A stretch of DNA of 64,000 nt from Paenibacillus swuensis (lineage in GTDB: Bacteria; Bacillota; Bacilli; Paenibacillales; DY6): positions 1,783,001 through 1,847,000 of the forward strand of contig NZ_CP011388.1 of the NCBI RefSeq assembly GCF_001644605.1, given 5' to 3'. A program made the position numbers and the translations under genes. The notes beneath the pieces are model-generated. The model ran no database searches, was not told the origin of the DNA, and saw only the letters and a program-made list of their open reading frames with translations. Shown here piece after piece: positions 1 through 64,000 of the stretch. Each line of letters starts with the position of its first letter. The first letter of the stretch is position 1.

Positions 1-561
1 CAAACCGCGCCGGCCTTTTCTTTACATGAAATTGTTGCATTGGGTGCGCAGATTGAATATACACAGTTCTCCGTTACATCCGTGCAAAATTGGGTGAAGC
101 GAGACTTTAAATCATTCATTGGTCCTCCCGAAGCAGGCAAGAAATATTCTCTGCAACAAGTTTCTTTATTTTTCATTATTGAGGATTTACGTTCGACCCT
201 TCACTATGATGAAATTCGTAAACTGTTTCAGTTTCTGTTTCAACCGATGTCGGAGCAAGAAAAAACATGTGTTTCTCCGCTTAATTTCTATAATGCTTAT
301 GCGGATTTATTTGAAAAGTTGGATGATCGTTACCGAAACTATAAGGGTTCCCAAACCGATCTGGTATACAAATGGGATCGAATGTTGAGTGAGTTGGCCG
401 AAGAATATGTGGCTTCCCTGCCTGAACGCGATGTGAATTCTAATGAAATTTTGCAAAATGCGTTGCATGTAGCTCTGATTTCCGTGCACACCTCCTGCTT
501 TCAAGTTCTTTCCCGACGATATGTGAACGGTATGATGTTTCTGCATAATTTGGACAAGTAA
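1..561 (+). CDS. DUF1836 domain protein, 5' end cut by window
   Basis: The reading frame is open from the first base, so the true start lies outside the window and a TTG near base 40 is not the likely start. About 186 residues are visible, ending in TAA. The visible part resembles the DUF1836 family of Bacillota: an N-terminal helix-turn-helix-like segment (around the VTSVQNWVKR stretch) followed by an all-helical region with no membrane segment. Proteins of this family have no established function; the N-terminal part suggests DNA binding, which is inference. It is followed by greA after a gap of about 125 bases that can hold a promoter, so the two need not be co-transcribed. Confidence 0.75.
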   Translation, partial: QTAPAFSLHEIVALGAQIEYTQFSVTSVQNWVKRDFKSFIGPPEAGKKYSLQQVSLFFIIEDLRSTLHYDEIRKLFQFLFQPMSEQEKTCVSPLNFYNAYADLFEKLDDRYRNYKGSQTDLVYKWDRMLSELAEEYVASLPERDVNSNEILQNALHVALISVHTSCFQVLSRRYVNGMMFLHNLDK

Positions 562-687
562 CGGGCCATAGAGAGCTGGCATCTACGATGGAATTGTTTG
601 TGAATTTCGCATGACAGCTCTTTTTAGTGTAGAATAGTGGGATAAATAAACACGAACGAAGCACAGCTTCATATAGGAGATGTAAAC

Positions 688-1155
688 ATGGCAGAAGAAA
701 TTATCATCACGCCGCAAGGCTTGCAACAGTTGGAAGATGAGCTGGATGAATTGAAGACGGTGAAAAGGAAGGAACTGTCCGCTCGGTTGAAGACGGCGAT
801 TGCTTACGGGGACTTGAAGGAGAACAGCGAATATCATTCCGCTAAAGACGATCAATCTCATATGGAAACACGAATTAAGCAGATTGAGAAGATGCTGAAG
901 CGGGCCAAAGTGGTCGATACCGTAGATACATCGAAGGTCAACGTCGGCTCGCTCGTGATTCTGAACGATATTGAATTCGCGGAGAAGATCGAATATCGGA
1001 TCGTCGGGGCATCGGAAGCGGATGCGGCGAACAACAAGATTTCGTACGAAAGTCCGCTCGGCAGCGCGCTCATGGGCAAATCTGTCGGAGCCGTCGTTAC
1101 GGTCAATGCGCCGGTGGGTGAGATCAAGTTTGAATTGCTGGAGATTCGGGCTTAA
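688..1155 (+). CDS. greA: Transcription elongation factor GreA
   Basis: GreA binds the secondary channel of RNA polymerase and stimulates cleavage of the backtracked transcript, rescuing stalled complexes in the cytoplasm. The 155-residue length is typical. The N-terminal antiparallel coiled coil spans about residues 1-75 and carries the tip motif YGDLKENSEY with acidic residues Asp42 and Glu45, which position the catalytic metal in polymerase. Residues 80-155 form the FKBP-like C-terminal domain. The ATG is preceded by the ribosome-binding site AGGAG. It is probably monocistronic: an extended -10-like TGTAGAAT lies upstream and a hairpin with T-rich sequence follows. Confidence 0.96.
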   Translation: MAEEIIITPQGLQQLEDELDELKTVKRKELSARLKTAIAYGDLKENSEYHSAKDDQSHMETRIKQIEKMLKRAKVVDTVDTSKVNVGSLVILNDIEFAEKIEYRIVGASEADAANNKISYESPLGSALMGKSVGAVVTVNAPVGEIKFELLEIRA

Positions 1156-1183
1156 TTGCGAGGAGTATAGACAGGAATGGATT

Positions 1184-1250
1184 AACGTAATTTTCTTACG
1201 CTATTCGATGCGTCATCTGAATTAGCGTGAGAAAATTACGTTATTTTTTG
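1184..1250 (+). terminator. Long stem-loop after greA, also a repeat copy
   Basis: Two 20-base arms (1184-1203 and 1223-1242) are complementary with one mismatch that becomes a G-U pair, around a 19-base loop, followed by ATTTTTTG. It fits a greA terminator. The arm core TTCTTACGCTATTC recurs nearby, so the hairpin also belongs to a local repeat family. Confidence 0.6.
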
Positions 1251-1295
1251 TTATATATGGCGCAGAAGGGTCGTTTCAGCAATATTGGCTCAATA

Positions 1296-1360
1296 TAGTG
1301 AAGATATTCTACGCTATTTTCGGACGAGATTAGTTTAGTGAAGATTTCTTACGCTATTCT
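1296..1360 (+). repeat. Two direct repeats sharing the TTACGCTATT core
   Basis: TAGTGAAGAT followed by (T)TTCTTACGCTATT-like sequence occurs twice with an exact 40-base period, at 1296-1318 and 1336-1358. The same ACGCTATT core is in the greA hairpin at 1198. No open frame of note covers it. It looks like degenerate copies of an intergenic repeat; the rest of the 1156-1396 gap shows nothing else. Confidence 0.5.
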
Positions 1361-1396
1361 AAGCAAGTTCTGCGGGGAACCAGCGCATCTCATACA

Positions 1397-1428
1397 AAAA
1401 GAACACACCCCGAGGGAATGCGTTCTTC
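1397..1428 (-). terminator. Rho-independent terminator of the copper operon
   Basis: On the minus strand an AGAACGCA/TGTGTTCT stem with a C/G-rich top is followed by TTTTTG. It sits just past the ycnI stop codon. Confidence 0.7.
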
Positions 1429-1461
1429 TGATGCAATTAATGCATGCTTATGCTTATATGC

Positions 1462-2094
1462 TTATGCGCGTTTACGCAGCGCCAAGCCCAGAGCCGCCAG
1501 CGCGACTACAAGGGACGCGATCGACAAGATCAACGGCACGTTGGACGCTTCACCCGCTTCAGCGGCTTCATGTCCTGCTGCTGCATCGGTTTCAGCCGCC
1601 GGAGCCGCCGCGCCATGGTGCTCTTCGCCCGCCGCGGCGGCTTTAACCGTTGTTACGGAAGCAGGCTTATCCGCATCCGGCGCGCCAACCCACTCCACCA
1701 GCGTACCATCCTCATACGTCTGGTATGCTTTCCATGCCAGCTCCGTAGTGTCCGCCCCTACTTTACCCTGCATGCGGAATTCCGCGAATTCGCCGGGCTT
1801 CACACCGCCTTCTTTGGCCGTCCACATGACACTGGTCAGCTTCTCGCCTTCCTTCTTCGATTCATAAGTCCAGCCTGGTTTACTCTCGAAACGAGATACA
1901 TCCACACCTACCGGAAATTTCACTTCCACCTTCACCGTGGCCGTTTCCGCTTCGTTCGGTACGCGCACCGTGAACACTTCATATGCATTTTGAGATGTCT
2001 CTTTAGGCATAACCGTAACGTGCGCGCTGGCCGCGGACACAAGAACCAACATAGCTGTCATACAGAGCATGAACATGGAACTAAACTTTTTCAT
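1462..2094 (-). CDS. ycnI: YcnI family (DUF1775) copper-associated membrane protein
   Basis: YcnI-type proteins bind Cu(II) outside the cell through a DUF1775 domain and are linked to copper handling with YcnJ. The ATG chosen lies behind AAGGGTGGG; an upstream in-frame TTG has no better site. Residues 1-24 are a signal peptide ending SAASA, leaving His25 as the mature N-terminus, the family's copper ligand. The DUF1775 domain fills about residues 25-150, followed by an Ala/Glu/His-rich linker and a C-terminal membrane helix (about 185-205) ending in RKRA. It is the last gene of the leftward copper operon, 125 bases after the response regulator, so it may also have its own promoter. Confidence 0.9.
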   Translation of the reverse strand: MKKFSSMFMLCMTAMLVLVSAASAHVTVMPKETSQNAYEVFTVRVPNEAETATVKVEVKFPVGVDVSRFESKPGWTYESKKEGEKLTSVMWTAKEGGVKPGEFAEFRMQGKVGADTTELAWKAYQTYEDGTLVEWVGAPDADKPASVTTVKAAAAGEEHHGAAAPAAETDAAAGHEAAEAGEASNVPLILSIASLVVALAALGLALRKRA

Positions 2095-2219
2095 CAACAA
2101 AAACCCACCCTTATTCCATTAAATTATCGATCAACCTAAAGCAACTATATCCCAAGGCCATGGACGGGGCATGACTCGAAAGGGCTATACCTGTGAAAGA
2201 ATTGTGGCTCCGGTCTATG

Positions 2220-2888
2220 CTATCGGTTTATCCAGCCTTGTTCAAATGCATACCTGGTCAGCTGCACGCGGTTGTCTAAATGGAGTTTTTGCAAAATATT
2301 CTTTAAATGGTTTTTCACCGTATGTTCCGATATTGACAAGGCCGCGGCTACATCGCGATTGGATTGACCGCTGGCCACACACTCCAGAATCTCGCGTTCT
2401 CTTCCCGTTAAACGCGTTATTCCTTCCTGAACAGCGGGAACTTCCGCCGATTTGGATGTTGCCGGTGAAAATTCACGCAGGAGCTTACCGGCCACCTCTT
2501 TAGACATCGGAGCCTCATCAATCGCGATCGCTCGCAAATATTCATGCCAAGCCGAAGGTTGCAGATTTTTCAGCAAGTATCCTTGCGCCCCTTTGCGCAG
2601 CGCCTCAAACAGATGGGTAACATCGTCGGACACGGTGACCAGCACAATTTTCACATAGGGAAAGCGTTCCTTGATGCGTTTAGTCGCTTCCAGCCCGTCC
2701 ATATCCGGCATTTGAATATCCATCAGCAACAGATCCGGCATCCAGCGCTCGGTAAGCTCCAACGCTTCCACCCCGTTCCGCCCTTCAGCGACAATGTGAA
2801 AGGACGGATCCATGCCGACGATATCCCGCATGCCTTCTCTCGCGTGCTCATGATCGTCCACGATAATGACGCGGAAAGGTTCAGTCAT
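2220..2888 (-). CDS. NarL/LuxR-type response regulator
   Basis: This cytoplasmic DNA-binding regulator is the partner of the kinase encoded just upstream. The receiver domain (residues 1-120) has the acidic pair Asp11-Asp12, the phosphoacceptor Asp57 in LLLMDIQMPD, and the conserved Lys in GYLLK. The C-terminal LuxR helix-turn-helix starts at LTGREREIL and includes ISEHTVKNHL (about residues 158-215). The start codon overlaps the kinase stop by 8 bases, indicating translational coupling. Its place between ycnJ and ycnI suggests it controls copper genes, a job done in Bacillus subtilis by the unrelated repressor YcnK, which is absent here; this is inference. Confidence 0.93.
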   Translation of the reverse strand: MTEPFRVIIVDDHEHAREGMRDIVGMDPSFHIVAEGRNGVEALELTERWMPDLLLMDIQMPDMDGLEATKRIKERFPYVKIVLVTVSDDVTHLFEALRKGAQGYLLKNLQPSAWHEYLRAIAIDEAPMSKEVAGKLLREFSPATSKSAEVPAVQEGITRLTGREREILECVASGQSNRDVAAALSISEHTVKNHLKNILQKLHLDNRVQLTRYAFEQGWINR

Positions 2889-3909
2889 GATCCGTCGCCT
2901 CCTTCACAATCTCCACTTTCGTCCAACCCTGTTCACGGTGCACAAAGCACAACCAGCCCATGGAAGCGCATCGTTCCTGCATGATGCGCAGGCCGTACTT
3001 GCCTGTCCCCGTCTCGGGTAGGGACAGCACAGCCCTTGCGCCCGGCTCGCCCGACGGCGGTTGATCAACGGGCTGCCTTCCGGCTGCCGTCGAGCCAGGT
3101 GTGCGGACAGCTGTGCCGACTACGGCCGAGGCGGCTGCAACCGCAGTGGCACCGGCCGCACCCGCAACGCCGGGCGTTGCTCCTGGCTCTAGCGTTGCCG
3201 CCGCCGCGGGCGCAAACCCCTGCCCGTCGTCCGCGACGGAGCAGCTCCAGCCGCGGCCAACCTCGCGGCTATCCATCCGCACGCGGGAAGCCCGCGCGTG
3301 CTTCTGCACGTTCACGAGCGCCTCGCGCAGGCACGCGAGGAGCTCGACCTTGTCCTTGGCCGTCAGCCGATCCTCCGGCAAGTCCCAGGATAATTGCACG
3401 GCGATGCCGGTCTCATCGCCGAAATCCGAGGCAAGCTGTTGCATTGCTTGCCTCCACGGCGGCTCCTCCGGGGTCGCCGGCACCTTCAGATTGGCGATCG
3501 ATTGCCGCACATCTTCATACACCTTGCGAATCGTACGCCGCATGGGCCCGTACGAATCCTGTTCAGCCACAGTGGGATGATTCCGTTCGAGCTGATCCAT
3601 CTTCACCGACATCAGGAACAGGGATTGCGATATGCCGTCATGCAGCTCCCGCGCCAGACGTTCCCGTTCTTCCAAGGATGCCTTCTGTCCGCGCTCCGCC
3701 TTCAATTGTTCCTGCATATCCTCGAGCATATCGAACAGCTTCAGGAGAAAGGTCACGGTCACCAGAAACACGAGCAGGGGCGCGATCCAATTCCCCAGAT
3801 TCATGGAAATGTATGATTCCAGCACACTGTGACGCGCATATTCCCATAATCCGATTGTCAGTGTCGGAATGAGCAGAATCAGCCATTTGATTTGATTATA
3901 AGACATCAT
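2881..3909 (-). CDS. NarL-partner sensor histidine kinase (HisKA_3) with Ala/Gly insert
   Basis: A membrane sensor kinase of the HPK7/DesK-like class. Two N-terminal membrane helices (about 8-22 and 41-58) enclose a very short external loop, so it probably senses at or within the membrane. The dimerisation domain carries the phosphoacceptor His90 in ARELHDGISQS. The ATPase domain shows the N box (LREALVNVQKHA, Asn200), the G1 box DDGQGF (227-232) and GKYGL (303-307). Between those last two lies about 70 residues of Ala/Gly/Pro/Val-rich low-complexity sequence (233-300), replacing the short ATP lid of relatives. The start is 10 bases after the ycnJ stop. The signal is likely copper status by context, not shown. 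Confidence 0.9.
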   Translation of the reverse strand: MMSYNQIKWLILLIPTLTIGLWEYARHSVLESYISMNLGNWIAPLLVFLVTVTFLLKLFDMLEDMQEQLKAERGQKASLEERERLARELHDGISQSLFLMSVKMDQLERNHPTVAEQDSYGPMRRTIRKVYEDVRQSIANLKVPATPEEPPWRQAMQQLASDFGDETGIAVQLSWDLPEDRLTAKDKVELLACLREALVNVQKHARASRVRMDSREVGRGWSCSVADDGQGFAPAAAATLEPGATPGVAGAAGATAVAAASAVVGTAVRTPGSTAAGRQPVDQPPSGEPGARAVLSLPETGTGKYGLRIMQERCASMGWLCFVHREQGWTKVEIVKEATDHD

Positions 3910-3919
3910 TCATCCGCCT

Positions 3920-5605
3920 CTAGTAGATTCGCATCTCCGTTTTGTACACTTTCTCATTATCCTCCGGATCCAATACCCGCAGCTCCACCAGCCATTTCCC
4001 CGCAAAAGGCAGATACGGTCCCTCGACTTTGTACGCGTACTTCTCAAACCCGGTGAAAGCATCGAAATCCTCATCTTTAAACGCCTTGACAGGCACCGTG
4101 ATGGCTCCGGTTTCCGGACGGTCCAGCGGATGCATTCGCAGCAATACCTGTTTGGGTTCACCCCTATTCTCCGGCAAAAACACCTTCACTGTAAATGTAT
4201 TAACCCCCGGCACATTCGGCGAAATACGTACCGTTCCATGCTGCGTTTCGCCCATTTCATGAAAGTATAAAGGCTCGTTGGCGGGCAACGGGGAAATATA
4301 AGTGAAAATCCCCACAATCACCAAGATGGCCGCCATCAATCCCGCGTCCAGCTTCAATAGCTCCGATAAAGCCTTACCCTTCTTGATGCGGTTTCTTAAA
4401 TAAGCGCCTACCACCAGCACAGTCAACACCAGTACCGTCTTGAGGATCAGAAATTCGCCCCATTGTGTATATAACAGATAGTCGATTCGCGGTAAGAACA
4501 CGAACGTGGACAGGATGCCGGTTGCGATCAAGGCGACGATAGACCACAATGCGCCACGCGAAACGGCGCTCACGTAAGCCTCTTTCACTTCTCCAAGCTT
4601 ACGCCACTGTACTAGCAACAACGTCACTCCGCCTACCCAAACGGCTGAAGCCAACAAATGCGCATAATTTAACGAAACGGTGAGCCATTGGGGGTCAAAT
4701 CCCGCAGCATGCCCGGTCATCGCCTTGGCACTCAATAAGACCATCACCCAAACGATATCCATCATCCGGTTTCGGCCAAGGATGACGAATCCGACAAAGG
4801 ACCATACCAGCGACACCATCCATGACAGTCCCACATCGGTCTGTGTGAACAGCCTTGACCATTGATTCAATCCTTGCTGACCGACTAAATTCCATGCGTG
4901 AACAAAGATATAAAGCAATAACAGCAGCAATTGTGCCCGCTGTGCCAGCAACATACCATCCTTCAAGGAGGTTTGCAGATCCTGTGACCCTATGGGCAAA
5001 ACAGCATTCCAAAGCACCCAGCCGCTCAAAATCAGCAACGCGATATAATAAGCAATACGCACGGCAAACTGAACGTATTGCTGCAAGTCCATATCCCATG
5101 AAACTTGTTGATTGACATGGCCCGCATGATCTCCCTCATGCAGCTCATGCCCCTCAATCGGAAATTTAGGCACGTCCTCCGTAGCCGGAGGGTCACCGAC
5201 CGTGAATACATACGCTCCCTCGACGGGGTGACCGTCCGCGGAAATGACGCTGTATGAAACGGTGTAAACCCCTTCGCCGGGCTTTTGTTTCAGCTCCAAT
5301 CGCAGCACAGTTCCGTTCTCAGTAACCCTCGCACCCGCGCTTCCAAGCTTAGCTCCTTTGGCGTTTAACACATTGATATTGTACAGTTGCTCCTCAATGG
5401 CTTCATTAAACTTCAGCGTTACGCTGCTCGGTCCGGTTTCCAGCCTGCTGTCCGCCGCGGGTACCGCTTGTACCATTTGAGCATGAGCATCTGCCGTACC
5501 GGGCATAAAGACGCCTAACGCCGTAAAGAGCACTGCGACTAGCGCCAGCACCCCTGCGGCCGTTCGCAATGAACGGCTCATTAGATCATATAATGTCTTG
5601 TGCAA
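3920..5605 (-). CDS. ycnJ: CopC-CopD fusion copper transport protein YcnJ
   Basis: YcnJ family proteins import copper under limitation. The TTG start is fixed by AGGAGG ten bases upstream. A signal peptide (1-40) ends ADA, leaving His41 as mature residue 1, the CopC Cu(II) ligand. The CopC domain runs to about 137. About eight membrane helices of the CopD domain cover roughly 185-425, and a C-terminal extracytoplasmic beta domain (about 440-561) resembles YtkA/FixH. The 561-residue length matches YcnJ. It is co-directional with DUF2203 upstream (21-base gap) and the two-component genes downstream. Confidence 0.93.
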   Translation of the reverse strand: MHKTLYDLMSRSLRTAAGVLALVAVLFTALGVFMPGTADAHAQMVQAVPAADSRLETGPSSVTLKFNEAIEEQLYNINVLNAKGAKLGSAGARVTENGTVLRLELKQKPGEGVYTVSYSVISADGHPVEGAYVFTVGDPPATEDVPKFPIEGHELHEGDHAGHVNQQVSWDMDLQQYVQFAVRIAYYIALLILSGWVLWNAVLPIGSQDLQTSLKDGMLLAQRAQLLLLLLYIFVHAWNLVGQQGLNQWSRLFTQTDVGLSWMVSLVWSFVGFVILGRNRMMDIVWVMVLLSAKAMTGHAAGFDPQWLTVSLNYAHLLASAVWVGGVTLLLVQWRKLGEVKEAYVSAVSRGALWSIVALIATGILSTFVFLPRIDYLLYTQWGEFLILKTVLVLTVLVVGAYLRNRIKKGKALSELLKLDAGLMAAILVIVGIFTYISPLPANEPLYFHEMGETQHGTVRISPNVPGVNTFTVKVFLPENRGEPKQVLLRMHPLDRPETGAITVPVKAFKDEDFDAFTGFEKYAYKVEGPYLPFAGKWLVELRVLDPEDNEKVYKTEMRIY

Positions 5606-5626
5606 CGATTCGTTCCTCCTTCAAAC

Positions 5627-6028
5627 CTATGTCAGCTTCTTCCGGCCCGCAAAGCCTTCGTTAATTCCATGATAATGCGAGATTCCTTGTTCGCCTTGCT
5701 TCCAGCACAACAATACTTCTTCACCATGAAGATAAGAAGGAAAATCAATAAGACCCGAGTCGATGTCTTTCACTTCCACACCCTGCAACTCAAAATTTTT
5801 CAGATGGGCACTAGCTTCAATTTGCAGAAATTCAATCTCGCATTCCAGCGTAAATAAAGCATCCGAATCATCCGAAACTTGTTTGGCGTGAAATACTTTC
5901 TTATATAGTTCCAACTCTTCATATTTATCTTCGAAATCTCGTTTAATGTTCTGTAAATGAATCAATTCCCGCTCGAGCAAGGGCAACAGAGCGTTCGCTT
6001 CCTCCAGCTGGAAATACCTCTTGGCCAC
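5627..6028 (-). CDS. DUF2203 family protein
   Basis: A soluble protein of 133 residues in the DUF2203 family, whose function is unknown. It starts AKRYFQLEEANALLPLLE, typical of the family, is helical and acidic through residue 85, and ends with a beta-rich part containing the conserved SYLHGEEVLLCWKQGE and a GISHYHGINEGFAGR tail. The frame has an in-frame ATG five codons upstream, but that ATG lies inside GGAGGTGG, which is the ribosome-binding site for the GTG chosen here. It is the first gene of the copper operon, 21 bases before ycnJ, so a role linked to metal is possible but unsupported. Confidence 0.85.
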   Translation of the reverse strand: MAKRYFQLEEANALLPLLERELIHLQNIKRDFEDKYEELELYKKVFHAKQVSDDSDALFTLECEIEFLQIEASAHLKNFELQGVEVKDIDSGLIDFPSYLHGEEVLLCWKQGEQGISHYHGINEGFAGRKKLT

Positions 6029-6087
6029 TAAAGCCACCTCCATACCTGCACTTAAAAAATGATGATTTCATAAAGACGGTTGATCGA

Positions 6088-6116
6088 TACTTACAGTGTA
6101 CTCTATCCTCTGTAAA
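6088..6116 (-). promoter_or_regulatory. Probable promoter of the DUF2203-ycnJ operon
   Basis: Read on the minus strand there is TTTACA, 17 bases, then TAAGTA, divergent from the nrd promoter and about 60 bases ahead of the DUF2203 start. Confidence 0.45.
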
Positions 6117-6138
6117 TTTACCAATGCGGATCTGAGTC

Positions 6139-6167
6139 TTGACAGTCACTATATGTTGATGTAATTT
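6139..6167 (+). promoter_or_regulatory. Sigma-A-type promoter of the nrd operon
   Basis: TTGACA and TAATTT are separated by exactly 17 bases, placing the transcription start near 6174, just ahead of the riboswitch aptamer. Confidence 0.7.
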
Positions 6168-6193
6168 AAGGTATACACAACTACATATTGTGG
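6146..6193 (+). promoter_or_regulatory. Candidate NrdR box pair
   Basis: TCACTATATGTTGATG (6146-6161) and CAACTACATATTGTGG (6178-6193) match the 16-base NrdR consensus ACACWATATATWGTGT at 11 and 12 positions and lie 32 bases apart, the three-turn spacing usual for NrdR. The first sits between the -35 and -10 elements and the second at the transcription start, as expected for repression. The individual matches are imperfect. Confidence 0.45.
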
Positions 6194-6196
6194 GAA

Positions 6197-6375
6197 TAGG
6201 TACTCCAAGACGAAAGTTTGGAGTTTAATAGGGAAATCGGTTCAATGCCGATGCGGTCCCGCCACTGTAACAGCGGAGTTCTGCGCAGAAAGCCACGGGG
6301 TGTTAAAGCAACCTGGAAGGCGCGTAAAGAATGATGAAGCTGGAGCCAGGAGACCTGCCTGTTCTGACAGCACGA
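6197..6375 (+). ncRNA. Cobalamin (adenosylcobalamin-class) riboswitch
   Basis: The region carries the class-I cobalamin aptamer landmarks in order: a GGGAAATCGG..ATGCCGATGCGGTCCCGCCACTG segment and, 90 bases on, the B12 box AGCCAGGAGACCTGCCT at 6344-6360. Aptamer ends are approximate. About 110 bases of expression platform and a terminator follow, before nrdA. The expected behaviour is that cobalamin binding turns off the downstream cobalamin-independent reductase. Confidence 0.93.
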
Positions 6376-6482
6376 TAATAAACCTACGGGAGATAGGGCG
6401 GTGCTTGAATCAGGATCGGCAGACATGTCACATATGACTGCTCCGGGCGCATTTACGGCCTGTATCGACCTCTATTCATGAC

Positions 6483-6522
6483 AAGCGGAATTCCTCGGGG
6501 ATTCTGCTTTTTTTATTTTTTT
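6483..6522 (+). terminator. Riboswitch-controlled terminator ahead of nrdA
   Basis: An AGCGGAATTCC / GGATTCTGCT stem with one G-U pair is followed by seven T and more T-rich sequence. It lies between the cobalamin aptamer and the nrdA ribosome-binding site, so it is the probable OFF-state structure. Confidence 0.75.
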
Positions 6523-6554
6523 GCCAGATAAATTTGATCGGGAGTGTGTCATCC

Positions 6555-8780
6555 ATGGATATTGTGAAGCGTAACGGACAACGCGAAGAACTTATATTTT
6601 CGAAGTTGAAAAAAGTGATTGATTTTGCCTGTGAAGATTATAAGAATTGTGATTCGTTAGAGCTGGAGACGGCTTTGCTGCCCCACTTTCGGAACGGGAT
6701 CTCCACGAAGGAAATTCAGGGGACGTTGATTCAGGTTTCCGTCGAAAAAACATCTGTTGAACAACCCGACTGGCAGTACGTCGCGGCGAAGCTTCTGATT
6801 TATGATCTGTACAAAGAAGCGGCGGTGCACCGGAAATACGGGTATTTTGGATATGGCGATTTCTACTCTCTGCTGACTTATCTGGGCGAGAAAGGCTTAT
6901 ACGGGGGGTATATGCTGGAGCATTATTCCCGTGATGAAATCCGTGAGCTGGGATCCTATATCGTGCCGGAACGGGATTATTTATTCAACTATATCGGCTT
7001 GAAAACGCTGGCGGACCGTTACATGATCAAGAGCTTCTCAGGTGATGTGCTGGAGCTGCCGCAAGAATTGTTTATGGGTGTGGCCATGCATTTGGCCATG
7101 AAGGAAACGGACAAGCTCGCTTGGGCCAAACAGTTCTATGACGCGTTAAGCCAGCTCCAGATGACGGTGGCGACGCCTACGCTCGCGAATGCCCGTAAGC
7201 CGTTCCATCAGCTTTCCAGCTGCTTTATCGATACGGTGCCTGATAACCTCTGGGGAATCTATAATTCAGACCAGAGCTTCGCTCAAGTATCCAAGCACGG
7301 CGGAGGCATGGGCATTTATGTGGGCAAGGTGCGCAGCAAAGGCTCCGACATCCGCGGGTTCAAAGGTGTGGCGGGCGGCGTCATTCCATGGGTGAAGAAC
7401 TTCAACAACACAGCCGTTGCCGTTGATCAGCTGGGTGTACGTTCGGGTGCGGTTGCCGTATACCTTGATGTGTGGCATAAGGATATTTTTGATTTCCTGA
7501 ACGTGAAGACGAACAACGGGGATGACCGCATGAAAGCCCATGACATCTTCCCCGGCATCTGCATACCGGATTTGTTCATGCGGCGCGTCAAGGAACGCGG
7601 GGTATGGCATCTCTTCGACCCGCATGAAGTACGATCCGTCATGGGATATGCCATCGAAGATTGTTGGGGCGAGGTATGGGAATCGCGCTATGAAGAATGT
7701 GTGGCGGATCCCCGCCTGTCCAAGGAAGAAGTGCCGGTCATGGATATCATGAAGAAGATCCTGTCCAGCGCATTCGAAACAGGCACGCCGTTCCTCTTCT
7801 TCCGCGACACGGTGAACCGCGCCAATCCGAATAAACATAAGGGCATGATCTATTGCTCTAACCTGTGCACGGAAATTTGCCAGAACATGAGCGCAACAGA
7901 GTTTGAATCCGTCACTTATGAGGACGGGATCATATCCACCCGTGTGAAAGCCGGCGATTTCGTCGTCTGCAACTTAAGCTCCTTGAATCTGGGACGGGTG
8001 CGCTCCGAGGAGGAGCTCGAGCAAGTGGTCTCCTGCCAAATGCGGATGATGGACAACGTGATTGATCTGAACCACTATCCCGTACCTCAAGCGGAGATTA
8101 CGAATAAGAAATATCGGGCCGTCGGCCTCGGCACCAGCGGATACCATCAATGGCTGGCCGAACGGGCGATAAATTGGGAAAGCGATGACCATGTGGAAGA
8201 AGCGGACCGCTTGTATGAGCGCATCAACTATTACGCGGTGAAAGCGTCGATGGAAATCGCGCGCGAGAAAGGCGCCTACCCCGCCTTCGAGGGCAGCGAA
8301 TGGCAAACCGGCGAGTATTATACCCGCAGGGGGTATACGAGCGAGGCTTGGTCGGCGCTGCGCGAACAGGTGGCTGCGCACGGTGTGCGCAACGCCTGGA
8401 TGTTCGCCGTCGCGCCGACGGCCTCCACGTCGTTGATCGCCGGTTCCACGGCGGGCATCGACCCGATCTTTAACAAGTTCTTCGTCGAAGAGAAGAAGAA
8501 CGCGGTCATTCCCCAGACGGCGCCGAATCTGAATGAGGCGACGTTCTGGTACTACAAGGAGGCGCACCGCATCGACCAGATGTGGAGCATCCTTGCGGCG
8601 GGCCGCCGGCAGCGCCATATCGATCAGGCGCAGTCGTTCAATCTGTACATCACGCCGGAGATCGGCGCGAAGGAATTTATGGAGCTGTACATCGCCGCGT
8701 GGGAGCAAGGCTTGAAGACGGTATATTACTGCCGTAACCAAAGCCTCGAGGTGGAGGATTGTGTCAGCTGCTCGGCATAA
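6555..8780 (+). CDS. nrdA: Class I ribonucleoside-diphosphate reductase, alpha subunit
   Basis: This large subunit reduces ribonucleoside diphosphates to deoxyribonucleotides using a radical from NrdB. The ATG start gives 741 residues; an in-frame TTG seven codons upstream lacks a ribosome-binding site. An N-terminal ATP-cone (about 1-90) indicates allosteric activity control. Visible catalytic residues are Cys223 (LSSCFI), the Asn436/Cys438/Glu440 radical site (SNLCTEI), Cys472 (CNLSSLN), the radical-transfer Tyr724-Tyr725, and the C-terminal redox pair Cys736/Cys739 (EDCVSCSA). It is class I and oxygen-dependent, needing no B12, yet lies under a B12 riboswitch. It is first in an operon with nrdB. 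Confidence 0.96.
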   Translation: MDIVKRNGQREELIFSKLKKVIDFACEDYKNCDSLELETALLPHFRNGISTKEIQGTLIQVSVEKTSVEQPDWQYVAAKLLIYDLYKEAAVHRKYGYFGYGDFYSLLTYLGEKGLYGGYMLEHYSRDEIRELGSYIVPERDYLFNYIGLKTLADRYMIKSFSGDVLELPQELFMGVAMHLAMKETDKLAWAKQFYDALSQLQMTVATPTLANARKPFHQLSSCFIDTVPDNLWGIYNSDQSFAQVSKHGGGMGIYVGKVRSKGSDIRGFKGVAGGVIPWVKNFNNTAVAVDQLGVRSGAVAVYLDVWHKDIFDFLNVKTNNGDDRMKAHDIFPGICIPDLFMRRVKERGVWHLFDPHEVRSVMGYAIEDCWGEVWESRYEECVADPRLSKEEVPVMDIMKKILSSAFETGTPFLFFRDTVNRANPNKHKGMIYCSNLCTEICQNMSATEFESVTYEDGIISTRVKAGDFVVCNLSSLNLGRVRSEEELEQVVSCQMRMMDNVIDLNHYPVPQAEITNKKYRAVGLGTSGYHQWLAERAINWESDDHVEEADRLYERINYYAVKASMEIAREKGAYPAFEGSEWQTGEYYTRRGYTSEAWSALREQVAAHGVRNAWMFAVAPTASTSLIAGSTAGIDPIFNKFFVEEKKNAVIPQTAPNLNEATFWYYKEAHRIDQMWSILAAGRRQRHIDQAQSFNLYITPEIGAKEFMELYIAAWEQGLKTVYYCRNQSLEVEDCVSCSA

Positions 8781-8832
8781 CGGCGGTTAGAAGAAGTTCG
8801 CATACACAAACGATATCGGAGGTCAGAACATC

Positions 8833-9870
8833 ATGGAACTTACCAAGAAGAAGTTGTTTAACGAGCGCGGCGACCGCGACTGGGGCAAACGCCGAATGAT
8901 CGGCGGGAATACAACGAATCTGATTGAGCTCAACAATGTGAAATATGAGTGGGCCACCAAAATGTACCGCACGATGATGAACAATTTCTGGATTCCGGAA
9001 GAAATTTCTCTTGCTCAGGACGCCAAGGACTATAAGAATCTGTCTAATGAAGAAAGACAGAGCTATGACAAAATCATTTCCTTCTTGATTTTCCTGGACT
9101 CTTTACAAACGGCCAATTTGCCGAATATCAACGAGTATATTACCGCGCCGGAAGTTAACCTGTGTCTGACCGTACAGACGTTTCAGGAAGCGGTACACAG
9201 TCAGAGTTACTCTTATATTTTGGACAGCGTCTGTCCGGCGGAGGTTCGGGATCGCATATATAATGAATGGCGCGAGGATGAGCATTTGTTGAAACGGAAC
9301 CGGTTTATTACAGACTTGTATGAGCAATTTATCGCGGAACCTACGGATCGCAATCTGCTGAAGACGATTATGGCGAACTATATTTTGGAAGGAATCTACT
9401 TTTACAGCGGGTTCAGCTTCTTCTATGCCCTGGGTCGTCAAGGCAAAATGCTGGGCACCGTCTCGGAGATTAAATATATTCAACGGGATGAGCTGACCCA
9501 TCTTGCGTTGTTTCAGGGAATTTTTCGGGAAATACACAGAGAAAATCCGGAGATCCTGGATTTAGCCTTGATTGAGGAGCTTCGCGACATGATGCGTACA
9601 GCCGTTGAACATGAGATCAGCTGGGGTCAATATATTACAGCGAACCGGATACCGGGGCTGACGAATGAAATCGTGGAAAACTATATTCAATTCCTGTCCA
9701 ACGAACGTCTTCGCAAAATTAATCTGGCTATCCTCTACCCTGACGTGGTGGAGCATCCGTTGAAATGGGTTGAGAGCTTCAGTAACATGAACGGGATGAA
9801 GACGGACTTTTTTGAGCAAAAGGTGACGAATTACAGCAAATCCACGAATTTAAACTGGGACGAACTGTAA
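8833..9870 (+). CDS. nrdB: Class I ribonucleotide reductase, beta subunit
   Basis: The small subunit houses the dimetal centre and tyrosyl radical that NrdA uses. All ligands of the family are seen: Asp89, Glu119, His122, Glu186, Glu220 and His223. The radical tyrosine is present at Tyr126 (EAVHSQSYSYIL), so this is not a class Ic (Phe) type. The 345-residue length is normal. The ATG follows ATCGGAGG. The gap of 52 bases after nrdA without a terminator supports one transcript. Confidence 0.96.
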   Translation: MELTKKKLFNERGDRDWGKRRMIGGNTTNLIELNNVKYEWATKMYRTMMNNFWIPEEISLAQDAKDYKNLSNEERQSYDKIISFLIFLDSLQTANLPNINEYITAPEVNLCLTVQTFQEAVHSQSYSYILDSVCPAEVRDRIYNEWREDEHLLKRNRFITDLYEQFIAEPTDRNLLKTIMANYILEGIYFYSGFSFFYALGRQGKMLGTVSEIKYIQRDELTHLALFQGIFREIHRENPEILDLALIEELRDMMRTAVEHEISWGQYITANRIPGLTNEIVENYIQFLSNERLRKINLAILYPDVVEHPLKWVESFSNMNGMKTDFFEQKVTNYSKSTNLNWDEL

Positions 9871-9951
9871 ACCGATTTGAACAGTACCCGGTTGGATACA
9901 ATAAAATGGAGAACGTTACAATACAGTCTGCTGTAAGGAGCTAACTTATCC

Positions 9952-10143
9952 ATGGAACACGAAATCGGTCCGCACGAGCCTTATGCCGTAACCAACTTGA
10001 ACCGTCATGAGAAGCTGATAGATAAAATTCAGCAGCTGGAGTCTCAGATGCGGGAAGAACTCGGCGAAGAAATTACGCTAATCTCGTATACCAAGAACGC
10101 GCACGCAGACTTGCCCGCATGCCGAGCGGGACTGGACAACTAA
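9952..10143 (+). CDS. Small protein of unknown function in the nrd operon
   Basis: This 63-residue acidic protein has a probable short coiled coil at about residues 16-40 (HEKLIDKIQQLESQMREELG) followed by EEITLISYTKN. No family is recognised. An AAGGAG lies 11 bases before the ATG, and a terminator follows, so it appears to be the third gene of the reductase operon. There are no cysteine pairs, so it is not a glutaredoxin-like NrdH. A regulatory or assembly role is only a guess. Confidence 0.65.
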   Translation: MEHEIGPHEPYAVTNLNRHEKLIDKIQQLESQMREELGEEITLISYTKNAHADLPACRAGLDN

Positions 10144-10163
10144 TCGGGACGACGGAACCGCCG

Positions 10164-10212
10164 ATCGCCATTTCTTACGCATGTATTTTGCGAGGAGATG
10201 GCGATTATTTTA
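10164..10212 (+). terminator. Terminator of the nrd operon
   Basis: A long stem pairs ATCGCCATTTCTTACGC with GCGAGGAGATGGCGAT (G-U pairs and one bulge), followed by TATTTTAT. Confidence 0.65.
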
Positions 10213-10261
10213 TGGCGAAATGTGGGAAGGTAAAGTGTACTTAAGACTGGGAGGGAATCCT

Positions 10262-11185
10262 ATGAGCGTAAAAGAACAATTGCAAGGAGTCACTGTGGTG
10301 ATTACCGGCGCCTCCAGCGGCTTCGGCAAGGGCATCGCGATTAAGCTGGCGGAGGAAGGCGCTAATGTGGTTCTGGCGGCGAGGCGAACGGAGCTTATCA
10401 AGGCATTGGCGTCAAGCTGCGGCGACCAGGCGCTCGCGGTCACGGCCGACGTCGGCAAGCCCGAGGAGGTCGAGCGCTTAGCGGGGGAAGCGATCGATAA
10501 GTTTGGCCGGATCGACGTGTGGATTAACAACGCCGGCATAGGTATTCTTGGTTCGTACACCGATGTGCCCTTAGCGGATTTGACTCGGGTGACCGAGACG
10601 AATCTGTTAGGCACGATGTACGGGAGCCATATCGCATTGCGGCACTTCAAGGCTAAGGGGGCCGGAACGCTCATTAACATCTCCTCGATCTCCGGCAAAA
10701 TCGCTTTCCCTTTTTATTCCGCTTACAGCGCTACTAAATTCGCCGTTACCGGACTCACCAAAGGGCTTCATCTGGAGGTGAAATCCGAAGGCTATGAGCA
10801 TATCCATGTTTGCGGCGTGTATCCTTGGGCAACGGATACACCTTGGTTCGATCATACCGGCAATTACTCCGGACATACGGCGCGCATGCAGCCGTTGGAT
10901 CGACCGGAACATGTCGTGGATGCGGTAATCGACTTGATTCGCAACCCGCAGGAGGAAGTGGAAGTCGGCGCCTATGCCAAAGGAACGGCCGTTTCCAGCC
11001 ATCTGTTCCCGTCGTTCACAGATCAGATGAGCGGCAAGCTGGTGCTAAAGATGATTCATGATGCGCCCGAAACCGCACCAACTTCCGGCAGCCTATATGA
11101 ACCGATGGCGATCGGAACCGAGGTGTCCGGCGGCGTGCAAGCACGTATTGAGGCCGAAGATCGGCGGATAAGCCAGCAGCATTAG
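10262..11185 (+). CDS. SDR family NAD(P)-dependent oxidoreductase
   Basis: A 307-residue classical short-chain dehydrogenase. The nucleotide-binding TGASSGFGKG motif is near residue 15, NNAG near residue 89, and the catalytic Ser plus YSATK are in the SSISGKIAFPFYSAYSATK region. The frame extends upstream through the nrd terminator, but GGGAGGG just before this ATG fixes the start. A C-terminal extension of about 60 residues after the usual core is unassigned. Substrate cannot be told; it seems monocistronic and convergent with the MDR dehydrogenase gene. Confidence 0.88.
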   Translation: MSVKEQLQGVTVVITGASSGFGKGIAIKLAEEGANVVLAARRTELIKALASSCGDQALAVTADVGKPEEVERLAGEAIDKFGRIDVWINNAGIGILGSYTDVPLADLTRVTETNLLGTMYGSHIALRHFKAKGAGTLINISSISGKIAFPFYSAYSATKFAVTGLTKGLHLEVKSEGYEHIHVCGVYPWATDTPWFDHTGNYSGHTARMQPLDRPEHVVDAVIDLIRNPQEEVEVGAYAKGTAVSSHLFPSFTDQMSGKLVLKMIHDAPETAPTSGSLYEPMAIGTEVSGGVQARIEAEDRRISQQH

Positions 11186-11211
11186 TCAGCTGATCCTGCA
11201 AGCGTAGCAAG

Positions 11212-11250
11212 AAACAGCCCTCTCCATTGGAAGAAAGGGCTGTTGGGTCT
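11212..11250. terminator. Hairpin between convergent genes
   Basis: AAACAGCCCT pairs with AGGGCTGTT; on the minus strand it is followed by TTTCTTGCT, so it best serves the leftward MDR operon. Confidence 0.6.
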
Positions 11251-11284
11251 GTAATTACCACTATTTCGGATGATTATTGCGTTA

Positions 11285-12331
11285 TCAATGATTGAACTTC
11301 AAGACACTTTGCAACACAGGCTCCTTATTCTCATCAAGCATCCGGTAAGCATCGGCTGCCTGCTCAAAGTTAAACTGATGCGTGACCAGTTCAGCCAGCT
11401 TCAAAGCTCCCGATTTCGCCAATTGCATGATGGTTTGTTCCATTCGGATTCGGTCCCAACGCCGGTTGAGCCACGGCGCTACCCCGCCGATCTGGGAACA
11501 GATCAGTTGGACCCGATTGTGATGAAACTCTTCACCCAGATAGACATCCTTGGCTCCGCCTTGATAGAAGCCCGCTGTGACGACTTTGCCGTTGTAAGCA
11601 ACGCTTCGTATAGCTTCATGCAAGGCAGGGGAAGCGCCAGAAATTTCAATGGCGACATCGGCTCCCCTTCCACCCGTAAGCTGTCTAATGGCAGCCGAGA
11701 TATCTCCTTCAGAAGAGTTCAGCGTATGGTGAGCCCCGAAGGCAGTCGATTTCTCCAAGCGATATGGATCGAGATCGATCGCAATGACCGTCCCTCCATT
11801 AAGTCTGGCTAGTTGTGAAACCAGTTGACCCGGCACGCCTTGACCGAAGACAGCGACCGTTTCACCTACATGGATATCCGCATCGAGAATCGCATTTAAA
11901 GCAATTGCCCCCATTTGCGAATAGATGCCGCATAAAGGATCCATGTCGCTCGGCAGCTTATGATCCAAAGCGAATTGTTCGGTTACAACCGCTGCGGAGC
12001 TATGACCCCAAGCCCCATACACAATGTCACCAACCTGAATCGTATGGACATCCGGACCTATTTCTTCAACCACACCTACCTCTTCATAGGCCCAACCTCC
12101 AGAAACGGGATACAGAGAAGTGTTGTCTTCCCTCGGTGTGAATAGTCGAAGGTCCGGATCGTACGTCTTTCCTACAAATGGGTTCGTTCCTCGATAAGCC
12201 GTCAACTGCGTACCCGCGCTGATTCCGGAATATAACGTTTGCAGGCGCACTTCGCCGGATTTCAGTTCCGCCTCTGCAACATCTTCAAAGGCAACCTCTC
12301 TGGGGCCATTGAAATTAAGTCTTCTCATCAT
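11285..12331 (-). CDS. Zinc-type MDR alcohol dehydrogenase family protein
   Basis: A medium-chain dehydrogenase/reductase of 348 residues. The N-terminal GroES-like domain contains SGISAGTQLTAYRG where zinc-dependent relatives have a catalytic Cys, so the usual Cys ligand is missing. The Rossmann domain has GQGVPGQLVSQLA and the acidic Asp of AIDLD after beta 2, which suggests NAD preference. It is the last gene of a leftward set with an AraC regulator, a TIM-barrel isomerase and a Gfo/Idh/MocA enzyme, which suggests oxidation of a sugar or polyol-like substrate. Confidence 0.85.
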   Translation of the reverse strand: MMRRLNFNGPREVAFEDVAEAELKSGEVRLQTLYSGISAGTQLTAYRGTNPFVGKTYDPDLRLFTPREDNTSLYPVSGGWAYEEVGVVEEIGPDVHTIQVGDIVYGAWGHSSAAVVTEQFALDHKLPSDMDPLCGIYSQMGAIALNAILDADIHVGETVAVFGQGVPGQLVSQLARLNGGTVIAIDLDPYRLEKSTAFGAHHTLNSSEGDISAAIRQLTGGRGADVAIEISGASPALHEAIRSVAYNGKVVTAGFYQGGAKDVYLGEEFHHNRVQLICSQIGGVAPWLNRRWDRIRMEQTIMQLAKSGALKLAELVTHQFNFEQAADAYRMLDENKEPVLQSVLKFNH

Positions 12332-12351
12332 CGTTTCATGCTCCCTTCATC

Positions 12352-13146
12352 CTATAACATACAAGTACGCAGATAATCCGCCATCTCGATATAAGCCGCT
12401 TCTTCATTCCCCGGTAGCAGCTCGCACTCCACGGCCATATATCCCGTAAAACCGATTTCCTTCAATGTTAGGAACGCCTTACGGAAGTCGCAGTGCCCCT
12501 GCCCCGGCGGCAGCCGATTGCTGTCGGCAAGGTGAACATGGGTAATCAAATCCGCGGCTCCCTTTAAGCTCAAAGAAATGTCTGGTTCTTCTATCTGCAT
12601 ATGGAAGAAATCCGGCATGACCTTCACCGCGTTGAAGCCCCCTTTACGGATTAGCCTTGCAGCATCGTCCAGACAATTGATCATATGATCCTCGTATCGG
12701 TTCAGCGGCTCCACAAGCAGCATACTGCCGGCGGATTTCGCCAGTTCATTCAATTGCCGAAGCGAATCCATCAAGATCTCCCGGTCTTCGTCCGAATTTC
12801 GCGGCGGCGAGAACGGAGGCAGCTTCCTGGAGAAGATGCCGAAGGCGGCCGGAGCGATAACACCAGCTGCGCCGATCTCCGCGGTATACTTCAGAATCTC
12901 GCCGATATCCCGGATGGCAAGCGCGCGTTGCTCGGCATCGAAGTCACCGATCCAGCCCCTGTATCCGCCGCATACCGAACTGATTTCAACACCTGTCGCT
13001 TGAACTGCTTTGCGAATTTCGGCGAATCGATCCATCAACAAGCGCCCGTCGATTTCAAGTCCGTCGAACCCGACGGCTTTAATTTTCGTCAGCTTTTGCT
13101 CATATGTATCTCCAAAAAAAACTCGATCTTGAGTAGCCAGCTTCAC
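12352..13146 (-). CDS. Sugar phosphate isomerase/epimerase (TIM barrel)
   Basis: A 264-residue AP-endonuclease-2-like barrel, as in inosose dehydratase and ketose epimerases. Metal-site positions are visible: Glu in LLVEPLNRYEDH, Asp/His in KVMPDFFHMQIEE, His in THVHLADSNR, and Glu in MAVECELLPG. The GTG start overlaps the upstream AraC stop as GTGA and sits after GGAGG; an ATG five codons earlier is part of that ribosome-binding site. The exact substrate is unknown. Context with Gfo/Idh/MocA and MDR enzymes suggests inositol- or sugar-acid-like catabolism. Confidence 0.87.
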   Translation of the reverse strand: MKLATQDRVFFGDTYEQKLTKIKAVGFDGLEIDGRLLMDRFAEIRKAVQATGVEISSVCGGYRGWIGDFDAEQRALAIRDIGEILKYTAEIGAAGVIAPAAFGIFSRKLPPFSPPRNSDEDREILMDSLRQLNELAKSAGSMLLVEPLNRYEDHMINCLDDAARLIRKGGFNAVKVMPDFFHMQIEEPDISLSLKGAADLITHVHLADSNRLPPGQGHCDFRKAFLTLKEIGFTGYMAVECELLPGNEEAAYIEMADYLRTCML

Positions 13147-13979
13147 CTGATATCCCTCCATTTCATATTCAAGCTTCGATAATGCGAAGGCGAGACGCCG
13201 ACATTGGACTTGAACAAACGCGTAAAGTTCTGAATTTCACTGAAACCGAGGCTCCGGGAAAGCTCCGTGATCGTCATGTCGCTGGTTTCCAGCAGCGCCT
13301 TAGCTTTTTGAACTTTCATTTCGCGTTGTACCTGCATCGGCGACTTGCCGAACAATTCTTTAAACCGGTTGCAGATATAAGTTGGATGCATATGCAGCTC
13401 TTTCGACAAACTCTGTAACGAGATCTGCTCTTCGGGTTGTTGTACAATTCTGGTAAGCAGATTCACAAAGCTTTGAGATTGATTAAGAAAGGAGCTGTTC
13501 ATCTGTTGTCCCAACGAACTGTCCAAGATGATATATAGCAGCTCCAGCGCTTTCGCCTGCTTCAGAATGGTTAAGGGCAAGGAGGTGCTCCTTGAAGTCG
13601 AAGTGATAAATTGCATAAACACCTGCTCGAAGTATTCCGCGTTCTGAAGACGGAAAGCAACAGGAATTTGAAACAGCTTCATCACATCCATCACGCCCGC
13701 AATCTCATAGTTGAAATGCCACCATAGAAATTCGGTCTCCTCTTCAGAATCCTTAAAGTGGTCATGCTCTACATTCGGGGGAATACATACGACCGTGCCG
13801 GGCGATATGGTATGTAGTTGATTGCCGACTCGAAGCTTTGCACTGCCCTTCTTATGATAGGAAATAATGTAACACGGGAGGGTACGATTAAGATTGCTCA
13901 GTTCCTTGCGCCGGTGTATATCGAATTGCACTACATTGAGCTCCGCAATCTTCAGTATCGCTTCCAGCTTTCCATCCAT
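13143..13979 (-). CDS. AraC family transcriptional regulator
   Basis: The N-terminal cupin-like sensing domain covers about residues 1-150 (PGTVVCIPPNVEHDHF). The C-terminal part carries two helix-turn-helix units: LSKELHMHPTYICNRFKELFGKSP and ITELSRSLGFSEIQNFTRLFKSN. The ATG chosen follows GGAGG; in-frame ATGs 4 and 11 codons earlier are alternatives, the earliest overlapping the upstream gene by 8 bases. It lies inside the catabolic operon between the Gfo/Idh/MocA gene and the isomerase, so it likely controls this operon in response to the substrate. Confidence 0.9.
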   Translation of the reverse strand: MDGKLEAILKIAELNVVQFDIHRRKELSNLNRTLPCYIISYHKKGSAKLRVGNQLHTISPGTVVCIPPNVEHDHFKDSEEETEFLWWHFNYEIAGVMDVMKLFQIPVAFRLQNAEYFEQVFMQFITSTSRSTSLPLTILKQAKALELLYIILDSSLGQQMNSSFLNQSQSFVNLLTRIVQQPEEQISLQSLSKELHMHPTYICNRFKELFGKSPMQVQREMKVQKAKALLETSDMTITELSRSLGFSEIQNFTRLFKSNVGVSPSHYRSLNMKWRDIR

Positions 13980-14004
13980 GGGGTCCTCCATCCCTTCTCC
14001 ATCA

Positions 14005-15123
14005 TCATTCACTGACCGTTACCCATGATCGGGTCCGATGACTTTCAACAATGGCATCGATAATCTTCATAATCCCATGACCTTCCGAAATGGTCGCGAA
14101 CCCGTACTGGGCTTTCTCCTCCCCTTGCTTCCTATCCTGAATTCGATTGTAGAAGCTTAGGAATAAATTCTTAACTCCATCGGGCCAGCCTTCCTGATGA
14201 CCCCCGGGATAATGAATATAGGATAAGGCGTCGGCTCCCAAGATCAGCGGATCCCTGTCCATATGGAAGTTAGGAACATCTCTACGGCCAACCCATAGTT
14301 GATTCGGACTCTCTTGATCCCAACGCAGAGACCCATGTTCCGCAGACAGGTCAAACGTTAACTTGTTCTTGCTGCCGGCGCTGACTTGCGACACAGTGAA
14401 AACACCTTTAATCCCGTCTTCAAAATGGACAAGCACACTTCCGCAATCTTCGGTAGAGACCGTTATCGGAGCCTGATCAGGGCCATACCTCACAGGGTGC
14501 ACAATCTGTAAGTCCGCGAACACCTCGGTTATTTTTCGGCACAGAATATATTGAGTTAGATCACACCAGTGGGAACCGATATCGGCAATCGCTCTCGTAA
14601 CACCTGATTTATCCGGATGCAGTCTCCAGTTGTAATCGGTCTTGTGCAGCAGCCAATCTTGCATGTAACCGCCGCACATCAGATGTACTTTACCGTACTC
14701 ACCGTTCGCTAACATCTGGCGGGCTTGAGTCACCATAGGGAAATGCCGGTAAATAAAGCATACTCCGCTTATACCCGGACTCCGATTCGCCAAGTCCGCA
14801 AGCTCGGCGGTTTCTGATGAACGCATGGCCAACGGCTTCTCGGATAATAGATGCTTGCCCGCTAAGAGCACTTCTTTGTTGTATTTGAAATGAACCTCGT
14901 TCGAAGTACAATTATGAATGACCTCGACCTCCGGATCCCGAATGAGCTCCATGGCGTCTCCGTAAGCTTTGGGGATGCCGTATTGATCAGCGCATTGGCG
15001 GGCTTTAACCAGCGAGGTGCCTGCAATGGCGATCACCTTTACATAATTCAGCCTTCGAAGGGCTTCCAGATGAAAGGTTGCCGAAAATCCCGTCCCGATA
15101 ATGCCCACACGAATATCCTCCAT
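14005..15123 (-). CDS. Gfo/Idh/MocA family oxidoreductase
   Basis: A 372-residue NAD(P)-dependent oxidoreductase. The N-terminal Rossmann motif GIIGTGFSATFH is followed by the conserved EKPLA (LLSEKPLAMR) and, in the C-terminal domain, DIGSHWCDL with the catalytic-type Asp/His pair. GGAGGG precedes the ATG chosen; an upstream in-frame start would add 12 residues including the ribosome-binding site. It is the first gene of the leftward catabolic set. Such enzymes act on inositols, amino sugars and related sugars; the substrate is not evident. Confidence 0.9.
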   Translation of the reverse strand: MEDIRVGIIGTGFSATFHLEALRRLNYVKVIAIAGTSLVKARQCADQYGIPKAYGDAMELIRDPEVEVIHNCTSNEVHFKYNKEVLLAGKHLLSEKPLAMRSSETAELADLANRSPGISGVCFIYRHFPMVTQARQMLANGEYGKVHLMCGGYMQDWLLHKTDYNWRLHPDKSGVTRAIADIGSHWCDLTQYILCRKITEVFADLQIVHPVRYGPDQAPITVSTEDCGSVLVHFEDGIKGVFTVSQVSAGSKNKLTFDLSAEHGSLRWDQESPNQLWVGRRDVPNFHMDRDPLILGADALSYIHYPGGHQEGWPDGVKNLFLSFYNRIQDRKQGEEKAQYGFATISEGHGIMKIIDAIVESHRTRSWVTVSE

Positions 15124-15373
15124 AGAACCTCCCTCTTCCGGTACCCTTGTTCGTGTCAAGCATCATTAATACAGCTGTGAATTACCTTATTAAACTTTGG
15201 TGGAATTTGCTTCATTCCCAAGGAATTTGAATCGTTGTTGCGCTTACTTTTCAATTGTATACGTTTCTATCCTAAACTGAATACCTTAAATACATGTTTA
15301 TTTATCACAAATACAGGTATTGCCTAGAAGTTATCAAACCTCTCGGTATTCGGCCCGGAGAGCAAGCCCCAAC
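15124..15373. other. Intergenic region with no clear gene
   Basis: About 250 AT-rich bases upstream of the leftward Gfo/Idh/MocA gene. It must hold that operon's promoter, but no clear -35/-10 pair was found. A TTGTATACG sequence near 15255 could be an operator half-site. The small open frames here look spurious. Confidence 0.5.
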
Positions 15374-15440
15374 GCAAAAAAACACCGATCCCCGGCACGG
15401 CGCCCCCCAGGCGTCCGCGTTCCGAAGATGCGGTGTTCTT
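15374..15440 (-). terminator. Terminator of the rsgA operon
   Basis: AACACCG (15381-15387) pairs with CGGTGTT (15431-15437) around a GC-rich inner part; on the minus strand seven T follow. It abuts the rsgA stop. Confidence 0.75.
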
Positions 15441-16510
15441 TATTTGCGGTTAACACGGTTCCTGTTGGAGGAAGTCAACTTCTTCCACCGCTCCTTCTGC
15501 TGCAGACGCAGCTTGACGTCGTCCTTGGCCGCAAGAAACGCCAGCTCGCGCTGCGTCTTCTTGTAGCTCTCGTACCGCTCGGCGCGCAGCGCGCCGCCAA
15601 GCAACCCCTCGCGCACCGCGCAGCCCGGCTCGCGCTCGTGGCGGCAGTCCGCGAACTTGCAGCCCGCGGCAAGCTCCTCAATCTCGGCGAACGTGTCGCC
15701 GAGACCTTCATCCGCATGCCAGAGCTGCAGTTCGCGCATGCCCGGCGTATCGACGAGAAGGCCGCCGCCCGGCATAACGAACAGCTCGCGGTACGTCGTC
15801 GTGTGACGGCCGCGGTCGTCGCCTTCGCGGATGCCTTGCACTTCCTGCACCGGCTCGCCTAATAGCAGATTGATCAGCGTCGATTTCCCGGCGCCCGATG
15901 AACCCAGCAGCGCAACCGTCCGGCCGGGGCTCACATAAGGCGTTAACGCCTCGATCCCCTCCTGGTTCCACGCGCTGACCACGTGCACCGGCACGCCGAT
16001 CGCCACGGCTTCCACTTCCGCGGCCCGCTCGGTGGCCTCTTCGCATAGATCGGCTTTGCTGAGCACGATGACCGGGCTCGCGCCGCTTTCCCACGCAAGG
16101 ATCAGGTACCGTTCAATCCGCCGGAGGTTAAAATCGTTATTGAGCGCGTTCACCAGGAACACGGTGTCCACGTTGGACGCCACGATCTGTTCCTCGGTCG
16201 TATTGCCGGCCGCCTTGCGCGAGAATTTGCTGAACCGCGGCAGGATGCCGTGGATGGTCGCTTTGCCTTCAGACGCCCGTGCTTCAAGCAACACGAAGTC
16301 CCCGACGGCCGGGTAATCCTCGCGCCCCGATGCTTCATGACGGAGCTTGCCGGACACCTCTCCCAGCAAATCGCCTTCCTCCGTCATGACCCTATACATA
16401 TGCTTGTGTTCAAGAGACACGCGGCCGAGCGTGTAACGTTCCGCATAGGGTGCGAACGGCTCTTGCCAACGTTCATGCCAGCCCAAAGTCTGAAGAGAAG
16501 TTACCTGCAT
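15440..16510 (-). CDS. rsgA: Small ribosomal subunit biogenesis GTPase RsgA
   Basis: A circularly permuted GTPase that checks late 30S maturation. It has an N-terminal OB fold (about 30-95), then G motifs in permuted order: G4 SKAD (151-154), G1 GSSGAGKST (203-211), G3 DTPG (254-257). The zinc site is Cys284, Cys289, His291 and Cys297. It has 356 residues, slightly longer than the Bacillus form, with a basic C-terminal tail ending NRNRVNRK. Its ATG overlaps the end of a small upstream ORF by 10 bases, implying coupled translation. Confidence 0.95.
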   Translation of the reverse strand: MQVTSLQTLGWHERWQEPFAPYAERYTLGRVSLEHKHMYRVMTEEGDLLGEVSGKLRHEASGREDYPAVGDFVLLEARASEGKATIHGILPRFSKFSRKAAGNTTEEQIVASNVDTVFLVNALNNDFNLRRIERYLILAWESGASPVIVLSKADLCEEATERAAEVEAVAIGVPVHVVSAWNQEGIEALTPYVSPGRTVALLGSSGAGKSTLINLLLGEPVQEVQGIREGDDRGRHTTTYRELFVMPGGGLLVDTPGMRELQLWHADEGLGDTFAEIEELAAGCKFADCRHEREPGCAVREGLLGGALRAERYESYKKTQRELAFLAAKDDVKLRLQQKERWKKLTSSNRNRVNRK

Positions 16511-16668
16511 AGCAGCACCCCCGCATCAACAGCCCGTGAACGCCATTTGTTCTCTTCGTATTCCTCATCAACGCCGAAGCGCTTGCCCATTCCCGATTGA
16601 ACCGCATAGCGCAGTCCATCCCTGTTCCATATCGAGGCGTGTTCACTCATCGGAACAAATAACAGCAT
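16501..16668 (-). CDS. Small ORF overlapping both rsgA and its upstream neighbour
   Basis: A 55-residue frame whose ATG overlaps the previous gene's stop as TAATG and whose TAA lies 10 bases inside rsgA. The peptide begins MLLFVPMSEHASIWNRDG and ends GVLLCR. No family is recognised. The tight overlap on both sides is the argument for it being translated; no strong ribosome-binding site is seen, so it may be re-initiated. An internal ATG (MSEHA) is the alternative start. Confidence 0.45.
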   Translation of the reverse strand: MLLFVPMSEHASIWNRDGLRYAVQSGMGKRFGVDEEYEENKWRSRAVDAGVLLCR

Positions 16669-17042
16669 TAAGATCTGCATAGTTCCACCCCCCGGGATGA
16701 AACTGAGGCTTGTTCCGCTTTGGTCCGTCCCTCGGCGGATTTCCCGCCGCCGGAACCTTCGCGATTACCGATCAGATCGCGTGTCTTCATAATGATTTTG
16801 CGAATACTGTCCTGCGACAGATGGTATTTCACGATCAATTCCCGCACGGGCATGCCGTCTTTATACAGACTGTAAATCTCGTAATTACGTTCCTGGATCA
16901 CCATCCGAGTGCCGTTATTCTCGCCCCAGCCTGCGCGTTTCTGTTCCTTCTTCGGAATGTATATTAATTCGCCTTGAATGTATTCTTGTAATTCCTTCAG
17001 CAATCTAGCCGGAAGAATCTGCTTCCCGTTCTTGTAACTCAT
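16668..17042 (-). CDS. CD3324 family protein (Mor-like HTH)
   Basis: A 124-residue protein beginning MSYKNGKQILPARLLKELQEY and continuing with IQGELIYIPKKE, the signature of the CD3324 family, related to the Mor transcription activator fold. A helix-turn-helix is likely at about 55-85 (GMPVRELIVKYHLSQDSIRKII). The C-terminal 30 residues are low complexity (Gly/Ser/Lys). AGGGAGG precedes the ATG. The role is unknown; DNA binding is inferred from the fold. Confidence 0.8.
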   Translation of the reverse strand: MSYKNGKQILPARLLKELQEYIQGELIYIPKKEQKRAGWGENNGTRMVIQERNYEIYSLYKDGMPVRELIVKYHLSQDSIRKIIMKTRDLIGNREGSGGGKSAEGRTKAEQASVSSRGVELCRS

Positions 17043-17172
17043 TGTATATTTCCTCCCTGTTATGTGGGTTCATTTGTCCTAATTCACCTGTCATCTTTAC
17101 TCCTGTACCTGCTTCTCTACCTGTCATCCGCGCCTTGCCTGCTGCATTTCCCGTAAATTTAATTGTATTCAT
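17005..17172 (-). CDS. Small ORF with internal repeat upstream of the CD3324 gene
   Basis: A 55-residue basic-to-acidic frame behind GAGAGG. It holds two similar segments, KARMTGREAG and VKMTGELGQM, and ends in an acidic helix (REEIYNELQEREADSSG). Its last 38 bases overlap the start of the CD3324 gene in another frame. There are no known relatives. The good ribosome-binding site favours expression; the overlap with a well-supported gene is a caution. Confidence 0.45.
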   Translation of the reverse strand: MNTIKFTGNAAGKARMTGREAGTGVKMTGELGQMNPHNREEIYNELQEREADSSG

Positions 17173-17296
17173 ATTTCATTACCTCTCTTTCGTAGAATGG
17201 GTTTTGTTTCTTGGATTTCGTTTTCATGTTCATCATTAGGGCCTAAAAATACAAATTCCCCCTGACATACCGTCCAGGAGGAACTGAAAAAGGGTA
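17173..17296. other. Intergenic stretch upstream of the CD3324 set
   Basis: This AT-rich stretch holds the likely leader of the leftward small ORF/CD3324/rsgA set, after the micro-ORF terminator. No clear promoter was picked out. Confidence 0.4.
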
Positions 17297-17322
17297 TAAA
17301 AAAACACGATATACATATCGCG
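17297..17322 (-). terminator. Terminator after the 24-residue micro-ORF
   Basis: Minus strand: CGCGATAT-GT-ATATCGTG stem with one G-U pair, then seven T. It is a compact, convincing intrinsic terminator. Confidence 0.75.
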
Positions 17323-17380
17323 CGCCCTTGGGTAAAACTTCAGTTGGTTTAAAACGGAAGACGGCTATTTAGAGAGATAT

Positions 17381-17455
17381 TCAGTTGTCAAGCACCTCAG
17401 TAATGGCTACAGCGGTATCAACAGTTGTTATCATTGTAAAAGTCATGATCATCAT
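17381..17455 (-). CDS. Micro-ORF with strong ribosome-binding site (24 residues)
   Basis: An AAAGGAGAG sequence is followed by three in-frame ATGs (codons 1, 2 and 4); codon 4 has the best spacing and would give 21 residues starting MTFTMITTVDTA. The peptide is Thr/Val/Ala-rich, neutral to acidic, and has no signal peptide. It lies between tandem hairpins upstream and an intrinsic terminator downstream, so it could be a free-standing small gene or a leader peptide. No family is recognised. Confidence 0.4.
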   Translation of the reverse strand: MMIMTFTMITTVDTAVAITEVLDN

Positions 17456-17543
17456 CTCTCCTTTCGCCTGTTATGTATTTCAAATCTATTCCAATAATAT
17501 CTGATGGGTGTGGGCTGTGGCAACCCTTTTTTTCAAAATATAG

Positions 17544-17619
17544 GGAGGGGACCAGAACATCCCCTCCGCAGAACGATTTTCGCGGGTTAGGCGAAAATCA
17601 CCTCATGCTTTGTAATCAA
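17544..17619 (-). ncRNA. Tandem perfect hairpins with a 10-residue leader-like ORF
   Basis: On the minus strand, GAAAGGAG precedes TTG and ten codons (MITKHEVIFA) ending at 17587 (ORF 17587-17619). The stop falls in the loop of a perfect 9-bp hairpin (17575-17583 with 17591-17599). A second perfect hairpin of 8 bp follows (17544-17551 with 17560-17567). There is no strong T tract. The arrangement resembles a leader peptide with attenuator structures or a small structured RNA, but no known class is recognised. Confidence 0.35.
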
Positions 17620-17736
17620 CTCGATCACTCCTTTCCTCGAGATTCAGCCGGCCGGCTAAGTTCATTACAACATATCTGCTGAGCGGTCACAAGGGAAAGA
17701 ACGTTTTAAATTATTTTTACCATAGGTCAACATCCA

Positions 17737-18648
17737 CTACAACTGGCTCACCTTATGATATCTGTTGCGGAACGACTGCTCCATCCCCTTGGAAACACAG
17801 AAAAATCCGAAAATCAGCGTGACGTATCCCAGCATCGGGTATAAGAAGATCCAGTCCCGCGGTCCGATGGCGCCTTTGGCGTTGCCGACCATGCCGGCCC
17901 ATTCATGGGTGAGGGAGGTGAACAGAACCGGATCCCGCTGCATCAGCGTGCCTCCAACAAAAATGTGGAAGATCCCTAATTGTCCAAACACCGTTAAAGT
18001 CAATATGAGTTCATGGAGAAACAGAATCAGCAAACTTTCTTTCATTTGGGGCAAAATATGATATCTTAGCGTACGCATATCCCCCGCTCCCAAAGCTACC
18101 GAAGCCAATACGTACTGTTGCTCTTGAATCTGGCGCGTCTTGTTCGCGGTACTCGAAATAATCGCGGGCAAACCGAGCAGAACCAGAACAACCCCCAGCA
18201 GAACCGTCAGGGTCAACGGAGATAAGGTTGAATTGATGCTCAAGCCGTACATCATGAAGAGGACGACCACAAACATCGGGATTCCGCTTAGCAGATTACC
18301 TTCCGTACGGGCACGCTGCTTTCCTTTACGATAATAGCCCCATATCATGCCCAAACCCGCGCCCACAACCACTCGGAACAAAGCCACGATGAAGGCGGCT
18401 GCCAAGGTATATTTGGCGCCGTGCATCATCAGGGTAAGGATGTCGTATCCGAACACATCGGTACCGAACCAATAAGTCCGATCGGGCGGCAACGGCGGCG
18501 CCACGTACTGCTGTTCTCCCGCACCGTCGGTAACAAACCCCGGCGTCACATGGTGTTCAAGGTCAAACGGCGCCAGCAGAGGACCAAAGATCGCAATGAC
18601 CGTGATGAATCCCACAATGATCAAGCCTGTTACATTCCATCGGTTCAT
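17737..18648 (-). CDS. Oligopeptide/nickel-type ABC transporter permease (DppC-like)
   Basis: A 303-residue inner permease with six predicted membrane helices and a BPD_transp_1-type domain. The EAA-like loop is ASVALGAGDMRTLRYHILPQM. A roughly 60-residue external region follows the first helix, with the usual YWFGTDVFGYDIL motif of DppC/OppC proteins. Its ATG overlaps the partner permease stop as ATGA. No substrate-binding protein or ATPase gene is adjacent, so the rest of the transporter must be elsewhere. Confidence 0.85.
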   Translation of the reverse strand: MNRWNVTGLIIVGFITVIAIFGPLLAPFDLEHHVTPGFVTDGAGEQQYVAPPLPPDRTYWFGTDVFGYDILTLMMHGAKYTLAAAFIVALFRVVVGAGLGMIWGYYRKGKQRARTEGNLLSGIPMFVVVLFMMYGLSINSTLSPLTLTVLLGVVLVLLGLPAIISSTANKTRQIQEQQYVLASVALGAGDMRTLRYHILPQMKESLLILFLHELILTLTVFGQLGIFHIFVGGTLMQRDPVLFTSLTHEWAGMVGNAKGAIGPRDWIFLYPMLGYVTLIFGFFCVSKGMEQSFRNRYHKVSQL

Positions 18649-19544
18649 CGTTTAGCCCCCTTTTCCAGCGCATAAAGAAACAACCTGCTCATCCAGAGCA
18701 CGATTCCGTACAAAATCATAAATACAAGAAGAGCGTTCAAAACAAGCGGAAACTGATACCCGGACAGCACGCCGGACGATACCTCAACACGCTCAAAACC
18801 GCTGGACAGCATCAGCTTCGTAATGCCATGCACGTTGTAGAAATATTCTACGATAAAGAGGTTGCTCATAATAATCCCCAAAAATTTAGGCAAGTCCGCT
18901 TTCAAGTAAGGAATTACGTTAGGAAGCATATGTTTGAGCAAAATGTAGCCGCGGCTAAATCCTTTTGCCTTCACCGTCCGAATATAATCCGCTGTAAGCG
19001 CGTCGTCGATATGAACAGACAAATTGCGCAGCACATAGAAGGTGGGCACAAGCACCATGGAAAGAAGCGGCAGCGCCACCGCGGGCTCGTCAGACATGAA
19101 CGTGGCAATCCGCGCAAGCAGGATCCCTGTCGACTTGTAGAAGAGCACCACAAAGAGTTGAAGCATAATCATGATGACGAAATCCGGGATGATTACCAGC
19201 ATATCAAGCGTATTACGGACTTTACGATACTTGTACAACGATAATGCGAGAAGGAGGCCAAGGGACAGGCTCCCGAGCGCCGCGATGCTGACATAGAAGA
19301 AGGACGGCCACCAGTAGGAACCCAGCTGTTCTGCCAAAGAATGCTCCGTTCGGCCGGTGTAGAACCGAAACGAGGACCCATCGGACAACCCTGAGAAATA
19401 GTGCTGAATCTGGAGATAAGCTTCTTCCCATTGTAGGGACAACTGCCCTTCTTTCGCCTGCAAAAGGATCGGAAAACTCGCAAACAGAAAAGCCCCTGCC
19501 AGGGAAAGCAGCAAAGGCCCGATGACATAAAAACGGTTACGCAT
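18645..19544 (-). CDS. ABC transporter permease (DppB-like)
   Basis: The partner permease of 299 residues, with an N-terminal helix, a long external loop (about 30-80) and five further helices. The EAA-like loop reads ADYIRTVKAKGFSRGYILLKHMLPN. AGGTGA lies seven bases before the ATG used; an in-frame ATG 16 codons upstream is possible. It is the first gene of the two-gene unit. The loop sequence is diverged from standard DppB proteins. Confidence 0.82.
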   Translation of the reverse strand: MRNRFYVIGPLLLSLAGAFLFASFPILLQAKEGQLSLQWEEAYLQIQHYFSGLSDGSSFRFYTGRTEHSLAEQLGSYWWPSFFYVSIAALGSLSLGLLLALSLYKYRKVRNTLDMLVIIPDFVIMIMLQLFVVLFYKSTGILLARIATFMSDEPAVALPLLSMVLVPTFYVLRNLSVHIDDALTADYIRTVKAKGFSRGYILLKHMLPNVIPYLKADLPKFLGIIMSNLFIVEYFYNVHGITKLMLSSGFERVEVSSGVLSGYQFPLVLNALLVFMILYGIVLWMSRLFLYALEKGAKR

Positions 19545-19654
19545 GAGGAAATCACCTGCTATTTCATATGTTAAGAAGTACATATTCGACATGAAATTCC
19601 TATTTCCTGCGATAAATGTAATTTGGGTAATGTTTCCGGTTCGGTTCAGTGCTG

Positions 19655-20980
19655 TTACTGTACGTAACTGTTCACAATATCAACCAGCATGTCATTAAGA
19701 TACTCCACCTGATACTCTCCCACCTCGGCCTCTTTATGATCGCCGCCTATACCGCTATGGTCGGTAAGAAACACATAAGTTCCGCCTGTGAAGATAGCGA
19801 ATGTGCGCAGGACATATTCCGTGTTTTGGTCAATTCCGCTGGACACTACGGGGATGATCCGAATGCCTTTTTCGGCCGCGTCTCGGATGGTGCGCTGCAG
19901 ATCCTTCAGAACATCAGGTTTATGTCTGGGCGGGGCGTCCAACACAAGGAACATAATCCTTGCGCGGGCTTTCGTGCTCCAGTCATGTTCGTTGACGGCA
20001 TTGTCCAGCGCCAGCTCCACCGCTTCCGGGTAGTCCCCGCCTCCGCCGGCGCTTTCCGCCCTTAGCTGGTCAACGGCATCGGCTGCGTTTCGTGTAAACG
20101 GAAAATCTTTCACCGTATATTCGTCTTCCTCGTCTTTGTAGAAATTCGCGCTGATCCTTAAACTCAGTTTCTGATTATTGTCTTGATCCACGCGCTCCAT
20201 AACGTTTTGAAGCTCCGCTTCCAGGTAGTTCATCTCATCACCCATGGAGCCGGTTGTGTCCACGACAAACATGACATCGACCGCTTCCGTCTCTTCGGAT
20301 GCTGAGCGCATCTCAATCTTCAAGGGCTTGGAGCGTTCGAATTCAGCATTCTCCACAATGCGTTGATCTTGTCCGGATTGTACAACTACCCGGAACGGAC
20401 CTTGCTCCTGTTGACGGAATGCGCCGGCAAACAATTCGGCCATGCCTTGCCGATCGGTTCTTGCCGTCCATAACGAATCCCCGTCTGCGTTCATCAACTC
20501 CACCTTGGCGTCGGAAACCGGCTTTTGATTGAAATGTACTTGTACGGTGAGACGCTCCTGGGTGTACAGTTGCCAATATTGCTCCGCGTCTGCCCAATCC
20601 TGTTCCTGTAACAGCAGGCTCCAGCGTTTCCATTCGTTTAAATCATTCCATTGGCCAGCGGTTAATTGTCCTGCTTGAATGTCTTTGGTTTGCGCGGAGC
20701 CCCTAGTAGATTTTTTCTCTTTGTGCTTACTGTTTCCGGAATCTTCCTTCTCCGCCGTTACGCTCCCGCCCCCTGCAGCAGGCTCTTCACTGCCGGCCGC
20801 CGTGTCTCCGCTGTCCGTAGTTGATGTGTTCTCATTGGCGGACGGAGAACTTTCTTCTGTGTTGCCGTTCTGTTGCTTGCTGCTGTCATTCGATGGATTG
20901 CCGTTGTTACTGCATGCGGTGACCATCGTAATTAGCAAGATGACGCACACCCACCATAAAACTCTTTTGAACATAGCCAT
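19655..20980 (-). CDS. VWA-domain lipoprotein
   Basis: A secreted lipoprotein: the signal peptide ends in the lipobox MVTAC. A Ser/Thr/Asn/Glu-rich linker covers about residues 25-105, a beta-sandwich-like region follows, and a von Willebrand factor A domain spans about 230-435. The MIDAS motif DTTGSMGDE and a later GGGGDYPEA are visible, as in metal-binding VWA domains. It probably mediates adhesion or protein contact at the cell surface; the partner is unknown. The third codon is also ATG and has better spacing from GGGGG. It is co-directional with the permeases but separated by 110 bases. Confidence 0.85.
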   Translation of the reverse strand: MAMFKRVLWWVCVILLITMVTACSNNGNPSNDSSKQQNGNTEESSPSANENTSTTDSGDTAAGSEEPAAGGGSVTAEKEDSGNSKHKEKKSTRGSAQTKDIQAGQLTAGQWNDLNEWKRWSLLLQEQDWADAEQYWQLYTQERLTVQVHFNQKPVSDAKVELMNADGDSLWTARTDRQGMAELFAGAFRQQEQGPFRVVVQSGQDQRIVENAEFERSKPLKIEMRSASEETEAVDVMFVVDTTGSMGDEMNYLEAELQNVMERVDQDNNQKLSLRISANFYKDEEDEYTVKDFPFTRNAADAVDQLRAESAGGGGDYPEAVELALDNAVNEHDWSTKARARIMFLVLDAPPRHKPDVLKDLQRTIRDAAEKGIRIIPVVSSGIDQNTEYVLRTFAIFTGGTYVFLTDHSGIGGDHKEAEVGEYQVEYLNDMLVDIVNSYVQ

Positions 20981-21155
20981 AGTCCCCCTTTAGTTCGCTC
21001 TGCCTTCCAGACGTATCCAGAAATGGAGAAGTTGCAAGTTTTACAAACTAGATGGATATTTTTTCAAAAGTCGGATTTGCTTTGCTTTGCAAGGATTTTG
21101 ACGGATGATGTAGAATGAAACTATAGTTGCAGTTTGCAATAAGGAGTGGGCACTT

Positions 21156-21476
21156 GTGGAGACGTACGAAATTGTTTATATGGAAATGTTGAACAAAGGG
21201 AACATGGATGTGCTTGATTTCTTCAAAGCGGAGCTGATCGTGGTCGAGGAACTTGGGACGCGGAATTGGTATGTGGATGTGAGCGGCATTCGCGACAGAC
21301 CTTTGCTGGACCGGTATAGCTACAGTGATGACATTCGTGTGGAGTTAAAGCTGAGGACTGCTGACGGGGACGAGCTTACAGGCGACGGATACTTTCATCC
21401 GAAACTGGCCGCATTGGGCGCGGCTATTCGCGGGGACGGCAGACTGAACGGATACGATACGGGGGAACAGGCTTAG
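21156..21476 (+). CDS. Hypothetical protein of 106 residues
   Basis: The GTG start follows AAGGAG, and a TTGCAA-18-TAGAAT promoter-like sequence lies just upstream. The protein is acidic, mixed alpha/beta, without signal or membrane segments, beginning METYEIVYMEMLNKG. No family is recognised. It stands alone, divergent from the VWA lipoprotein gene. Confidence 0.6.
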   Translation: METYEIVYMEMLNKGNMDVLDFFKAELIVVEELGTRNWYVDVSGIRDRPLLDRYSYSDDIRVELKLRTADGDELTGDGYFHPKLAALGAAIRGDGRLNGYDTGEQA

Positions 21477-21512
21477 TCGCGGGTGCCGGCAACGGACCGG
21501 GGTAATGCTTCG

Positions 21513-21852
21513 TCACCGCTGATGCCGGCTTATCCCTTTCGATCATGTTGGGTGTATTCTTGGTCACCGCTGATGCTGGCTTATCCCTTTCAATCAGTTG
21601 GGTGTATTCTTGGTCACTGTTGATACTGGCTTATCCCTTTCGATCAGGTTGGCTGGATGCTCGGTCATCGCTGATGCTAGCTTATCCCATTCAATCAGGT
21701 TGGGTGTATTCTTGGTCAACGCTGATGCTGGCTTATCCCTTTCAATCAGTTGGGTGTATTCTTGGTCACCGCTGATGCTGGCTTATCCCTTTCGATCAGG
21801 TTGGGTGTATTCTTGGTCAACGCTGATGCTGGCTTATCCCTTTCGATCAGGT
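21513..21852. repeat. Tandem repeat, 6.7 copies of a 50/51-bp unit
   Basis: Units start at 21513, 21564, 21614, 21665, 21716, 21766 and 21817 and alternate between 50 and 51 bases; the last is partial. The core is GCTGATGCTGGCTTATCCC followed by TTTCRATCAGGTTGGGTGTATTCTTGG. Unit 3 is the most diverged. Open frames across it are short and shift with the 50/51 alternation, so it is not a repeat protein. The inverse motif GGGATAACCCNGCA recurs singly at about 21900 and 22060. Confidence 0.9.
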
Positions 21853-22133
21853 CACCCTTGGATTTATTGAAATTAGGGGCAATTTCGGGTGCTGAGGCAA
21901 TGGGATAACCCCGCAATGGTGAATAAACAGACATTATCCGGTCGAATTCATTAAAGCATAAAGGGTTTTATTGTAAAAATAGTTTCACAGTGAAATCACC
22001 GAAAAAGGATTAAATTGTAAAATTAAACCACAAAATCACTCATACTGAGTCAATGGGATAACCCAGCATTGAGACAATTAACAACACAATACAAATACAT
22101 AACGGCGTTAAGCCGACTGGGAGGAAACCTTCA
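21853..22133. other. AT-rich region upstream of purT
   Basis: No gene is seen. It contains two copies of a GGGATAACCC(C/A)GCA motif. It must contain the purT promoter, but no clear PurR box or purine riboswitch was found. Confidence 0.5.
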
Positions 22134-23315
22134 ATGAGTTATGGATCACCGCTAGGACACTACGCAAGAAAGATTATGTTATTGGGTGCCGGCGAACTGG
22201 GCAAGGAAGTCATTCTTGAAGCACAGCGGTTAGGCGTCGAGACGATCGCGGTGGATCGATACGCGAACGCGCCGGCCATGCAGGTGGCGCACAGATCGCA
22301 TGTGATCAACATGCTGGACGGCGAGCAGCTGCGCAATGTGATTGAACTAGAACGGCCGGATCTAATCGTGCCGGAAATTGAAGCGATTGCGACAGCGACG
22401 TTGCAAGAGCTGGAAGGTGAAGGCTTCCGCATCATCCCGACAGCACGCGCTTCGCGCCTGACGATGGATCGCGAGGGCATTCGCCGTCTCGCGGCTGAAA
22501 CGTTAGGCTTGCCAACCGCGAAGTATGAGTTTGCCGACTCCCTGGAGGAGTTGAAGCAAGCGGTGGAGAAGATGGGTACGCCTTGCGTAATCAAGCCCAT
22601 CATGAGCTCCTCCGGCAAAGGTCAGAGCGTATGCCGTGCTTTTGAAGAAGCCGAAGCGTGCTGGGAACTGGCGATGGAAGGCGGACGCGCGAAGAAAACA
22701 CGAGTAATCGTGGAGGAGTTTATCCGTTTTGACAGCGAGATTACGTTGTTGACCGTGCGGTCTGTGAGCGGCACGACGTTCTGCGCACCGATCGGACATA
22801 TTCAGAAGGACGGCGATTATATCGAATCGTGGCAGCCTCATCAAATGACCGAGGCGCAATTGCTGGAAGCTCAGAATATTGCCAAGACCGTAACCGATGA
22901 ACTTGGCGGATACGGCCTGTACGGTGTTGAGCTGTTCTTAACGGGAAACGGTGTGTACTTCAGCGAAGTGTCGCCGCGCCCGCACGACACCGGGCTGGTT
23001 ACGCTGGTGACGCAAGATCTTTCCGAGTTCGCGTTGCATGTGCGCGCGATTCTCGGGTTTCCGGTCACCGGCGTGCGCCTGCTGACGCCGGGTGCGACGC
23101 ACACGTTGAAAGCGGATCGCGATACAACCCAGTTCAAGATCGGCGGCGTCGAGGAAGCTTTGGCGGTGGACAACACGCAAGTTCGCGTGTTTGGTAAGCC
23201 GGAGACGAAGGTCGGCCGCCGCATGGCTGTCGCGTTGAGCTCAGCCGACACTGTGAAGCAAGCTCGCGAGCTAGCCACAAAAGCCGCATCGGCCTTGCAG
23301 GTGGAGTATCTGTAA
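22134..23315 (+). CDS. purT: Formate-dependent phosphoribosylglycinamide formyltransferase 2
   Basis: An ATP-grasp enzyme that makes formyl-GAR from GAR, formate and ATP in purine synthesis, bypassing the folate-dependent PurN step. The 393 residues include an N-terminal Rossmann-like domain ([11 protein letters not shown]), the central ATP-grasp fold with [13 protein letters not shown] and [10 protein letters not shown], and the metal-binding [10 protein letters not shown] near residue 285. GGGAGG precedes the ATG. It is monocistronic with its own terminator. Confidence 0.96.
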
Positions 23316-23333
23316 CAGCAAGCAAGCCCCTCA

Positions 23334-23368
23334 TTCCAGCGTAAAGCTGGTTCGAGGGGCTTCTTTGT
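23334..23368 (+). terminator. purT terminator
   Basis: AAGCCCCTC pairs with GAGGGGCTT, followed by CTTTGTTG. Confidence 0.7.
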
Positions 23369-23423
23369 TGTCCAGGCGAAGGGCGATGACAAATTAATGC
23401 CCCCAGGGACATTAATTAATGAG

Positions 23424-23966
23424 TCATTTTGATATAGAGTTAATTGAGATTAACCATTTGTTGGAGTCTTCTCTTTTATGAATAACAATATCAACTTTAG
23501 ATCCGGATGCAAGTTCTACAAGAAAACCCTTATTTCCATCTCCATCAACATCATTCCGCTCAAGATATTTGTATTTAACAATTTCACCTTTATTTTTCAT
23601 CGTCAATAACTCTTCCTGGTAGAAGGATCTAAACTCATCTTCATTAACAAAAGTGGAATAAAAAGGACTGCAAACATCTTCTCTTCCTTTAAGTACGGTT
23701 CTTTCAGGCAGTGGTATAGATAAATCTTTTAATTCATGCTCATATTCACATCTAAATTCTTTACTTGGAAAAACAAAGCTCTTCGCAAAATCATTGAACT
23801 CTAGATTCCAAAAGTAAAATTGAAACACAATTAGGATAGGTAAAGAAATAGCAATGATATATTTAGTAGTTTTTGTTCTTTTTGTTAAACTAGTAAATAC
23901 GATGAGCATGATTACTACCAGAATCATAATAATGGAATAGGGTATATACAATACATTTCCAGCCAC
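23424..23966 (-). CDS. AT-rich hypothetical membrane protein
   Basis: A 180-residue protein with two N-terminal membrane helices (about 7-26 and 36-52) and an extracytoplasmic domain containing the acidic turn VDGDGNKG. The GTG start has only a weak ribosome-binding site. Its base composition is clearly more AT-rich than its neighbours, suggesting late acquisition. It lies 18 bases after the metal-transporter fusion gene and may be read through from that operon. A short palindrome at 23391-23416 may end it. No family is recognised. Confidence 0.6.
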   Translation of the reverse strand: MAGNVLYIPYSIIMILVVIMLIVFTSLTKRTKTTKYIIAISLPILIVFQFYFWNLEFNDFAKSFVFPSKEFRCEYEHELKDLSIPLPERTVLKGREDVCSPFYSTFVNEDEFRSFYQEELLTMKNKGEIVKYKYLERNDVDGDGNKGFLVELASGSKVDIVIHKREDSNKWLISINSISK

Positions 23967-23984
23967 ACCATCATCCCCTGACTG

Positions 23985-25580
23985 CTACTTCGCTCCCGCT
24001 TCCTTCTTCTGCACATCCGAGTTAGCGGCATCCGCCTCCGAGCGCCTCACCATGAGACGCCACATCATCTGCGCCGCCTGCCGCACCGTCTTCGGCCGCG
24101 CCGCCGCGCCGTCCACGCCTTCGAGCAGCCGGAACGGCCGCGCGAGACGCGGCAGGTGCAGATCCGCCGACGCAATCACCGCGTCGTCGAAGAGCAGGTC
24201 GGTCCCGCCGCTAGCCAGCAGGCGGCCCTCCTTCAGAATGAGCACCTCGTCGGCCCATTCCGCCGCAAAGTCGACGTCATGCGTCGCCACCACGAGCGTA
24301 ATGCCCATGAGGTGCATCGCCTCCAGCAGCGACTGCAGGTCGTCCCGCCCCTTCGGGTCGAGAAACGCCATCGGCTCATCGAGCACGATGATATCGGGCC
24401 GCATGGCCAGCACCCCAGCGATTGCAACGCGGCGCTTCTGACCATAGCTCAGCTCGAACGGCGAGCGCTTGCGAAGCTCGCGCATGCCTACCGAGCCGAG
24501 CGCGACCCTCACGCGTTCCTCCACCTCGGCTTCGGACAACCCCTGGCCCCGCGGACCAAAGGCGACGTCCTCCTCCACCGTGGTGGAGAAGATTTGGTCG
24601 TCGGGGTCCTGGTACACCACCCCCAGCTTTAACCTCGCCATCTCGCGGTTCTTCGCCGTCAACACTTCGCCGAAGATGGAAACGGTACCGCTGCTCGGCT
24701 CTTCCAACCCGTTGAGCAGGGAAATCAATGTGGATTTTCCCGCTCCGTTCGGCCCCATTAAGGCGACTTTCGCGCCTCGCCCAATGGAGAACGAAACTCC
24801 ATGCAACACCTCAGCATCACCGTAGCGATAACATACATCCTTTAACTCGACCGCCATCCGTCCTCGCCCCCCTTCCTTTCGCAAACCCGCTGCATGATCC
24901 GGCACACCTGCGACCTCAAAGCCGCCCCGAGCGGAAATGGAATTGTAGATCCGCCGGCTGCGGCTCAAAGCCCGGATGAACAAGACGCCCAGCAACTGAC
25001 CAAACCGGCGATAAGTGGCAACCGACCACAACCAGCCTTTCATGTTCAGCCCCCGGGAACGCTGTGCTTTAACCATGCCCTGGACTTCCTCCGTTAACAG
25101 AAAGAAGTAACGCAGCATCATCCCGATCAGCTCGACCATGACGGCCGGCACACCGATGGCGCGCAAACTTTTGATCAAATCGAACATAGGGGTTACCGCA
25201 ACCAAATAAGCAATCAACAGATTCGCATTTACCAATTTCAAAAGGATCAGACCCGATTTGTCCAGCCCTTCCGCCGTTACTCGGAGACCGAACCATCCCG
25301 TATACACAACTTCCCCCGCTGTTGAGAAAGGCAGCAGCACCGCTGCCAACCCAAACGGAATCAGCAACAGCAATCGGCTTACAATATACCGCAAAGGTAC
25401 GTTGCACCACAACATGATAAATAGAAAAATGCCCGCTGTCCAACTAAGGACAGCCAGGCTGTTTACAGAGACGGTCCCGATAAGGAGTCCCATTATAACC
25501 AATAATCGATGCGCAGGTTTGGCGATGATCGCCTTTAACCGCTCCGCTTCATTTGGATTTATCGTTATTTTGCCGATCAT
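23985..25580 (-). CDS. CbiQ-CbiO fusion: ECF transporter T component plus ATPase
   Basis: One frame of 531 residues joins two normally separate ECF metal-transporter subunits. Residues 1 to about 245 are the membrane T component (CbiQ), including the ALSRSRRIYNSISARGG coupling region. Residues 250-500 are a full ABC ATPase with Walker A GPNGAGKST, signature LSYGQKRR, Walker B IIVLDEP and the switch His in VVATHD. Just before the CbiO part the DNA still carries AAAGGAAGGGGGG followed by an ATG, as if a former ribosome-binding site were now coding. It acts with CbiM to import Co or Ni; nickel is favoured by context. The start overlaps the upstream gene by 32 bases. Confidence 0.88.
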   Translation of the reverse strand: MIGKITINPNEAERLKAIIAKPAHRLLVIMGLLIGTVSVNSLAVLSWTAGIFLFIMLWCNVPLRYIVSRLLLLIPFGLAAVLLPFSTAGEVVYTGWFGLRVTAEGLDKSGLILLKLVNANLLIAYLVAVTPMFDLIKSLRAIGVPAVMVELIGMMLRYFFLLTEEVQGMVKAQRSRGLNMKGWLWSVATYRRFGQLLGVLFIRALSRSRRIYNSISARGGFEVAGVPDHAAGLRKEGGRGRMAVELKDVCYRYGDAEVLHGVSFSIGRGAKVALMGPNGAGKSTLISLLNGLEEPSSGTVSIFGEVLTAKNREMARLKLGVVYQDPDDQIFSTTVEEDVAFGPRGQGLSEAEVEERVRVALGSVGMRELRKRSPFELSYGQKRRVAIAGVLAMRPDIIVLDEPMAFLDPKGRDDLQSLLEAMHLMGITLVVATHDVDFAAEWADEVLILKEGRLLASGGTDLLFDDAVIASADLHLPRLARPFRLLEGVDGAAARPKTVRQAAQMMWRLMVRRSEADAANSDVQKKEAGAK

Positions 25581-25920
25581 GGATCATGCCCCGCTTCGCA
25601 AGTAAGTAAGTGATTCCATAAAGTACGGATATGACCAGGATGATGCCTAAGACGCCCGCTGTCCCAACTTTGAGGGCATTGGAAGCAAAGCTGCCGGCCT
25701 CATAGTCAGGAAAAGGAGACCACTGGAACACGGGCGAAGCTTGATCTGCAAACTGGTGATCTTCCGCGACCCGGTCCAACCCGTCGGGTTTGGAAGAAGC
25801 GTACGGCGAGAGCACTCCGGCAATTACAATCGTTCCCGCCACCATGCCGATCCATTTCCATTTACTGCGGGTTAGAGCATATTCGGACTCTTTGTTCCCA
25901 TCACTTATATGTTGTTTCAT
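25549..25920 (-). CDS. PDGLE-domain protein, CbiN-like accessory subunit
   Basis: A 123-residue protein with two membrane helices (about 23-41 and 87-109) around an external domain beginning SSKPDGLDRVAEDHQF. This is the PDGLE domain, often fused to CbiM/NikM or separate as a CbiN/NikN-like subunit. It overlaps cbiM by 4 bases and cbiQO by 32, so the three are translationally coupled. Related domains are common in nickel as well as cobalt ECF systems. Confidence 0.85.
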   Translation of the reverse strand: MKQHISDGNKESEYALTRSKWKWIGMVAGTIVIAGVLSPYASSKPDGLDRVAEDHQFADQASPVFQWSPFPDYEAGSFASNALKVGTAGVLGIILVISVLYGITYLLAKRGMIHDRQNNDKSK

Positions 25921-26546
25921 GCCGTCACCTCGGATGGAATCGTAATTTTACGTTCAACCAGATAAGCCGCGACCATTGCCGTGATCGCCCCTTCACCAAT
26001 TCCGATGATACTGTGCCAGCCGACCATTGCGGTAAATACACTGCCGGCGGGGTACCCCGACCAGATGAGCAGCAAGGACACGGACGCGGCGGCCAACACC
26101 AGCGAGAACCAGGCCGAGATAAACGTGACCGCAAACCTGAACTTGCCGCCAATCGCACCCATTCCCAACCGGTACATGCCGTACCCGGCGAGCGAACCAA
26201 TGACACCCGTGCACAATATATTCGCTCCAAGCACCGTGATTCCTCCGTCCTGGAAGAAGAAAGCCTGGATGATCAGCACGGCCGCCATAATGATAATGCC
26301 CACAGCCGGACCGAACAGGATCGAAGCCAATGTTCCGCCGAGAAAATGTCCCGAGGTTGCGCCCGCAATCGGAAAGTTGATCATTTGAGCCGCGAAGATG
26401 AAGGAGCCTACCAACGCGATGGTGGGTACCTGCTTGCGTGACAGCTCCAGCTTGGATTTGTTCAAGGCGTATCCTAAAGCGCATGCCCCTGCTGCCGTTG
26501 TCGTAACCCATGTCTTCGTATCCAAAAACCCGTCAGGTATATGCAT
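25917..26546 (-). CDS. cbiM: Energy-coupling factor metal-binding permease CbiM/NikM
   Basis: The substrate-binding S component of a Co or Ni ECF importer, with about seven membrane helices in 209 residues. It begins MHIPDGFL; the N-terminal Met1-His2 coordinates the metal, so the start must be exact, and an ATG behind GGGAGGG provides it. A second metal His lies in TSGHFLGGTL. Sequence alone does not separate Co from Ni. Its place three bases after a hydrolase likely to need nickel, and not under the cobalamin riboswitch, favours nickel. Confidence 0.92.
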   Translation of the reverse strand: MHIPDGFLDTKTWVTTTAAGACALGYALNKSKLELSRKQVPTIALVGSFIFAAQMINFPIAGATSGHFLGGTLASILFGPAVGIIIMAAVLIIQAFFFQDGGITVLGANILCTGVIGSLAGYGMYRLGMGAIGGKFRFAVTFISAWFSLVLAAASVSLLLIWSGYPAGSVFTAMVGWHSIIGIGEGAITAMVAAYLVERKITIPSEVTA

Positions 26547-26549
26547 GTT

Positions 26550-27698
26550 TTATTTCCCTCCAATTTTCCCGTTATCGACCATGGTTGCCAGTACATCAAG
26601 GACGGCGCGGGTCGCCAACAATGCCGTAGTATCGCTGATATCATAAGCAGGCGCGACTTCAACCACTTCCATGGCGCACAGTCCTTCTTTGGCTACCAGC
26701 TGCATCAGCTTCAACGCCTCGCGAGGCAGGAAGCCACCGGGCTCCGGCCAACCTGTACCGGGAACGAAGCCGCAATCGATGGAATCGATATCGAAGCTTA
26801 AGTAAACGGCTTTTGCCCCTTTCCACGCCACTTCCAACGCCATCTCCGCCACTTTCTCGATCCCCAGTGTTTCCACATCGTTAATCGTCATTATCGTCGT
26901 ACCGCGCTCACGGCCAACTTGAACGCCTGCCCGAGGAACCTGCCAGCCGCCGATCCCGATTTGTACCAGATTCACAGCCGGCGCATTCGGAATGTTGGTC
27001 GCATGGAACCATGGTGTCGTATGCATACGCTCATCCATATCCTTCTCCTGAATGTCGATATGACGGTCCAAGTGGATAATCCCGATATTACCTTCCACAT
27101 TCTCGGCCACGCCTCGCACACACGGGTAACCGATGGAATGATCCCCGCCCAGAATAATCGGCATCGTGCCTTTCCCCATAACATGGGATACCGCCTTGGA
27201 AATTTGATCAAAGCTCTTCTCAATATTGGCAATCGTGAACACATCGCCGAGATCGCAGATTTTCAGTTGTTCTCTGAGGTCCACGCCCATTTCATAGTTA
27301 TAAGTTTGGTATAAGGCACTGATTCGTCTGATCGCCTGCGGACCGAAGCGGGTACCCGAGCGATACGTAGTTCCAATGTCAAAAGGCACACCCATAACCG
27401 CCACATCATAATCGCCGACTTTGTTGACATCTTCAAGGTAAGGCATCTTCAGGAATGTATTGATTCCGGCATAATGCGGCAGCTCTCCGCGGCTGAATGT
27501 GGAAATGGTGCGGTCCCCTATGCTTTCCGCAGCCTCCAGACCCAGCTCCAAATTACGCTTCACCTGCTCTTCATGACGTGCAAAAGATAATGTCGCTTCT
27601 TTCTCCGCGGCTTGAATGCCGTGCAAATCTTCCCTGTTGAAACCGGCTTCCTCTCTTGTCTTGCGGTAGTTTAAACCATGATTATCGAAAAATCCCAT
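26550..27698 (-). CDS. gdmH: Agmatinase-family hydrolase, probable Ni-dependent guanidine hydrolase
   Basis: A ureohydrolase of 382 residues with an N-terminal extension of about 95 residues relative to minimal agmatinases. Metal ligands are His187 (GGDHS), Asp211/His213/Asp215 (HLDRHIDIQ; classic enzymes have DAHxD) and Asp303/Asp305 (SFDIDSID). Near the active site the motif GTGWPEPGG has Trp317 where agmatinases usually have Thr, which would narrow the pocket. The gene is in an operon behind a guanidine-I riboswitch, with an ABC importer upstream and a Ni/Co importer downstream. Characterised guanidine hydrolases of this family need nickel and give urea and ammonia. Guanidine hydrolysis is inferred; a plain agmatinase is the alternative. 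Confidence 0.8.
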   Translation of the reverse strand: MGFFDNHGLNYRKTREEAGFNREDLHGIQAAEKEATLSFARHEEQVKRNLELGLEAAESIGDRTISTFSRGELPHYAGINTFLKMPYLEDVNKVGDYDVAVMGVPFDIGTTYRSGTRFGPQAIRRISALYQTYNYEMGVDLREQLKICDLGDVFTIANIEKSFDQISKAVSHVMGKGTMPIILGGDHSIGYPCVRGVAENVEGNIGIIHLDRHIDIQEKDMDERMHTTPWFHATNIPNAPAVNLVQIGIGGWQVPRAGVQVGRERGTTIMTINDVETLGIEKVAEMALEVAWKGAKAVYLSFDIDSIDCGFVPGTGWPEPGGFLPREALKLMQLVAKEGLCAMEVVEVAPAYDISDTTALLATRAVLDVLATMVDNGKIGGK

Positions 27699-27728
27699 TC
27701 GTATATGCCTCCTAGTATGTAGTTTCCT

Positions 27729-28520
27729 TTAATGATGCTTGAGCATCGAGGACAGTTTCTTTTTTAGTTGGATAAACTCGAACAGTTCCTTCACATCCTG
27801 CGAACGACCCTCCGGCAACGCCACTTGAAAATCACCGGTGATCCGTCCGGGATTCGCTCCCATCACGAGAACACGTTGCGATAGAAAAATCGCTTCGTCA
27901 ATATCATGGGTGATGAACACAACGGTTGTCTTTTCCTTCACCCATACGTCCAGCAGCATCTCTTGCATCTCCAGCTTGGTTTGGGCGTCTAACGCGCCGA
28001 ATGGTTCATCCATCAGTAGCACCTTGGGTTTATTAGCCAACGCCCTTGCGATGGCTACCCGCTGCTTCATCCCGCCTGAAAGCTCTTTGGGGAAGGCGTT
28101 CGCGAATTTCTCCAGCCGGATGATACGTAAATAGTGGTCGGAGATCCGGCGTCGTTCAAAAATTGTAAGTCCCTTAAGCTTCGGTCCATATTCAATATTC
28201 TGGCGAACCGTAAGCCACGGGAATAACGTGTATCCCTGAAATACCATCCCCCGGTCGGCTCCCGGACCCAAGACGGTGTTGCCCTCTACGCTGATTTCTC
28301 CGTCCGATGCATCCTCAAGTCCTGCAAGAATGCGCAGCAATGTGGATTTGCCGCAACCGGAAGGACCCAGAATCGAGATAAATTGTTGTTTCGGTACGGT
28401 CAGTTCAATTCCCTTCAATGCTTCAAAGGTAGTTTTGCGGGTTTCATACCTTTTGCTCAGCCCAGTTATCAGAATTTGCGGTTGCTCACTAGCTTGCAGG
28501 GTAGTTGCGGCATCATTCAT
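27729..28520 (-). CDS. ABC transporter ATPase (nitrate/sulfonate/taurine family), guanidine operon
   Basis: A 263-residue ATPase with Walker A GPSGCGKST, Q-loop MVFQGYTLFPW, signature LSGGMKQR, Walker B VLLMDEPFGALD and the switch His in VVFITHD. The family is SsuB/TauB/NrtD-like. It partners with the permease 21 bases upstream and the binding protein before it. The riboswitch upstream predicts guanidine as the imported substrate. Confidence 0.9.
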   Translation of the reverse strand: MNDAATTLQASEQPQILITGLSKRYETRKTTFEALKGIELTVPKQQFISILGPSGCGKSTLLRILAGLEDASDGEISVEGNTVLGPGADRGMVFQGYTLFPWLTVRQNIEYGPKLKGLTIFERRRISDHYLRIIRLEKFANAFPKELSGGMKQRVAIARALANKPKVLLMDEPFGALDAQTKLEMQEMLLDVWVKEKTTVVFITHDIDEAIFLSQRVLVMGANPGRITGDFQVALPEGRSQDVKELFEFIQLKKKLSSMLKHH

Positions 28521-28541
28521 GGGGTCACCTCCAGCTTTCTG

Positions 28542-29396
28542 TTAGGTCCAAGGGAAAAGTCTCTTGTTAAGGAAGGCAAAAATCCGGTCGCTGATTAATC
28601 CAAGCAAACCAATGACAATGATGCCGACAAAAATTTGCTCGGTATTCAGAAACCGCTGGGCCTTCATAATGTCATAGCCTAAGCCGCTGCTTGCCGCAAC
28701 CAGCTCCGCAACCACTAAATACGTCCATGCCCAACCGAGAATGAGCCGGAGCGTGTTCATTAAACCCGGGCGTATGGCAGGAATCAGCACAGTTTCAACA
28801 GCCTTCCACCTGCCGGCCCCAAGGGTAAAGGAGGCTTGCAGCAAATCCTTCGAAACTTGGCGTGTAAGGTCGGCTACCATTAATACCAGTTGAAAGAAGC
28901 AACCGATGAAGATGAGAAGAATTTTCGCCCATTCGCCGATTCCCGCCCAAACCATAATCAGCGGAATGAAGGCTACCGCAGGCATGTAGCGGATAAACTC
29001 CATCGGCGGTTCAATAAAGGCTTCGCCCGCCTTAAACGTCCCCGCCAGTATGCCAAGGGGTATGCCTATGACACAAGCAAGCGTGAACCCGGCGCTTACA
29101 CGGAGTATACTGATGCCGATGTCTCCCCAGTAAGCTTGTGTGCCGAGTTGCTCAAACAAATGAGTTAACACGGCTAAAGGGGTAGGCAGAAACACCGGGT
29201 TCACCCACTCCATATAGCTTAGCAAGGACCATAGAGCCAACAGAATAACAAAAGAAGCTGTTGTAAATCCGAAGAAAGCAAGTGGGGGGAGCGGTTTGAA
29301 AATTTGGAAATGGGGCCTTCGCTTCATCGTTGACTTGGGTATGTTTATTTCCGCCGACATTCCGCTTGTGTCTCGTCTAAGTTCCGCTCGCTCCAT
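28542..29396 (-). CDS. ABC transporter permease (SsuC/TauC-like), guanidine operon
   Basis: A 284-residue permease with six predicted membrane helices after a polar N-terminus of about 40 residues. The EAA loop is LLQASFTLGAGRWKAVETVLIPAIRPG. It follows the binding-protein stop by six bases. In-frame later ATGs could shorten the N-terminus. The substrate is inferred to be guanidine from the riboswitch and operon. Confidence 0.9.
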   Translation of the reverse strand: MERAELRRDTSGMSAEINIPKSTMKRRPHFQIFKPLPPLAFFGFTTASFVILLALWSLLSYMEWVNPVFLPTPLAVLTHLFEQLGTQAYWGDIGISILRVSAGFTLACVIGIPLGILAGTFKAGEAFIEPPMEFIRYMPAVAFIPLIMVWAGIGEWAKILLIFIGCFFQLVLMVADLTRQVSKDLLQASFTLGAGRWKAVETVLIPAIRPGLMNTLRLILGWAWTYLVVAELVAASSGLGYDIMKAQRFLNTEQIFVGIIVIGLLGLISDRIFAFLNKRLFPWT

Positions 29397-29402
29397 CCGT
29401 CA

Positions 29403-30404
29403 TCACCTCTCTGCCAAGTCTTTTACGAATTTAGGTTCCAGAATTTGATCCACTTCCGGCAAGTCACTAATCATATCCAGGGATTTTAAGAATTCAGCGG
29501 TTTTGTTGCCTGTATATTCTAATGATGTGTAGTCCTCTGTTTTCTCGAATGCTTTCAGGTTATCTTCCACAGAGAACATCTTCACGCTGTCTAGCCCCAG
29601 CTTGAAATCTTCAGGTGTTGTTTCGGCGCGTTTGGCCATCAACTCAATCGCCTCCTGTTCGTTCTCTTTGAAATATTCCATTGCATCAAACCAGGCATCT
29701 ACGATTTTCTGTACCTCTTCTCCGCGTTTCTCCGTTACTTCCTTACGGAAAACCAGCAAGTCCGGAATAAGTCCCGGTGTATCTTTGGAGGAGAAGAGCA
29801 CCTGTCCCTTGCCTTCCTTCACAGCTTTCGTCTGGAAAGGCTCCCAGAGCACCGACGCATCCGTATTCCCGCTGATAAAGGCAGGCCCGGCATCGTTTAC
29901 GGTCATATTCACATATTTGATATCGGATTCCTTCATGCCGTTCTGATCGAGCGCCGTCAGCAGCAATAGATGGTCAACTGTGCCGAGCTCAGTCGCTACA
30001 GTCTTGCCTTTCAGGTCGGCAATGGTCTTGATCTCAGGTTTAGAGACAATCGCATCCCCCCCGTTGGAATTGTCATTCACAAGAACAGCAGATAGTTCAA
30101 TGCCTTTGGAAGCCGGTGCTAACGTGTCGCTGAGGGTCTGACTGTTCGCATCCACTTTCCCGGTGGACAGCGCTTGTAAGGAGTCGCTATAGACGGGGAA
30201 CCATTCCAATTTCACGTTCACATCATGTTTCTCGAAGAAACCCTTCTCTTCCACCAGATACCAGAAAAACCACCCCGGCCACGGACTGAGCGCAATCTTG
30301 ATCGGTTCATCAGTGCCCCCCGCCGTATTTTTCGAATTGCAACCGGAGAGAATTGCCGCCATAAGGATCATTACCGCAAGGCTGAATGTAATCGTCTTTC
30401 TCAT
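29403..30404 (-). CDS. ABC substrate-binding lipoprotein, probable guanidine binding
   Basis: A periplasmic-binding-like lipoprotein of 333 residues in the NMT1/SsuA-type family. The signal peptide MRKTITFSLAVMILMAAILS leads to the lipobox Cys. AAGGGAGTGG precedes this ATG; the frame stays open upstream through the riboswitch, but those 33 codons are noncoding. PWPGWFFWYLVEEKGFFEKHDV is the typical first strand-helix. It is first in the operon with permease, ATPase, hydrolase and the metal importer. Guanidine as ligand is inferred from the riboswitch. Confidence 0.9.
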   Translation of the reverse strand: MRKTITFSLAVMILMAAILSGCNSKNTAGGTDEPIKIALSPWPGWFFWYLVEEKGFFEKHDVNVKLEWFPVYSDSLQALSTGKVDANSQTLSDTLAPASKGIELSAVLVNDNSNGGDAIVSKPEIKTIADLKGKTVATELGTVDHLLLLTALDQNGMKESDIKYVNMTVNDAGPAFISGNTDASVLWEPFQTKAVKEGKGQVLFSSKDTPGLIPDLLVFRKEVTEKRGEEVQKIVDAWFDAMEYFKENEQEAIELMAKRAETTPEDFKLGLDSVKMFSVEDNLKAFEKTEDYTSLEYTGNKTAEFLKSLDMISDLPEVDQILEPKFVKDLAER

Positions 30405-30420
30405 CTCAACCACTCCCTTA

Positions 30421-30572
30421 TTTCTGTTTATGAATAAAGAAAAGCCGGGGAGAAATCTCCCAGGCTTTTGTCCCTCCGTGTTATATGAACCGCAATAGTT
30501 CATACGCCGCCTCTCGGACCAGCTTGAACGCTAACTCAGCGCTCAACGGAACCCTAGACTGCTATTGTTATT
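30421..30572 (-). ncRNA. Guanidine-I (ykkC) riboswitch
   Basis: Read on the minus strand the conserved ykkC blocks occur in order: TCTAGGGTTCCG, then CTGGTCCGAGAG, then ACACGGAGGGACAAAAGCC followed by TGGGAGA. The 3' block AAAAGCCTGGGAGA can instead pair with TCTCCCCGGCTTTT directly downstream, forming a terminator followed by CTTTATT (30435-30469). Guanidine binding should keep the block in the aptamer and allow read-through, an ON switch. It lies 17 bases before the binding-protein start. Confidence 0.95.
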
Positions 30573-30645
30573 CCCTTCTTATCGAAGAAGAACCTCTATG
30601 TAGTTATGTAACGTTAGATAACATTTCGTGTTTATAATTTCCTTT

Positions 30646-30698
30646 ATATTAAATGTTGTCGGACTTTTCTGTCAATACTTATGTCAGGTTTTATCACA
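30646..30698 (-). promoter_or_regulatory. Promoter and GlnR/TnrA box of the guanidine operon
   Basis: Minus strand: TTGACA, 17 bases, TTAATA, giving a start near 30640. Upstream, TGTGATAAAACCTGACA (30682-30698) matches TGTNA-N7-TNACA exactly and is centred near -50, the position from which TnrA activates. Confidence 0.7.
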
Positions 30699-30856
30699 CA
30701 AAATAGTTTTGCGTATAGTTTCATGTGTTTTCGCCAAACAATGCTGTAAGAGAGTTTATCATTTTTCCCAATCAAGAACGGATTGTTTGACTTCCCTCCC
30801 CACGAGGTAATAGGCTACAACAACATTTATGAGGAAAATAAAGGAGAGTATTATTA

Positions 30857-31420
30857 ATGAAAAATAAAGCGATATGGATCGTTCTGGCCGTTGTTGTTGT
30901 ATTGGGCTTATTGTTTGTGACGAAATACAACAGCTTGGTTAACGCGGAGGAAAATGTGAATAACAAATGGGCGCAGGTAGATAACCAACTGAAACGCAGA
31001 GCCGACTTGATTCCGAATTTGGTGGAGACGGTCAAAGGGTACGCCAAGCAAGAGTTGGAAGCCATTAAGCTGGTAACCGATGCCCGGGCCAAGCTGGCGG
31101 GTGCTCGCACCCCGGGTGAAGCAGCGGATGCGAATAACGAACTATCGGGTGCTCTGAGCCGATTGCTGGTAATTACGGAGAATTATCCGAATCTGAAGTC
31201 CGATCAGAACTTCCGTCAATTGTCCGATGAGCTTGCGGGAACGGAAAACCGACTCGCTGTGGCGCGCAAAGATTACAATGACGAAGTGACGGTGTTTAAC
31301 AAGGATATTCGCCGGTTTCCGGGCAGCCTGATTGCGGGAATTCTAGGTTTTGAGAAGAAGGAGTACTTCGAAGTAAGCGAGGCGGAACGCGAAGTGCCTA
31401 AAGTCGACTTTGGGAGCTGA
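30857..31420 (+). CDS. LemA family protein
   Basis: A 187-residue membrane-anchored protein with one N-terminal helix (about 5-22) and a long helical external domain including NNKWAQVDNQLKRRADLIPNLVETV, the LemA signature. Its function is not well established. It overlaps the next gene as TGATG, and LemA plus TPM-domain pairs are common, suggesting joint work at the envelope. AAGGAGAG precedes the ATG. Confidence 0.92.
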   Translation: MKNKAIWIVLAVVVVLGLLFVTKYNSLVNAEENVNNKWAQVDNQLKRRADLIPNLVETVKGYAKQELEAIKLVTDARAKLAGARTPGEAADANNELSGALSRLLVITENYPNLKSDQNFRQLSDELAGTENRLAVARKDYNDEVTVFNKDIRRFPGSLIAGILGFEKKEYFEVSEAEREVPKVDFGS

Positions 31421-32208
31421 TGGAAATGAAGCGGATCCGAACAGTTACCGTTAAGTACATTCTAACTTTAGCATTAACCCTCTGTTTCGCTGGTGCGGCC
31501 ATGGCTGCTCCGCAAATCCCCGACCCGGTCGGGGATATTTACATCCAGGACTTCGCTGGCGTATTGTCTTCTGAGCAAAAGCAGACTCTGACCGCCATCG
31601 GACGGAACCTGGAGGATCAGACAGGCGCGCAGATCGGATTGCTGACGGTCCAATCGCTTGAAGGGAACGCGCCGGAAGATTACGCCAACGCGGCGTTTCG
31701 CAAATACGCGCTGGGGAACAAAGAGAAGAACAACGGCGTGTTGCTGTTGCTGGCTATGGAAGAGCGCGAAGTTCGCATTGAGGTTGGTTACGGTCTCGAA
31801 GGAGCCATCACCGATGGCAGGGCCGGGCAGATTCTCGATACTTACGCTGTACCTTATCTGCGCGAGGGTCAAGCCGGTCAGGCGATGGTGACAACTTATC
31901 AGGCGCTCAGCGCTCGTGTGGGGCAGGAATATGGCGTACAGGTCACGCCCGTACCGGAGCAACCCTACACGGGTACCGCTCCCGCCACTGGCGGCTTCCC
32001 GCTGGGTTGGGGAATGGTCGGCTTTATCGGGCTGATCATTCTGGACGCCTTCTTCTTTAAAGGCCGTATTATGCGGACACTCTTTATGCTGTTTCTGTTT
32101 CGCGGCGGCGGCGGTGGCGGTGGACGCGGCGGCTGGGGCGGCGGAGGCGGTTTCCGCGGCGGCGGGGGTGGAAGTTCCGGCGGCGGCGGCGCGGGCCGGA
32201 ACTGGTAA
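31420..32208 (+). CDS. TPM domain protein (YgcG-like) with Gly-rich tail
   Basis: A 262-residue protein with a signal peptide (to about residue 30, AAMAAP), a TPM domain (about 32-160; DFAGVLSSEQKQ, LLLLAMEEREVRIEVGYGLEG), a membrane helix near 195-212 and a C-terminal tail made largely of Gly with Arg, Ser and Trp. It matches the YgcG architecture usually paired with LemA. The start overlaps the lemA stop. Confidence 0.92.
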   Translation: MEMKRIRTVTVKYILTLALTLCFAGAAMAAPQIPDPVGDIYIQDFAGVLSSEQKQTLTAIGRNLEDQTGAQIGLLTVQSLEGNAPEDYANAAFRKYALGNKEKNNGVLLLLAMEEREVRIEVGYGLEGAITDGRAGQILDTYAVPYLREGQAGQAMVTTYQALSARVGQEYGVQVTPVPEQPYTGTAPATGGFPLGWGMVGFIGLIILDAFFFKGRIMRTLFMLFLFRGGGGGGGRGGWGGGGGFRGGGGGSSGGGGAGRNW

Positions 32209-32228
32209 GGCGGTGCTCACGCTGACTA

Positions 32229-32283
32229 TGCAAAAAATAACGACACCTATTCCGGTTAACGGAGTAAGTGTCGTTATTTTTTT
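32229..32283. terminator. Bidirectional terminator between convergent genes
   Basis: AAAAATAACGACAC pairs with GTGTCGTTATTTTT, with T runs on both strands; it serves the TPM gene and the serine hydrolase. Confidence 0.85.
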
Positions 32284-33709
32284 ACACAAGGCGGCTTACC
32301 GCCTTCCCTCTTATCGGAACCTCTTCGAGAGGTCCAAACGACACATTGGGCATAATCGAAATTACAATTTCATCCTCGCCGAATTCACATGTGCAGGTCT
32401 CAGCCCAGGGCTTTTCCACGTATCTGATTGTAAAGACCAACGATAGTTCGTCGCGCCAAGTGAAACTTCCCTCGATTCGCTGATCCGTATCTTGGTACAA
32501 CCTAGCGGTGCTGCTTTCCCACGTTTCACGTCCTAACGCGATCCTTTGTTTCCCATATGTATTTGTAATGTTTAGTGTTGCTCTTTCTTCTCCAAATCCA
32601 AATTCAATGGATTCAATGCCTCGTTCATTCGGCGTAATTACATACTCGCGATTGCTACACCACTCCTCGGCAGAGGCATTCGGCACTAGTCGAGGCGGCT
32701 CCAGCTTCAAGAGCTGAAGTCGGTTGTTTAATTCCGTAAAGTCTACCTCATTCGGCGGCAATGTATCCGTCGTTATTCCCGGAAGCAGCTTCTCCCATAT
32801 GGCGTTCAGCACCTTGCTCATATCCTGCAAACCTGAAGTTGTCACTACAACCAAATCATGGTCCGGAACAACAACGCAGAATTGCCCGAAGGCGCCGTCG
32901 GCGCGATAAGCGTTATGACGGCAACGCCATAATTGATAGCCATAGCCTTGATTCCAATCGTTGTTTACATCCTCACCGTTAGCAATGTGTTTCGCCGATG
33001 CTTCTTCCACCCAACCTTGCGGCAGTAACTGAGCGCCTTCCCATTGTCCGTTCTGCAGATAAAGCTGTCCAACCTTGGCGATATCCTCCGTCGTAATGCT
33101 CATTCCCCATCCGCCTACGGCGATTCCGGCAGGACAGTTTTCCCATGTAGCATTGTTAATCCCCAGCGGCTTCAACAGCCGCGGCTCCAGGTACGACAAC
33201 AGGTGCTCCCCCGTAACGCGATGAAGTATCGCGGACAGCATATATGTTGCCGCGCTGTTATATACGAAGCGGGATCCAGGGGCGTGCTCCACATTCGATG
33301 CCAAAAATGTACGTACCCACGGAACTTCCTTCTCCAACCAGAACTGGTCTGTCGGTTCCACCTCATGACCCGTGGCCATTGTTAGCAGATGGCGAACTTT
33401 CATTGCTTTCAGATGCGGAGATACAACATCAGGTATTTCATCGGGGAAAAAGCCGATTACAGGCGCATCCAGTGATAACAGGCCTTCCGCTGCGGCGAAC
33501 CCGATGGCGGTGGAAGTGAAGCTTTTGCTTAGCGAAAACAGCATATGCGGATAGTCGGCTTGATAAGGCGACCACCAGCCCTCGGCCGTCACTTGCCCGT
33601 GCCGGACAATCATCAGACTGTGAAGCTCCACATCTTGCAAAGCCTCGATCAGATCAAATATGGATCGGGAAGTCATGCCTTGAGCTTCCGGTGTGGATCT
33701 CGGCAACAT
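32282..33709 (-). CDS. Serine hydrolase, beta-lactamase class C family
   Basis: A 475-residue protein of the penicillin-binding-like esterase family. The nucleophile motif SLSK (Ser59, Lys62) and the Tyr150-Asn-Ser motif are present. There is no signal peptide, so it is probably cytoplasmic. The C-terminal 130 residues form a beta-rich domain seen in related esterases. The substrate is unknown; classical beta-lactamase activity is unlikely. Confidence 0.88.
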   Translation of the reverse strand: MLPRSTPEAQGMTSRSIFDLIEALQDVELHSLMIVRHGQVTAEGWWSPYQADYPHMLFSLSKSFTSTAIGFAAAEGLLSLDAPVIGFFPDEIPDVVSPHLKAMKVRHLLTMATGHEVEPTDQFWLEKEVPWVRTFLASNVEHAPGSRFVYNSAATYMLSAILHRVTGEHLLSYLEPRLLKPLGINNATWENCPAGIAVGGWGMSITTEDIAKVGQLYLQNGQWEGAQLLPQGWVEEASAKHIANGEDVNNDWNQGYGYQLWRCRHNAYRADGAFGQFCVVVPDHDLVVVTTSGLQDMSKVLNAIWEKLLPGITTDTLPPNEVDFTELNNRLQLLKLEPPRLVPNASAEEWCSNREYVITPNERGIESIEFGFGEERATLNITNTYGKQRIALGRETWESSTARLYQDTDQRIEGSFTWRDELSLVFTIRYVEKPWAETCTCEFGEDEIVISIMPNVSFGPLEEVPIRGKAVSRLV

Positions 33710-33810
33710 CGTATCATCCTCCTTGGGTGTTTAACCAAATTGTACCAGATAATGTATTGCCTCAGGGAGGGAATTATGTTCTAAATCAATCTTTCATCAA
33801 TCCAATAGCA

Positions 33811-33854
33811 AAAGGACCTCAATCTCCACAGAAAAATGGAAATGAAGTCCTTTA
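33811..33854 (-). terminator. Terminator of the urt operon
   Basis: AAAGGACTTCATTTCCA pairs with TGGAGATTGAGGTCCTTT with a few G-U pairs, followed by TTTTG on the minus strand. Confidence 0.7.
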
Positions 33855-33885
33855 TCTATGGAGCTGAACTACTGCCCCCTGTTCC

Positions 33886-34584
33886 TTACAGTGTAATATG
33901 TTTCTTCACAATCTCATCACTCAGCGCGCTGATCGGGCCTTCAGCCACGATCGTCCCCTTCTCCATCACATAGAAGTAGTCCGCCACGCTCCGCACAAAC
34001 TCCAGGCTCTGCTCCACCAGCAGCACGCCCGTGCGGCCTTCCGCCTTGATGCCGCGAATTACATCGCGGATATCTTCCACGATCGAAGGCTGAATGCCTT
34101 CGGTCGGCTCGTCGAGCAACAGCACCTCCGGCCGGGAAGCCAACGCCCGGGCAAATGCAAGCTGCTGCTGCTGACCGCCGCTTAAATCGCCGCCGCGGCG
34201 TTCATACATCGACGGCAACACAGGAAACTTCTCAATCGCTTCCGCGGGAATATCCCTCGGCGTTTTTCCCGCCACTGCTTCCAAGCCGAGCAGCAGGTTC
34301 TCGTACACGGTAAGCTGACCGAAAATCTCTCTCCCCTGCGGCACATAGCCGATGCCCTGCTTAGCCCGCACCCCCGGCGCGCGGCGGGTAAGCTCCCGAT
34401 CACCATAGGATACAGCTCCTTTACGCGCCTTCAGCAACCCCATAATGCTTTTCATCAACGTCGTCTTCCCGACCCCGTTACGCCCCATCAGGCACACCAC
34501 CTGACCCGGTTGAACCTTCAGCGACACATCCCGCAGAATGACACTTTCTCCATATCCGGATTCCAGTTTCTCAACTGTGAGCAT
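33886..34584 (-). CDS. urtE: Urea ABC transporter ATP-binding protein UrtE
   Basis: A LivF-like ATPase of 232 residues with Walker A GRNGVGKTT, signature LSGGQQQQ, Walker B VLLLDEPTEGIQPS and the switch His position replaced by Gln in VLLVEQSLEF, typical of the family. The start used (MLTVEKLESGYGES) follows GGCGGGAT; ATG two codons earlier is possible, and the long open frame upstream is in UrtD-coding DNA. It overlaps urtD by 14 bases and ends the operon. Confidence 0.92.
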   Translation of the reverse strand: MLTVEKLESGYGESVILRDVSLKVQPGQVVCLMGRNGVGKTTLMKSIMGLLKARKGAVSYGDRELTRRAPGVRAKQGIGYVPQGREIFGQLTVYENLLLGLEAVAGKTPRDIPAEAIEKFPVLPSMYERRGGDLSGGQQQQLAFARALASRPEVLLLDEPTEGIQPSIVEDIRDVIRGIKAEGRTGVLLVEQSLEFVRSVADYFYVMEKGTIVAEGPISALSDEIVKKHITL

Positions 34585-35383
34585 GCGCATCCCGCCTTTT
34601 CCCCAAATAAACCTCGGCCACCCTGTCATCCTGCTGCACTTCTTCCATAGTGCCTTCCTTGAGCAGCTGTCCCTCGTGCATGACCGTAACTTTGCTGGCA
34701 AAATTCCGCACGAACTCCATATCATGTTCCACGACTACAACGGTATGTTCATTGGCAATATCGCGCAGCAACTCACCCGTCAAATCCGTTTCCTTGTCCG
34801 TCATGCCGGCCACAGGCTCATCGAGAAGCAACACGGACGGTTCCTGCAGGAGCATCATCCCGATCTCAAGCCATTGTTTCTCCCCGTGAGACAAACTTCC
34901 TGCCCGCCAGGCGGTCTTGGCCCGAAGTCCGATTCGATCGAGCTGCCGATCGATTCTCTCCTGATCCTCGCCGGTCATCGCCGCGCGCATCGTAGCCCAT
35001 ACCGAACGGTTCTGTTTCATGGCCAGCTCCAGATTCTCGGCTACGCTCAGTCCCGCGAAAACGGACGGAGCTTGAAACTTGCGGCCGATGCCGAGCTCGG
35101 CGATTTGATGTTCTTTTTTGCGCGTAATCTCGATATCGCCTTGGAACAGGACCCGCCCGCTAGCAGGACGCGTCTTTCCGCAGATCACATCCAGCATCGT
35201 CGTTTTCCCCGCTCCGTTCGGACCGATCAGAAACCGCAGCTCCCCTTGCTGAAGCTTTAGACTCATCCGCTGTACCGCCTTGAACCCGTCGAACTCCACC
35301 GTGATGTCTTCACAGGATAAGATTACCTTCGGCTCAGGCACCGCTTTACCAGTTACATTCTCGATCTCCGTTACCGCGTTCAT
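34571..35383 (-). CDS. urtD: Urea ABC transporter ATP-binding protein UrtD
   Basis: A LivG-like ATPase of 270 residues with Walker A GPNGAGKTT, signature LSHGEKQW, Walker B VLLLDEPVAGM and the switch His in VVVEHDMEF. SHGEKQW instead of SGGQ is characteristic of UrtD. Its ATG overlaps the urtC stop as ATGA and follows GGAGGAG. Confidence 0.93.
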   Translation of the reverse strand: MNAVTEIENVTGKAVPEPKVILSCEDITVEFDGFKAVQRMSLKLQQGELRFLIGPNGAGKTTMLDVICGKTRPASGRVLFQGDIEITRKKEHQIAELGIGRKFQAPSVFAGLSVAENLELAMKQNRSVWATMRAAMTGEDQERIDRQLDRIGLRAKTAWRAGSLSHGEKQWLEIGMMLLQEPSVLLLDEPVAGMTDKETDLTGELLRDIANEHTVVVVEHDMEFVRNFASKVTVMHEGQLLKEGTMEEVQQDDRVAEVYLGKRRDAHAHS

Positions 35384-36504
35384 GCATTCTCCTCCTTCCG
35401 TTTTCTGCCGCTCACCCAACCGGCCACGGACCGTCGGAATCCGGAAGAGCTTTTCCCGCCGCCGGCTAACAACTCCGGACCCTTAGGAAACAGGCCCAGG
35501 ATACCTTTAGGCAGGAAGATGACCACCGCCACGAACAACCCTCCGACAAAATACAGCCATACCTCCGGATAGTTTTCACTGAACAAGCTTTTGGCCGTAT
35601 TCATAAACACCGCGCCGAAGGCCGCGCCTGCAATGGTTCCGCGTCCGCCTACAGCGACCCACAACACCATCTCGATGGACGGTACAATGGCCATCATGGA
35701 AGGCGAGATAATGCCGACATGCAGGACGAATAACATGCCCGCGAGCCCGGCCAAGCCTGCCGATATACCGAAAGCGACCATCTGATAAGCAGCCGGATTG
35801 TATCCGATAAACCGAACACGGTTCTCACCGTCACGGATCGCCTTCAACACCTTGCCGAAACGGCTCCGCACCAAGGCTTGGCATAGCAGGAACGTCACAA
35901 CCAGAAACGCCACCGTGACGAAATACAGCACATTCTTCGTGTCTTGCGAAGCAAGCGAGAAGCCGAACAGCGTCTTAAAGCCCGTGACTCCGTTCGTACC
36001 GCCGGTGTAGGCTTGCTGACCTACGAATAAAGTAACCGTGATGATGACCAACGCCTGTGTGAGAATTGTGAAATACACCCCGCGGATCCGGTTCCGAAAC
36101 GTAAAGAACCCAAGCATTAACGCGAGCAGTGCGGGCAGCAAAATCCCCATAGGGAAAGCGAACCAGAAATATTCGAACGGCTTCCAGAACCAAGGGAGCT
36201 GCGTTAATCCGCTCCAGTTCATGAAATCAGGCAACTTGCCTCCGCTGGCTTCCAACTTCAGATACATGGCCATCGCATAGGCGCCTATTCCGAAAAACAC
36301 ACCGTGACCCAAGCTCAAAATCCCCGTATACCCCCACAACAAATCCAAACCGATCGCAACGATGGCAAAAGCCAAAAATTTGGCAAGCAAATTTAATCTA
36401 AAGTCATTCAAAAATAAAGGAGCGCAGAGCAGAAAAGCACTTGCCGCGCCATAACCGACCAACAATTTCACTCTTGTTACCGAAGACATCTTTAATACGG
36501 ACAT
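35380..36504 (-). CDS. urtC: Urea ABC transporter permease UrtC
   Basis: A LivM-like permease of 374 residues with about nine membrane helices. It contains LDLLWGYTGILSLGHGVFFGIGAYAMAMYL and the UrtC-type GGTNGVTGFKTLFGF segment. GGAGGAGG lies eight bases before the ATG. It forms the translocation pore with UrtB. Confidence 0.93.
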   Translation of the reverse strand: MSVLKMSSVTRVKLLVGYGAASAFLLCAPLFLNDFRLNLLAKFLAFAIVAIGLDLLWGYTGILSLGHGVFFGIGAYAMAMYLKLEASGGKLPDFMNWSGLTQLPWFWKPFEYFWFAFPMGILLPALLALMLGFFTFRNRIRGVYFTILTQALVIITVTLFVGQQAYTGGTNGVTGFKTLFGFSLASQDTKNVLYFVTVAFLVVTFLLCQALVRSRFGKVLKAIRDGENRVRFIGYNPAAYQMVAFGISAGLAGLAGMLFVLHVGIISPSMMAIVPSIEMVLWVAVGGRGTIAGAAFGAVFMNTAKSLFSENYPEVWLYFVGGLFVAVVIFLPKGILGLFPKGPELLAGGGKSSSGFRRSVAGWVSGRKRKEENA

Positions 36505-36522
36505 CCTTGTTTCCTCCTCCCT

Positions 36523-37434
36523 CTATGAATCCAATGAACGTGAACGAACAGCCACAAGCCCCATCGGTCTCCATTGCAAAAACGCCACAATCAGCAAGAA
36601 CACAAGCACCTTCCCCAGGGAAGCGGTAGTCCAGTATTCAAACAACGTATTTGTGAGCCCGATGCCCAACGCTCCCGCAACGGTACCCACCAATTTCCCG
36701 ACGCCTCCCAGCACAACAACCATGAATGCATCAATGATGTAATAGGTGCCAATGGCCGGACCGATCGGACCCAGCAACGTCAACGCACATCCCGCGATAC
36801 CGGCAATCCCGGACCCAACCGCGAAAGTCATCGCGTCTACCCTGCGAGTAGAGATCCCGAGACAAGACGCCATCTCCCGGTTTTGCATAACAGCGCGCAT
36901 TCTTCGTCCGGTGTGGCTGCGATATATATAGACAAACATACAGAGCAGACATACGGCGACCAAGCCGATAATAAACAGCCGCTTGTAAGGAAGGACCAAA
37001 CCCTCCGTTACAGCCCATCCGCCGTTCAGCCATTCGGGACTTTTCACGCCCACATTCGGAGCTCCGAATAGCGTCCGCGCCAGCTGTTGCAGGATCATGC
37101 CGATTCCCCAGGTAGCCAGTAAGCTGTCGAGCGGTCTGCCGTAGAGAAAACGGATCAGAACGCCTTCCAGCACGAATCCGAACACGAAGGCGACGATAAA
37201 ACTGACCGGGATCGCCGTAATGAAATACCATCCGAATGATGAGGCGGGCATATATTCCATGAATAAATTCTGTGTGACATAGGTGGCGTAAGCCCCGATC
37301 ATAATCAGCTCACCGTGAGCCATATTAATGACTTTCATCAAACCGAATGTAATTGCAAGGCCCAAAGCGATAAGCAGCAGAATCGAGCTGACGCTTAATC
37401 CGTTAAAAATTTGCAGCAAGATGACATCCATCAT
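36523..37434 (-). CDS. urtB: Urea ABC transporter permease UrtB
   Basis: A LivH-like permease of 303 residues with about eight membrane helices. GLMKVINMAHGELIMIGAYATYV is the family hallmark, and NRRMRAVMQNREMASCLGI-like sequence (RRMRAVMQNREMASCLG) fits UrtB. AGGGAGG precedes the ATG. It is separated from urtA by a terminator-like hairpin, so expression may be stepped down. Confidence 0.93.
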   Translation of the reverse strand: MMDVILLQIFNGLSVSSILLLIALGLAITFGLMKVINMAHGELIMIGAYATYVTQNLFMEYMPASSFGWYFITAIPVSFIVAFVFGFVLEGVLIRFLYGRPLDSLLATWGIGMILQQLARTLFGAPNVGVKSPEWLNGGWAVTEGLVLPYKRLFIIGLVAVCLLCMFVYIYRSHTGRRMRAVMQNREMASCLGISTRRVDAMTFAVGSGIAGIAGCALTLLGPIGPAIGTYYIIDAFMVVVLGGVGKLVGTVAGALGIGLTNTLFEYWTTASLGKVLVFLLIVAFLQWRPMGLVAVRSRSLDS

Positions 37435-37570
37435 TAAACCTCCCTGTAACCATCCTGTTAAGGTGAAACGGCTGGCGCCGTCCTTACAGGCGCATAGTTC
37501 GTTTCATTCCGAAGAAATATCAGAATAGGGTATGAGCAAAAAACTTATACTTTCTGATATTTTAAAAAAA

Positions 37571-37612
37571 AGCAGAGGAAGCCGGAGATCAACGTTCTCT
37601 CGCTCCCTCTGT
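37571..37612 (-). terminator. Intra-operon terminator between urtA and urtB
   Basis: Minus strand: CAGAGGGAGC pairs with GCTTCCTCTG (one mismatch-type pair), followed by eight T. It should reduce read-through, giving more binding protein than permease. Confidence 0.75.
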
Positions 37613-37631
37613 CCTTCCCCGTGATGATAAT

Positions 37632-38891
37632 TTATTCGCTTAAGCCCTTAGCCCACTCATAACCTTTCAGGTACGGGTCCGGTTTCACAGGATCTCCTGT
37701 GGACCAAACTTCCTTAATGAGTCCGTCCGCCTGAACTTCGCCGATCCGAACCACTTTAGAAATATGTTGGTTCTCGCCGTCGATCGTGACTTTGCCTTCA
37801 GGCGCCGTCCACTCCAACCCTTTGGCCGCTTCCTTCACTTTGTCCACATCCGTGGAACCCGCTTTCTCAACAGCCGCTTTCCATAAGTACACCGCCGTAT
37901 AACCGGCTTCAATCGGATCCGCGGTTACCCGGTCCTCGCCGTATGCTTTCTTGTAGTTGGCAACAAACGCTTTGTTCTCCGGCGTATCCGTCGTTTGATA
38001 GTAGTTCCATGCTGTCAGATGTCCTTCAAGCACATCCGCGCCGATCGCCCGAATTTCTTCTTCCGCCACACTCACGGACAAGGTCGTCAGATCCTTGGAC
38101 GAAATGCCCGCGTCTTTCAACTGCTTGAAGAAGGCTACGTTGCTGTCCCCGTTGAGCGTGTTGAACACGACATCCGGTTTGGCTTCTTTAATTTTGCTTA
38201 TAATCGTACTGTAATCGGTGTGACCCAACGGGGTATATTCTTCGCCAACCATTTCTCCGCCCTCGGAAGCCAGTTGCGCTTTAATAATTTTGTTAGCTGT
38301 ACGCGGGAATACATAATCGGAACCCAGCAGGTAGAATTTCTTCTTACCCAGATCCTTCGCCAAATATGTAACCGCGGGCACGATCTGTTGGTTCGTCGTT
38401 GCGCCTGTGTAGAAGATGTTTGGAGAGGACTCCAATCCTTCATACTGAACCGGGTACCATAGCAAGCTGTTCAATTCCTCAAACACTGGGAGCATTGTCT
38501 TCCGGCTGGATGAGGTCCAACCGCCGAATACGGTAACCACCTTATCCTCTTGAATCAACTTACGGGCTTTCTCCGCAAAAGTAGGCCAATCGGACGCGCC
38601 GTCTTCCACGACAGGGATAATCTTCTTACCCAGCACCCCGCCTGCCGCATTGATCTCATCGATCGCCATCATCTCCGCCTCTTTAACCGACACCTCGCTG
38701 ATCGCCATCGTTCCGCTCAGGGAATGCAAGACGCCGACCTTGATGCCGTTTTCACCGTCCGCCGACGCATTCGCTGTCGCGTTCGTGCTCGCCTCATTAG
38801 CTCCCTCGTTGTTTCCGTTGCCGCAGCCTGTAAGACCCAAACATAATGCCAATAGCAGTGAAGCCGTACCTTTCCACACCTTGTTCTTCAT
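37632..38891 (-). CDS. urtA: Urea ABC transporter substrate-binding lipoprotein UrtA
   Basis: A lipoprotein of 419 residues: signal peptide to LGLTGC, a Asn/Ala-rich linker, then the Peripla_BP_5/FmdD-type domain. [22 protein letters not shown] and [26 protein letters not shown] are diagnostic for UrtA. It is first in urtABCDE. It captures urea, including perhaps urea that leaks out after guanidine hydrolysis. Confidence 0.95.
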
Positions 38892-38969
38892 TCTCCCATC
38901 CCTCTACTCTCTAATTTAGTCTGTTTCCGAACATTGAATTGTCAGAATATTCAATCCGTTCGTATTTAG

Positions 38970-39010
38970 ATTATATGTGCCTAACAAAAATTATGTCAAT
39001 ATAGTTAACA
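38970..39010 (-). promoter_or_regulatory. urtA promoter overlapped by a GlnR/TnrA box
   Basis: Minus strand: TTGACA, 18 bases, TATAAT, with a start near 38963. The palindromic box TGTCAATATAGTTAACA (38994-39010, plus-strand reading) matches TGTNA-N7-TNACA exactly and covers the -35, a placement more usual for repression by GlnR, though activation of the divergent urease genes is possible. Confidence 0.7.
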
Positions 39011-39075
39011 TCAAAATATAAATTCGTTACTTTTGCCCTACGAAAAGTCTTTATCTCTCCTTATCTTAATATAAG

Positions 39076-39130
39076 TGTAATAAAACCTTACATAAATGTG
39101 TTTACAAACGCTGCTCACCTCAGATAAAAT
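39076..39130 (+). promoter_or_regulatory. ureA promoter with upstream GlnR/TnrA box
   Basis: TGTAATAAAACCTTACA (39076-39092) matches TGTNA-N7-TNACA exactly. Downstream lie TTTACA (39101-39106), 18 bases and TAAAAT (39125-39130), giving a start near 39137. The box centre is near -53, suited to activation. Confidence 0.65.
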
Positions 39131-39173
39131 GTCTACAACGACAATATATGGTGCTGATAAGGAGAATCTTTAC

Positions 39174-39476
39174 ATGCATTTTACCGAGAGAGAGAAAGAA
39201 AAGCTGCTTATCACCGTTGCTGCGGACCTGGCCCGCAAACGCAAGGCGCGCGGCTTGAAGCTGAACTATCCCGAAGCCATGGCGCTGATTGTCTCCGAGA
39301 TTATGGAAGGGGCCAGGGACGGCAAGACCGTCGCCGAGCTTATGGAATACGGCGGAACGATTCTGGCCAGGGAAGATGTTATGGAAGGTATCGCGGAGAT
39401 GATGCAGGAAGTGCAGGTTGAAGCTACGTTCCCGGACGGCACGAAATTAGTCACGGTTCATGAACCGATTCGATAA
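39174..39476 (+). CDS. ureA: Urease subunit gamma UreA
   Basis: The 100-residue gamma subunit begins [13 protein letters not shown] and contains [12 protein letters not shown] and [11 protein letters not shown], typical of UreA. AAGGAG precedes the ATG; an upstream in-frame start lies in the promoter. It is the first gene of ureABCFGD. Confidence 0.96.
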
Positions 39477-39489
39477 GGAGGCTTCCAGA

Positions 39490-39867
39490 ATGATACCAGG
39501 AGAATACCGCACCGCGACGGGAACATTGCTTATCAATGCGGGGCGTTCCTATGTTTCCATATTAGTCTGCAATCAGGGCGACCGTCCTGTACAGGTTGGA
39601 TCGCACTTTCACTTTTATGAAGTAAACCGGGCGTTAAGTTTCGAACGTTCCGCAGCCTTTGGCATGCGTCTGGATATCCCTTCAGGCACCGCGGTCCGCT
39701 TTGAACCCGGGGAAGAGAAGCATATTACATTGGTAAGTCTGGGCGGGACTAAGGAAGTGTTCGGGCTTAATAACTTAACCGGCGGTTCAGCCCAGCCTGA
39801 ACTTGCGCAATCCGAAGACATTCAGGCCCGCCTGAAGAAATGGCTGGGAGGCGAGACCCTTGGCTGA
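39490..39867 (+). CDS. ureB: Urease subunit beta UreB
   Basis: The 125-residue beta subunit begins MIPGEYR and contains [15 protein letters not shown]-like sequence ([19 protein letters not shown]) and [23 protein letters not shown] precedes the ATG; the frame's earlier start lies within ureA. It overlaps ureC by 8 bases. Confidence 0.96.
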
Positions 39868-41590
39868 GATGTCGCGAGCCCAGTATGCTTCCATCTTCGG
39901 TCCTACGACCGGCGACGCGGTACGATTGGCGGATACGGAACTGTGGGCGGAGATTGAACAGGATTACACCATATACGGGGATGAATGCAAATTTGGCGGA
40001 GGCAAGGTGATCCGGGACGGGATGGGGCAATCTTCACGCGCCACCCGCAAGGACGGCGCCCTGGATCTGGTCATTACCAATGCGGTAATTATTGATCATT
40101 GGGGCATTGTGAAAGCCGATATCGGCATCCGTGACGGCCGGATCGCGGGCATCGGCAAAGCCGGCAATCCGGACACGATGGACGGGGTTCATCCGAATCT
40201 GATCATTGGCGCTTGTACAGAGGTTATCGCCGGGGAAGGCCGCATTGTAACCGCAGGCGGAGTTGATTCACATATCCACTTCATCTGTCCCCAACAGATT
40301 GAAACTGCCCTTGCTTCAGGCGTGACTACGATGATCGGCGGCGGAACCGGTCCAGCGACGGGAACGAATGCGACAACCTGCACGCCTGGAGCGTGGAATT
40401 TACACCGGATGTTGGAATCCGTTGAAGCTTTTCCAATGAATATCGGATTTCTCGGCAAAGGCAACAGTTCCTTCCCGGAGCCGCTTGCGGAACAGCTTGA
40501 AGCCGGAGCCATCGGCCTGAAGCTCCATGAAGACTGGGGTACGACACCTGCATCAATCGACATGTGTCTGACGGTGGCGGAGCAGTACGACGTACAGGTA
40601 GCCATTCATACCGATACGTTGAACGAAGCCGGTTTCGTGGAGGATACGCTCGCCGCCATTAAAGGCCGCACCATTCATACGTACCATACCGAAGGCGCGG
40701 GCGGAGGTCATGCCCCCGACATTATTAAGGTGGCGGCCGAGCCTAACGTAATTCCGTCATCCACGAATCCCACGCGTCCCTTCACTGTAAATACGATTGA
40801 AGAGCATCTCGATATGTTGATGGTCTGTCATCACTTGGACAGCACCATCCCTGAGGATGTAGCATTCGCAGATTCACGGATTCGACCGGAAACAATCGCA
40901 GCCGAAGACATCCTCCATGATCTGGGCGTATTCAGTATCATATCTTCGGATTCACAGGCCATGGGGCGTGTTGGCGAAGTCATTACGCGGACATGGCAAA
41001 CGGCGGACAAGATGCGAAAGCAGCGGGGCGTTCTGACGGAGTCTGACGAAATGACGAATTTGCCGGAGCATGACAATTTCAGAATCAAGCGCTACGTGGC
41101 CAAATATACGATCAATCCGGCGATCGCGCACGGAATTTCCCACATCGTAGGTTCCGTGGAACAAGGCAAGTGGGCCGATCTTGTTATCTGGCAACCGGCA
41201 TTTTTCGGTGTGAAACCGGAAATTATTCTTAAAGGCGGTATGATTGCCTATGCGCAGATGGGCGATCCCAATGCGTCGATTCCCACACCACAACCGGTTT
41301 ACGGCCGCCCCATGTTCGGAGCTTTCGGGAAGGCGGTACAGCGCACCTCCATTACGTTCATTTCCAAGTATGCATACGACAACGGAGTCCATGAAGAATT
41401 GGGCCTCCAGAAGCGCATTGAGTATGTTAAAGGCTGCCGGTCTGTCGGGAAGAAAGACATGATTCATAACAACGGGACCCCTACCATTGAGGTGAACCCG
41501 GAGACGTACGAAGTCCGTGTGGACGGAGAACCCGTTACATGCGAACCTGCTGAAGTCCTGCCCATGGCTCAGCGTTATTATTTATTCTGA
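39860..41590 (+). CDS. ureC: Urease subunit alpha UreC
   Basis: The catalytic subunit hydrolyses urea to ammonia and carbamate at a dinickel site. The 576 residues carry all active-site groups: His138, His140, the carbamylated Lys221 (GLKLHEDWG), His250, His276, the catalytic His324 in MVCHHLD, and Asp364. The TTG start, eight bases after GGAGG and overlapping ureB, is preferred over an ATG three codons later. Confidence 0.97.
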
Positions 41591-41618
41591 TCCGTGTCAT
41601 CCGAAGGAGGAGTTCCAA

Positions 41619-42311
41619 ATGCACAGCGGCTCAAGATTGTTATCGTATGTTCAGTTATTGGATTCGGCCCTTCCCATCGGAGGTTTCTCGCACTCATTCG
41701 GGCTGGAAACCTATGTTCAGAATGGTCAAATTCAGAATATGCAACAACTAGAGGAATTCATCCGATCCCAGATTCACAGCAATCTGGTCCGTCTGGACGG
41801 GATGGTGATGAAAGGAATTTATACCGCAATCGTTCAGGATGATCTGTGGAAGCTGTGTCTTCTGGATAAAATCATCCACATTCAGCGCACCCCCCGGGAG
41901 TCCAGGGAGGGCATGCATAAGATGGGCAAGCGTCTGTTGAAGCTCGCCCGCACCCTGTACCCATGGATGGACTTCAAGCCGCTGGAGAAGTCGTTCGCTC
42001 AATACGGCGGCTACGGCAGCCTGCCCACCATCCATGCCTGGATTTCTTATCATCTGGAAGTAGACGCGGATGAAGCGGTTAAAGGCTATTTATACTCCAG
42101 TGTTGTAACCATGGTTAACAGCGCTTTACGGTTAATGTCCATCGGACAGACCGACGGCCAGGTGCTTATTCAGAAACTGATATCCGTCATTGATTCCGAA
42201 TGGGAAGCGGCCTGCAAAGAACCTGTAGACCATCTGCATTCCTTCTCCCTTGCTCATGAAATTCATTCCATGAATCATGAGACGCTGTATTCCCGGTTAT
42301 TCATGTCCTAA
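41619..42311 (+). CDS. ureF: Urease accessory protein UreF
   Basis: A 230-residue chaperone that gates nickel delivery with UreG and Ure[23 protein letters not shown] is the family signature. AAGGAGGAG precedes this ATG; the frame is open upstream inside ureC only by chance. No ureE lies between ureC and ureF. Confidence 0.95.
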
Positions 42312-42357
42312 TTGCAAGCCGTACCCACTCACATTACATGATCAGGAGGAATTTACA

Positions 42358-43056
42358 ATGTGCCAAGGCGCCAATCATTCACACGAACAATGGGTCTCTC
42401 CGACCGTTACTCATGACCGTCCCATCCGAATTGGTATCGGGGGTCCTGTCGGTTCAGGCAAGACCGCGTTGGTTGAAAATTTAAGCAAGCGTATGCGTGA
42501 TCACTACAGCATCGGTGTGATCACGAACGATATCTATACTAAGGAAGATGCCGAGATTTTAATTCGCGCGGCGGCGCTGCCAACAGAGCGCATTATCGGC
42601 GTTGAAACCGGCGGATGTCCGCATACGGCGATTCGCGAGGATGCTTCCATGAACTTTGAAGCCGTGGAAGAATTGGAATCCCGTATTGATGATCTGCAAA
42701 TCATCTTCATCGAGAGCGGCGGCGATAACCTTGCGGCGGCATTCTCCCCGGAGCTGGTTGATCGTTTCATCTACATTATCGACGTAGCTCAGGGCGAGAA
42801 GATTCCCCGCAAAGGCGGTCCCGGCATTATGCGTTCCGACCTGCTGATCATCAACAAGATTGACCTGGCTCCGCATGTCGGGGCTTCCCTGGAAGTGATG
42901 AAGAACGACACGGAGCGCATGCGGGGTAACCGGCCGTATGTATTCTCGAACCTGATGTCAGGCGAAGGACTGGACACGATTCTGCACTGGATCGAACACC
43001 AGTTGGACGCATCTCCAAGTCATGAGCATAAAGCAACCTCCCACCAGCACGGGTAG
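42358..43056 (+). CDS. ureG: Urease accessory GTPase UreG with His-rich ends
   Basis: A SIMIBI GTPase of 232 residues that delivers nickel to apo-urease. The P-loop GGPVGSGKT is at 28-36, the metal motif CPH is in [11 protein letters not shown], and [10 protein letters not shown] is the base-recognition region. The N-terminus (His7, His9, His19) and C-terminus ([11 protein letters not shown]) are His-rich, beyond the usual UreG core, and may bind nickel in place of the missing UreE. AGGAGG precedes the ATG. Confidence 0.95.
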
Positions 43057-43861
43057 ACACGCTTTGCTCCGCGGCCGGTTCACGCTCCGCGGCGGCAAGA
43101 CCGTGCTGACCGAGCGCTTTCATCAAGCGCCGCTGAAGATTTCCAAGACGTTCGAGCTCTCCCCCGGAGGAGAGCTCTTGGTCTATATGATGGATGCGTC
43201 ACCGGGCATTCTCGACGGGGACCGCTACGAAATTCAGATGCACTTGGGCGAAGGCACGCAAGTATACCTGACGAACCAGTCCTATACGAAGGTGCACCCG
43301 ACGCCCAAGGAATCGTCTGCAATGGTGCAGACGTTCACGCTAGAACGAGGATCCATGCTTGAATACTTTCCTGAGCCGCTCATCCCCTATGCGGACAGCA
43401 AGTTCCGCTCCGATACCGTCTTTCACCTAAGCGAGGATGCGGTCGTGATGTACGGGGATATTGTGACCCCCGGCCGTATCCATCACGGGGAACAATTTCT
43501 TTATGAGCGCCTGGACAGTCATATGGAAGCTTACCGCGACGGGAAGTTAATCGCTTGGGATCATTTTCATCTGAAACCGCGAGACCACCGATTCCGCACC
43601 CTGGGCGCGTTGGAGCATTACACGCACGCAGGGGCGCTATGGATCTTCGCTCCTGGCGTTAATGAGGAAATCCTTCGTGAGCTTAGAGCCCATTTCCCCG
43701 CGGAAGGTTTGTTGATCGGCGCAAGCTTAACCGCTGAACAAGGTTTGCTAGTCCGCATGCTGGGCACACAAGTATGGAAGCTTCAGGAGACCATGCAAAC
43801 GCTCGCAGGGCTTTGCCGAAAGCTGCTGCTCGATAAAGAACCTCACCGAATAAGAAGATAA
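43022..43861 (+). CDS. ureD: Urease accessory protein UreD/UreH
   Basis: A 279-residue scaffold for UreF and Ure[34 protein letters not shown] is the core UreD signature, split here between residues 58 and 92. The ATG lies 35 bases inside ureG, in another frame, so translation is coupled. It ends the urease operon. Confidence 0.93.
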
Positions 43862-43876
43862 ATGTATTTGTTGCAG

Positions 43877-43902
43877 CCGGGACGATTGCCGTTCCGGTTT
43901 TT
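43877..43902 (+). terminator. Terminator of the urease operon
   Basis: CCGGGACG pairs with CGTTCCGG, followed by five T. Confidence 0.7.
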
Positions 43903-43984
43903 CATTTTGCACAGTCAGAAAAAGGAAATCTCCCGAAGAATGTCGAATAGGTTGGTCTTAAGACCTTAAAGGGAGGTTACAACT

Positions 43985-45094
43985 ATGATGAAAGACCTAT
44001 TTACCAACTTCTCCATCCTCATTTCCCTGATGTTTCTCAGCTCTCAGTTATTTCACTGGAAACCTGTAGAAAAACTCTCATCCCTGCACAAAAAAATCAT
44101 TGCGGGCGTTATGGCCGGCGTGCTTGGGAATGTGCTCATGCAGAATACGATTCAAATTCAGGAAGGTGTATTCGTGGACATGCGAATCATACCGATTGCT
44201 ATTATAGCGTTACACGGCGGGATCGTATCCGGATTTATCGGCTGCTTCCTGATTTCCCTTGGCAGGCTGGCGCTCTTCGATATGAATTCGGCTGCCGTCA
44301 TCGCCGTGATACACATCTTTCTTCTTATGCTCATCGGAACCCGTCTGGCTAAACTGCGCGCGCATGATTGGCTTAAGTTTTTTTATCTCATGCTGACTTG
44401 GGCCGTAACCGGATTTATCTCACTTAGTCTGGCTACACAGAATGTACCTAAAGTATTGAGCTTTTTCGGGCCCTATGTTGCGGCGGTGGCAGGCAGCGCG
44501 TTTATGTCCTATTACCTGGTAAGATTTTTGTATCAATCGCACATGGCCATCGAGCGTTTCCGCGAGCATGCTACCCGGGATTTTCTCACGGGGCTCAACA
44601 ATGTGCGGATGTTCGACGACATGTTTAACAGCTCCATTAACTGGGCTGAACGCAGAGGCGAGAAGCTTTCATTATTATTGCTCGACATCGATTATTTCAA
44701 AAAAATCAACGATAATTTCGGTCATATTACCGGGGATGAAGTTCTGCACCAGCTGGGACATTTGTTACCGGGCGTCGCCCGCCCTTTTGACACGATTTCC
44801 AGAAACGGCGGCGAGGAATTCACAGTGCTGTTGCCTGATTGTCCTCACGTACAAGCCATTGAAGTGGGGGAACGCATTCGCAAAGCGGTAGAAAACCATA
44901 TCTTCAAAATCGAGCTCACCGGAGAACAGATTCATGTGACGGTGTCGGTTGGCGTATCGACCTACAAAGATACGGTGTTTCAGCCGGAGATGGTGTATAA
45001 GGAAGCGGATGAGGCATTGTATTTGGCCAAAAAAAGCGGACGCAACCGAGTATGTTCTCTGCGCTATCACGGTTTGAGTCCCAATACAATATGA
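43985..45094 (+). CDS. Membrane diguanylate cyclase (5TM-type sensor plus GGDEF)
   Basis: It makes cyclic di-GMP. Six or so membrane helices (about 5-180) resemble the 5TMR-LYT sensor region. The GGDEF domain starts at TRDFLTGLNN (about 197). The signature is GGEEF (275-279), which is active in the family, and the inhibitory-site motif RPFD (266-269) lies five residues earlier, so product inhibition is likely. GGGAGG precedes the ATG. It is monocistronic. Confidence 0.93.
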   Translation: MMKDLFTNFSILISLMFLSSQLFHWKPVEKLSSLHKKIIAGVMAGVLGNVLMQNTIQIQEGVFVDMRIIPIAIIALHGGIVSGFIGCFLISLGRLALFDMNSAAVIAVIHIFLLMLIGTRLAKLRAHDWLKFFYLMLTWAVTGFISLSLATQNVPKVLSFFGPYVAAVAGSAFMSYYLVRFLYQSHMAIERFREHATRDFLTGLNNVRMFDDMFNSSINWAERRGEKLSLLLLDIDYFKKINDNFGHITGDEVLHQLGHLLPGVARPFDTISRNGGEEFTVLLPDCPHVQAIEVGERIRKAVENHIFKIELTGEQIHVTVSVGVSTYKDTVFQPEMVYKEADEALYLAKKSGRNRVCSLRYHGLSPNTI

Positions 45095-45122
45095 AGAAAG
45101 GACGCCGACGGCGTCCTTTCTT
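45094..45122. terminator. Bidirectional terminator
   Basis: AAAGGACGCCG pairs perfectly with CGGCGTCCTTT, with T-rich sequence on each strand; it separates the convergent GGDEF and DeoR genes. Confidence 0.85.
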
Positions 45123-45158
45123 TGTATTGCATTGAAGTATGAGTTTTCCTTGTATATC

Positions 45159-45944
45159 TTAATCCGCTGCAATCCATTCCAGGTCATGCTTGTTCATCAG
45201 ATCCGCCCATTCCCGGGGAACCGGTTGTTCGCAAATAATTCTGTCGATTTCGTTCAGATCCGCAATTTTGTACAGGGTGCTGTTGCCAATCTTGGAACTG
45301 TCCGTAAGCACAATGCTTTCCTTGCTGTTCTGCATAAATTTTCGTGCCAGCATCGCGCGATCGGCGTCATAGCTCGTAATTCCCTGAACCGGCAGCATCC
45401 CGTCAATGGAAATAAACGCTTTGTTTACATAGAAGTTCTGCATGATTTGCTCTGCGATCGAGCCGGAAATCCGGTAATGCCTGGAATCCACTCGGCCGCC
45501 AACGAAGAAGATATCTCCCGCGAAAATCTCCTTGTTCTGATAATCGATTAACAGATTTAAGCCGGGAATGGAGTTGGTGATGATCGTCAGATTTTTTTTG
45601 TAAATGAGATAGGGAATCATCTGCAGCGAGGTCGATCCGTCGTCAATAACGATGACATCATGATCCTGAACCAACCCGGCGGCCACCCGGCCAATCCGCT
45701 TCTTCTCATCGGCGCGAAGCACTTCACGCTTCAGATGGGGCAGTTCTTCGCGCTCCAGTGTCATCTTCACGGCACCGCCATAAACCCGCTTCAATCGATT
45801 CTCTTCTTCCAGTTCTTCCAAATATCGACGGATCGTCTCCGAAGAAACTTGCAACCGGTCCACCAGATCATTCGTCCGCACTTTGCCTGCGTTGTTGATG
45901 AGGTCGAGTATAATGCCTTTTCTTTCTTCCCCCACTAGTGACAT
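45159..45944 (-). CDS. DeoR/GlpR family transcriptional regulator
   Basis: A 261-residue regulator with an N-terminal winged helix-turn-helix (KVRTNDLVDRLQVSSETIRRYLEELEEE) and the DeoR sensor domain (about 75-245) with IDDGSTSLQMIPYL and DGMLPVQGITSYDADRA. It is the last gene of the leftward phosphonate set, 33 bases after the saccharopine-dehydrogenase-like gene. It may sense a phosphonate intermediate, by inference. Such proteins usually bind phosphorylated sugars. Confidence 0.9.
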   Translation of the reverse strand: MSLVGEERKGIILDLINNAGKVRTNDLVDRLQVSSETIRRYLEELEEENRLKRVYGGAVKMTLEREELPHLKREVLRADEKKRIGRVAAGLVQDHDVIVIDDGSTSLQMIPYLIYKKNLTIITNSIPGLNLLIDYQNKEIFAGDIFFVGGRVDSRHYRISGSIAEQIMQNFYVNKAFISIDGMLPVQGITSYDADRAMLARKFMQNSKESIVLTDSSKIGNSTLYKIADLNEIDRIICEQPVPREWADLMNKHDLEWIAAD

Positions 45945-45977
45945 CGGGAGCCGCCCCCTTTAATGTATGCGAATAAG

Positions 45978-47159
45978 TTAGGTGTAAGACAATTGGCCTA
46001 TTTCTTTCATTTCCTCATGAACGAAGATATTCCTTTTTTTCAGCGCGTCAAAAATCACCTGCGGATCCTCAAAAGCTTCCTCCGGCGTAACCACGCCCGT
46101 CTGACGCACAAGCCCCTTGGCTATGAGTTCCGCGGCAATCGCCATCGGAATGCCCACATTGCGGGTATAAGCGCGAAGCTTCTCCCAGCCTTCCACCGAA
46201 CCGTCCGATGGCGGATGGGTATGGGTTAAGATATTTTGCACCCGTTTGCCGTCTTTGGTTCCCGTTACTTCAATATGCAAGGCGTATCCGTACAATTCCG
46301 TTTCCTTACCTTCCTTGGAATTGTAAAGATATTGCGAGATGCAATCCATAATGCCTGCTTCGGCGCCATTGATCCGGATGGAATCATTGCGCAGGAAACC
46401 GTAGTCGTATAACGCCTTCACCAGCGCCATATTCTGCGGCGGCCAAGTTCCGCGCACTTCAATCAGTTTCACATTCTTGGAGGCAAGCGCTTTGGCAAGC
46501 GTCTTCGTCTCCGCATGAGGGATAATGTATTGTGTCGCGGTTCCGTAAGGCTGCGGTAAGGCAATCTCCCGAGGCCGGGCAAAAGGCGGCACTTGGATGA
46601 ACTCGCCGTTCTCATACACGACGCGGCCCGGAAGCGCCGGATCATATTCATAAGTAGTTGTTTCGGTTATGGACTTCGAAAAAGCGATTGGACGGTAAGA
46701 ACCGTGACTCACGCGCACTTCATCCACTTCATCCAACTGATTCGCCGCATGCATCGCCATCATCTGCGTTAATCCTGGCGTCATGCCGAATCCCGGCAGG
46801 CAGGTGCGTCCGTTGCGCAGGAACGTATCGTGCGAAGCATCCTCTTCACCAAACCCGTTCAGGTTAATGCCGTGACATCCGGCTTCCGCAATGGCGGCAG
46901 TCGACAGACCGTTTAGCGTAATTGTCGTTCCGTCCATCACAATGTCATACCCGCGCATCCGGGCCACAGTGTCCTCATGGTTCCTCACATTCACTTGAAC
47001 GAAATCCACCCGCGGATCATCCAGCCATGCAACCACTTTGTGCCCTTCTTCTTCGTTAAAATCGCCGATTGTGATCTGTTTGAAATCGGAATGCTGCACG
47101 AGATCCAGTACCGCTTCTCTGCAAATGTTGCCTGCGCCGCCTAAACAAAATATTTTCAT
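45978..47159 (-). CDS. Saccharopine dehydrogenase-like oxidoreductase in a phosphonate cluster
   Basis: A 393-residue protein with an N-terminal Rossmann fold (MKIFCLGGAGNICREAVLDL) and the substrate domain of the saccharopine dehydrogenase superfamily (about 125-390), including GFGMTPGLTQMMAMHAANQLDEVDEV. AGGAGG precedes the ATG used. True lysine-pathway enzymes would not be expected here. Its place right after phnW suggests it oxidises or reduces an N-substituted amino acid or phosphonate, which is a guess. A homospermidine-synthase-like or opine-like reaction is possible. Confidence 0.8.
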   Translation of the reverse strand: MKIFCLGGAGNICREAVLDLVQHSDFKQITIGDFNEEEGHKVVAWLDDPRVDFVQVNVRNHEDTVARMRGYDIVMDGTTITLNGLSTAAIAEAGCHGINLNGFGEEDASHDTFLRNGRTCLPGFGMTPGLTQMMAMHAANQLDEVDEVRVSHGSYRPIAFSKSITETTTYEYDPALPGRVVYENGEFIQVPPFARPREIALPQPYGTATQYIIPHAETKTLAKALASKNVKLIEVRGTWPPQNMALVKALYDYGFLRNDSIRINGAEAGIMDCISQYLYNSKEGKETELYGYALHIEVTGTKDGKRVQNILTHTHPPSDGSVEGWEKLRAYTRNVGIPMAIAAELIAKGLVRQTGVVTPEEAFEDPQVIFDALKKRNIFVHEEMKEIGQLSYT

Positions 47160-47232
47160 GAGATTATTGCCTCCTAGGATGGGAATCGAAAGTTGAAGCA
47201 CTGAGCCTGAGGGATACACAGGCCTTTATCGC

Positions 47233-48453
47233 CTACCAGAATAGCTGTTCTTCCATGACTTGCAATAATGTACAAATATCTTGTCTGTACACTTCGCCAA
47301 TGTTGCCGATCCGGAATGTATCCGCTGTGCTGATCTTCCCCGGATAGATGACAAACCCGGCAGATTTCAGACGCGCGTAGAGTTGTTCGAAGGAAAAGCG
47401 CTCCGACGCGGGATAATGAAACGCCGTAATGAACGGCGATTGCGATTGCTTCGGGAGGAGCGCGCAGAAGCCGAGCTGCTGCATCCCCTGGGTCAGCAGC
47501 TGCTGGTTCTGACTGTAGCGATGATGGCGGGCGGCCGGGCCGCCTTCGAGCTCGAGTTCCCGGAGCGCCTGGTCGAAGGCGCGCACGACATGGGTCGGGG
47601 AGGTGAAGCGCCACTTGCCCCCGCCCGCTTCCATCGTCGCCCATTGATCGTACAGATCCAGGGAAAGGGAACGGGCTTGGCCATCGCAGCGCTCCAGCTC
47701 CCCGGTTCGGGCGATGACGAAGCCGAAGCCGGGCACGCCCTGGATGCACTTGTTGGCGCTGCTGATCAGGTAATCGATCCCCAGCGCATGCACGTCCAGC
47801 GGGATGCCGCCGAAGGAGCTCATCGCGTCGACGATGAGCACTTTGCCGCGCTGCTTGACCGCTGCGGCAGTTTCGGCAACCGGGTTCAGCATCCCGGTTG
47901 TGGTTTCGCAGTGCACGACGGCGACATGGGTAATGTCGGGCTCGTCCCGCAGTCGCTGCTCCACCGCTTGCGGCGAAACGGGCGATGTTTCGCCGAAATC
48001 CAGCACAGAGAGCGCGATGCCGTACACGCGCGCGATCTGTGCGATGCGGTTCCCGTAAGCGCCGTTGGTCAGCACCAGCAACTTGCCGTCCCGCGGGACG
48101 GCCGTGCCGATGACCGACTCGACGCTGAAGGTGCCGCTGCCTTGCATGAGCACCGCCGTATACCCCTCCGGGGTATCGGTGGCGAGTCGCACAAGGCGCG
48201 CGCGGATGCTCTGCACGAGGCCGTTGTAGTCGCTGTCCCACGTGCACCAGTCCCGAAGCATCGCTTCCTTGACGGTGCTTGATGTGGTCAGCGGTCCCGG
48301 GGTGAGCAACAGGTAAGGTCGGGGCGGAGTTACATTAGCGTCAAGGATGCTAGCCTCATCGGCGATCTCCGAATGATCGGTGAGATCCGGAATACTGCGC
48401 CTTAAGGCAGACTTGTGCATATCATTTGTTTCAATTCCAGTTCTGTCCGTCAT
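47233..48453 (-). CDS. phnW: 2-Aminoethylphosphonate-pyruvate transaminase
   Basis: A PLP enzyme that converts 2-aminoethylphosphonate and pyruvate to phosphonoacetaldehyde and alanine. [11 protein letters not shown] marks the start of the catalytic fold, and the PLP lysine is Lys235 in [14 protein letters not shown]. The protein is 406 residues because about 42 extra residues precede the fold; AGGAG and the ATGA overlap with phnX support this start. The extension is polar with no targeting signal. Confidence 0.92.
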
Positions 48454-49247
48454 GGCCGTTCTCCTCTCACCAGGCGATCGTTAATCTGACGGATGACAAG
48501 ATCCAACTCCCCAATCTCTTCAATTACGTAATGGGCTCCTGCCGAGATCAAACGCTCTTTGGCGGCAGCTTTGCGCCTAGCTAACTCGTCGGAACCACAT
48601 GCCGATACCTCTGCTTCCGTCATGCCGAGCTCGCTGCTTCCAAGAATAACACCGACGGTCCAACACCCGGCATTCACGCCTTCTTCCATGTCGCTGACCG
48701 TATCCCCCGCTTTCACGATGGCTGCCATCGGATAGACGCCAAGCAACTCGGCGTTACGATAAATCATCCATGGATATGGCCTGCCCGCCGCCGCCTCATT
48801 CGGTGTAACCAGTGCATCAGGCGCGTACCCTTGCGCTTTCGCCGCTGGAGCTACGATATCCATCATCGCCCGGGTGTAACCTGTTGTGGAGCCGATGGAA
48901 ATGCCTTGTTCGCGTAACCGCGCGGCGAGTTCCTGCGCTCCGGGAATCGGTGTGGCATAATCTTTGAGAATCCCGAAAAGCATCGGCTCAAAATCCGCAT
49001 AAATCGCGTCGATATCCTCTTCGGAAGGCAATCGGCCATACTTCTGCTCCCACAGCGCCGCAATGCGTTCCATCCGGCACATCGCCTGAATATGATCCCG
49101 CTTCAACATGCCCATGGGCTGTCTTGCTTCCTCCACTGTCACTTCAACGCCTCTGCGGGCGAACACGTCAACAAATACATTCAATGGTGCGAAACAGCCG
49201 TAATCGACCATCGTGCCCGCCCAATCCAGCATAACGGCTTTAATCAT
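48450..49247 (-). CDS. phnX: Phosphonoacetaldehyde hydrolase (phosphonatase)
   Basis: A HAD-superfamily enzyme that cleaves the C-P bond of phosphonoacetaldehyde to acetaldehyde and phosphate. The nucleophile is Asp8 in [13 protein letters not shown], the Schiff-base lysine is Lys49 in MGMLKRDHI, and [13 protein letters not shown] holds the metal acids. The 265-residue length is normal. The stop overlaps phnW by 4 bases. Confidence 0.95.
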
Positions 49248-49265
49248 CTTATATCTCTCCCAACC

Positions 49266-50963
49266 CTAGTCTTCTCGTGATTGCCAAGCTTGTGTTCTTT
49301 TCTTCAGTTGATAGGTCGCTCCCTCATACAGCAAGCGTACCAAGATGTTCGCCATAACAATTAGTACGGACATGGCTGCTGCCGGAGCCACATCCCCCGC
49401 ATCATCCATATTGACGACCGAGACGGAAGCTAATTTCAGGTCTGCCCCGTACAGGAACATGACAGCGGAGACGGTAACCATGGAGTTAATGAAGAAGTAC
49501 ATCGCCATTTCCAGCACGGCTGGCAAACACATCGGAATCGTGACACGCAGTAAAGTTCGGTACATGGGTACACCCATAGAATCGGATACCATCTCGAACT
49601 CCCGATCCAGCTTCTTCAAGGCGCCGGTTGCTGTAATAAAGGCCACAGAATAGAAGTGGGCCAGATTCGCCAGCACGAGAATCCAGATCGTTCCGTACAT
49701 GCCGTGCAACGGATTATTCCCGTTGTTAAAAAAGAAAATATATGAAAGTCCGATCACCATACCCGGCAGCGCCAGAGGCAGAATGGAGAGGAAATATCCG
49801 GTCTGCCGAAGCATGGGAAATGCTTTGGTTTTCTCAATAAGATAGGCCCCCAGGAACGTAACCACAGTTCCGATGACCGCTGTCCAGGCCGACATCTTCA
49901 AGCTCGTCCAGAATGGTTTTAGACCCTCTCCCGCCACTTTACTGAAGTCGTAATGCTGGAGAGAGAAGGAAAGATTATACGGCCAGATCTTAATAACGGA
50001 CGCGGCAAATACCGTAAGGATGAGCATGGCAACAGCTGTGGAAATCAGCAGACAATATGCAAGGAACAGTCCATCCCTTATGCGGTTCGGTTCAATTCGA
50101 TAAGGCACCGCTCTCGCGCTGATGGAGTTGTTCTGCTTGCGTGTCACGATGCGATCCACCACAAACGCCAGTACCGCGGGGATAATGAGGATCATGCCGA
50201 CCGTTGCGCCCATACCCATATTTTGCTGGCCAATAACTTGTTTGTAGATATCGGTTGCTAGTACATTATAAGATCCGCCCACGACTTTCGGAGCGCCGAA
50301 ATCGGTGAAGGCCAGAGTGAAACAGACGAAAACGGAAGAGATGATCCCGTATTTCACATCGGGAATCGTTACGGTCAGGAACGTCCTCCACTTGCTTGCT
50401 CCCATCGTCTTCGCCGCTTCATACAGATTGTAGTCCGCAAAGGCGAGCGATACGGCCATAATTAAATAAGCCTGAGGGAACGTATACAACACTTCTGACA
50501 AAATAATGCCGACCGGACCATACAGTTCAATGTCCCAATGAAGCGGAATCGCCCCGAAAAAACCTGTCGTAATGAGACCTTGATTGCCGAACAGATAGGT
50601 TAGTCCAATCCCGTGCATCATGGTCGGCGCGAACAACGGCAGCAAGGCAACGGTCTTGAACACCATTTTGCCCCGAATGTTCGTACGCGTCAGCGCGTAG
50701 GCGAACCCGAAAGCTAAAGTGACCGCAATCATCGATGAGATAACCGAAATGTATAGCGTATTTTGTAATGATTGCAGTAATGCGGGCGTGGAGAAATAGT
50801 GTACAAAGTTGTTTAAACCCACGTAATTTCCCTTACTATCCGTAAACGCTTTGCTGAACAGGGAGAACAACGGGAACAGAATGGCGATGCATAAGCCTGC
50901 CATCATGAGCAGGATTGCGACCTGCGAGCCATTGAACCTTCTATAGGAATTCGCCGCTTTCAT
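49266..50963 (-). CDS. 2-Aminoethylphosphonate ABC transporter permease, two-domain
   Basis: A 565-residue permease with two fused BPD_transp_1 halves and about 12 membrane helices, so one gene supplies both halves of the pore. EAA-like loops are YEAAKTMGASKWRTFLTVTIPD and FEMVSDSMGVPMYRTLLRVTIPMC, the latter in the second half. This fused type is the usual partner of phosphonate-type PhnS and PhnT genes. It overlaps the ATPase gene by 4 bases. Confidence 0.9.
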   Translation of the reverse strand: MKAANSYRRFNGSQVAILLMMAGLCIAILFPLFSLFSKAFTDSKGNYVGLNNFVHYFSTPALLQSLQNTLYISVISSMIAVTLAFGFAYALTRTNIRGKMVFKTVALLPLFAPTMMHGIGLTYLFGNQGLITTGFFGAIPLHWDIELYGPVGIILSEVLYTFPQAYLIMAVSLAFADYNLYEAAKTMGASKWRTFLTVTIPDVKYGIISSVFVCFTLAFTDFGAPKVVGGSYNVLATDIYKQVIGQQNMGMGATVGMILIIPAVLAFVVDRIVTRKQNNSISARAVPYRIEPNRIRDGLFLAYCLLISTAVAMLILTVFAASVIKIWPYNLSFSLQHYDFSKVAGEGLKPFWTSLKMSAWTAVIGTVVTFLGAYLIEKTKAFPMLRQTGYFLSILPLALPGMVIGLSYIFFFNNGNNPLHGMYGTIWILVLANLAHFYSVAFITATGALKKLDREFEMVSDSMGVPMYRTLLRVTIPMCLPAVLEMAMYFFINSMVTVSAVMFLYGADLKLASVSVVNMDDAGDVAPAAAMSVLIVMANILVRLLYEGATYQLKKRTQAWQSRED

Positions 50964-52027
50964 ACGACCACCTCAGTCTGAATCTGAGGGATCGGCCCGA
51001 ACCGAATGATATGCTCTTGAGGCAGCCGGAAGTAAACGCGGCGGTTACGTTCAAGCCCAAGTTGTTTAATGGTTGTGGTGTTCACATCCGTGATGATGCC
51101 GTTGTCTGCGTAAAAACCCTCTGTAGTCAGCGGCCTTAAGGTGATCCGATAGAATGCGCCGCGAAATTCCATGTTCTCAATGAAAGCTTCCTGACTTCCC
51201 TGCTCCGGCTTCAAATGAATGCGGATATGCTCAGGGCGAATGGCCATACTGTCCGATGATTGTAAAACTCCTGCCCGCGGCGCTTGGCCTCGATGCTCTT
51301 CAATAAAATTAACCGCGCCGATGAAATCGGCGACAAACCGGCTGTTCGGCCGTTCATACACTTCCTCGGGTGTACCGATTTGAATCACTTGCGCGTTATT
51401 CATGACGACAATGGTGTCCGCCATGGTCAATGCTTCCTCTTGATCGTGCGTCACCATAATGGTTGTCATGCCCAGTTGCTCGTGCAGCCGGCGAATTTCC
51501 TGACGCAGCTTCTGCCTCACCTTGGCGTCAAGCGCCGAAAGAGGTTCGTCGAGCAACAGAAAGTCAGGGGACAACGCTACCGCTCTGGCTAAAGCCACAC
51601 GTTGTTGCTGTCCGCCGGACAACTGGGAAGGATACTTCTGCATCGCGGACTCGAGGTCAACCATGGCAAGCACTTCCTTGACTTTGTCTTGAATCTGACC
51701 CTTGGACATCTTCTTCTCTTTCAGACCGTAGGCGACGTTCTGTGCAACCGTTAAATTCGGAAACAAGGCGTACGATTGAAACATCATGCCCGCGTTCCGT
51801 TTAGCGGGAGGCAAGGACGTAATGTCCTTGCCTGCTACCGTAACGCGCCCGCCTTCCGGCACTTCCAATCCGGCTATAATTCGGAGCAAAGTCGTTTTGC
51901 CGCAACCGCTCGGGCCCAGCAAGCATACGAACTCATTCTTCGGGATCTCGATGTGTATAGGCTCCAGGGCTGTGAACGATCCGAATGACTTGCGGATACC
52001 TTCGATGGATAAATAGGTATGAGGCAT
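50960..52027 (-). CDS. phnT: 2-Aminoethylphosphonate ABC transporter ATP-binding protein
   Basis: A 355-residue ATPase with Walker A GPSGCGKTT, signature LSGGQQQR, Walker B FLLLDEPLSALDAK, the switch His in IMVTHDQEEA and a C-terminal TOBE domain. The ATG chosen (MPHTYLSIEG) follows AAGGAGG; the earlier in-frame ATG overlaps that site. The order importer-phnX-phnW identifies the substrate as 2-aminoethylphosphonate. Confidence 0.9.
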   Translation of the reverse strand: MPHTYLSIEGIRKSFGSFTALEPIHIEIPKNEFVCLLGPSGCGKTTLLRIIAGLEVPEGGRVTVAGKDITSLPPAKRNAGMMFQSYALFPNLTVAQNVAYGLKEKKMSKGQIQDKVKEVLAMVDLESAMQKYPSQLSGGQQQRVALARAVALSPDFLLLDEPLSALDAKVRQKLRQEIRRLHEQLGMTTIMVTHDQEEALTMADTIVVMNNAQVIQIGTPEEVYERPNSRFVADFIGAVNFIEEHRGQAPRAGVLQSSDSMAIRPEHIRIHLKPEQGSQEAFIENMEFRGAFYRITLRPLTTEGFYADNGIITDVNTTTIKQLGLERNRRVYFRLPQEHIIRFGPIPQIQTEVVV

Positions 52028-52062
52028 AGAGCAATGTTCCTCCTTCAACATCGGGCTAATGG

Positions 52063-53157
52063 TTATTCTTTAGGCTCGCTTTTCGCGTCGTATCGCTTCG
52101 TCCATTCCGCGAGTGTAGCTTCACGTGTTTCAGCGGCTTTGTTCAGATCGTTCTTGATCAATTGGCTGACCGGGTCCGCCGTGTACCCTTCTGGGATGGC
52201 TGCGGACTCATTTTTGATTGAAATGATGGCGTAGTTTTCGTTATATTTCTTCATAGGCTCTGCGGAAATGGCCCAATCCAGGAACGCTTTGGCTTCAGGC
52301 TTGATATTCTCTTTCTTCATCAACGCATTCGCCTCTACGTCCCATCCGGAACCTTCTGTCGGGAACACAACCTCCAGCGGAGCGCCCTTCTGTTTCTCTT
52401 GAATGGAACGATATCCGAAGGAAATGCCGATTGGATATTCACCGGTGCCCGCAAGTTTAGCCGGCTTGGATCCGGAATGCGTGTAGCTTGCCATGTTCTC
52501 GTTCAGCTTGTCCATGTACTTCCAGGCTTCTTCTTCACCCATCAACTGCAACAATCCTGATACGGTCAGAAAACCGGTTCCGGAGGAAGCGGGGTTCGGC
52601 ATCACGATCATGCCTTTGTATTCCGGTTTAATCAGGTCTGCATATGATTTAGGAACCGCGACGCCCTTCTTCTCAAGTTCAACTGTATTTACAGCGAAGG
52701 CGGTCTCCCACGCATCGATTCCGACCCAGTGTGCAGGCTCTTTGTTATCTTTAAATTCAGGCAGTACTTTCTCTACACCTTTGGGAGAGTAACCTTCCAA
52801 CATGCCGTTCTGGTCGAGTACAAGTAAACTTGTTGCGGCCGTGCCCCAAACTACGTCGGCTACCGGGTTATCTTTCTCTGCCAATAGCTTCGCTGTGATA
52901 ATGCCAGTGGAGTCACGAACAATGTTCACTTTTACATCCGGGTAGGCCGTCTTATAAGATTCCAGGTAAGCTTGAATCTGATCATCTTCCAGTGCGGTGT
53001 AGACCGTAATCTCCTTGTTCTCGGCAACCGCTGTTTCAGTCGCAGGCTTAGCCCCGTTCGATTCCTTTGTTGCGTTTGTGTTGTTGCCGTTACCGCAAGC
53101 AGCCAACATTGAAATGATCCCCACCATCATTACTGCAGTACTCAACCACTTCTTCAT
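52063..53157 (-). CDS. phnS: 2-Aminoethylphosphonate ABC transporter substrate-binding lipoprotein
   Basis: A 364-residue lipoprotein: [21 protein letters not shown], then a Asn/Ala/Lys-rich linker and a Fe(III)/phosphonate-type binding fold with [20 protein letters not shown] and [24 protein letters not shown] precedes the ATG. It starts the importer-phnX-phnW transcript behind a PhoP-type promoter. Confidence 0.9.
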
Positions 53158-53217
53158 GATTTCTCTTCTCCTCCAATGGTTTACCACGAATTTGCGCCCT
53201 CTTTCGAAGACAATTTC

Positions 53218-53271
53218 AGTATAAATAGGTTTTGTTAAAACAATATCAATTACATGTAAAGAAATTGTTTT
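53218..53271 (-). promoter_or_regulatory. PhoP-box promoter of the phosphonate importer operon
   Basis: Minus strand: AAAACA, TTTACA, TTGATA, TTAACA start exactly 11 bases apart (N5 spacers), then nine bases, then the -10 TATACT. No -35 is seen. This matches Bacillus Pho-regulon promoters, where PhoP binds TT(A/T/C)ACA repeats ending near -22. The start is near 53211, 54 bases before the ATG. Confidence 0.7.
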
Positions 53272-53280
53272 TATTTGTTT

Positions 53281-54639
53281 TTAGTTGTTTTTCATTGTGA
53301 AAGCTTCGTCTAATATCGATAGAGCAACCTGAAGCTGCCCTTTCGAAGTAATTAACGGCGGATAGAGCGACAGTACATTTCCCTGGGACACTTTAAAGCT
53401 AAGTCCGCGTTCCAGACAGTGATACAAGATCTTCTCCGCTTCGTCGACCGCCTTCTCTTTCGTCACCCGGTTCGTCACCAGTTCGATGCCGGCCAACATG
53501 CCGATCAGACGGATGTCGCCGATAAGGTTGTGTTTGTGTTGAAGTTGTAGGAGTTCCTTCCGTAGATAGGTTTCCATCTCGAGTACATGTTGAAGAAGTT
53601 GGTTCTCCTCGATATAGCGAATGGTAGCAAGGGCTGCAACGGCACCTAAGGGTGATTTTTCATGTGTATAATGACCGAGTGATGTGTATCCCGCAATATC
53701 CAAATGTTCCTTTACTATGAGCGCGGCCAGGGGCATAACACCCCCGCCCAAACCTTTCCCGATGACGACCATGTCCGGTTCAACACCATAATGCTCGAAT
53801 GCGAACATTGTGCCTGTGCGTCCAAGAGCAATGGCGGTTTCGTCCAGAATGAGCAATGCGCCATGCCTGTCGCACAACGCCCGCACCTTCTTGTAGTAGT
53901 CCATAGGAGGAATTTGTACATCCGTGTTCCTAACCGTTTCAATGATCACCGCGCCGATTTCTCCCGCTTCTTTCTCCAGCACATATTGGAGGTATCGCAA
54001 GGAAAGCTCTTCATCATTGTCTTGTCCAAAAGAAGACCGATAGGAATTGAACGGCGGCACATGTTCCGATCCCGGCATAAGCGGACCCAGCCCGCTGCGG
54101 AAAAGGGCTTCACCGCCGACCGATAAAGCGTCCAGGGACGCGCCGTGAAAGGCGTCCCACATGGACAGCGTCTTATGCTTGCCCGTGACCAGGCGAGCCA
54201 ACTTCAAGGCCATGCCGATGGCTGAAGTTGCTCCGGGTGCAAACAGCACTTTGTTCAGGGAACCCGGGGCAAGTTCGGCCAGTTTGCGCGCGAGCTCGAT
54301 GGACGGTCTATTGGTGAATCTGCGCGGTGAAAACGGCAGAATGTCCAGTTGCTCTTTAACAGCTTCTATCACATAAGGATTGCGGTAACCCACTTGATGA
54401 ACGTTATTGCCGTGAAAGTCCATGTATCTTTTACCATCCACATCTTGAATATAGATGCCTTCACATGACTCCAGAACCTGCAAACATGGCGTGGATAAGG
54501 ATTGATGGAGAAAGTAGCGCTCGTCATCGTCTAAAAGTCGGCGCGCCGCATCACTTTGACGCGCCCTCCATTGATCTCTGCTTGCGGAAAAGTTAATATC
54601 CCCTTCACCTTTAAGCGGAGGGTACAAGAATTGTGTCAA
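53281..54639 (-). CDS. pbfA: PLP-dependent lyase, probable (R)-1-hydroxy-2-aminoethylphosphonate ammonia-lyase
   Basis: A class-III aminotransferase-fold protein of 452 residues. The PLP lysine is Lys295 in IGKGLGGGVMPLAAL and the ring-nitrogen Asp is Asp266 in ILDETAIALG. PbfA-type lyases remove ammonia from hydroxylated aminoethylphosphonate to give phosphonoacetaldehyde, feeding PhnX. AAGGAG fixes the TTG start; an earlier TTG is upstream of it. The gene is upstream of the Pho-box, so it has a separate promoter. The family call rests on the cluster; ornithine-type transaminase is the alternative. Confidence 0.75.
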   Translation of the reverse strand: MTQFLYPPLKGEGDINFSASRDQWRARQSDAARRLLDDDERYFLHQSLSTPCLQVLESCEGIYIQDVDGKRYMDFHGNNVHQVGYRNPYVIEAVKEQLDILPFSPRRFTNRPSIELARKLAELAPGSLNKVLFAPGATSAIGMALKLARLVTGKHKTLSMWDAFHGASLDALSVGGEALFRSGLGPLMPGSEHVPPFNSYRSSFGQDNDEELSLRYLQYVLEKEAGEIGAVIIETVRNTDVQIPPMDYYKKVRALCDRHGALLILDETAIALGRTGTMFAFEHYGVEPDMVVIGKGLGGGVMPLAALIVKEHLDIAGYTSLGHYTHEKSPLGAVAALATIRYIEENQLLQHVLEMETYLRKELLQLQHKHNLIGDIRLIGMLAGIELVTNRVTKEKAVDEAEKILYHCLERGLSFKVSQGNVLSLYPPLITSKGQLQVALSILDEAFTMKNN

Positions 54640-54774
54640 TTGAATAATCTCCTTCAGCAACAGGTTTGGTTTCCTTGTTACTTTAAAGCGAGATTGTCAT
54701 GTCAGTATTAATGCAACGTAAAGTCAATGTATTGTTTTGCGTTTAGTTGGTATTTGTTTGTTTTTTTATGCATA

Positions 54775-54808
54775 ATAAAAACCCTTACCACATGAATGCA
54801 GTAAGGGT
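54775..54808 (-). terminator. Terminator of the giant SLH protein gene
   Basis: ACCCTTAC pairs with GTAAGGGT, followed by five T on the minus strand. Confidence 0.75.
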
Positions 54809-54824
54809 CCGGGTTAATATAAAG

Positions 54825-57800
54825 TTATGCTTGATCCAACAGCATATAAAGATTGTGTAACGCTTTAATACTTTCCGCTCTGGTTGCAGTTCCTTGAGGA
54901 TTGAAGTTATTGTTCCCCTGCCCCTGCAGCAGATTCAGTTCCTTGGTCGCCGCAATGGCTTCTTTGGCCCACGCTGGCGTTTGAGAAATGTCATTAAATT
55001 CGCTTTTTGCAGAAGGGGAAACTTTAACTGTGGCTGCGTACTCGTAAGCCTTTATCAGCATTAAAGCCATCTCTTGACGAGTCAAAAACGCGTCCGGGCT
55101 AAATTGATTAACCCCGGTGCCTGTAACAATACCCGCATGAGCCGCCGCTTTCACTTCATCCGCATACCAAACGTTTCCAGGCACATCCGTGAAGGAAAGG
55201 GCTGAGTCTGCCTTAATCCCCAACATGCGCACTACTAATGCGGCGAACTCCGCACGGGTTGTCTTCCGCTTCGGTGCGAACTGATCGGACCCAACGCCTT
55301 TGGCAATATGCTTGGATGACATGATGGCAACAGCATGCCCTCCCCAATGATCAGAAGGTAAATCAGCGTATTCCGCAGCATATTCCACAACTCCGTACTT
55401 ACTGAAGTGATGAACGGATGCTGTCAGCTTACCGTCTCTCAGCTTACCTCCTACATACTCGATAGTTCCGTTATCCGCAAAATAATACATACCCGCCAGA
55501 TCGGTTTTTCCTTCCGAATTTACCAGAAGTGTAATCTCTATCGGCGTTTTAAATTCTGTTAATGCTTTCTTAGTACCATCTGCGGTAATAATCGATAACG
55601 AGAAATCCAGAATATCCCCAGCAAGTTTCAATTTGGCTGAAGTTTGTTGTTCTGCCCGAATCATCATTTGCTGCACTTCGGAACGATCGACAACATCCAT
55701 ATCCAGTGTTATTTTCGCAGAAGCAAGCTGATCAGCAGGGATAAGTTTGAGTAATTCTTTCAAAACATCTGCCGGCACACTTAAGGAATACTGATCATGC
55801 TTAATGATTAAAGGTAAATCGTTGAGCAGGTCCAAGCTATTACCGGGGAGAATAAGTTTTCGTATTTCTTTCGTAAGTTCAAGAACGTATGCCTGTCCTT
55901 GCCTCGAGTTCTTTAACATTTCGCCGTTTACTTCCCGAATCTCCCGATTTGGAATGACCGGAGGAACAACCGGCTCAGGACCTGGATCCGGGTTCGAATC
56001 CGGGTCCGGTTTCGGATTTGGGTCCGGTTTCGGATCCGGTTCGGAAGGTTTCGCCTTAACCTCAATACTCATAGAAGTCCTAAATCCACCATACACGGCG
56101 GAGATCACAGATGTTCCTTCGCCAACAGCCAGGATATTCCCGGACTCGTTAACTGTGGCTACGCTTGAGTCACTGCTGGTATATAAGGCTCCGTTATTTA
56201 CAACAGCGGTTGTGCCGTTGGAATATACACTTTCCAACACAGTGGGTGCAGATTCTCCAATGACATATGAAGCTTTACCGGTCAACGATAATCCGGTAAC
56301 TTCGGGTGTTACCGAAGGCCCCGGCTCCACGGTAATAAGGCTGTCCGCGTACACATTATGGACGACACTGGCGGCTCTCACCACCGCATTTCCCTCTGCG
56401 ATTGCAAGCACTGTTCCGTCAGGTTGAACGGAAACTACGGAACCCGTGCTGCCTGCGGCAGGTTGTGAACTGTATACCGACCATGTCACGCTTTGATCAG
56501 CGCTATCCGGAGATACCGTCGCTTGAAGCTTCGTTTGCTCTCCCGCCTTTAGCTTAACCTCTGGCTTGTCCAACCGGATCGACTCCGATTCTTCTTGTTT
56601 CCCGAGCGTAAACGAGTCAACGACCCGTCCGCCAACCGTCTTCGTGATAAATGTAAGAGTATTTTTAGTGATTTCAATAGACGCGTACATTTGCGTTAAT
56701 TCCGCATCCGTAACCTTTTGCCATGGACGCTCCGTCAATGAATAGAATTTCGGTCCTGTTGATCCGGCCACAACATAATTTGTGCCTTGTCCGTCCGGAA
56801 CGATTTTGCCGCCTTTCATCGGATGGGTACGTAAGTAAATATGATCATGTCCGTTCAGAACCAGATCGACTCCGTTCGCTTCCAACACAGGCGCCCATAG
56901 GTTCCGCACATCTAACGTATCATAAATACTGCCGTAAGGACCTCTGTGGAACATAGCAATTGTCCATTTGGATTTTGACTGCGCCAGATCCTTCTCCAGC
57001 CACTCTTTCTGTGCTTCATAGTCCCGTTCGCTGTTAAGCACGACAAAATGCGCATTTTTATAATTAAACGAGAAGTTCGTGCCCTTCAGATTCTCTAATC
57101 CATTGCCTGCCTGATTAAAATGAGCGTTAAAATCACTGTTACCGGTTTTATCCGAATATTCGTGATTACCAATCACCGATACCAATGTGGTTTTGAGCAA
57201 CTGTTCCTGAGCGGTGCTGTACCACATGTTCCATTCATTCTCCAAGTAGCCTTTATCCACCATGTCTCCGGCATGCATGACGAACTGAGCATCGGGATGT
57301 TCGTCCATCGCCTTTTGGACCGTATTTCCCCAAAGCTGATATCCCTTTAAATCACTGGCCTGGGAGTCCGCAAAATAGAGAAACTTCATCGCGCCCTCAC
57401 TGTTGCTTGCTGTTGAGAATTTACCTTGGGCGCTGTAGTTCCCTTTGCCGTCCCCAACCCGATACACATAAGAAGTACCCTGCTTCAGTTTGTTTGCTTC
57501 CGCTTTATGAACCCGCACCGTTCCCAGGTCAAGCGTGTTATACAACGAAGTATTTCCTGTATACTTCTCGACGTTGGAAGCGTTAAAATCGGTGAATTTC
57601 TTCTCTTCCACAAGTTCAACAACCGTCTCTTCCGTCAACGGGTGGGTATGCCATATGAATTTTCTTGAAGTTGCCGCGTCGTCACCCATACCCACACTGA
57701 TATTATGAGGGACCGCGCTGCCGGCCAGCTTGAACACTTTGAACGGCATGACTGCGCTGTATTGATTGTTTTTCTTAGCTTGAAGTTGATATTCTTTGAC

Positions 57801-60800
57801 TGTCTGTGTCAATGTCGATGTCATGAGCTTCCCTTGCGCATCTGTAACGCCTATGCTGGCTCCGTCTGCTAATATAGCAGCTCCCTGCACAGGAAGTCCT
57901 TGCTCATCTTTTACAGAGATGGATGTGAAAAAGCCCTGCGCCACCCCATTAGGATCCCATTCCAACTGCAGATGCTGTCTGATTTCGGATGAAATCGGAA
58001 GTCCAAAGAAAGGAAATGCGGTATCTCCTGTATCCGTGAACTGAATGATTCCTTTCACGAATCGGAACAGGTTGGCATCCTTCGCCGTTGGTTTCACCTT
58101 ATATTGAATACTGATAAACTCATCGGTATCGTTTAAATCCGTAAGATGAATATTGTTCATGTTCAATTGAACCGTTCCATAGGTTGAATTAATGACGGAA
58201 GAGACGTTAGCCCCGCTTAGTTTAGCTCCGTGCACAATGTGCACATCTTCTATTTTTGAAGGATCGAAGCCCCATTCCACTTGAGCATTCCTTATGCTTT
58301 TTACTTTCTCCGCTGTAACTTGTAATGCGTAAATATGACCGGAATACACGGTTGGCGGCGTCGTAAAACTCAGTTTAGCCGAGTCCGTATCCACTTGAAA
58401 GGTCCATTCTTTCGTTGTTTGGTTACCTGACAAGTCTTTCACTTGAACCTTCACTTGATGTACGCCGTCCGCCAGCGGAACATTAGGTGTGTAATGAATC
58501 TTTCCTTCCGGCGGGTACAGCGCATGAGGAACCAGACTGCCGTCCACGTACATACGTATTTTGTCCGGATCAATTAGTGTCGTCCCAGGATGTGTAGCTT
58601 GATTGTATCCGTAATCTTCACCGTAAGCCGTAATCACAGGTGTTGAATCCGCTGTAATACCGCTTTGTGCAGGACTTATTTTCTTGATTATCGGCGGATC
58701 CATATCATCCTTGGCCGGACCGTACAGCGCGCGAATATTATCCACGTAGATGGCGCCGGCATCCTTCTTGGCTGCCTGAGTTTCCATATATCTCACCGGC
58801 ATATCCATCGTCAGCGGCAATGCTCGCCCTTTCGGAACCGCAGCCTCCATGTACTTCCACCCTTTGAAATCCACGCCGATCGTCTGATCTACAAAATCTA
58901 ACCCGATTGCTCCTTTCGGGTCGCGCAATTGAGCCCGTAGCCAGTGCTTGTTACCGTCGCCATAAACCCACATACTGATTTTCTCAGGGTACCCGGGAAT
59001 TTGTATATAATTGGCCGCATTCTTGGCTTGCAGGTAAGCACCGGACGTGCCGGGTTTGCCCGTAAAATCATAGGCCAGCTTTAACGCTTTGTTGCCGAAA
59101 CGAACGAACTCTTCCTCGGACTCGAGGCTAACCGTCGTGGTATTATATTGCGCTCCTGCCGAAGGATAGTAGCGATCCAGGTTTGTTTCAAAGTCCTCCA
59201 ATATAACCGGCGGCAATCCCACGTTTACATTCAGGGAGGCTTCAATCCCTTTGTATTTCACAATAATCTTACCGGTTTTTTCGGTTTCCGTTGTAGCGGT
59301 GAAAACACCGTCAGCGGTAATGGTCCCGATCGGTCCTTCCACGCTCCATTCCATTTGATTGTTGGCTGCTTGAATAACTTGCCCGTTACGAAGCGCGATA
59401 ACGTTTATTTTCTCCGAAGATCCGGAACCCAGCGTTTTTTCCGCATCCGCAAACTTGAGCTCCGTTAACTGATTTACAACTTCCACATTACCTATGCCTG
59501 TCAATCCATCCGCCGCGACATTAATTTCGCTTACACCCGGCACCATGCCCGCTGTAAATTGTCCGGCGTTATCGATGGCGCCTATGGACGGATTTACCGT
59601 CCAAACGGGAGTCCCTGTAAAGGAAGCCGGATGTCCTTGCGCATCGATACCCGCTGTACTAAAGGTAAACGATGAGCCCGTCAGTACCCGCTCTGTACTC
59701 GGCTTCACCACTAATCTGGACGCGGGGCCTTCGGGCGCCCGATTCACAAGCAATATGCCATTCGCTGTCTTGCGCTCGCTGCCGTCGGAAGGTCGGTTCA
59801 ACACTTTACGCGCAGTCTCTCCCGGTAAGCGCGCAACGAACGTAGAGGAACCGCCGCCGTCCAGATTCAGCGCGTTGACTACGCCCATATCTTTCATCAA
59901 CTGTCCGACTTCCTGCAGTTGCATGCCTTCACTGACTCCCGGCTGTCTGCCGTCCATCTCAAGCATGACAACGGATCCGTCCGCTTTAGTCCCGATGGCG
60001 GTTCTCGGTGCGAGGGAGGTATCCCCTTGAGGAATGACATTGCCGTCTTGTACAAGCAGTACATTACCCCCGATCGACATGGTAACATTCTGCCAAGCTT
60101 GTTCTAATTGAAAGCTGGCGGTCACTTCATCACCCGCCTGTAACCCGTTCAATACGGACCGCTTCGTGCCCGATGCGGACAGCACGACCTGGCCTGGAGC
60201 CAACATCGTGTTGCCTTTATTCTTATGTACCTCTTTGACGCGGAGCGTCATCGTACTTCCGGTTTTCAGTTCACCGGAAACGATGTCCAATACCACTTCA
60301 TCGCCGAGGTCGTTCGTTGTTGTAGAAGTATGAAAATCTGAAGAATACAGGATGAGTGCGTCTGTGCTTCTTAACCGGTTAATGTGCGAAATAGGCGTCG
60401 TGGTTCCTTGAATCGTAACCGTACGGGCCAGTTCCGGACTGGGTCCATACAGCGTTGAACCGTCCGGCTTGATGCCGAAGGCGAACCAGTTCGAAGGCGG
60501 ACTTGTCAGGATCTTGCCTCCGCCCATGAACAAACCGAGCGGAACGCCTGTCGATAAATCATAGAAATCCCCATTGACGGCAGCAATGACCCGGTTGCCC
60601 GTCTTGTCGGCATCCGAGGCCATCTTGGTAACGCCTTGCATACCGTAAACCTTGCCGTCTGTCATTCCCGGCTCTAACGCGAGCGCTGGGTTGTTTGCCG
60701 GGTTAAATTCCACCGCGTGAACTTTTTGCGGTCCCCTGGACATTTGTAAATCATAGTTCGTATACGTGGCTCCCGGTGCAAGCTCCATGCTGCGTTCGTC

Positions 60801-60926
60801 CAATACTTGACCTATCGCAGTCGTTTGAGCTGCCGCCAGGGCTTGTCCCATAGGTAAAATGACGGTTAAAACCATGATAAAACTTAATAATGCGCTCAAT
60901 CGTTTTCTGTACCCTGTTGTACTCAT
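54825..60926 (-). CDS. Giant SLH-anchored protein with phosphodiester glycosidase and metallophosphatase domains
   Basis: A 2033-residue surface protein. AGGAGG fixes the ATG; a signal peptide (about 1-32, ending ALAAA) follows. Approximate domains: phosphodiester glycosidase/NAGPA (60-395; AAVNGDFYDLS, NLDGGGSSTFVARLPGE), Ig-like (400-560), a carbohydrate-binding-like segment (575-735), a further Ig-like part, a cohesin-like domain (848-970), a purple-acid-phosphatase-type FN3 domain (1070-1170), a calcineurin-like phosphoesterase (1178-1400; GDMVDKG, GNHEYS, NGHDHIYLR), Ig-like repeats, a Pro/Asp linker (1629-1655) and three SLH domains (1849-2032). It likely hydrolyses phosphoesters at the cell wall. 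A PhoP-type promoter lies upstream. Confidence 0.9.
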   Translation of the reverse strand: MSTTGYRKRLSALLSFIMVLTVILPMGQALAAAQTTAIGQVLDERSMELAPGATYTNYDLQMSRGPQKVHAVEFNPANNPALALEPGMTDGKVYGMQGVTKMASDADKTGNRVIAAVNGDFYDLSTGVPLGLFMGGGKILTSPPSNWFAFGIKPDGSTLYGPSPELARTVTIQGTTTPISHINRLRSTDALILYSSDFHTSTTTNDLGDEVVLDIVSGELKTGSTMTLRVKEVHKNKGNTMLAPGQVVLSASGTKRSVLNGLQAGDEVTASFQLEQAWQNVTMSIGGNVLLVQDGNVIPQGDTSLAPRTAIGTKADGSVVMLEMDGRQPGVSEGMQLQEVGQLMKDMGVVNALNLDGGGSSTFVARLPGETARKVLNRPSDGSERKTANGILLVNRAPEGPASRLVVKPSTERVLTGSSFTFSTAGIDAQGHPASFTGTPVWTVNPSIGAIDNAGQFTAGMVPGVSEINVAADGLTGIGNVEVVNQLTELKFADAEKTLGSGSSEKINVIALRNGQVIQAANNQMEWSVEGPIGTITADGVFTATTETEKTGKIIVKYKGIEASLNVNVGLPPVILEDFETNLDRYYPSAGAQYNTTTVSLESEEEFVRFGNKALKLAYDFTGKPGTSGAYLQAKNAANYIQIPGYPEKISMWVYGDGNKHWLRAQLRDPKGAIGLDFVDQTIGVDFKGWKYMEAAVPKGRALPLTMDMPVRYMETQAAKKDAGAIYVDNIRALYGPAKDDMDPPIIKKISPAQSGITADSTPVITAYGEDYGYNQATHPGTTLIDPDKIRMYVDGSLVPHALYPPEGKIHYTPNVPLADGVHQVKVQVKDLSGNQTTKEWTFQVDTDSAKLSFTTPPTVYSGHIYALQVTAEKVKSIRNAQVEWGFDPSKIEDVHIVHGAKLSGANVSSVINSTYGTVQLNMNNIHLTDLNDTDEFISIQYKVKPTAKDANLFRFVKGIIQFTDTGDTAFPFFGLPISSEIRQHLQLEWDPNGVAQGFFTSISVKDEQGLPVQGAAILADGASIGVTDAQGKLMTSTLTQTVKEYQLQAKKNNQYSAVMPFKVFKLAGSAVPHNISVGMGDDAATSRKFIWHTHPLTEETVVELVEEKKFTDFNASNVEKYTGNTSLYNTLDLGTVRVHKAEANKLKQGTSYVYRVGDGKGNYSAQGKFSTASNSEGAMKFLYFADSQASDLKGYQLWGNTVQKAMDEHPDAQFVMHAGDMVDKGYLENEWNMWYSTAQEQLLKTTLVSVIGNHEYSDKTGNSDFNAHFNQAGNGLENLKGTNFSFNYKNAHFVVLNSERDYEAQKEWLEKDLAQSKSKWTIAMFHRGPYGSIYDTLDVRNLWAPVLEANGVDLVLNGHDHIYLRTHPMKGGKIVPDGQGTNYVVAGSTGPKFYSLTERPWQKVTDAELTQMYASIEITKNTLTFITKTVGGRVVDSFTLGKQEESESIRLDKPEVKLKAGEQTKLQATVSPDSADQSVTWSVYSSQPAAGSTGSVVSVQPDGTVLAIAEGNAVVRAASVVHNVYADSLITVEPGPSVTPEVTGLSLTGKASYVIGESAPTVLESVYSNGTTAVVNNGALYTSSDSSVATVNESGNILAVGEGTSVISAVYGGFRTSMSIEVKAKPSEPDPKPDPNPKPDPDSNPDPGPEPVVPPVIPNREIREVNGEMLKNSRQGQAYVLELTKEIRKLILPGNSLDLLNDLPLIIKHDQYSLSVPADVLKELLKLIPADQLASAKITLDMDVVDRSEVQQMMIRAEQQTSAKLKLAGDILDFSLSIITADGTKKALTEFKTPIEITLLVNSEGKTDLAGMYYFADNGTIEYVGGKLRDGKLTASVHHFSKYGVVEYAAEYADLPSDHWGGHAVAIMSSKHIAKGVGSDQFAPKRKTTRAEFAALVVRMLGIKADSALSFTDVPGNVWYADEVKAAAHAGIVTGTGVNQFSPDAFLTRQEMALMLIKAYEYAATVKVSPSAKSEFNDISQTPAWAKEAIAATKELNLLQGQGNNNFNPQGTATRAESIKALHNLYMLLDQA

Positions 60927-60960
60927 GTTTGTCCTCCTAAGCTGAATGAATTCGAGGACA

Positions 60961-61014
60961 AGTATAAACGTCATTTGTTAACTAAAGTGGCTTAAAACTT
61001 TAATGATATGTAAA
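60961..61014 (-). promoter_or_regulatory. PhoP-box promoter of the giant phosphoesterase gene
   Basis: Minus strand: TTTACA, TTAAAG, AGCCAC, TTAACA at exact 11-base intervals, then nine bases and TATACT. The layout equals that of the phosphonate importer promoter; three of four hexamers resemble the PhoP repeat. The transcription start is near 60954. Confidence 0.65.
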
Positions 61015-61151
61015 GACGAAAGGTAAGCGGTTGCCGAATCCACAAAAGTCCATTGTCCGGTTTGACCCACTCCAATTTTCACCCTTGTACATACCATGGT
61101 TAAAACTGTTCCTGAAGGTGCAGCAACTGTGATGGAGACGGAGATGATCGC

Positions 61152-61931
61152 TTGAAGATTGATGTGTTTATACCTGCAATTGAGAAAGACCTGGGCACCC
61201 TGCCCTATGTTATAGACAGTTTGCGTAAATACGTGCGGCACCCCCTCGGCACCATTTACATTGTTTCGCCTGAAAGTTCCAAGATCCGCCGTATGTGCGC
61301 GCGTAAAAGCTGCAATTTCGTCCATGAAGGCACCGTGCTGCCCATTTCCAAAAAAGATATCCACTACCGCTCCGCCCGCTGGGATCGTTCCGGCTGGTTA
61401 CTGCAGCAGTTATTAAAGCTGAGCGGCGACCGGGTGTGCACCGCAAGCCATTACCTGGTTATTGATGCGGACACGATCTTGATCCGTCCCCATACGTTTA
61501 AATCGGACGGTAAGACTGTGTTCTACTACCGCAAGTGGAGCCAGCCCGAATATTTCCGCACACATCGCAAATTAATGGGAACTTCCGCTAAAGCGCCTCA
61601 TTCTTTTGTAGCGCATTACATGCTGTTTGAACGCGCCAAGGTGGCAGCTTTGAAGAAACGAATCGAAGCCAGGCACGGCATGCCTTGGTATCGCGCCATC
61701 CTGCGCAGCATTGACCGTACACAGCAATTCGGTTTTTCGGAATTCGAAACCTACGGCAACGTATTTCACGCTCAGGATCCGGGGGGGATCCGATTTCGCA
61801 AGTGTCTGAACCTGAGTCTGCACCGCAGCGTCGCCTCCCTGACAGCGTCTCAAAAGAAAGCTTATGCCGGCAAATATCGTTCACTTTCCTTTCATAAACG
61901 CAAAGGTTACAGCATCGCGCGCAAAGGTTAG
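61152..61931 (+). CDS. DUF6492 family protein (glycosyltransferase-like)
   Basis: A 259-residue protein beginning KIDVFIPAIEKDLGTLPYVIDSLRKY. The DADT of VIDADTILIRP resembles the metal-binding DxD motif of GT-A glycosyltransferases. A basic C-terminus (FHKRKGYSIARKG) follows. The TTG start follows GGAG; no better start is available. It is 33 bases before the mannose-1-phosphate guanylyltransferase gene, suggesting joint work in a polysaccharide or glycan pathway. Confidence 0.75.
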   Translation: MKIDVFIPAIEKDLGTLPYVIDSLRKYVRHPLGTIYIVSPESSKIRRMCARKSCNFVHEGTVLPISKKDIHYRSARWDRSGWLLQQLLKLSGDRVCTASHYLVIDADTILIRPHTFKSDGKTVFYYRKWSQPEYFRTHRKLMGTSAKAPHSFVAHYMLFERAKVAALKKRIEARHGMPWYRAILRSIDRTQQFGFSEFETYGNVFHAQDPGGIRFRKCLNLSLHRSVASLTASQKKAYAGKYRSLSFHKRKGYSIARKG

Positions 61932-61964
61932 CAAGTCTTAACCGCAAATCCAGGAGGTGTTGAA

Positions 61965-63299
61965 GTGAGAGTTGTGTTACTGTGCGGAGGTTCGGGCAAG
62001 CGATTATGGCCTCTGTCGAATGATGTCCGGTCCAAAATATACCTAAAACAACTCACTGCTCCCGACGGTCAACCGGAATCCATGATTCAACGGGTATGCC
62101 GTCAGTTGGAGGCGTCGGGCTTGCTCAGCTCGACGATCATTGTCACGCATGCGTCCCAGGTTGAAATTACCCGCAATCATATCGGGTATTCGGTTCCGAT
62201 TCTGGCCGAACCGATGAAGAAAGGGACCTTCACGGCGGTTGCCCTTGTGGCTGCCTTCATCCATGCTCAGTTGGGACTTCGTTCCGATGAGGTTCTGATC
62301 GTGTTGCCGGCGGATGTATTCGCGGAGGACGGCTATTTCATTGCTTTATCGAAGTTGCCTAAAGTTCTGGATGCAACAAAAGCCGATTTGGCTTTCTTGG
62401 GCACCGTGCCTTCGCAACCTTCGGAGCAGTTTGGGTACATCGTGCCGAAGGTGGGCAGCGATATTCGGAGCGGGGATGTGCTACAGGTAGACCGGTTTGT
62501 GGAAAAACCTGAAGAAGAGCACGCCATGGGTTTAGTTCGGCAAGGAGCGTTGTGGAATTGCGGCGTATTCGCTTTCCAATTGGGATTCATGCTGGATAAG
62601 ATGAAAGCCGCCGGTTTTCCTTGGAAGTTTGAAGATATGCTCTTGCAATATCCTGGACTGACGGAGCTTAGCTTCGACAAGGAGATTGCCGAGAAATCGG
62701 GTAATGCCGTCGTTGTTCCCTATTGCGGCGCATGGACGGACTTGGGGCAGTGGGGGACGTTAACGGAGCTGTTTGACCGACAAGTATCCGGCTTTGGAAC
62801 CGTGTCGCCCGACAGCGTTAACACCCATCTGGTTAATGAGCTGTCTGTGCCTGTGCATGTTATCAATATCAGCAACGCGATTATCGCCGCGGGTCCTGAC
62901 GGCATCCTTGTTGCCGATAAGGAAAGCAGCGCCCGCATAAAAGAGGAACTTCTGCGTGCTCCGTTGCCTGTTGCGATGTATGAGGAGTGGAGCTGGGGTG
63001 AGTCCACAGTGTTGGATTTCACGCTGACCGGCAGCCTGGAAACGATCACTCGCAAGCTAAACGTTCGTCCCGGGGAAGTGATTGGAAAACAAGTTTATGC
63101 GACAAGCGATCTCGTTTGGGTGGTGCTGACAGGACGCGGGGAAGTCAGTTCAGGGAAGCTTATACGCGAATTGGCACCGGGTGAAAGCGTACAGATCCCG
63201 CGAGGTGTTGACCACAGCATTCGCGTTGTCGGGAATGAGGAATTGATGCTTCTGGAAGTAAGGACAGGTCAGGTGCTGGGGAAGAGCGGTAAAGTTTAA
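61965..63299 (+). CDS. manC: Mannose-1-phosphate guanylyltransferase
   Basis: It makes GDP-mannose from GTP and mannose 1-phosphate. The nucleotidyltransferase domain (about 1-280) has GGSGKRLWPLS near residue 9 and FVEKPEEEHA. The C-terminal cupin-like region (about 345-440; WVVLTGRGE, VQIPRGVDHSI) fits the bifunctional or ManC-type form, though the 444-residue length is a little short. AGGAGG precedes the GTG start. Related pyrophosphorylases are possible. Confidence 0.87.
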   Translation: MRVVLLCGGSGKRLWPLSNDVRSKIYLKQLTAPDGQPESMIQRVCRQLEASGLLSSTIIVTHASQVEITRNHIGYSVPILAEPMKKGTFTAVALVAAFIHAQLGLRSDEVLIVLPADVFAEDGYFIALSKLPKVLDATKADLAFLGTVPSQPSEQFGYIVPKVGSDIRSGDVLQVDRFVEKPEEEHAMGLVRQGALWNCGVFAFQLGFMLDKMKAAGFPWKFEDMLLQYPGLTELSFDKEIAEKSGNAVVVPYCGAWTDLGQWGTLTELFDRQVSGFGTVSPDSVNTHLVNELSVPVHVINISNAIIAAGPDGILVADKESSARIKEELLRAPLPVAMYEEWSWGESTVLDFTLTGSLETITRKLNVRPGEVIGKQVYATSDLVWVVLTGRGEVSSGKLIRELAPGESVQIPRGVDHSIRVVGNEELMLLEVRTGQVLGKSGKV

Positions 63300-63311
63300 A
63301 GTTGATAATGG

Positions 63312-63347
63312 AAACAGCCCTCCCGAGAATCCCAGGGAGGGCTGTTT
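63312..63347. terminator. Bidirectional terminator between convergent genes
   Basis: AAACAGCCCTCCC pairs with GGGAGGGCTGTTT, separating manC from the alpha-galactosidase. Confidence 0.8.
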
Positions 63348-63358
63348 GCTGAACTCGC

Positions 63359-64000
63359 TTATTCTACGGCTTGCAAACGCCAAACCGCGCTTTGGTAATC
63401 ACCATGCAGCTCCGGCAATACCAAGCCCGCATACATCAGCACATCGCCGCCGTACACCTGACCTGTTTCAGCCACCTTGTAGCTGTGGTTCGGATCTAAG
63501 CCCTTGAAACGCAGCCGGCGAATGGCATCATTCGGCTCCGCCAGCACGCGGAAGTATGCCGCGAACACATCGCGCTGATCTTCGGAGACGAACATCCAGG
63601 CCGTCTCATTGCCTTCAAACGGACTGAGCAATCGGTAGAAATCGCCTTGCTGTACCAGCGACCGCACTTCCTTGTAGAATGCGACCTGCGCCTTCACGGT
63701 ACTTTTCTCTTCTTCCGTAAATTGCGTTAAATCCAGCTCATAACCGAAGTTGCCGGACATGGCCACATTGCCTCGCATATCGAGGGATGTCATGCGGTGA
63801 ACCTGATGATTAGGAACCGCGGAGACGTGGGAGCCCATGGAGCTGATCGGGTACACCATGCTTGTACCGTACTGAATTTTCAGACGGCTGATCGCATCGG
63901 TGTTATCGCTCGTCCAGGTTTGCGGCATGTAATACAACATCCCCGGATCGAACCGGCCTCCCCCGCCGGAACAGCTTTCGAACAGGATATGCGGGAATTT
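63359..64000 (-). CDS. GH36 alpha-galactosidase, C-terminal part cut by window
   Basis: The frame is open to the right edge, giving 214 residues of the C-terminal part. Near the edge ESCSGGGGRFDPGMLYYMPQ and then TWTSDNTDA are the GH36 signatures; the Asp of SDNTDA is the acid/base. The beta-sandwich domain at the end is typical (SYKVAETGQVYGGDVLMYAGLVLP). It cleaves alpha-galactosides such as melibiose or raffinose. Confidence 0.92.
   Translation of the reverse strand, partial: KFPHILFESCSGGGGRFDPGMLYYMPQTWTSDNTDAISRLKIQYGTSMVYPISSMGSHVSAVPNHQVHRMTSLDMRGNVAMSGNFGYELDLTQFTEEEKSTVKAQVAFYKEVRSLVQQGDFYRLLSPFEGNETAWMFVSEDQRDVFAAYFRVLAEPNDAIRRLRFKGLDPNHSYKVAETGQVYGGDVLMYAGLVLPELHGDYQSAVWRLQAVE

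Follow-up and report, generated by a model that had tools for sequence, protein, structure and literature searches.

A guanidine-I riboswitch in Paenibacillus swuensis heads a guanidinase operon that appears to carry its own nickel supply

Results

In the window, a stretch of 64,000 nucleotides from Paenibacillus swuensis, a guanidine-I riboswitch precedes seven closely packed genes on the minus strand, which encode an ABC importer, a guanidinase of the GdmH type and an ECF-type metal importer. We consider it very probable that these genes constitute a guanidine-induced catabolic operon that brings along the supply of its own cofactor, where the response to the ligand, the single transcript, nickel as the metal and guanidine as the substrate of the ABC importer are all inferred from the features described below.

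A guanidine-I aptamer with an overlapping terminator

An earlier note on this DNA had assigned the interval 30421-30572, without specifying the strand, to a guanidine-I riboswitch and a terminator that overlaps it. Our analysis confirms that the interval spans both elements and locates them on the minus strand, downstream of a candidate promoter:

30646..30675, minus: candidate promoter of the sigma-70 type ahead of the aptamer, TTGACA-18-TAATAT, 10/12 consensus
30455..30568, minus: Guanidine-I (ykkC subtype 1) riboswitch aptamer, RF00442
30440..30469, minus: intrinsic terminator acting as expression platform, folding energy -18.5 kcal/mol, z -3.3 relative to shuffled sequences

In a covariance-model search of the window, RF00442 matched with 73.4 bits, against a gathering score of 63, at E 3.8e-11 and over the full model from 1 to 107, which on score assigns the element to the Guanidine-I family. 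A scan of the whole genome recovered the same aptamer along with one further copy elsewhere. The ykkC blocks CTAGGGTTCCG, CTGGTCCGAGAG, CACGGAGGGA and AAAAGCCTGGGAGA are found in the expected order, as had been proposed, and in an alignment with eight other copies the blocks match and 40 columns are invariant. For the identification of copies we relied on the covariance model in place of a strict pattern search for ykkC blocks, which had overlooked several of them.

The last block of the aptamer, AAAAGCCTGGGAG (30469-30457), doubles as the 5' arm of the terminator, which is organized as AAAAGCC-U-GGGAG-AUUU-CUCCC-C-GGCUUUU with a U-rich tail at its end, and the folding energy of this hairpin bears out the dual role that had been ascribed to the block. 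According to the Rfam structure, the CC of AAAAGCCTGGGAG takes part in pairing within the aptamer, and in the terminator it pairs with GG, so that the two states would be mutually exclusive. This anatomy, which recurs in related genomes, fits an ON switch and suggests that the leader would operate in the manner described for the Guanidine-I class (PMC11410670). Sigma-70-type matches in the region are no commoner than expected by chance, and the candidate promoter thus constitutes weak evidence.

Organization of the seven-gene operon

Gene calls and family matches on the minus strand agree with the seven genes that had been proposed to follow the switch. From the first gene to the terminator that closes the region, the features are:

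29403..30404, minus: lipoprotein substrate-binding protein (SBP) of an ABC importer, SsuA/NMT1 family (PF09084, E 4e-24)
28542..29396, minus: ABC permease (PF00528)
27729..28520, minus: ABC ATPase (PF00005)
26550..27698, minus: guanidinase of the GdmH type, arginase/ureohydrolase family (PF00491, E 2.7e-78)
25917..26546, minus: ECF metal importer, S component of the CbiM/NikM type (PF01891, E 1.9e-55)
25549..25920, minus: small membrane protein with a PDGLE domain (PF13190, 59.3 bits)
23985..25580, minus: CbiQ-CbiO fusion combining the ECF transmembrane and ATPase subunits in one frame of 531 residues (PF02361 and PF00005)
23424..23966, minus: AT-rich orphan ORF of 180 residues, 18 nt downstream of cbiQO
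23324..23362, both strands: bidirectional intrinsic terminator, which also ends a convergent purT-like gene

The start of the SBP gene was assigned in our analysis to the ATG at 30404, ahead of the sequence MRKTITF...LSGC, and the gene matches TIGR01728 above cut-off. Together, SBP, permease and ATPase form an SsuA-type ABC importer whose substrate is presumably guanidine.

The gaps between the seven genes measure, in order, 6, 21, 30, 3, -4 and -32 nt. With the start of cbiM located 3 nt past the stop of gdmH, a single transcript is by far the likeliest arrangement, and the gap leaves no room for an intergenic promoter. Gene packing and the conservation described below suggest that control by the riboswitch extends to the metal importer. 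The claim that no terminator intervenes before the end of the operon holds in so far as the terminator-like sites within it are at chance level (8 observed, 8.6 expected) and none stands out, including the one at 25454-25435 within the cbiQ part. The closing hairpin at 23362-23324 folds with -35.3 kcal/mol (z -7.5) on the minus and -37.3 kcal/mol (z -6.4) on the plus strand. Ahead of it, the orphan ORF, for which a Pfam search gave no match, has a GC content of 31% compared to 49-59% for the operon; it is perhaps co-transcribed, yet outside the conserved system, and its location between cbiQO and the terminator perhaps reflects a late insertion.

The guanidinase and the metal of the ECF importer

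The product of gdmH is closely related to the characterised Synechocystis enzyme (7esr/7oi1), with which it shares 63% identity over 351 residues (508 bits). In an alignment of six homologues, H187, D211, H213, D215, D303 and D305 are invariant, in line with the six ligands of the arginase fold, and as in the arginase family these residues are presumed to bind the metal. Judged by its sequence, the protein is a GdmH-type guanidinase, for which the family predicts a dependence on nickel. GdmH is nickel-dependent, and its Synechocystis gene belongs to a guanidine-I operon that also encodes proteins for nickel delivery (PMC12186494).

The M, Q and O components of the ECF nickel importer NikMNQO are all present (PF01891, PF02361, PF00005). 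At the position of the accessory subunit we find a match to PDGLE (PF13190), whereas the Pfam family CbiN is absent and NCBIfam CbiN models give weak matches below cut-off. CbiN is specific to cobalt uptake and has no significant similarity to NikN (PMC2667541). The PDGLE protein presumably plays a NikN-like role. Membership in the CbiM family alone cannot distinguish nickel from cobalt, and the best solved relative of the S component is 4m5b (79 bits, compared to 50.5 bits for 5x3x). We take 4m5b to be NikM2 of Thermoanaerobacter, a nickel protein, and 5x3x to be CbiM of Rhodobacter. This cbiM encodes the only CbiM in the genome, where a profile search found CbiC absent and no CbiL above cut-off, thus giving no sign of a corrin synthesis that would need a cobalt importer. 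The evidence on the metal of the ECF importer points to nickel. The inclusion of a metal importer, which had been considered unusual, is not odd: with GdmH as a nickel enzyme and an importer that looks to be of the nickel type, the latter is best read as the cofactor supply of the guanidinase.

Conservation of the arrangement and other gdmH loci

The order riboswitch-SBP-permease-ATPase-gdmH-cbiM-PDGLE-cbiQO recurs in four further genomes and is thus found in five in all. The additional loci, each with the seven-gene order and a Guanidine-I leader, are:

L021 (=L009): Paenibacillus alkalitolerans
L015 (=L010): a Bacillales MAG
L011: a further genome
L072 (=L012): a Paenibacillaceae MAG

The aptamer of L072 scores under the Rfam cut-off, yet every block and the terminator are present. 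An overlapping terminator is found in all five seven-gene leaders, with equivalent hairpins in L021, L011, L012 (=L072), L015 and also L016. The latter, from P. darwinianus, groups with the five seven-gene loci in one clade of the gdmH tree (support 98). It has the riboswitch as well as gdmH, but no ECF genes follow, indicating that the coupling of gdmH to the importer is not obligatory. When the search for relatives was restricted to the window's own family, only the genome of the window was returned. CbiQ and CbiO share one frame in the window, L021, L015, L011 and L072 and are separate in L031, L069 and L088.

A second gdmH clade, mainly from Bacillaceae, comprises L022, L025, L030, L031, L033-L036, L041, L043, L045, L047, L050, L051, L060, L066, L069, L084, L086, L088 and L090 (21 in total). 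All 21 adjoin nickel-type transport genes, namely CbiM-PDGLE-CbiQ-CbiO in 3, CbiO and NicO in 3 and CbiO in 15. CbiQ labels were never used alone, as the CbiQ profile had picked up ATPases after iteration, a contamination caused by the Q-O fusion. In L043, CbiM, a small protein, DUF4198 and CbiQ are found nearby, an arrangement resembling NikKMLQO, and some alphaproteobacterial gdmH loci contain HupE. The presence of different types of nickel importers beside gdmH makes a functional link likely. In view of the nickel-type genes adjoining the second clade and the conservation of the operon, the ECF importer most likely provides nickel for GdmH. No guanidine-I leader was detected in the second clade with model R1, nor with Rfam in the seven loci searched. 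At several of its loci, neighbouring genes look small heat-shock-like or spore-coat-like, a hint of different control.

Genomic setting

Two further gene groups adjoin the operon, which makes the handling of guanidine, urea and nickel neighbours in this genome, and a second riboswitch is located elsewhere:

33886-38891, minus: urea transport genes
39096-43861, plus: urease genes
L014:9020-9872 (contig C1 about 4914020-4914872), minus: locus of the second Guanidine-I riboswitch (82.9 bits)

The second riboswitch has its own overlapping terminator and is located upstream of a pair of small exporters of the SMR type, so that the genome contains an arm for the export of guanidine and one for its use. 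In a profile search of the genome, HypA and NicO were absent and no HypB was found above cut-off, the best match to the HypB model (window 42442-43005) being a ureG-like ORF of the urease cluster. The genome also encodes eight binding proteins resembling NikA, none of which comes near the NikA cut-off; they leave room for another nickel importer, such as one of the NikABCDE type.

Two other RNA families give matches in the window. Although the genome shows no markers of corrin synthesis, a cobalamin riboswitch (6181-6376, plus, 118 bits) is found before apparent ribonucleotide reductase genes (6534-9870). Antisense to ureC, there are matches to the Rfam family 5_ureB_sRNA in the window (40307-40013, minus, 104.6 bits) and in L011 (4017-4323, 118.3 bits), which overlap conserved coding sequence and may thus reflect the conservation of ureC only.

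Discussion

In the proposed mechanism, the last block of the leader would, without guanidine, fold into the terminator and transcription would halt before the first gene. Upon binding of guanidine, the aptamer would retain this block, so that the terminator is blocked and the polymerase could read through all seven genes. Read-through would thus provide an ABC importer for guanidine, the nickel-dependent GdmH, which would convert guanidine to urea and ammonia, and the ECF importer supplying Ni2+ to the enzyme. The resulting urea could be passed on to the urease encoded nearby.

The switch might instead govern the guanidine importer and the guanidinase, while expression of the metal importer depends mainly on its own promoter within gdmH or on basal read-through, in which case guanidine would have no real command of metal uptake. 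Such independent expression would suit the nearby urease, which also needs nickel and which strict guanidine control of the sole CbiM in the genome would starve unless other importers exist, and a weak promoter-like match within gdmH (26917-26890, 9/12) would permit some independent transcription of cbiM. We nevertheless consider this unlikely, since promoter-like matches in the operon are at or below chance level (6 observed, 8.0 expected), the space before cbiM is too short for a promoter and the gene order is conserved across the five genomes. Carrying the argument the other way, guanidine might even be what chiefly gates the specific uptake of nickel and thereby feed nickel to both GdmH and urease, as would follow from a sole CbiM under guanidine control in a genome where neither NicO nor HypAB was found; this extension appears rather unlikely.

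A role of the ECF importer in cobalt uptake for vitamin B12, with an accidental position behind gdmH, is very improbable. The family models do bear cobalt names and the window contains a cobalamin riboswitch, but this reading conflicts with the lack of CbiC and of any CbiL above cut-off, with PDGLE in place of Pfam CbiN, with the closer match of the S component to 4m5b than to 5x3x and with the NicO, HupE or DUF4198 genes of the nickel-uptake type at other gdmH loci. Hardly to be expected is a variant of the ykkC aptamer for another ligand such as ppGpp or PRPP, whose riboswitches count among the relatives of guanidine-I (PMC6031431), as the match to RF00442 is full-length and above cut-off, no other family was reported at the site, a guanidinase is encoded downstream and the second genomic copy precedes an SMR exporter pair. 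We thus favour an operon that is induced by guanidine and includes the nickel importer.

Comparison with known systems

The riboswitch class and its mechanism are already known, as is the guanidine-I control of gdmH together with nickel chaperones in cyanobacteria, where such an operon with gdmH and nickel-delivery genes was described in Synechocystis sp. PCC 6803 (PMC12186494) and in a picocyanobacterial version with a taurine-type ABC importer (PMC10119275). The cyanobacterial and the present system share the Guanidine-I leader, the nickel-dependent guanidinase, the ABC importer and accessory genes for nickel. The latter are hypA/hypB chaperones in cyanobacteria and an ECF importer in P. swuensis, in whose genome HypA is missing and HypB does not exceed the cut-off. 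An operon of comammox Nitrospira likewise combines a Guanidine-I switch with a guanidinase, but contains an APC permease and, according to the same report, no nickel-loading genes near the switch (PMC11410670). Genes for a nickel-dependent ureohydrolase are also found beside a nickel importer in metformin hydrolase operons, which contain hypA, hypB and a HupE-type importer instead of an ECF system and for which no riboswitch is mentioned (PMC11399263). The nickel ECF importers NikMNQO and NikKMLQO, which often adjoin urease or B12 genes (PMC2667541), resemble the present system in having M, Q and O components and, as it seems, in a small accessory membrane protein that differs from CbiN, whereas here the importer follows a guanidine riboswitch and gdmH, and Q and O are fused. 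A literature search that did not extend to Nelson 2017 and Funck 2022 found no report of a guanidine riboswitch over an ECF nickel importer.

What appears to be new is the composition: where the cyanobacterial operon has hypAB chaperones, this one has an ECF importer, most likely for nickel. Such a composition would widen the guanidine regulon from the transport and degradation of guanidine to providing the metal that the enzyme needs. It also makes it plausible that an RNA sensing a metabolite controls nickel uptake, and it suggests as a simple rule that guanidinase operons carry either nickel chaperones or a nickel importer.
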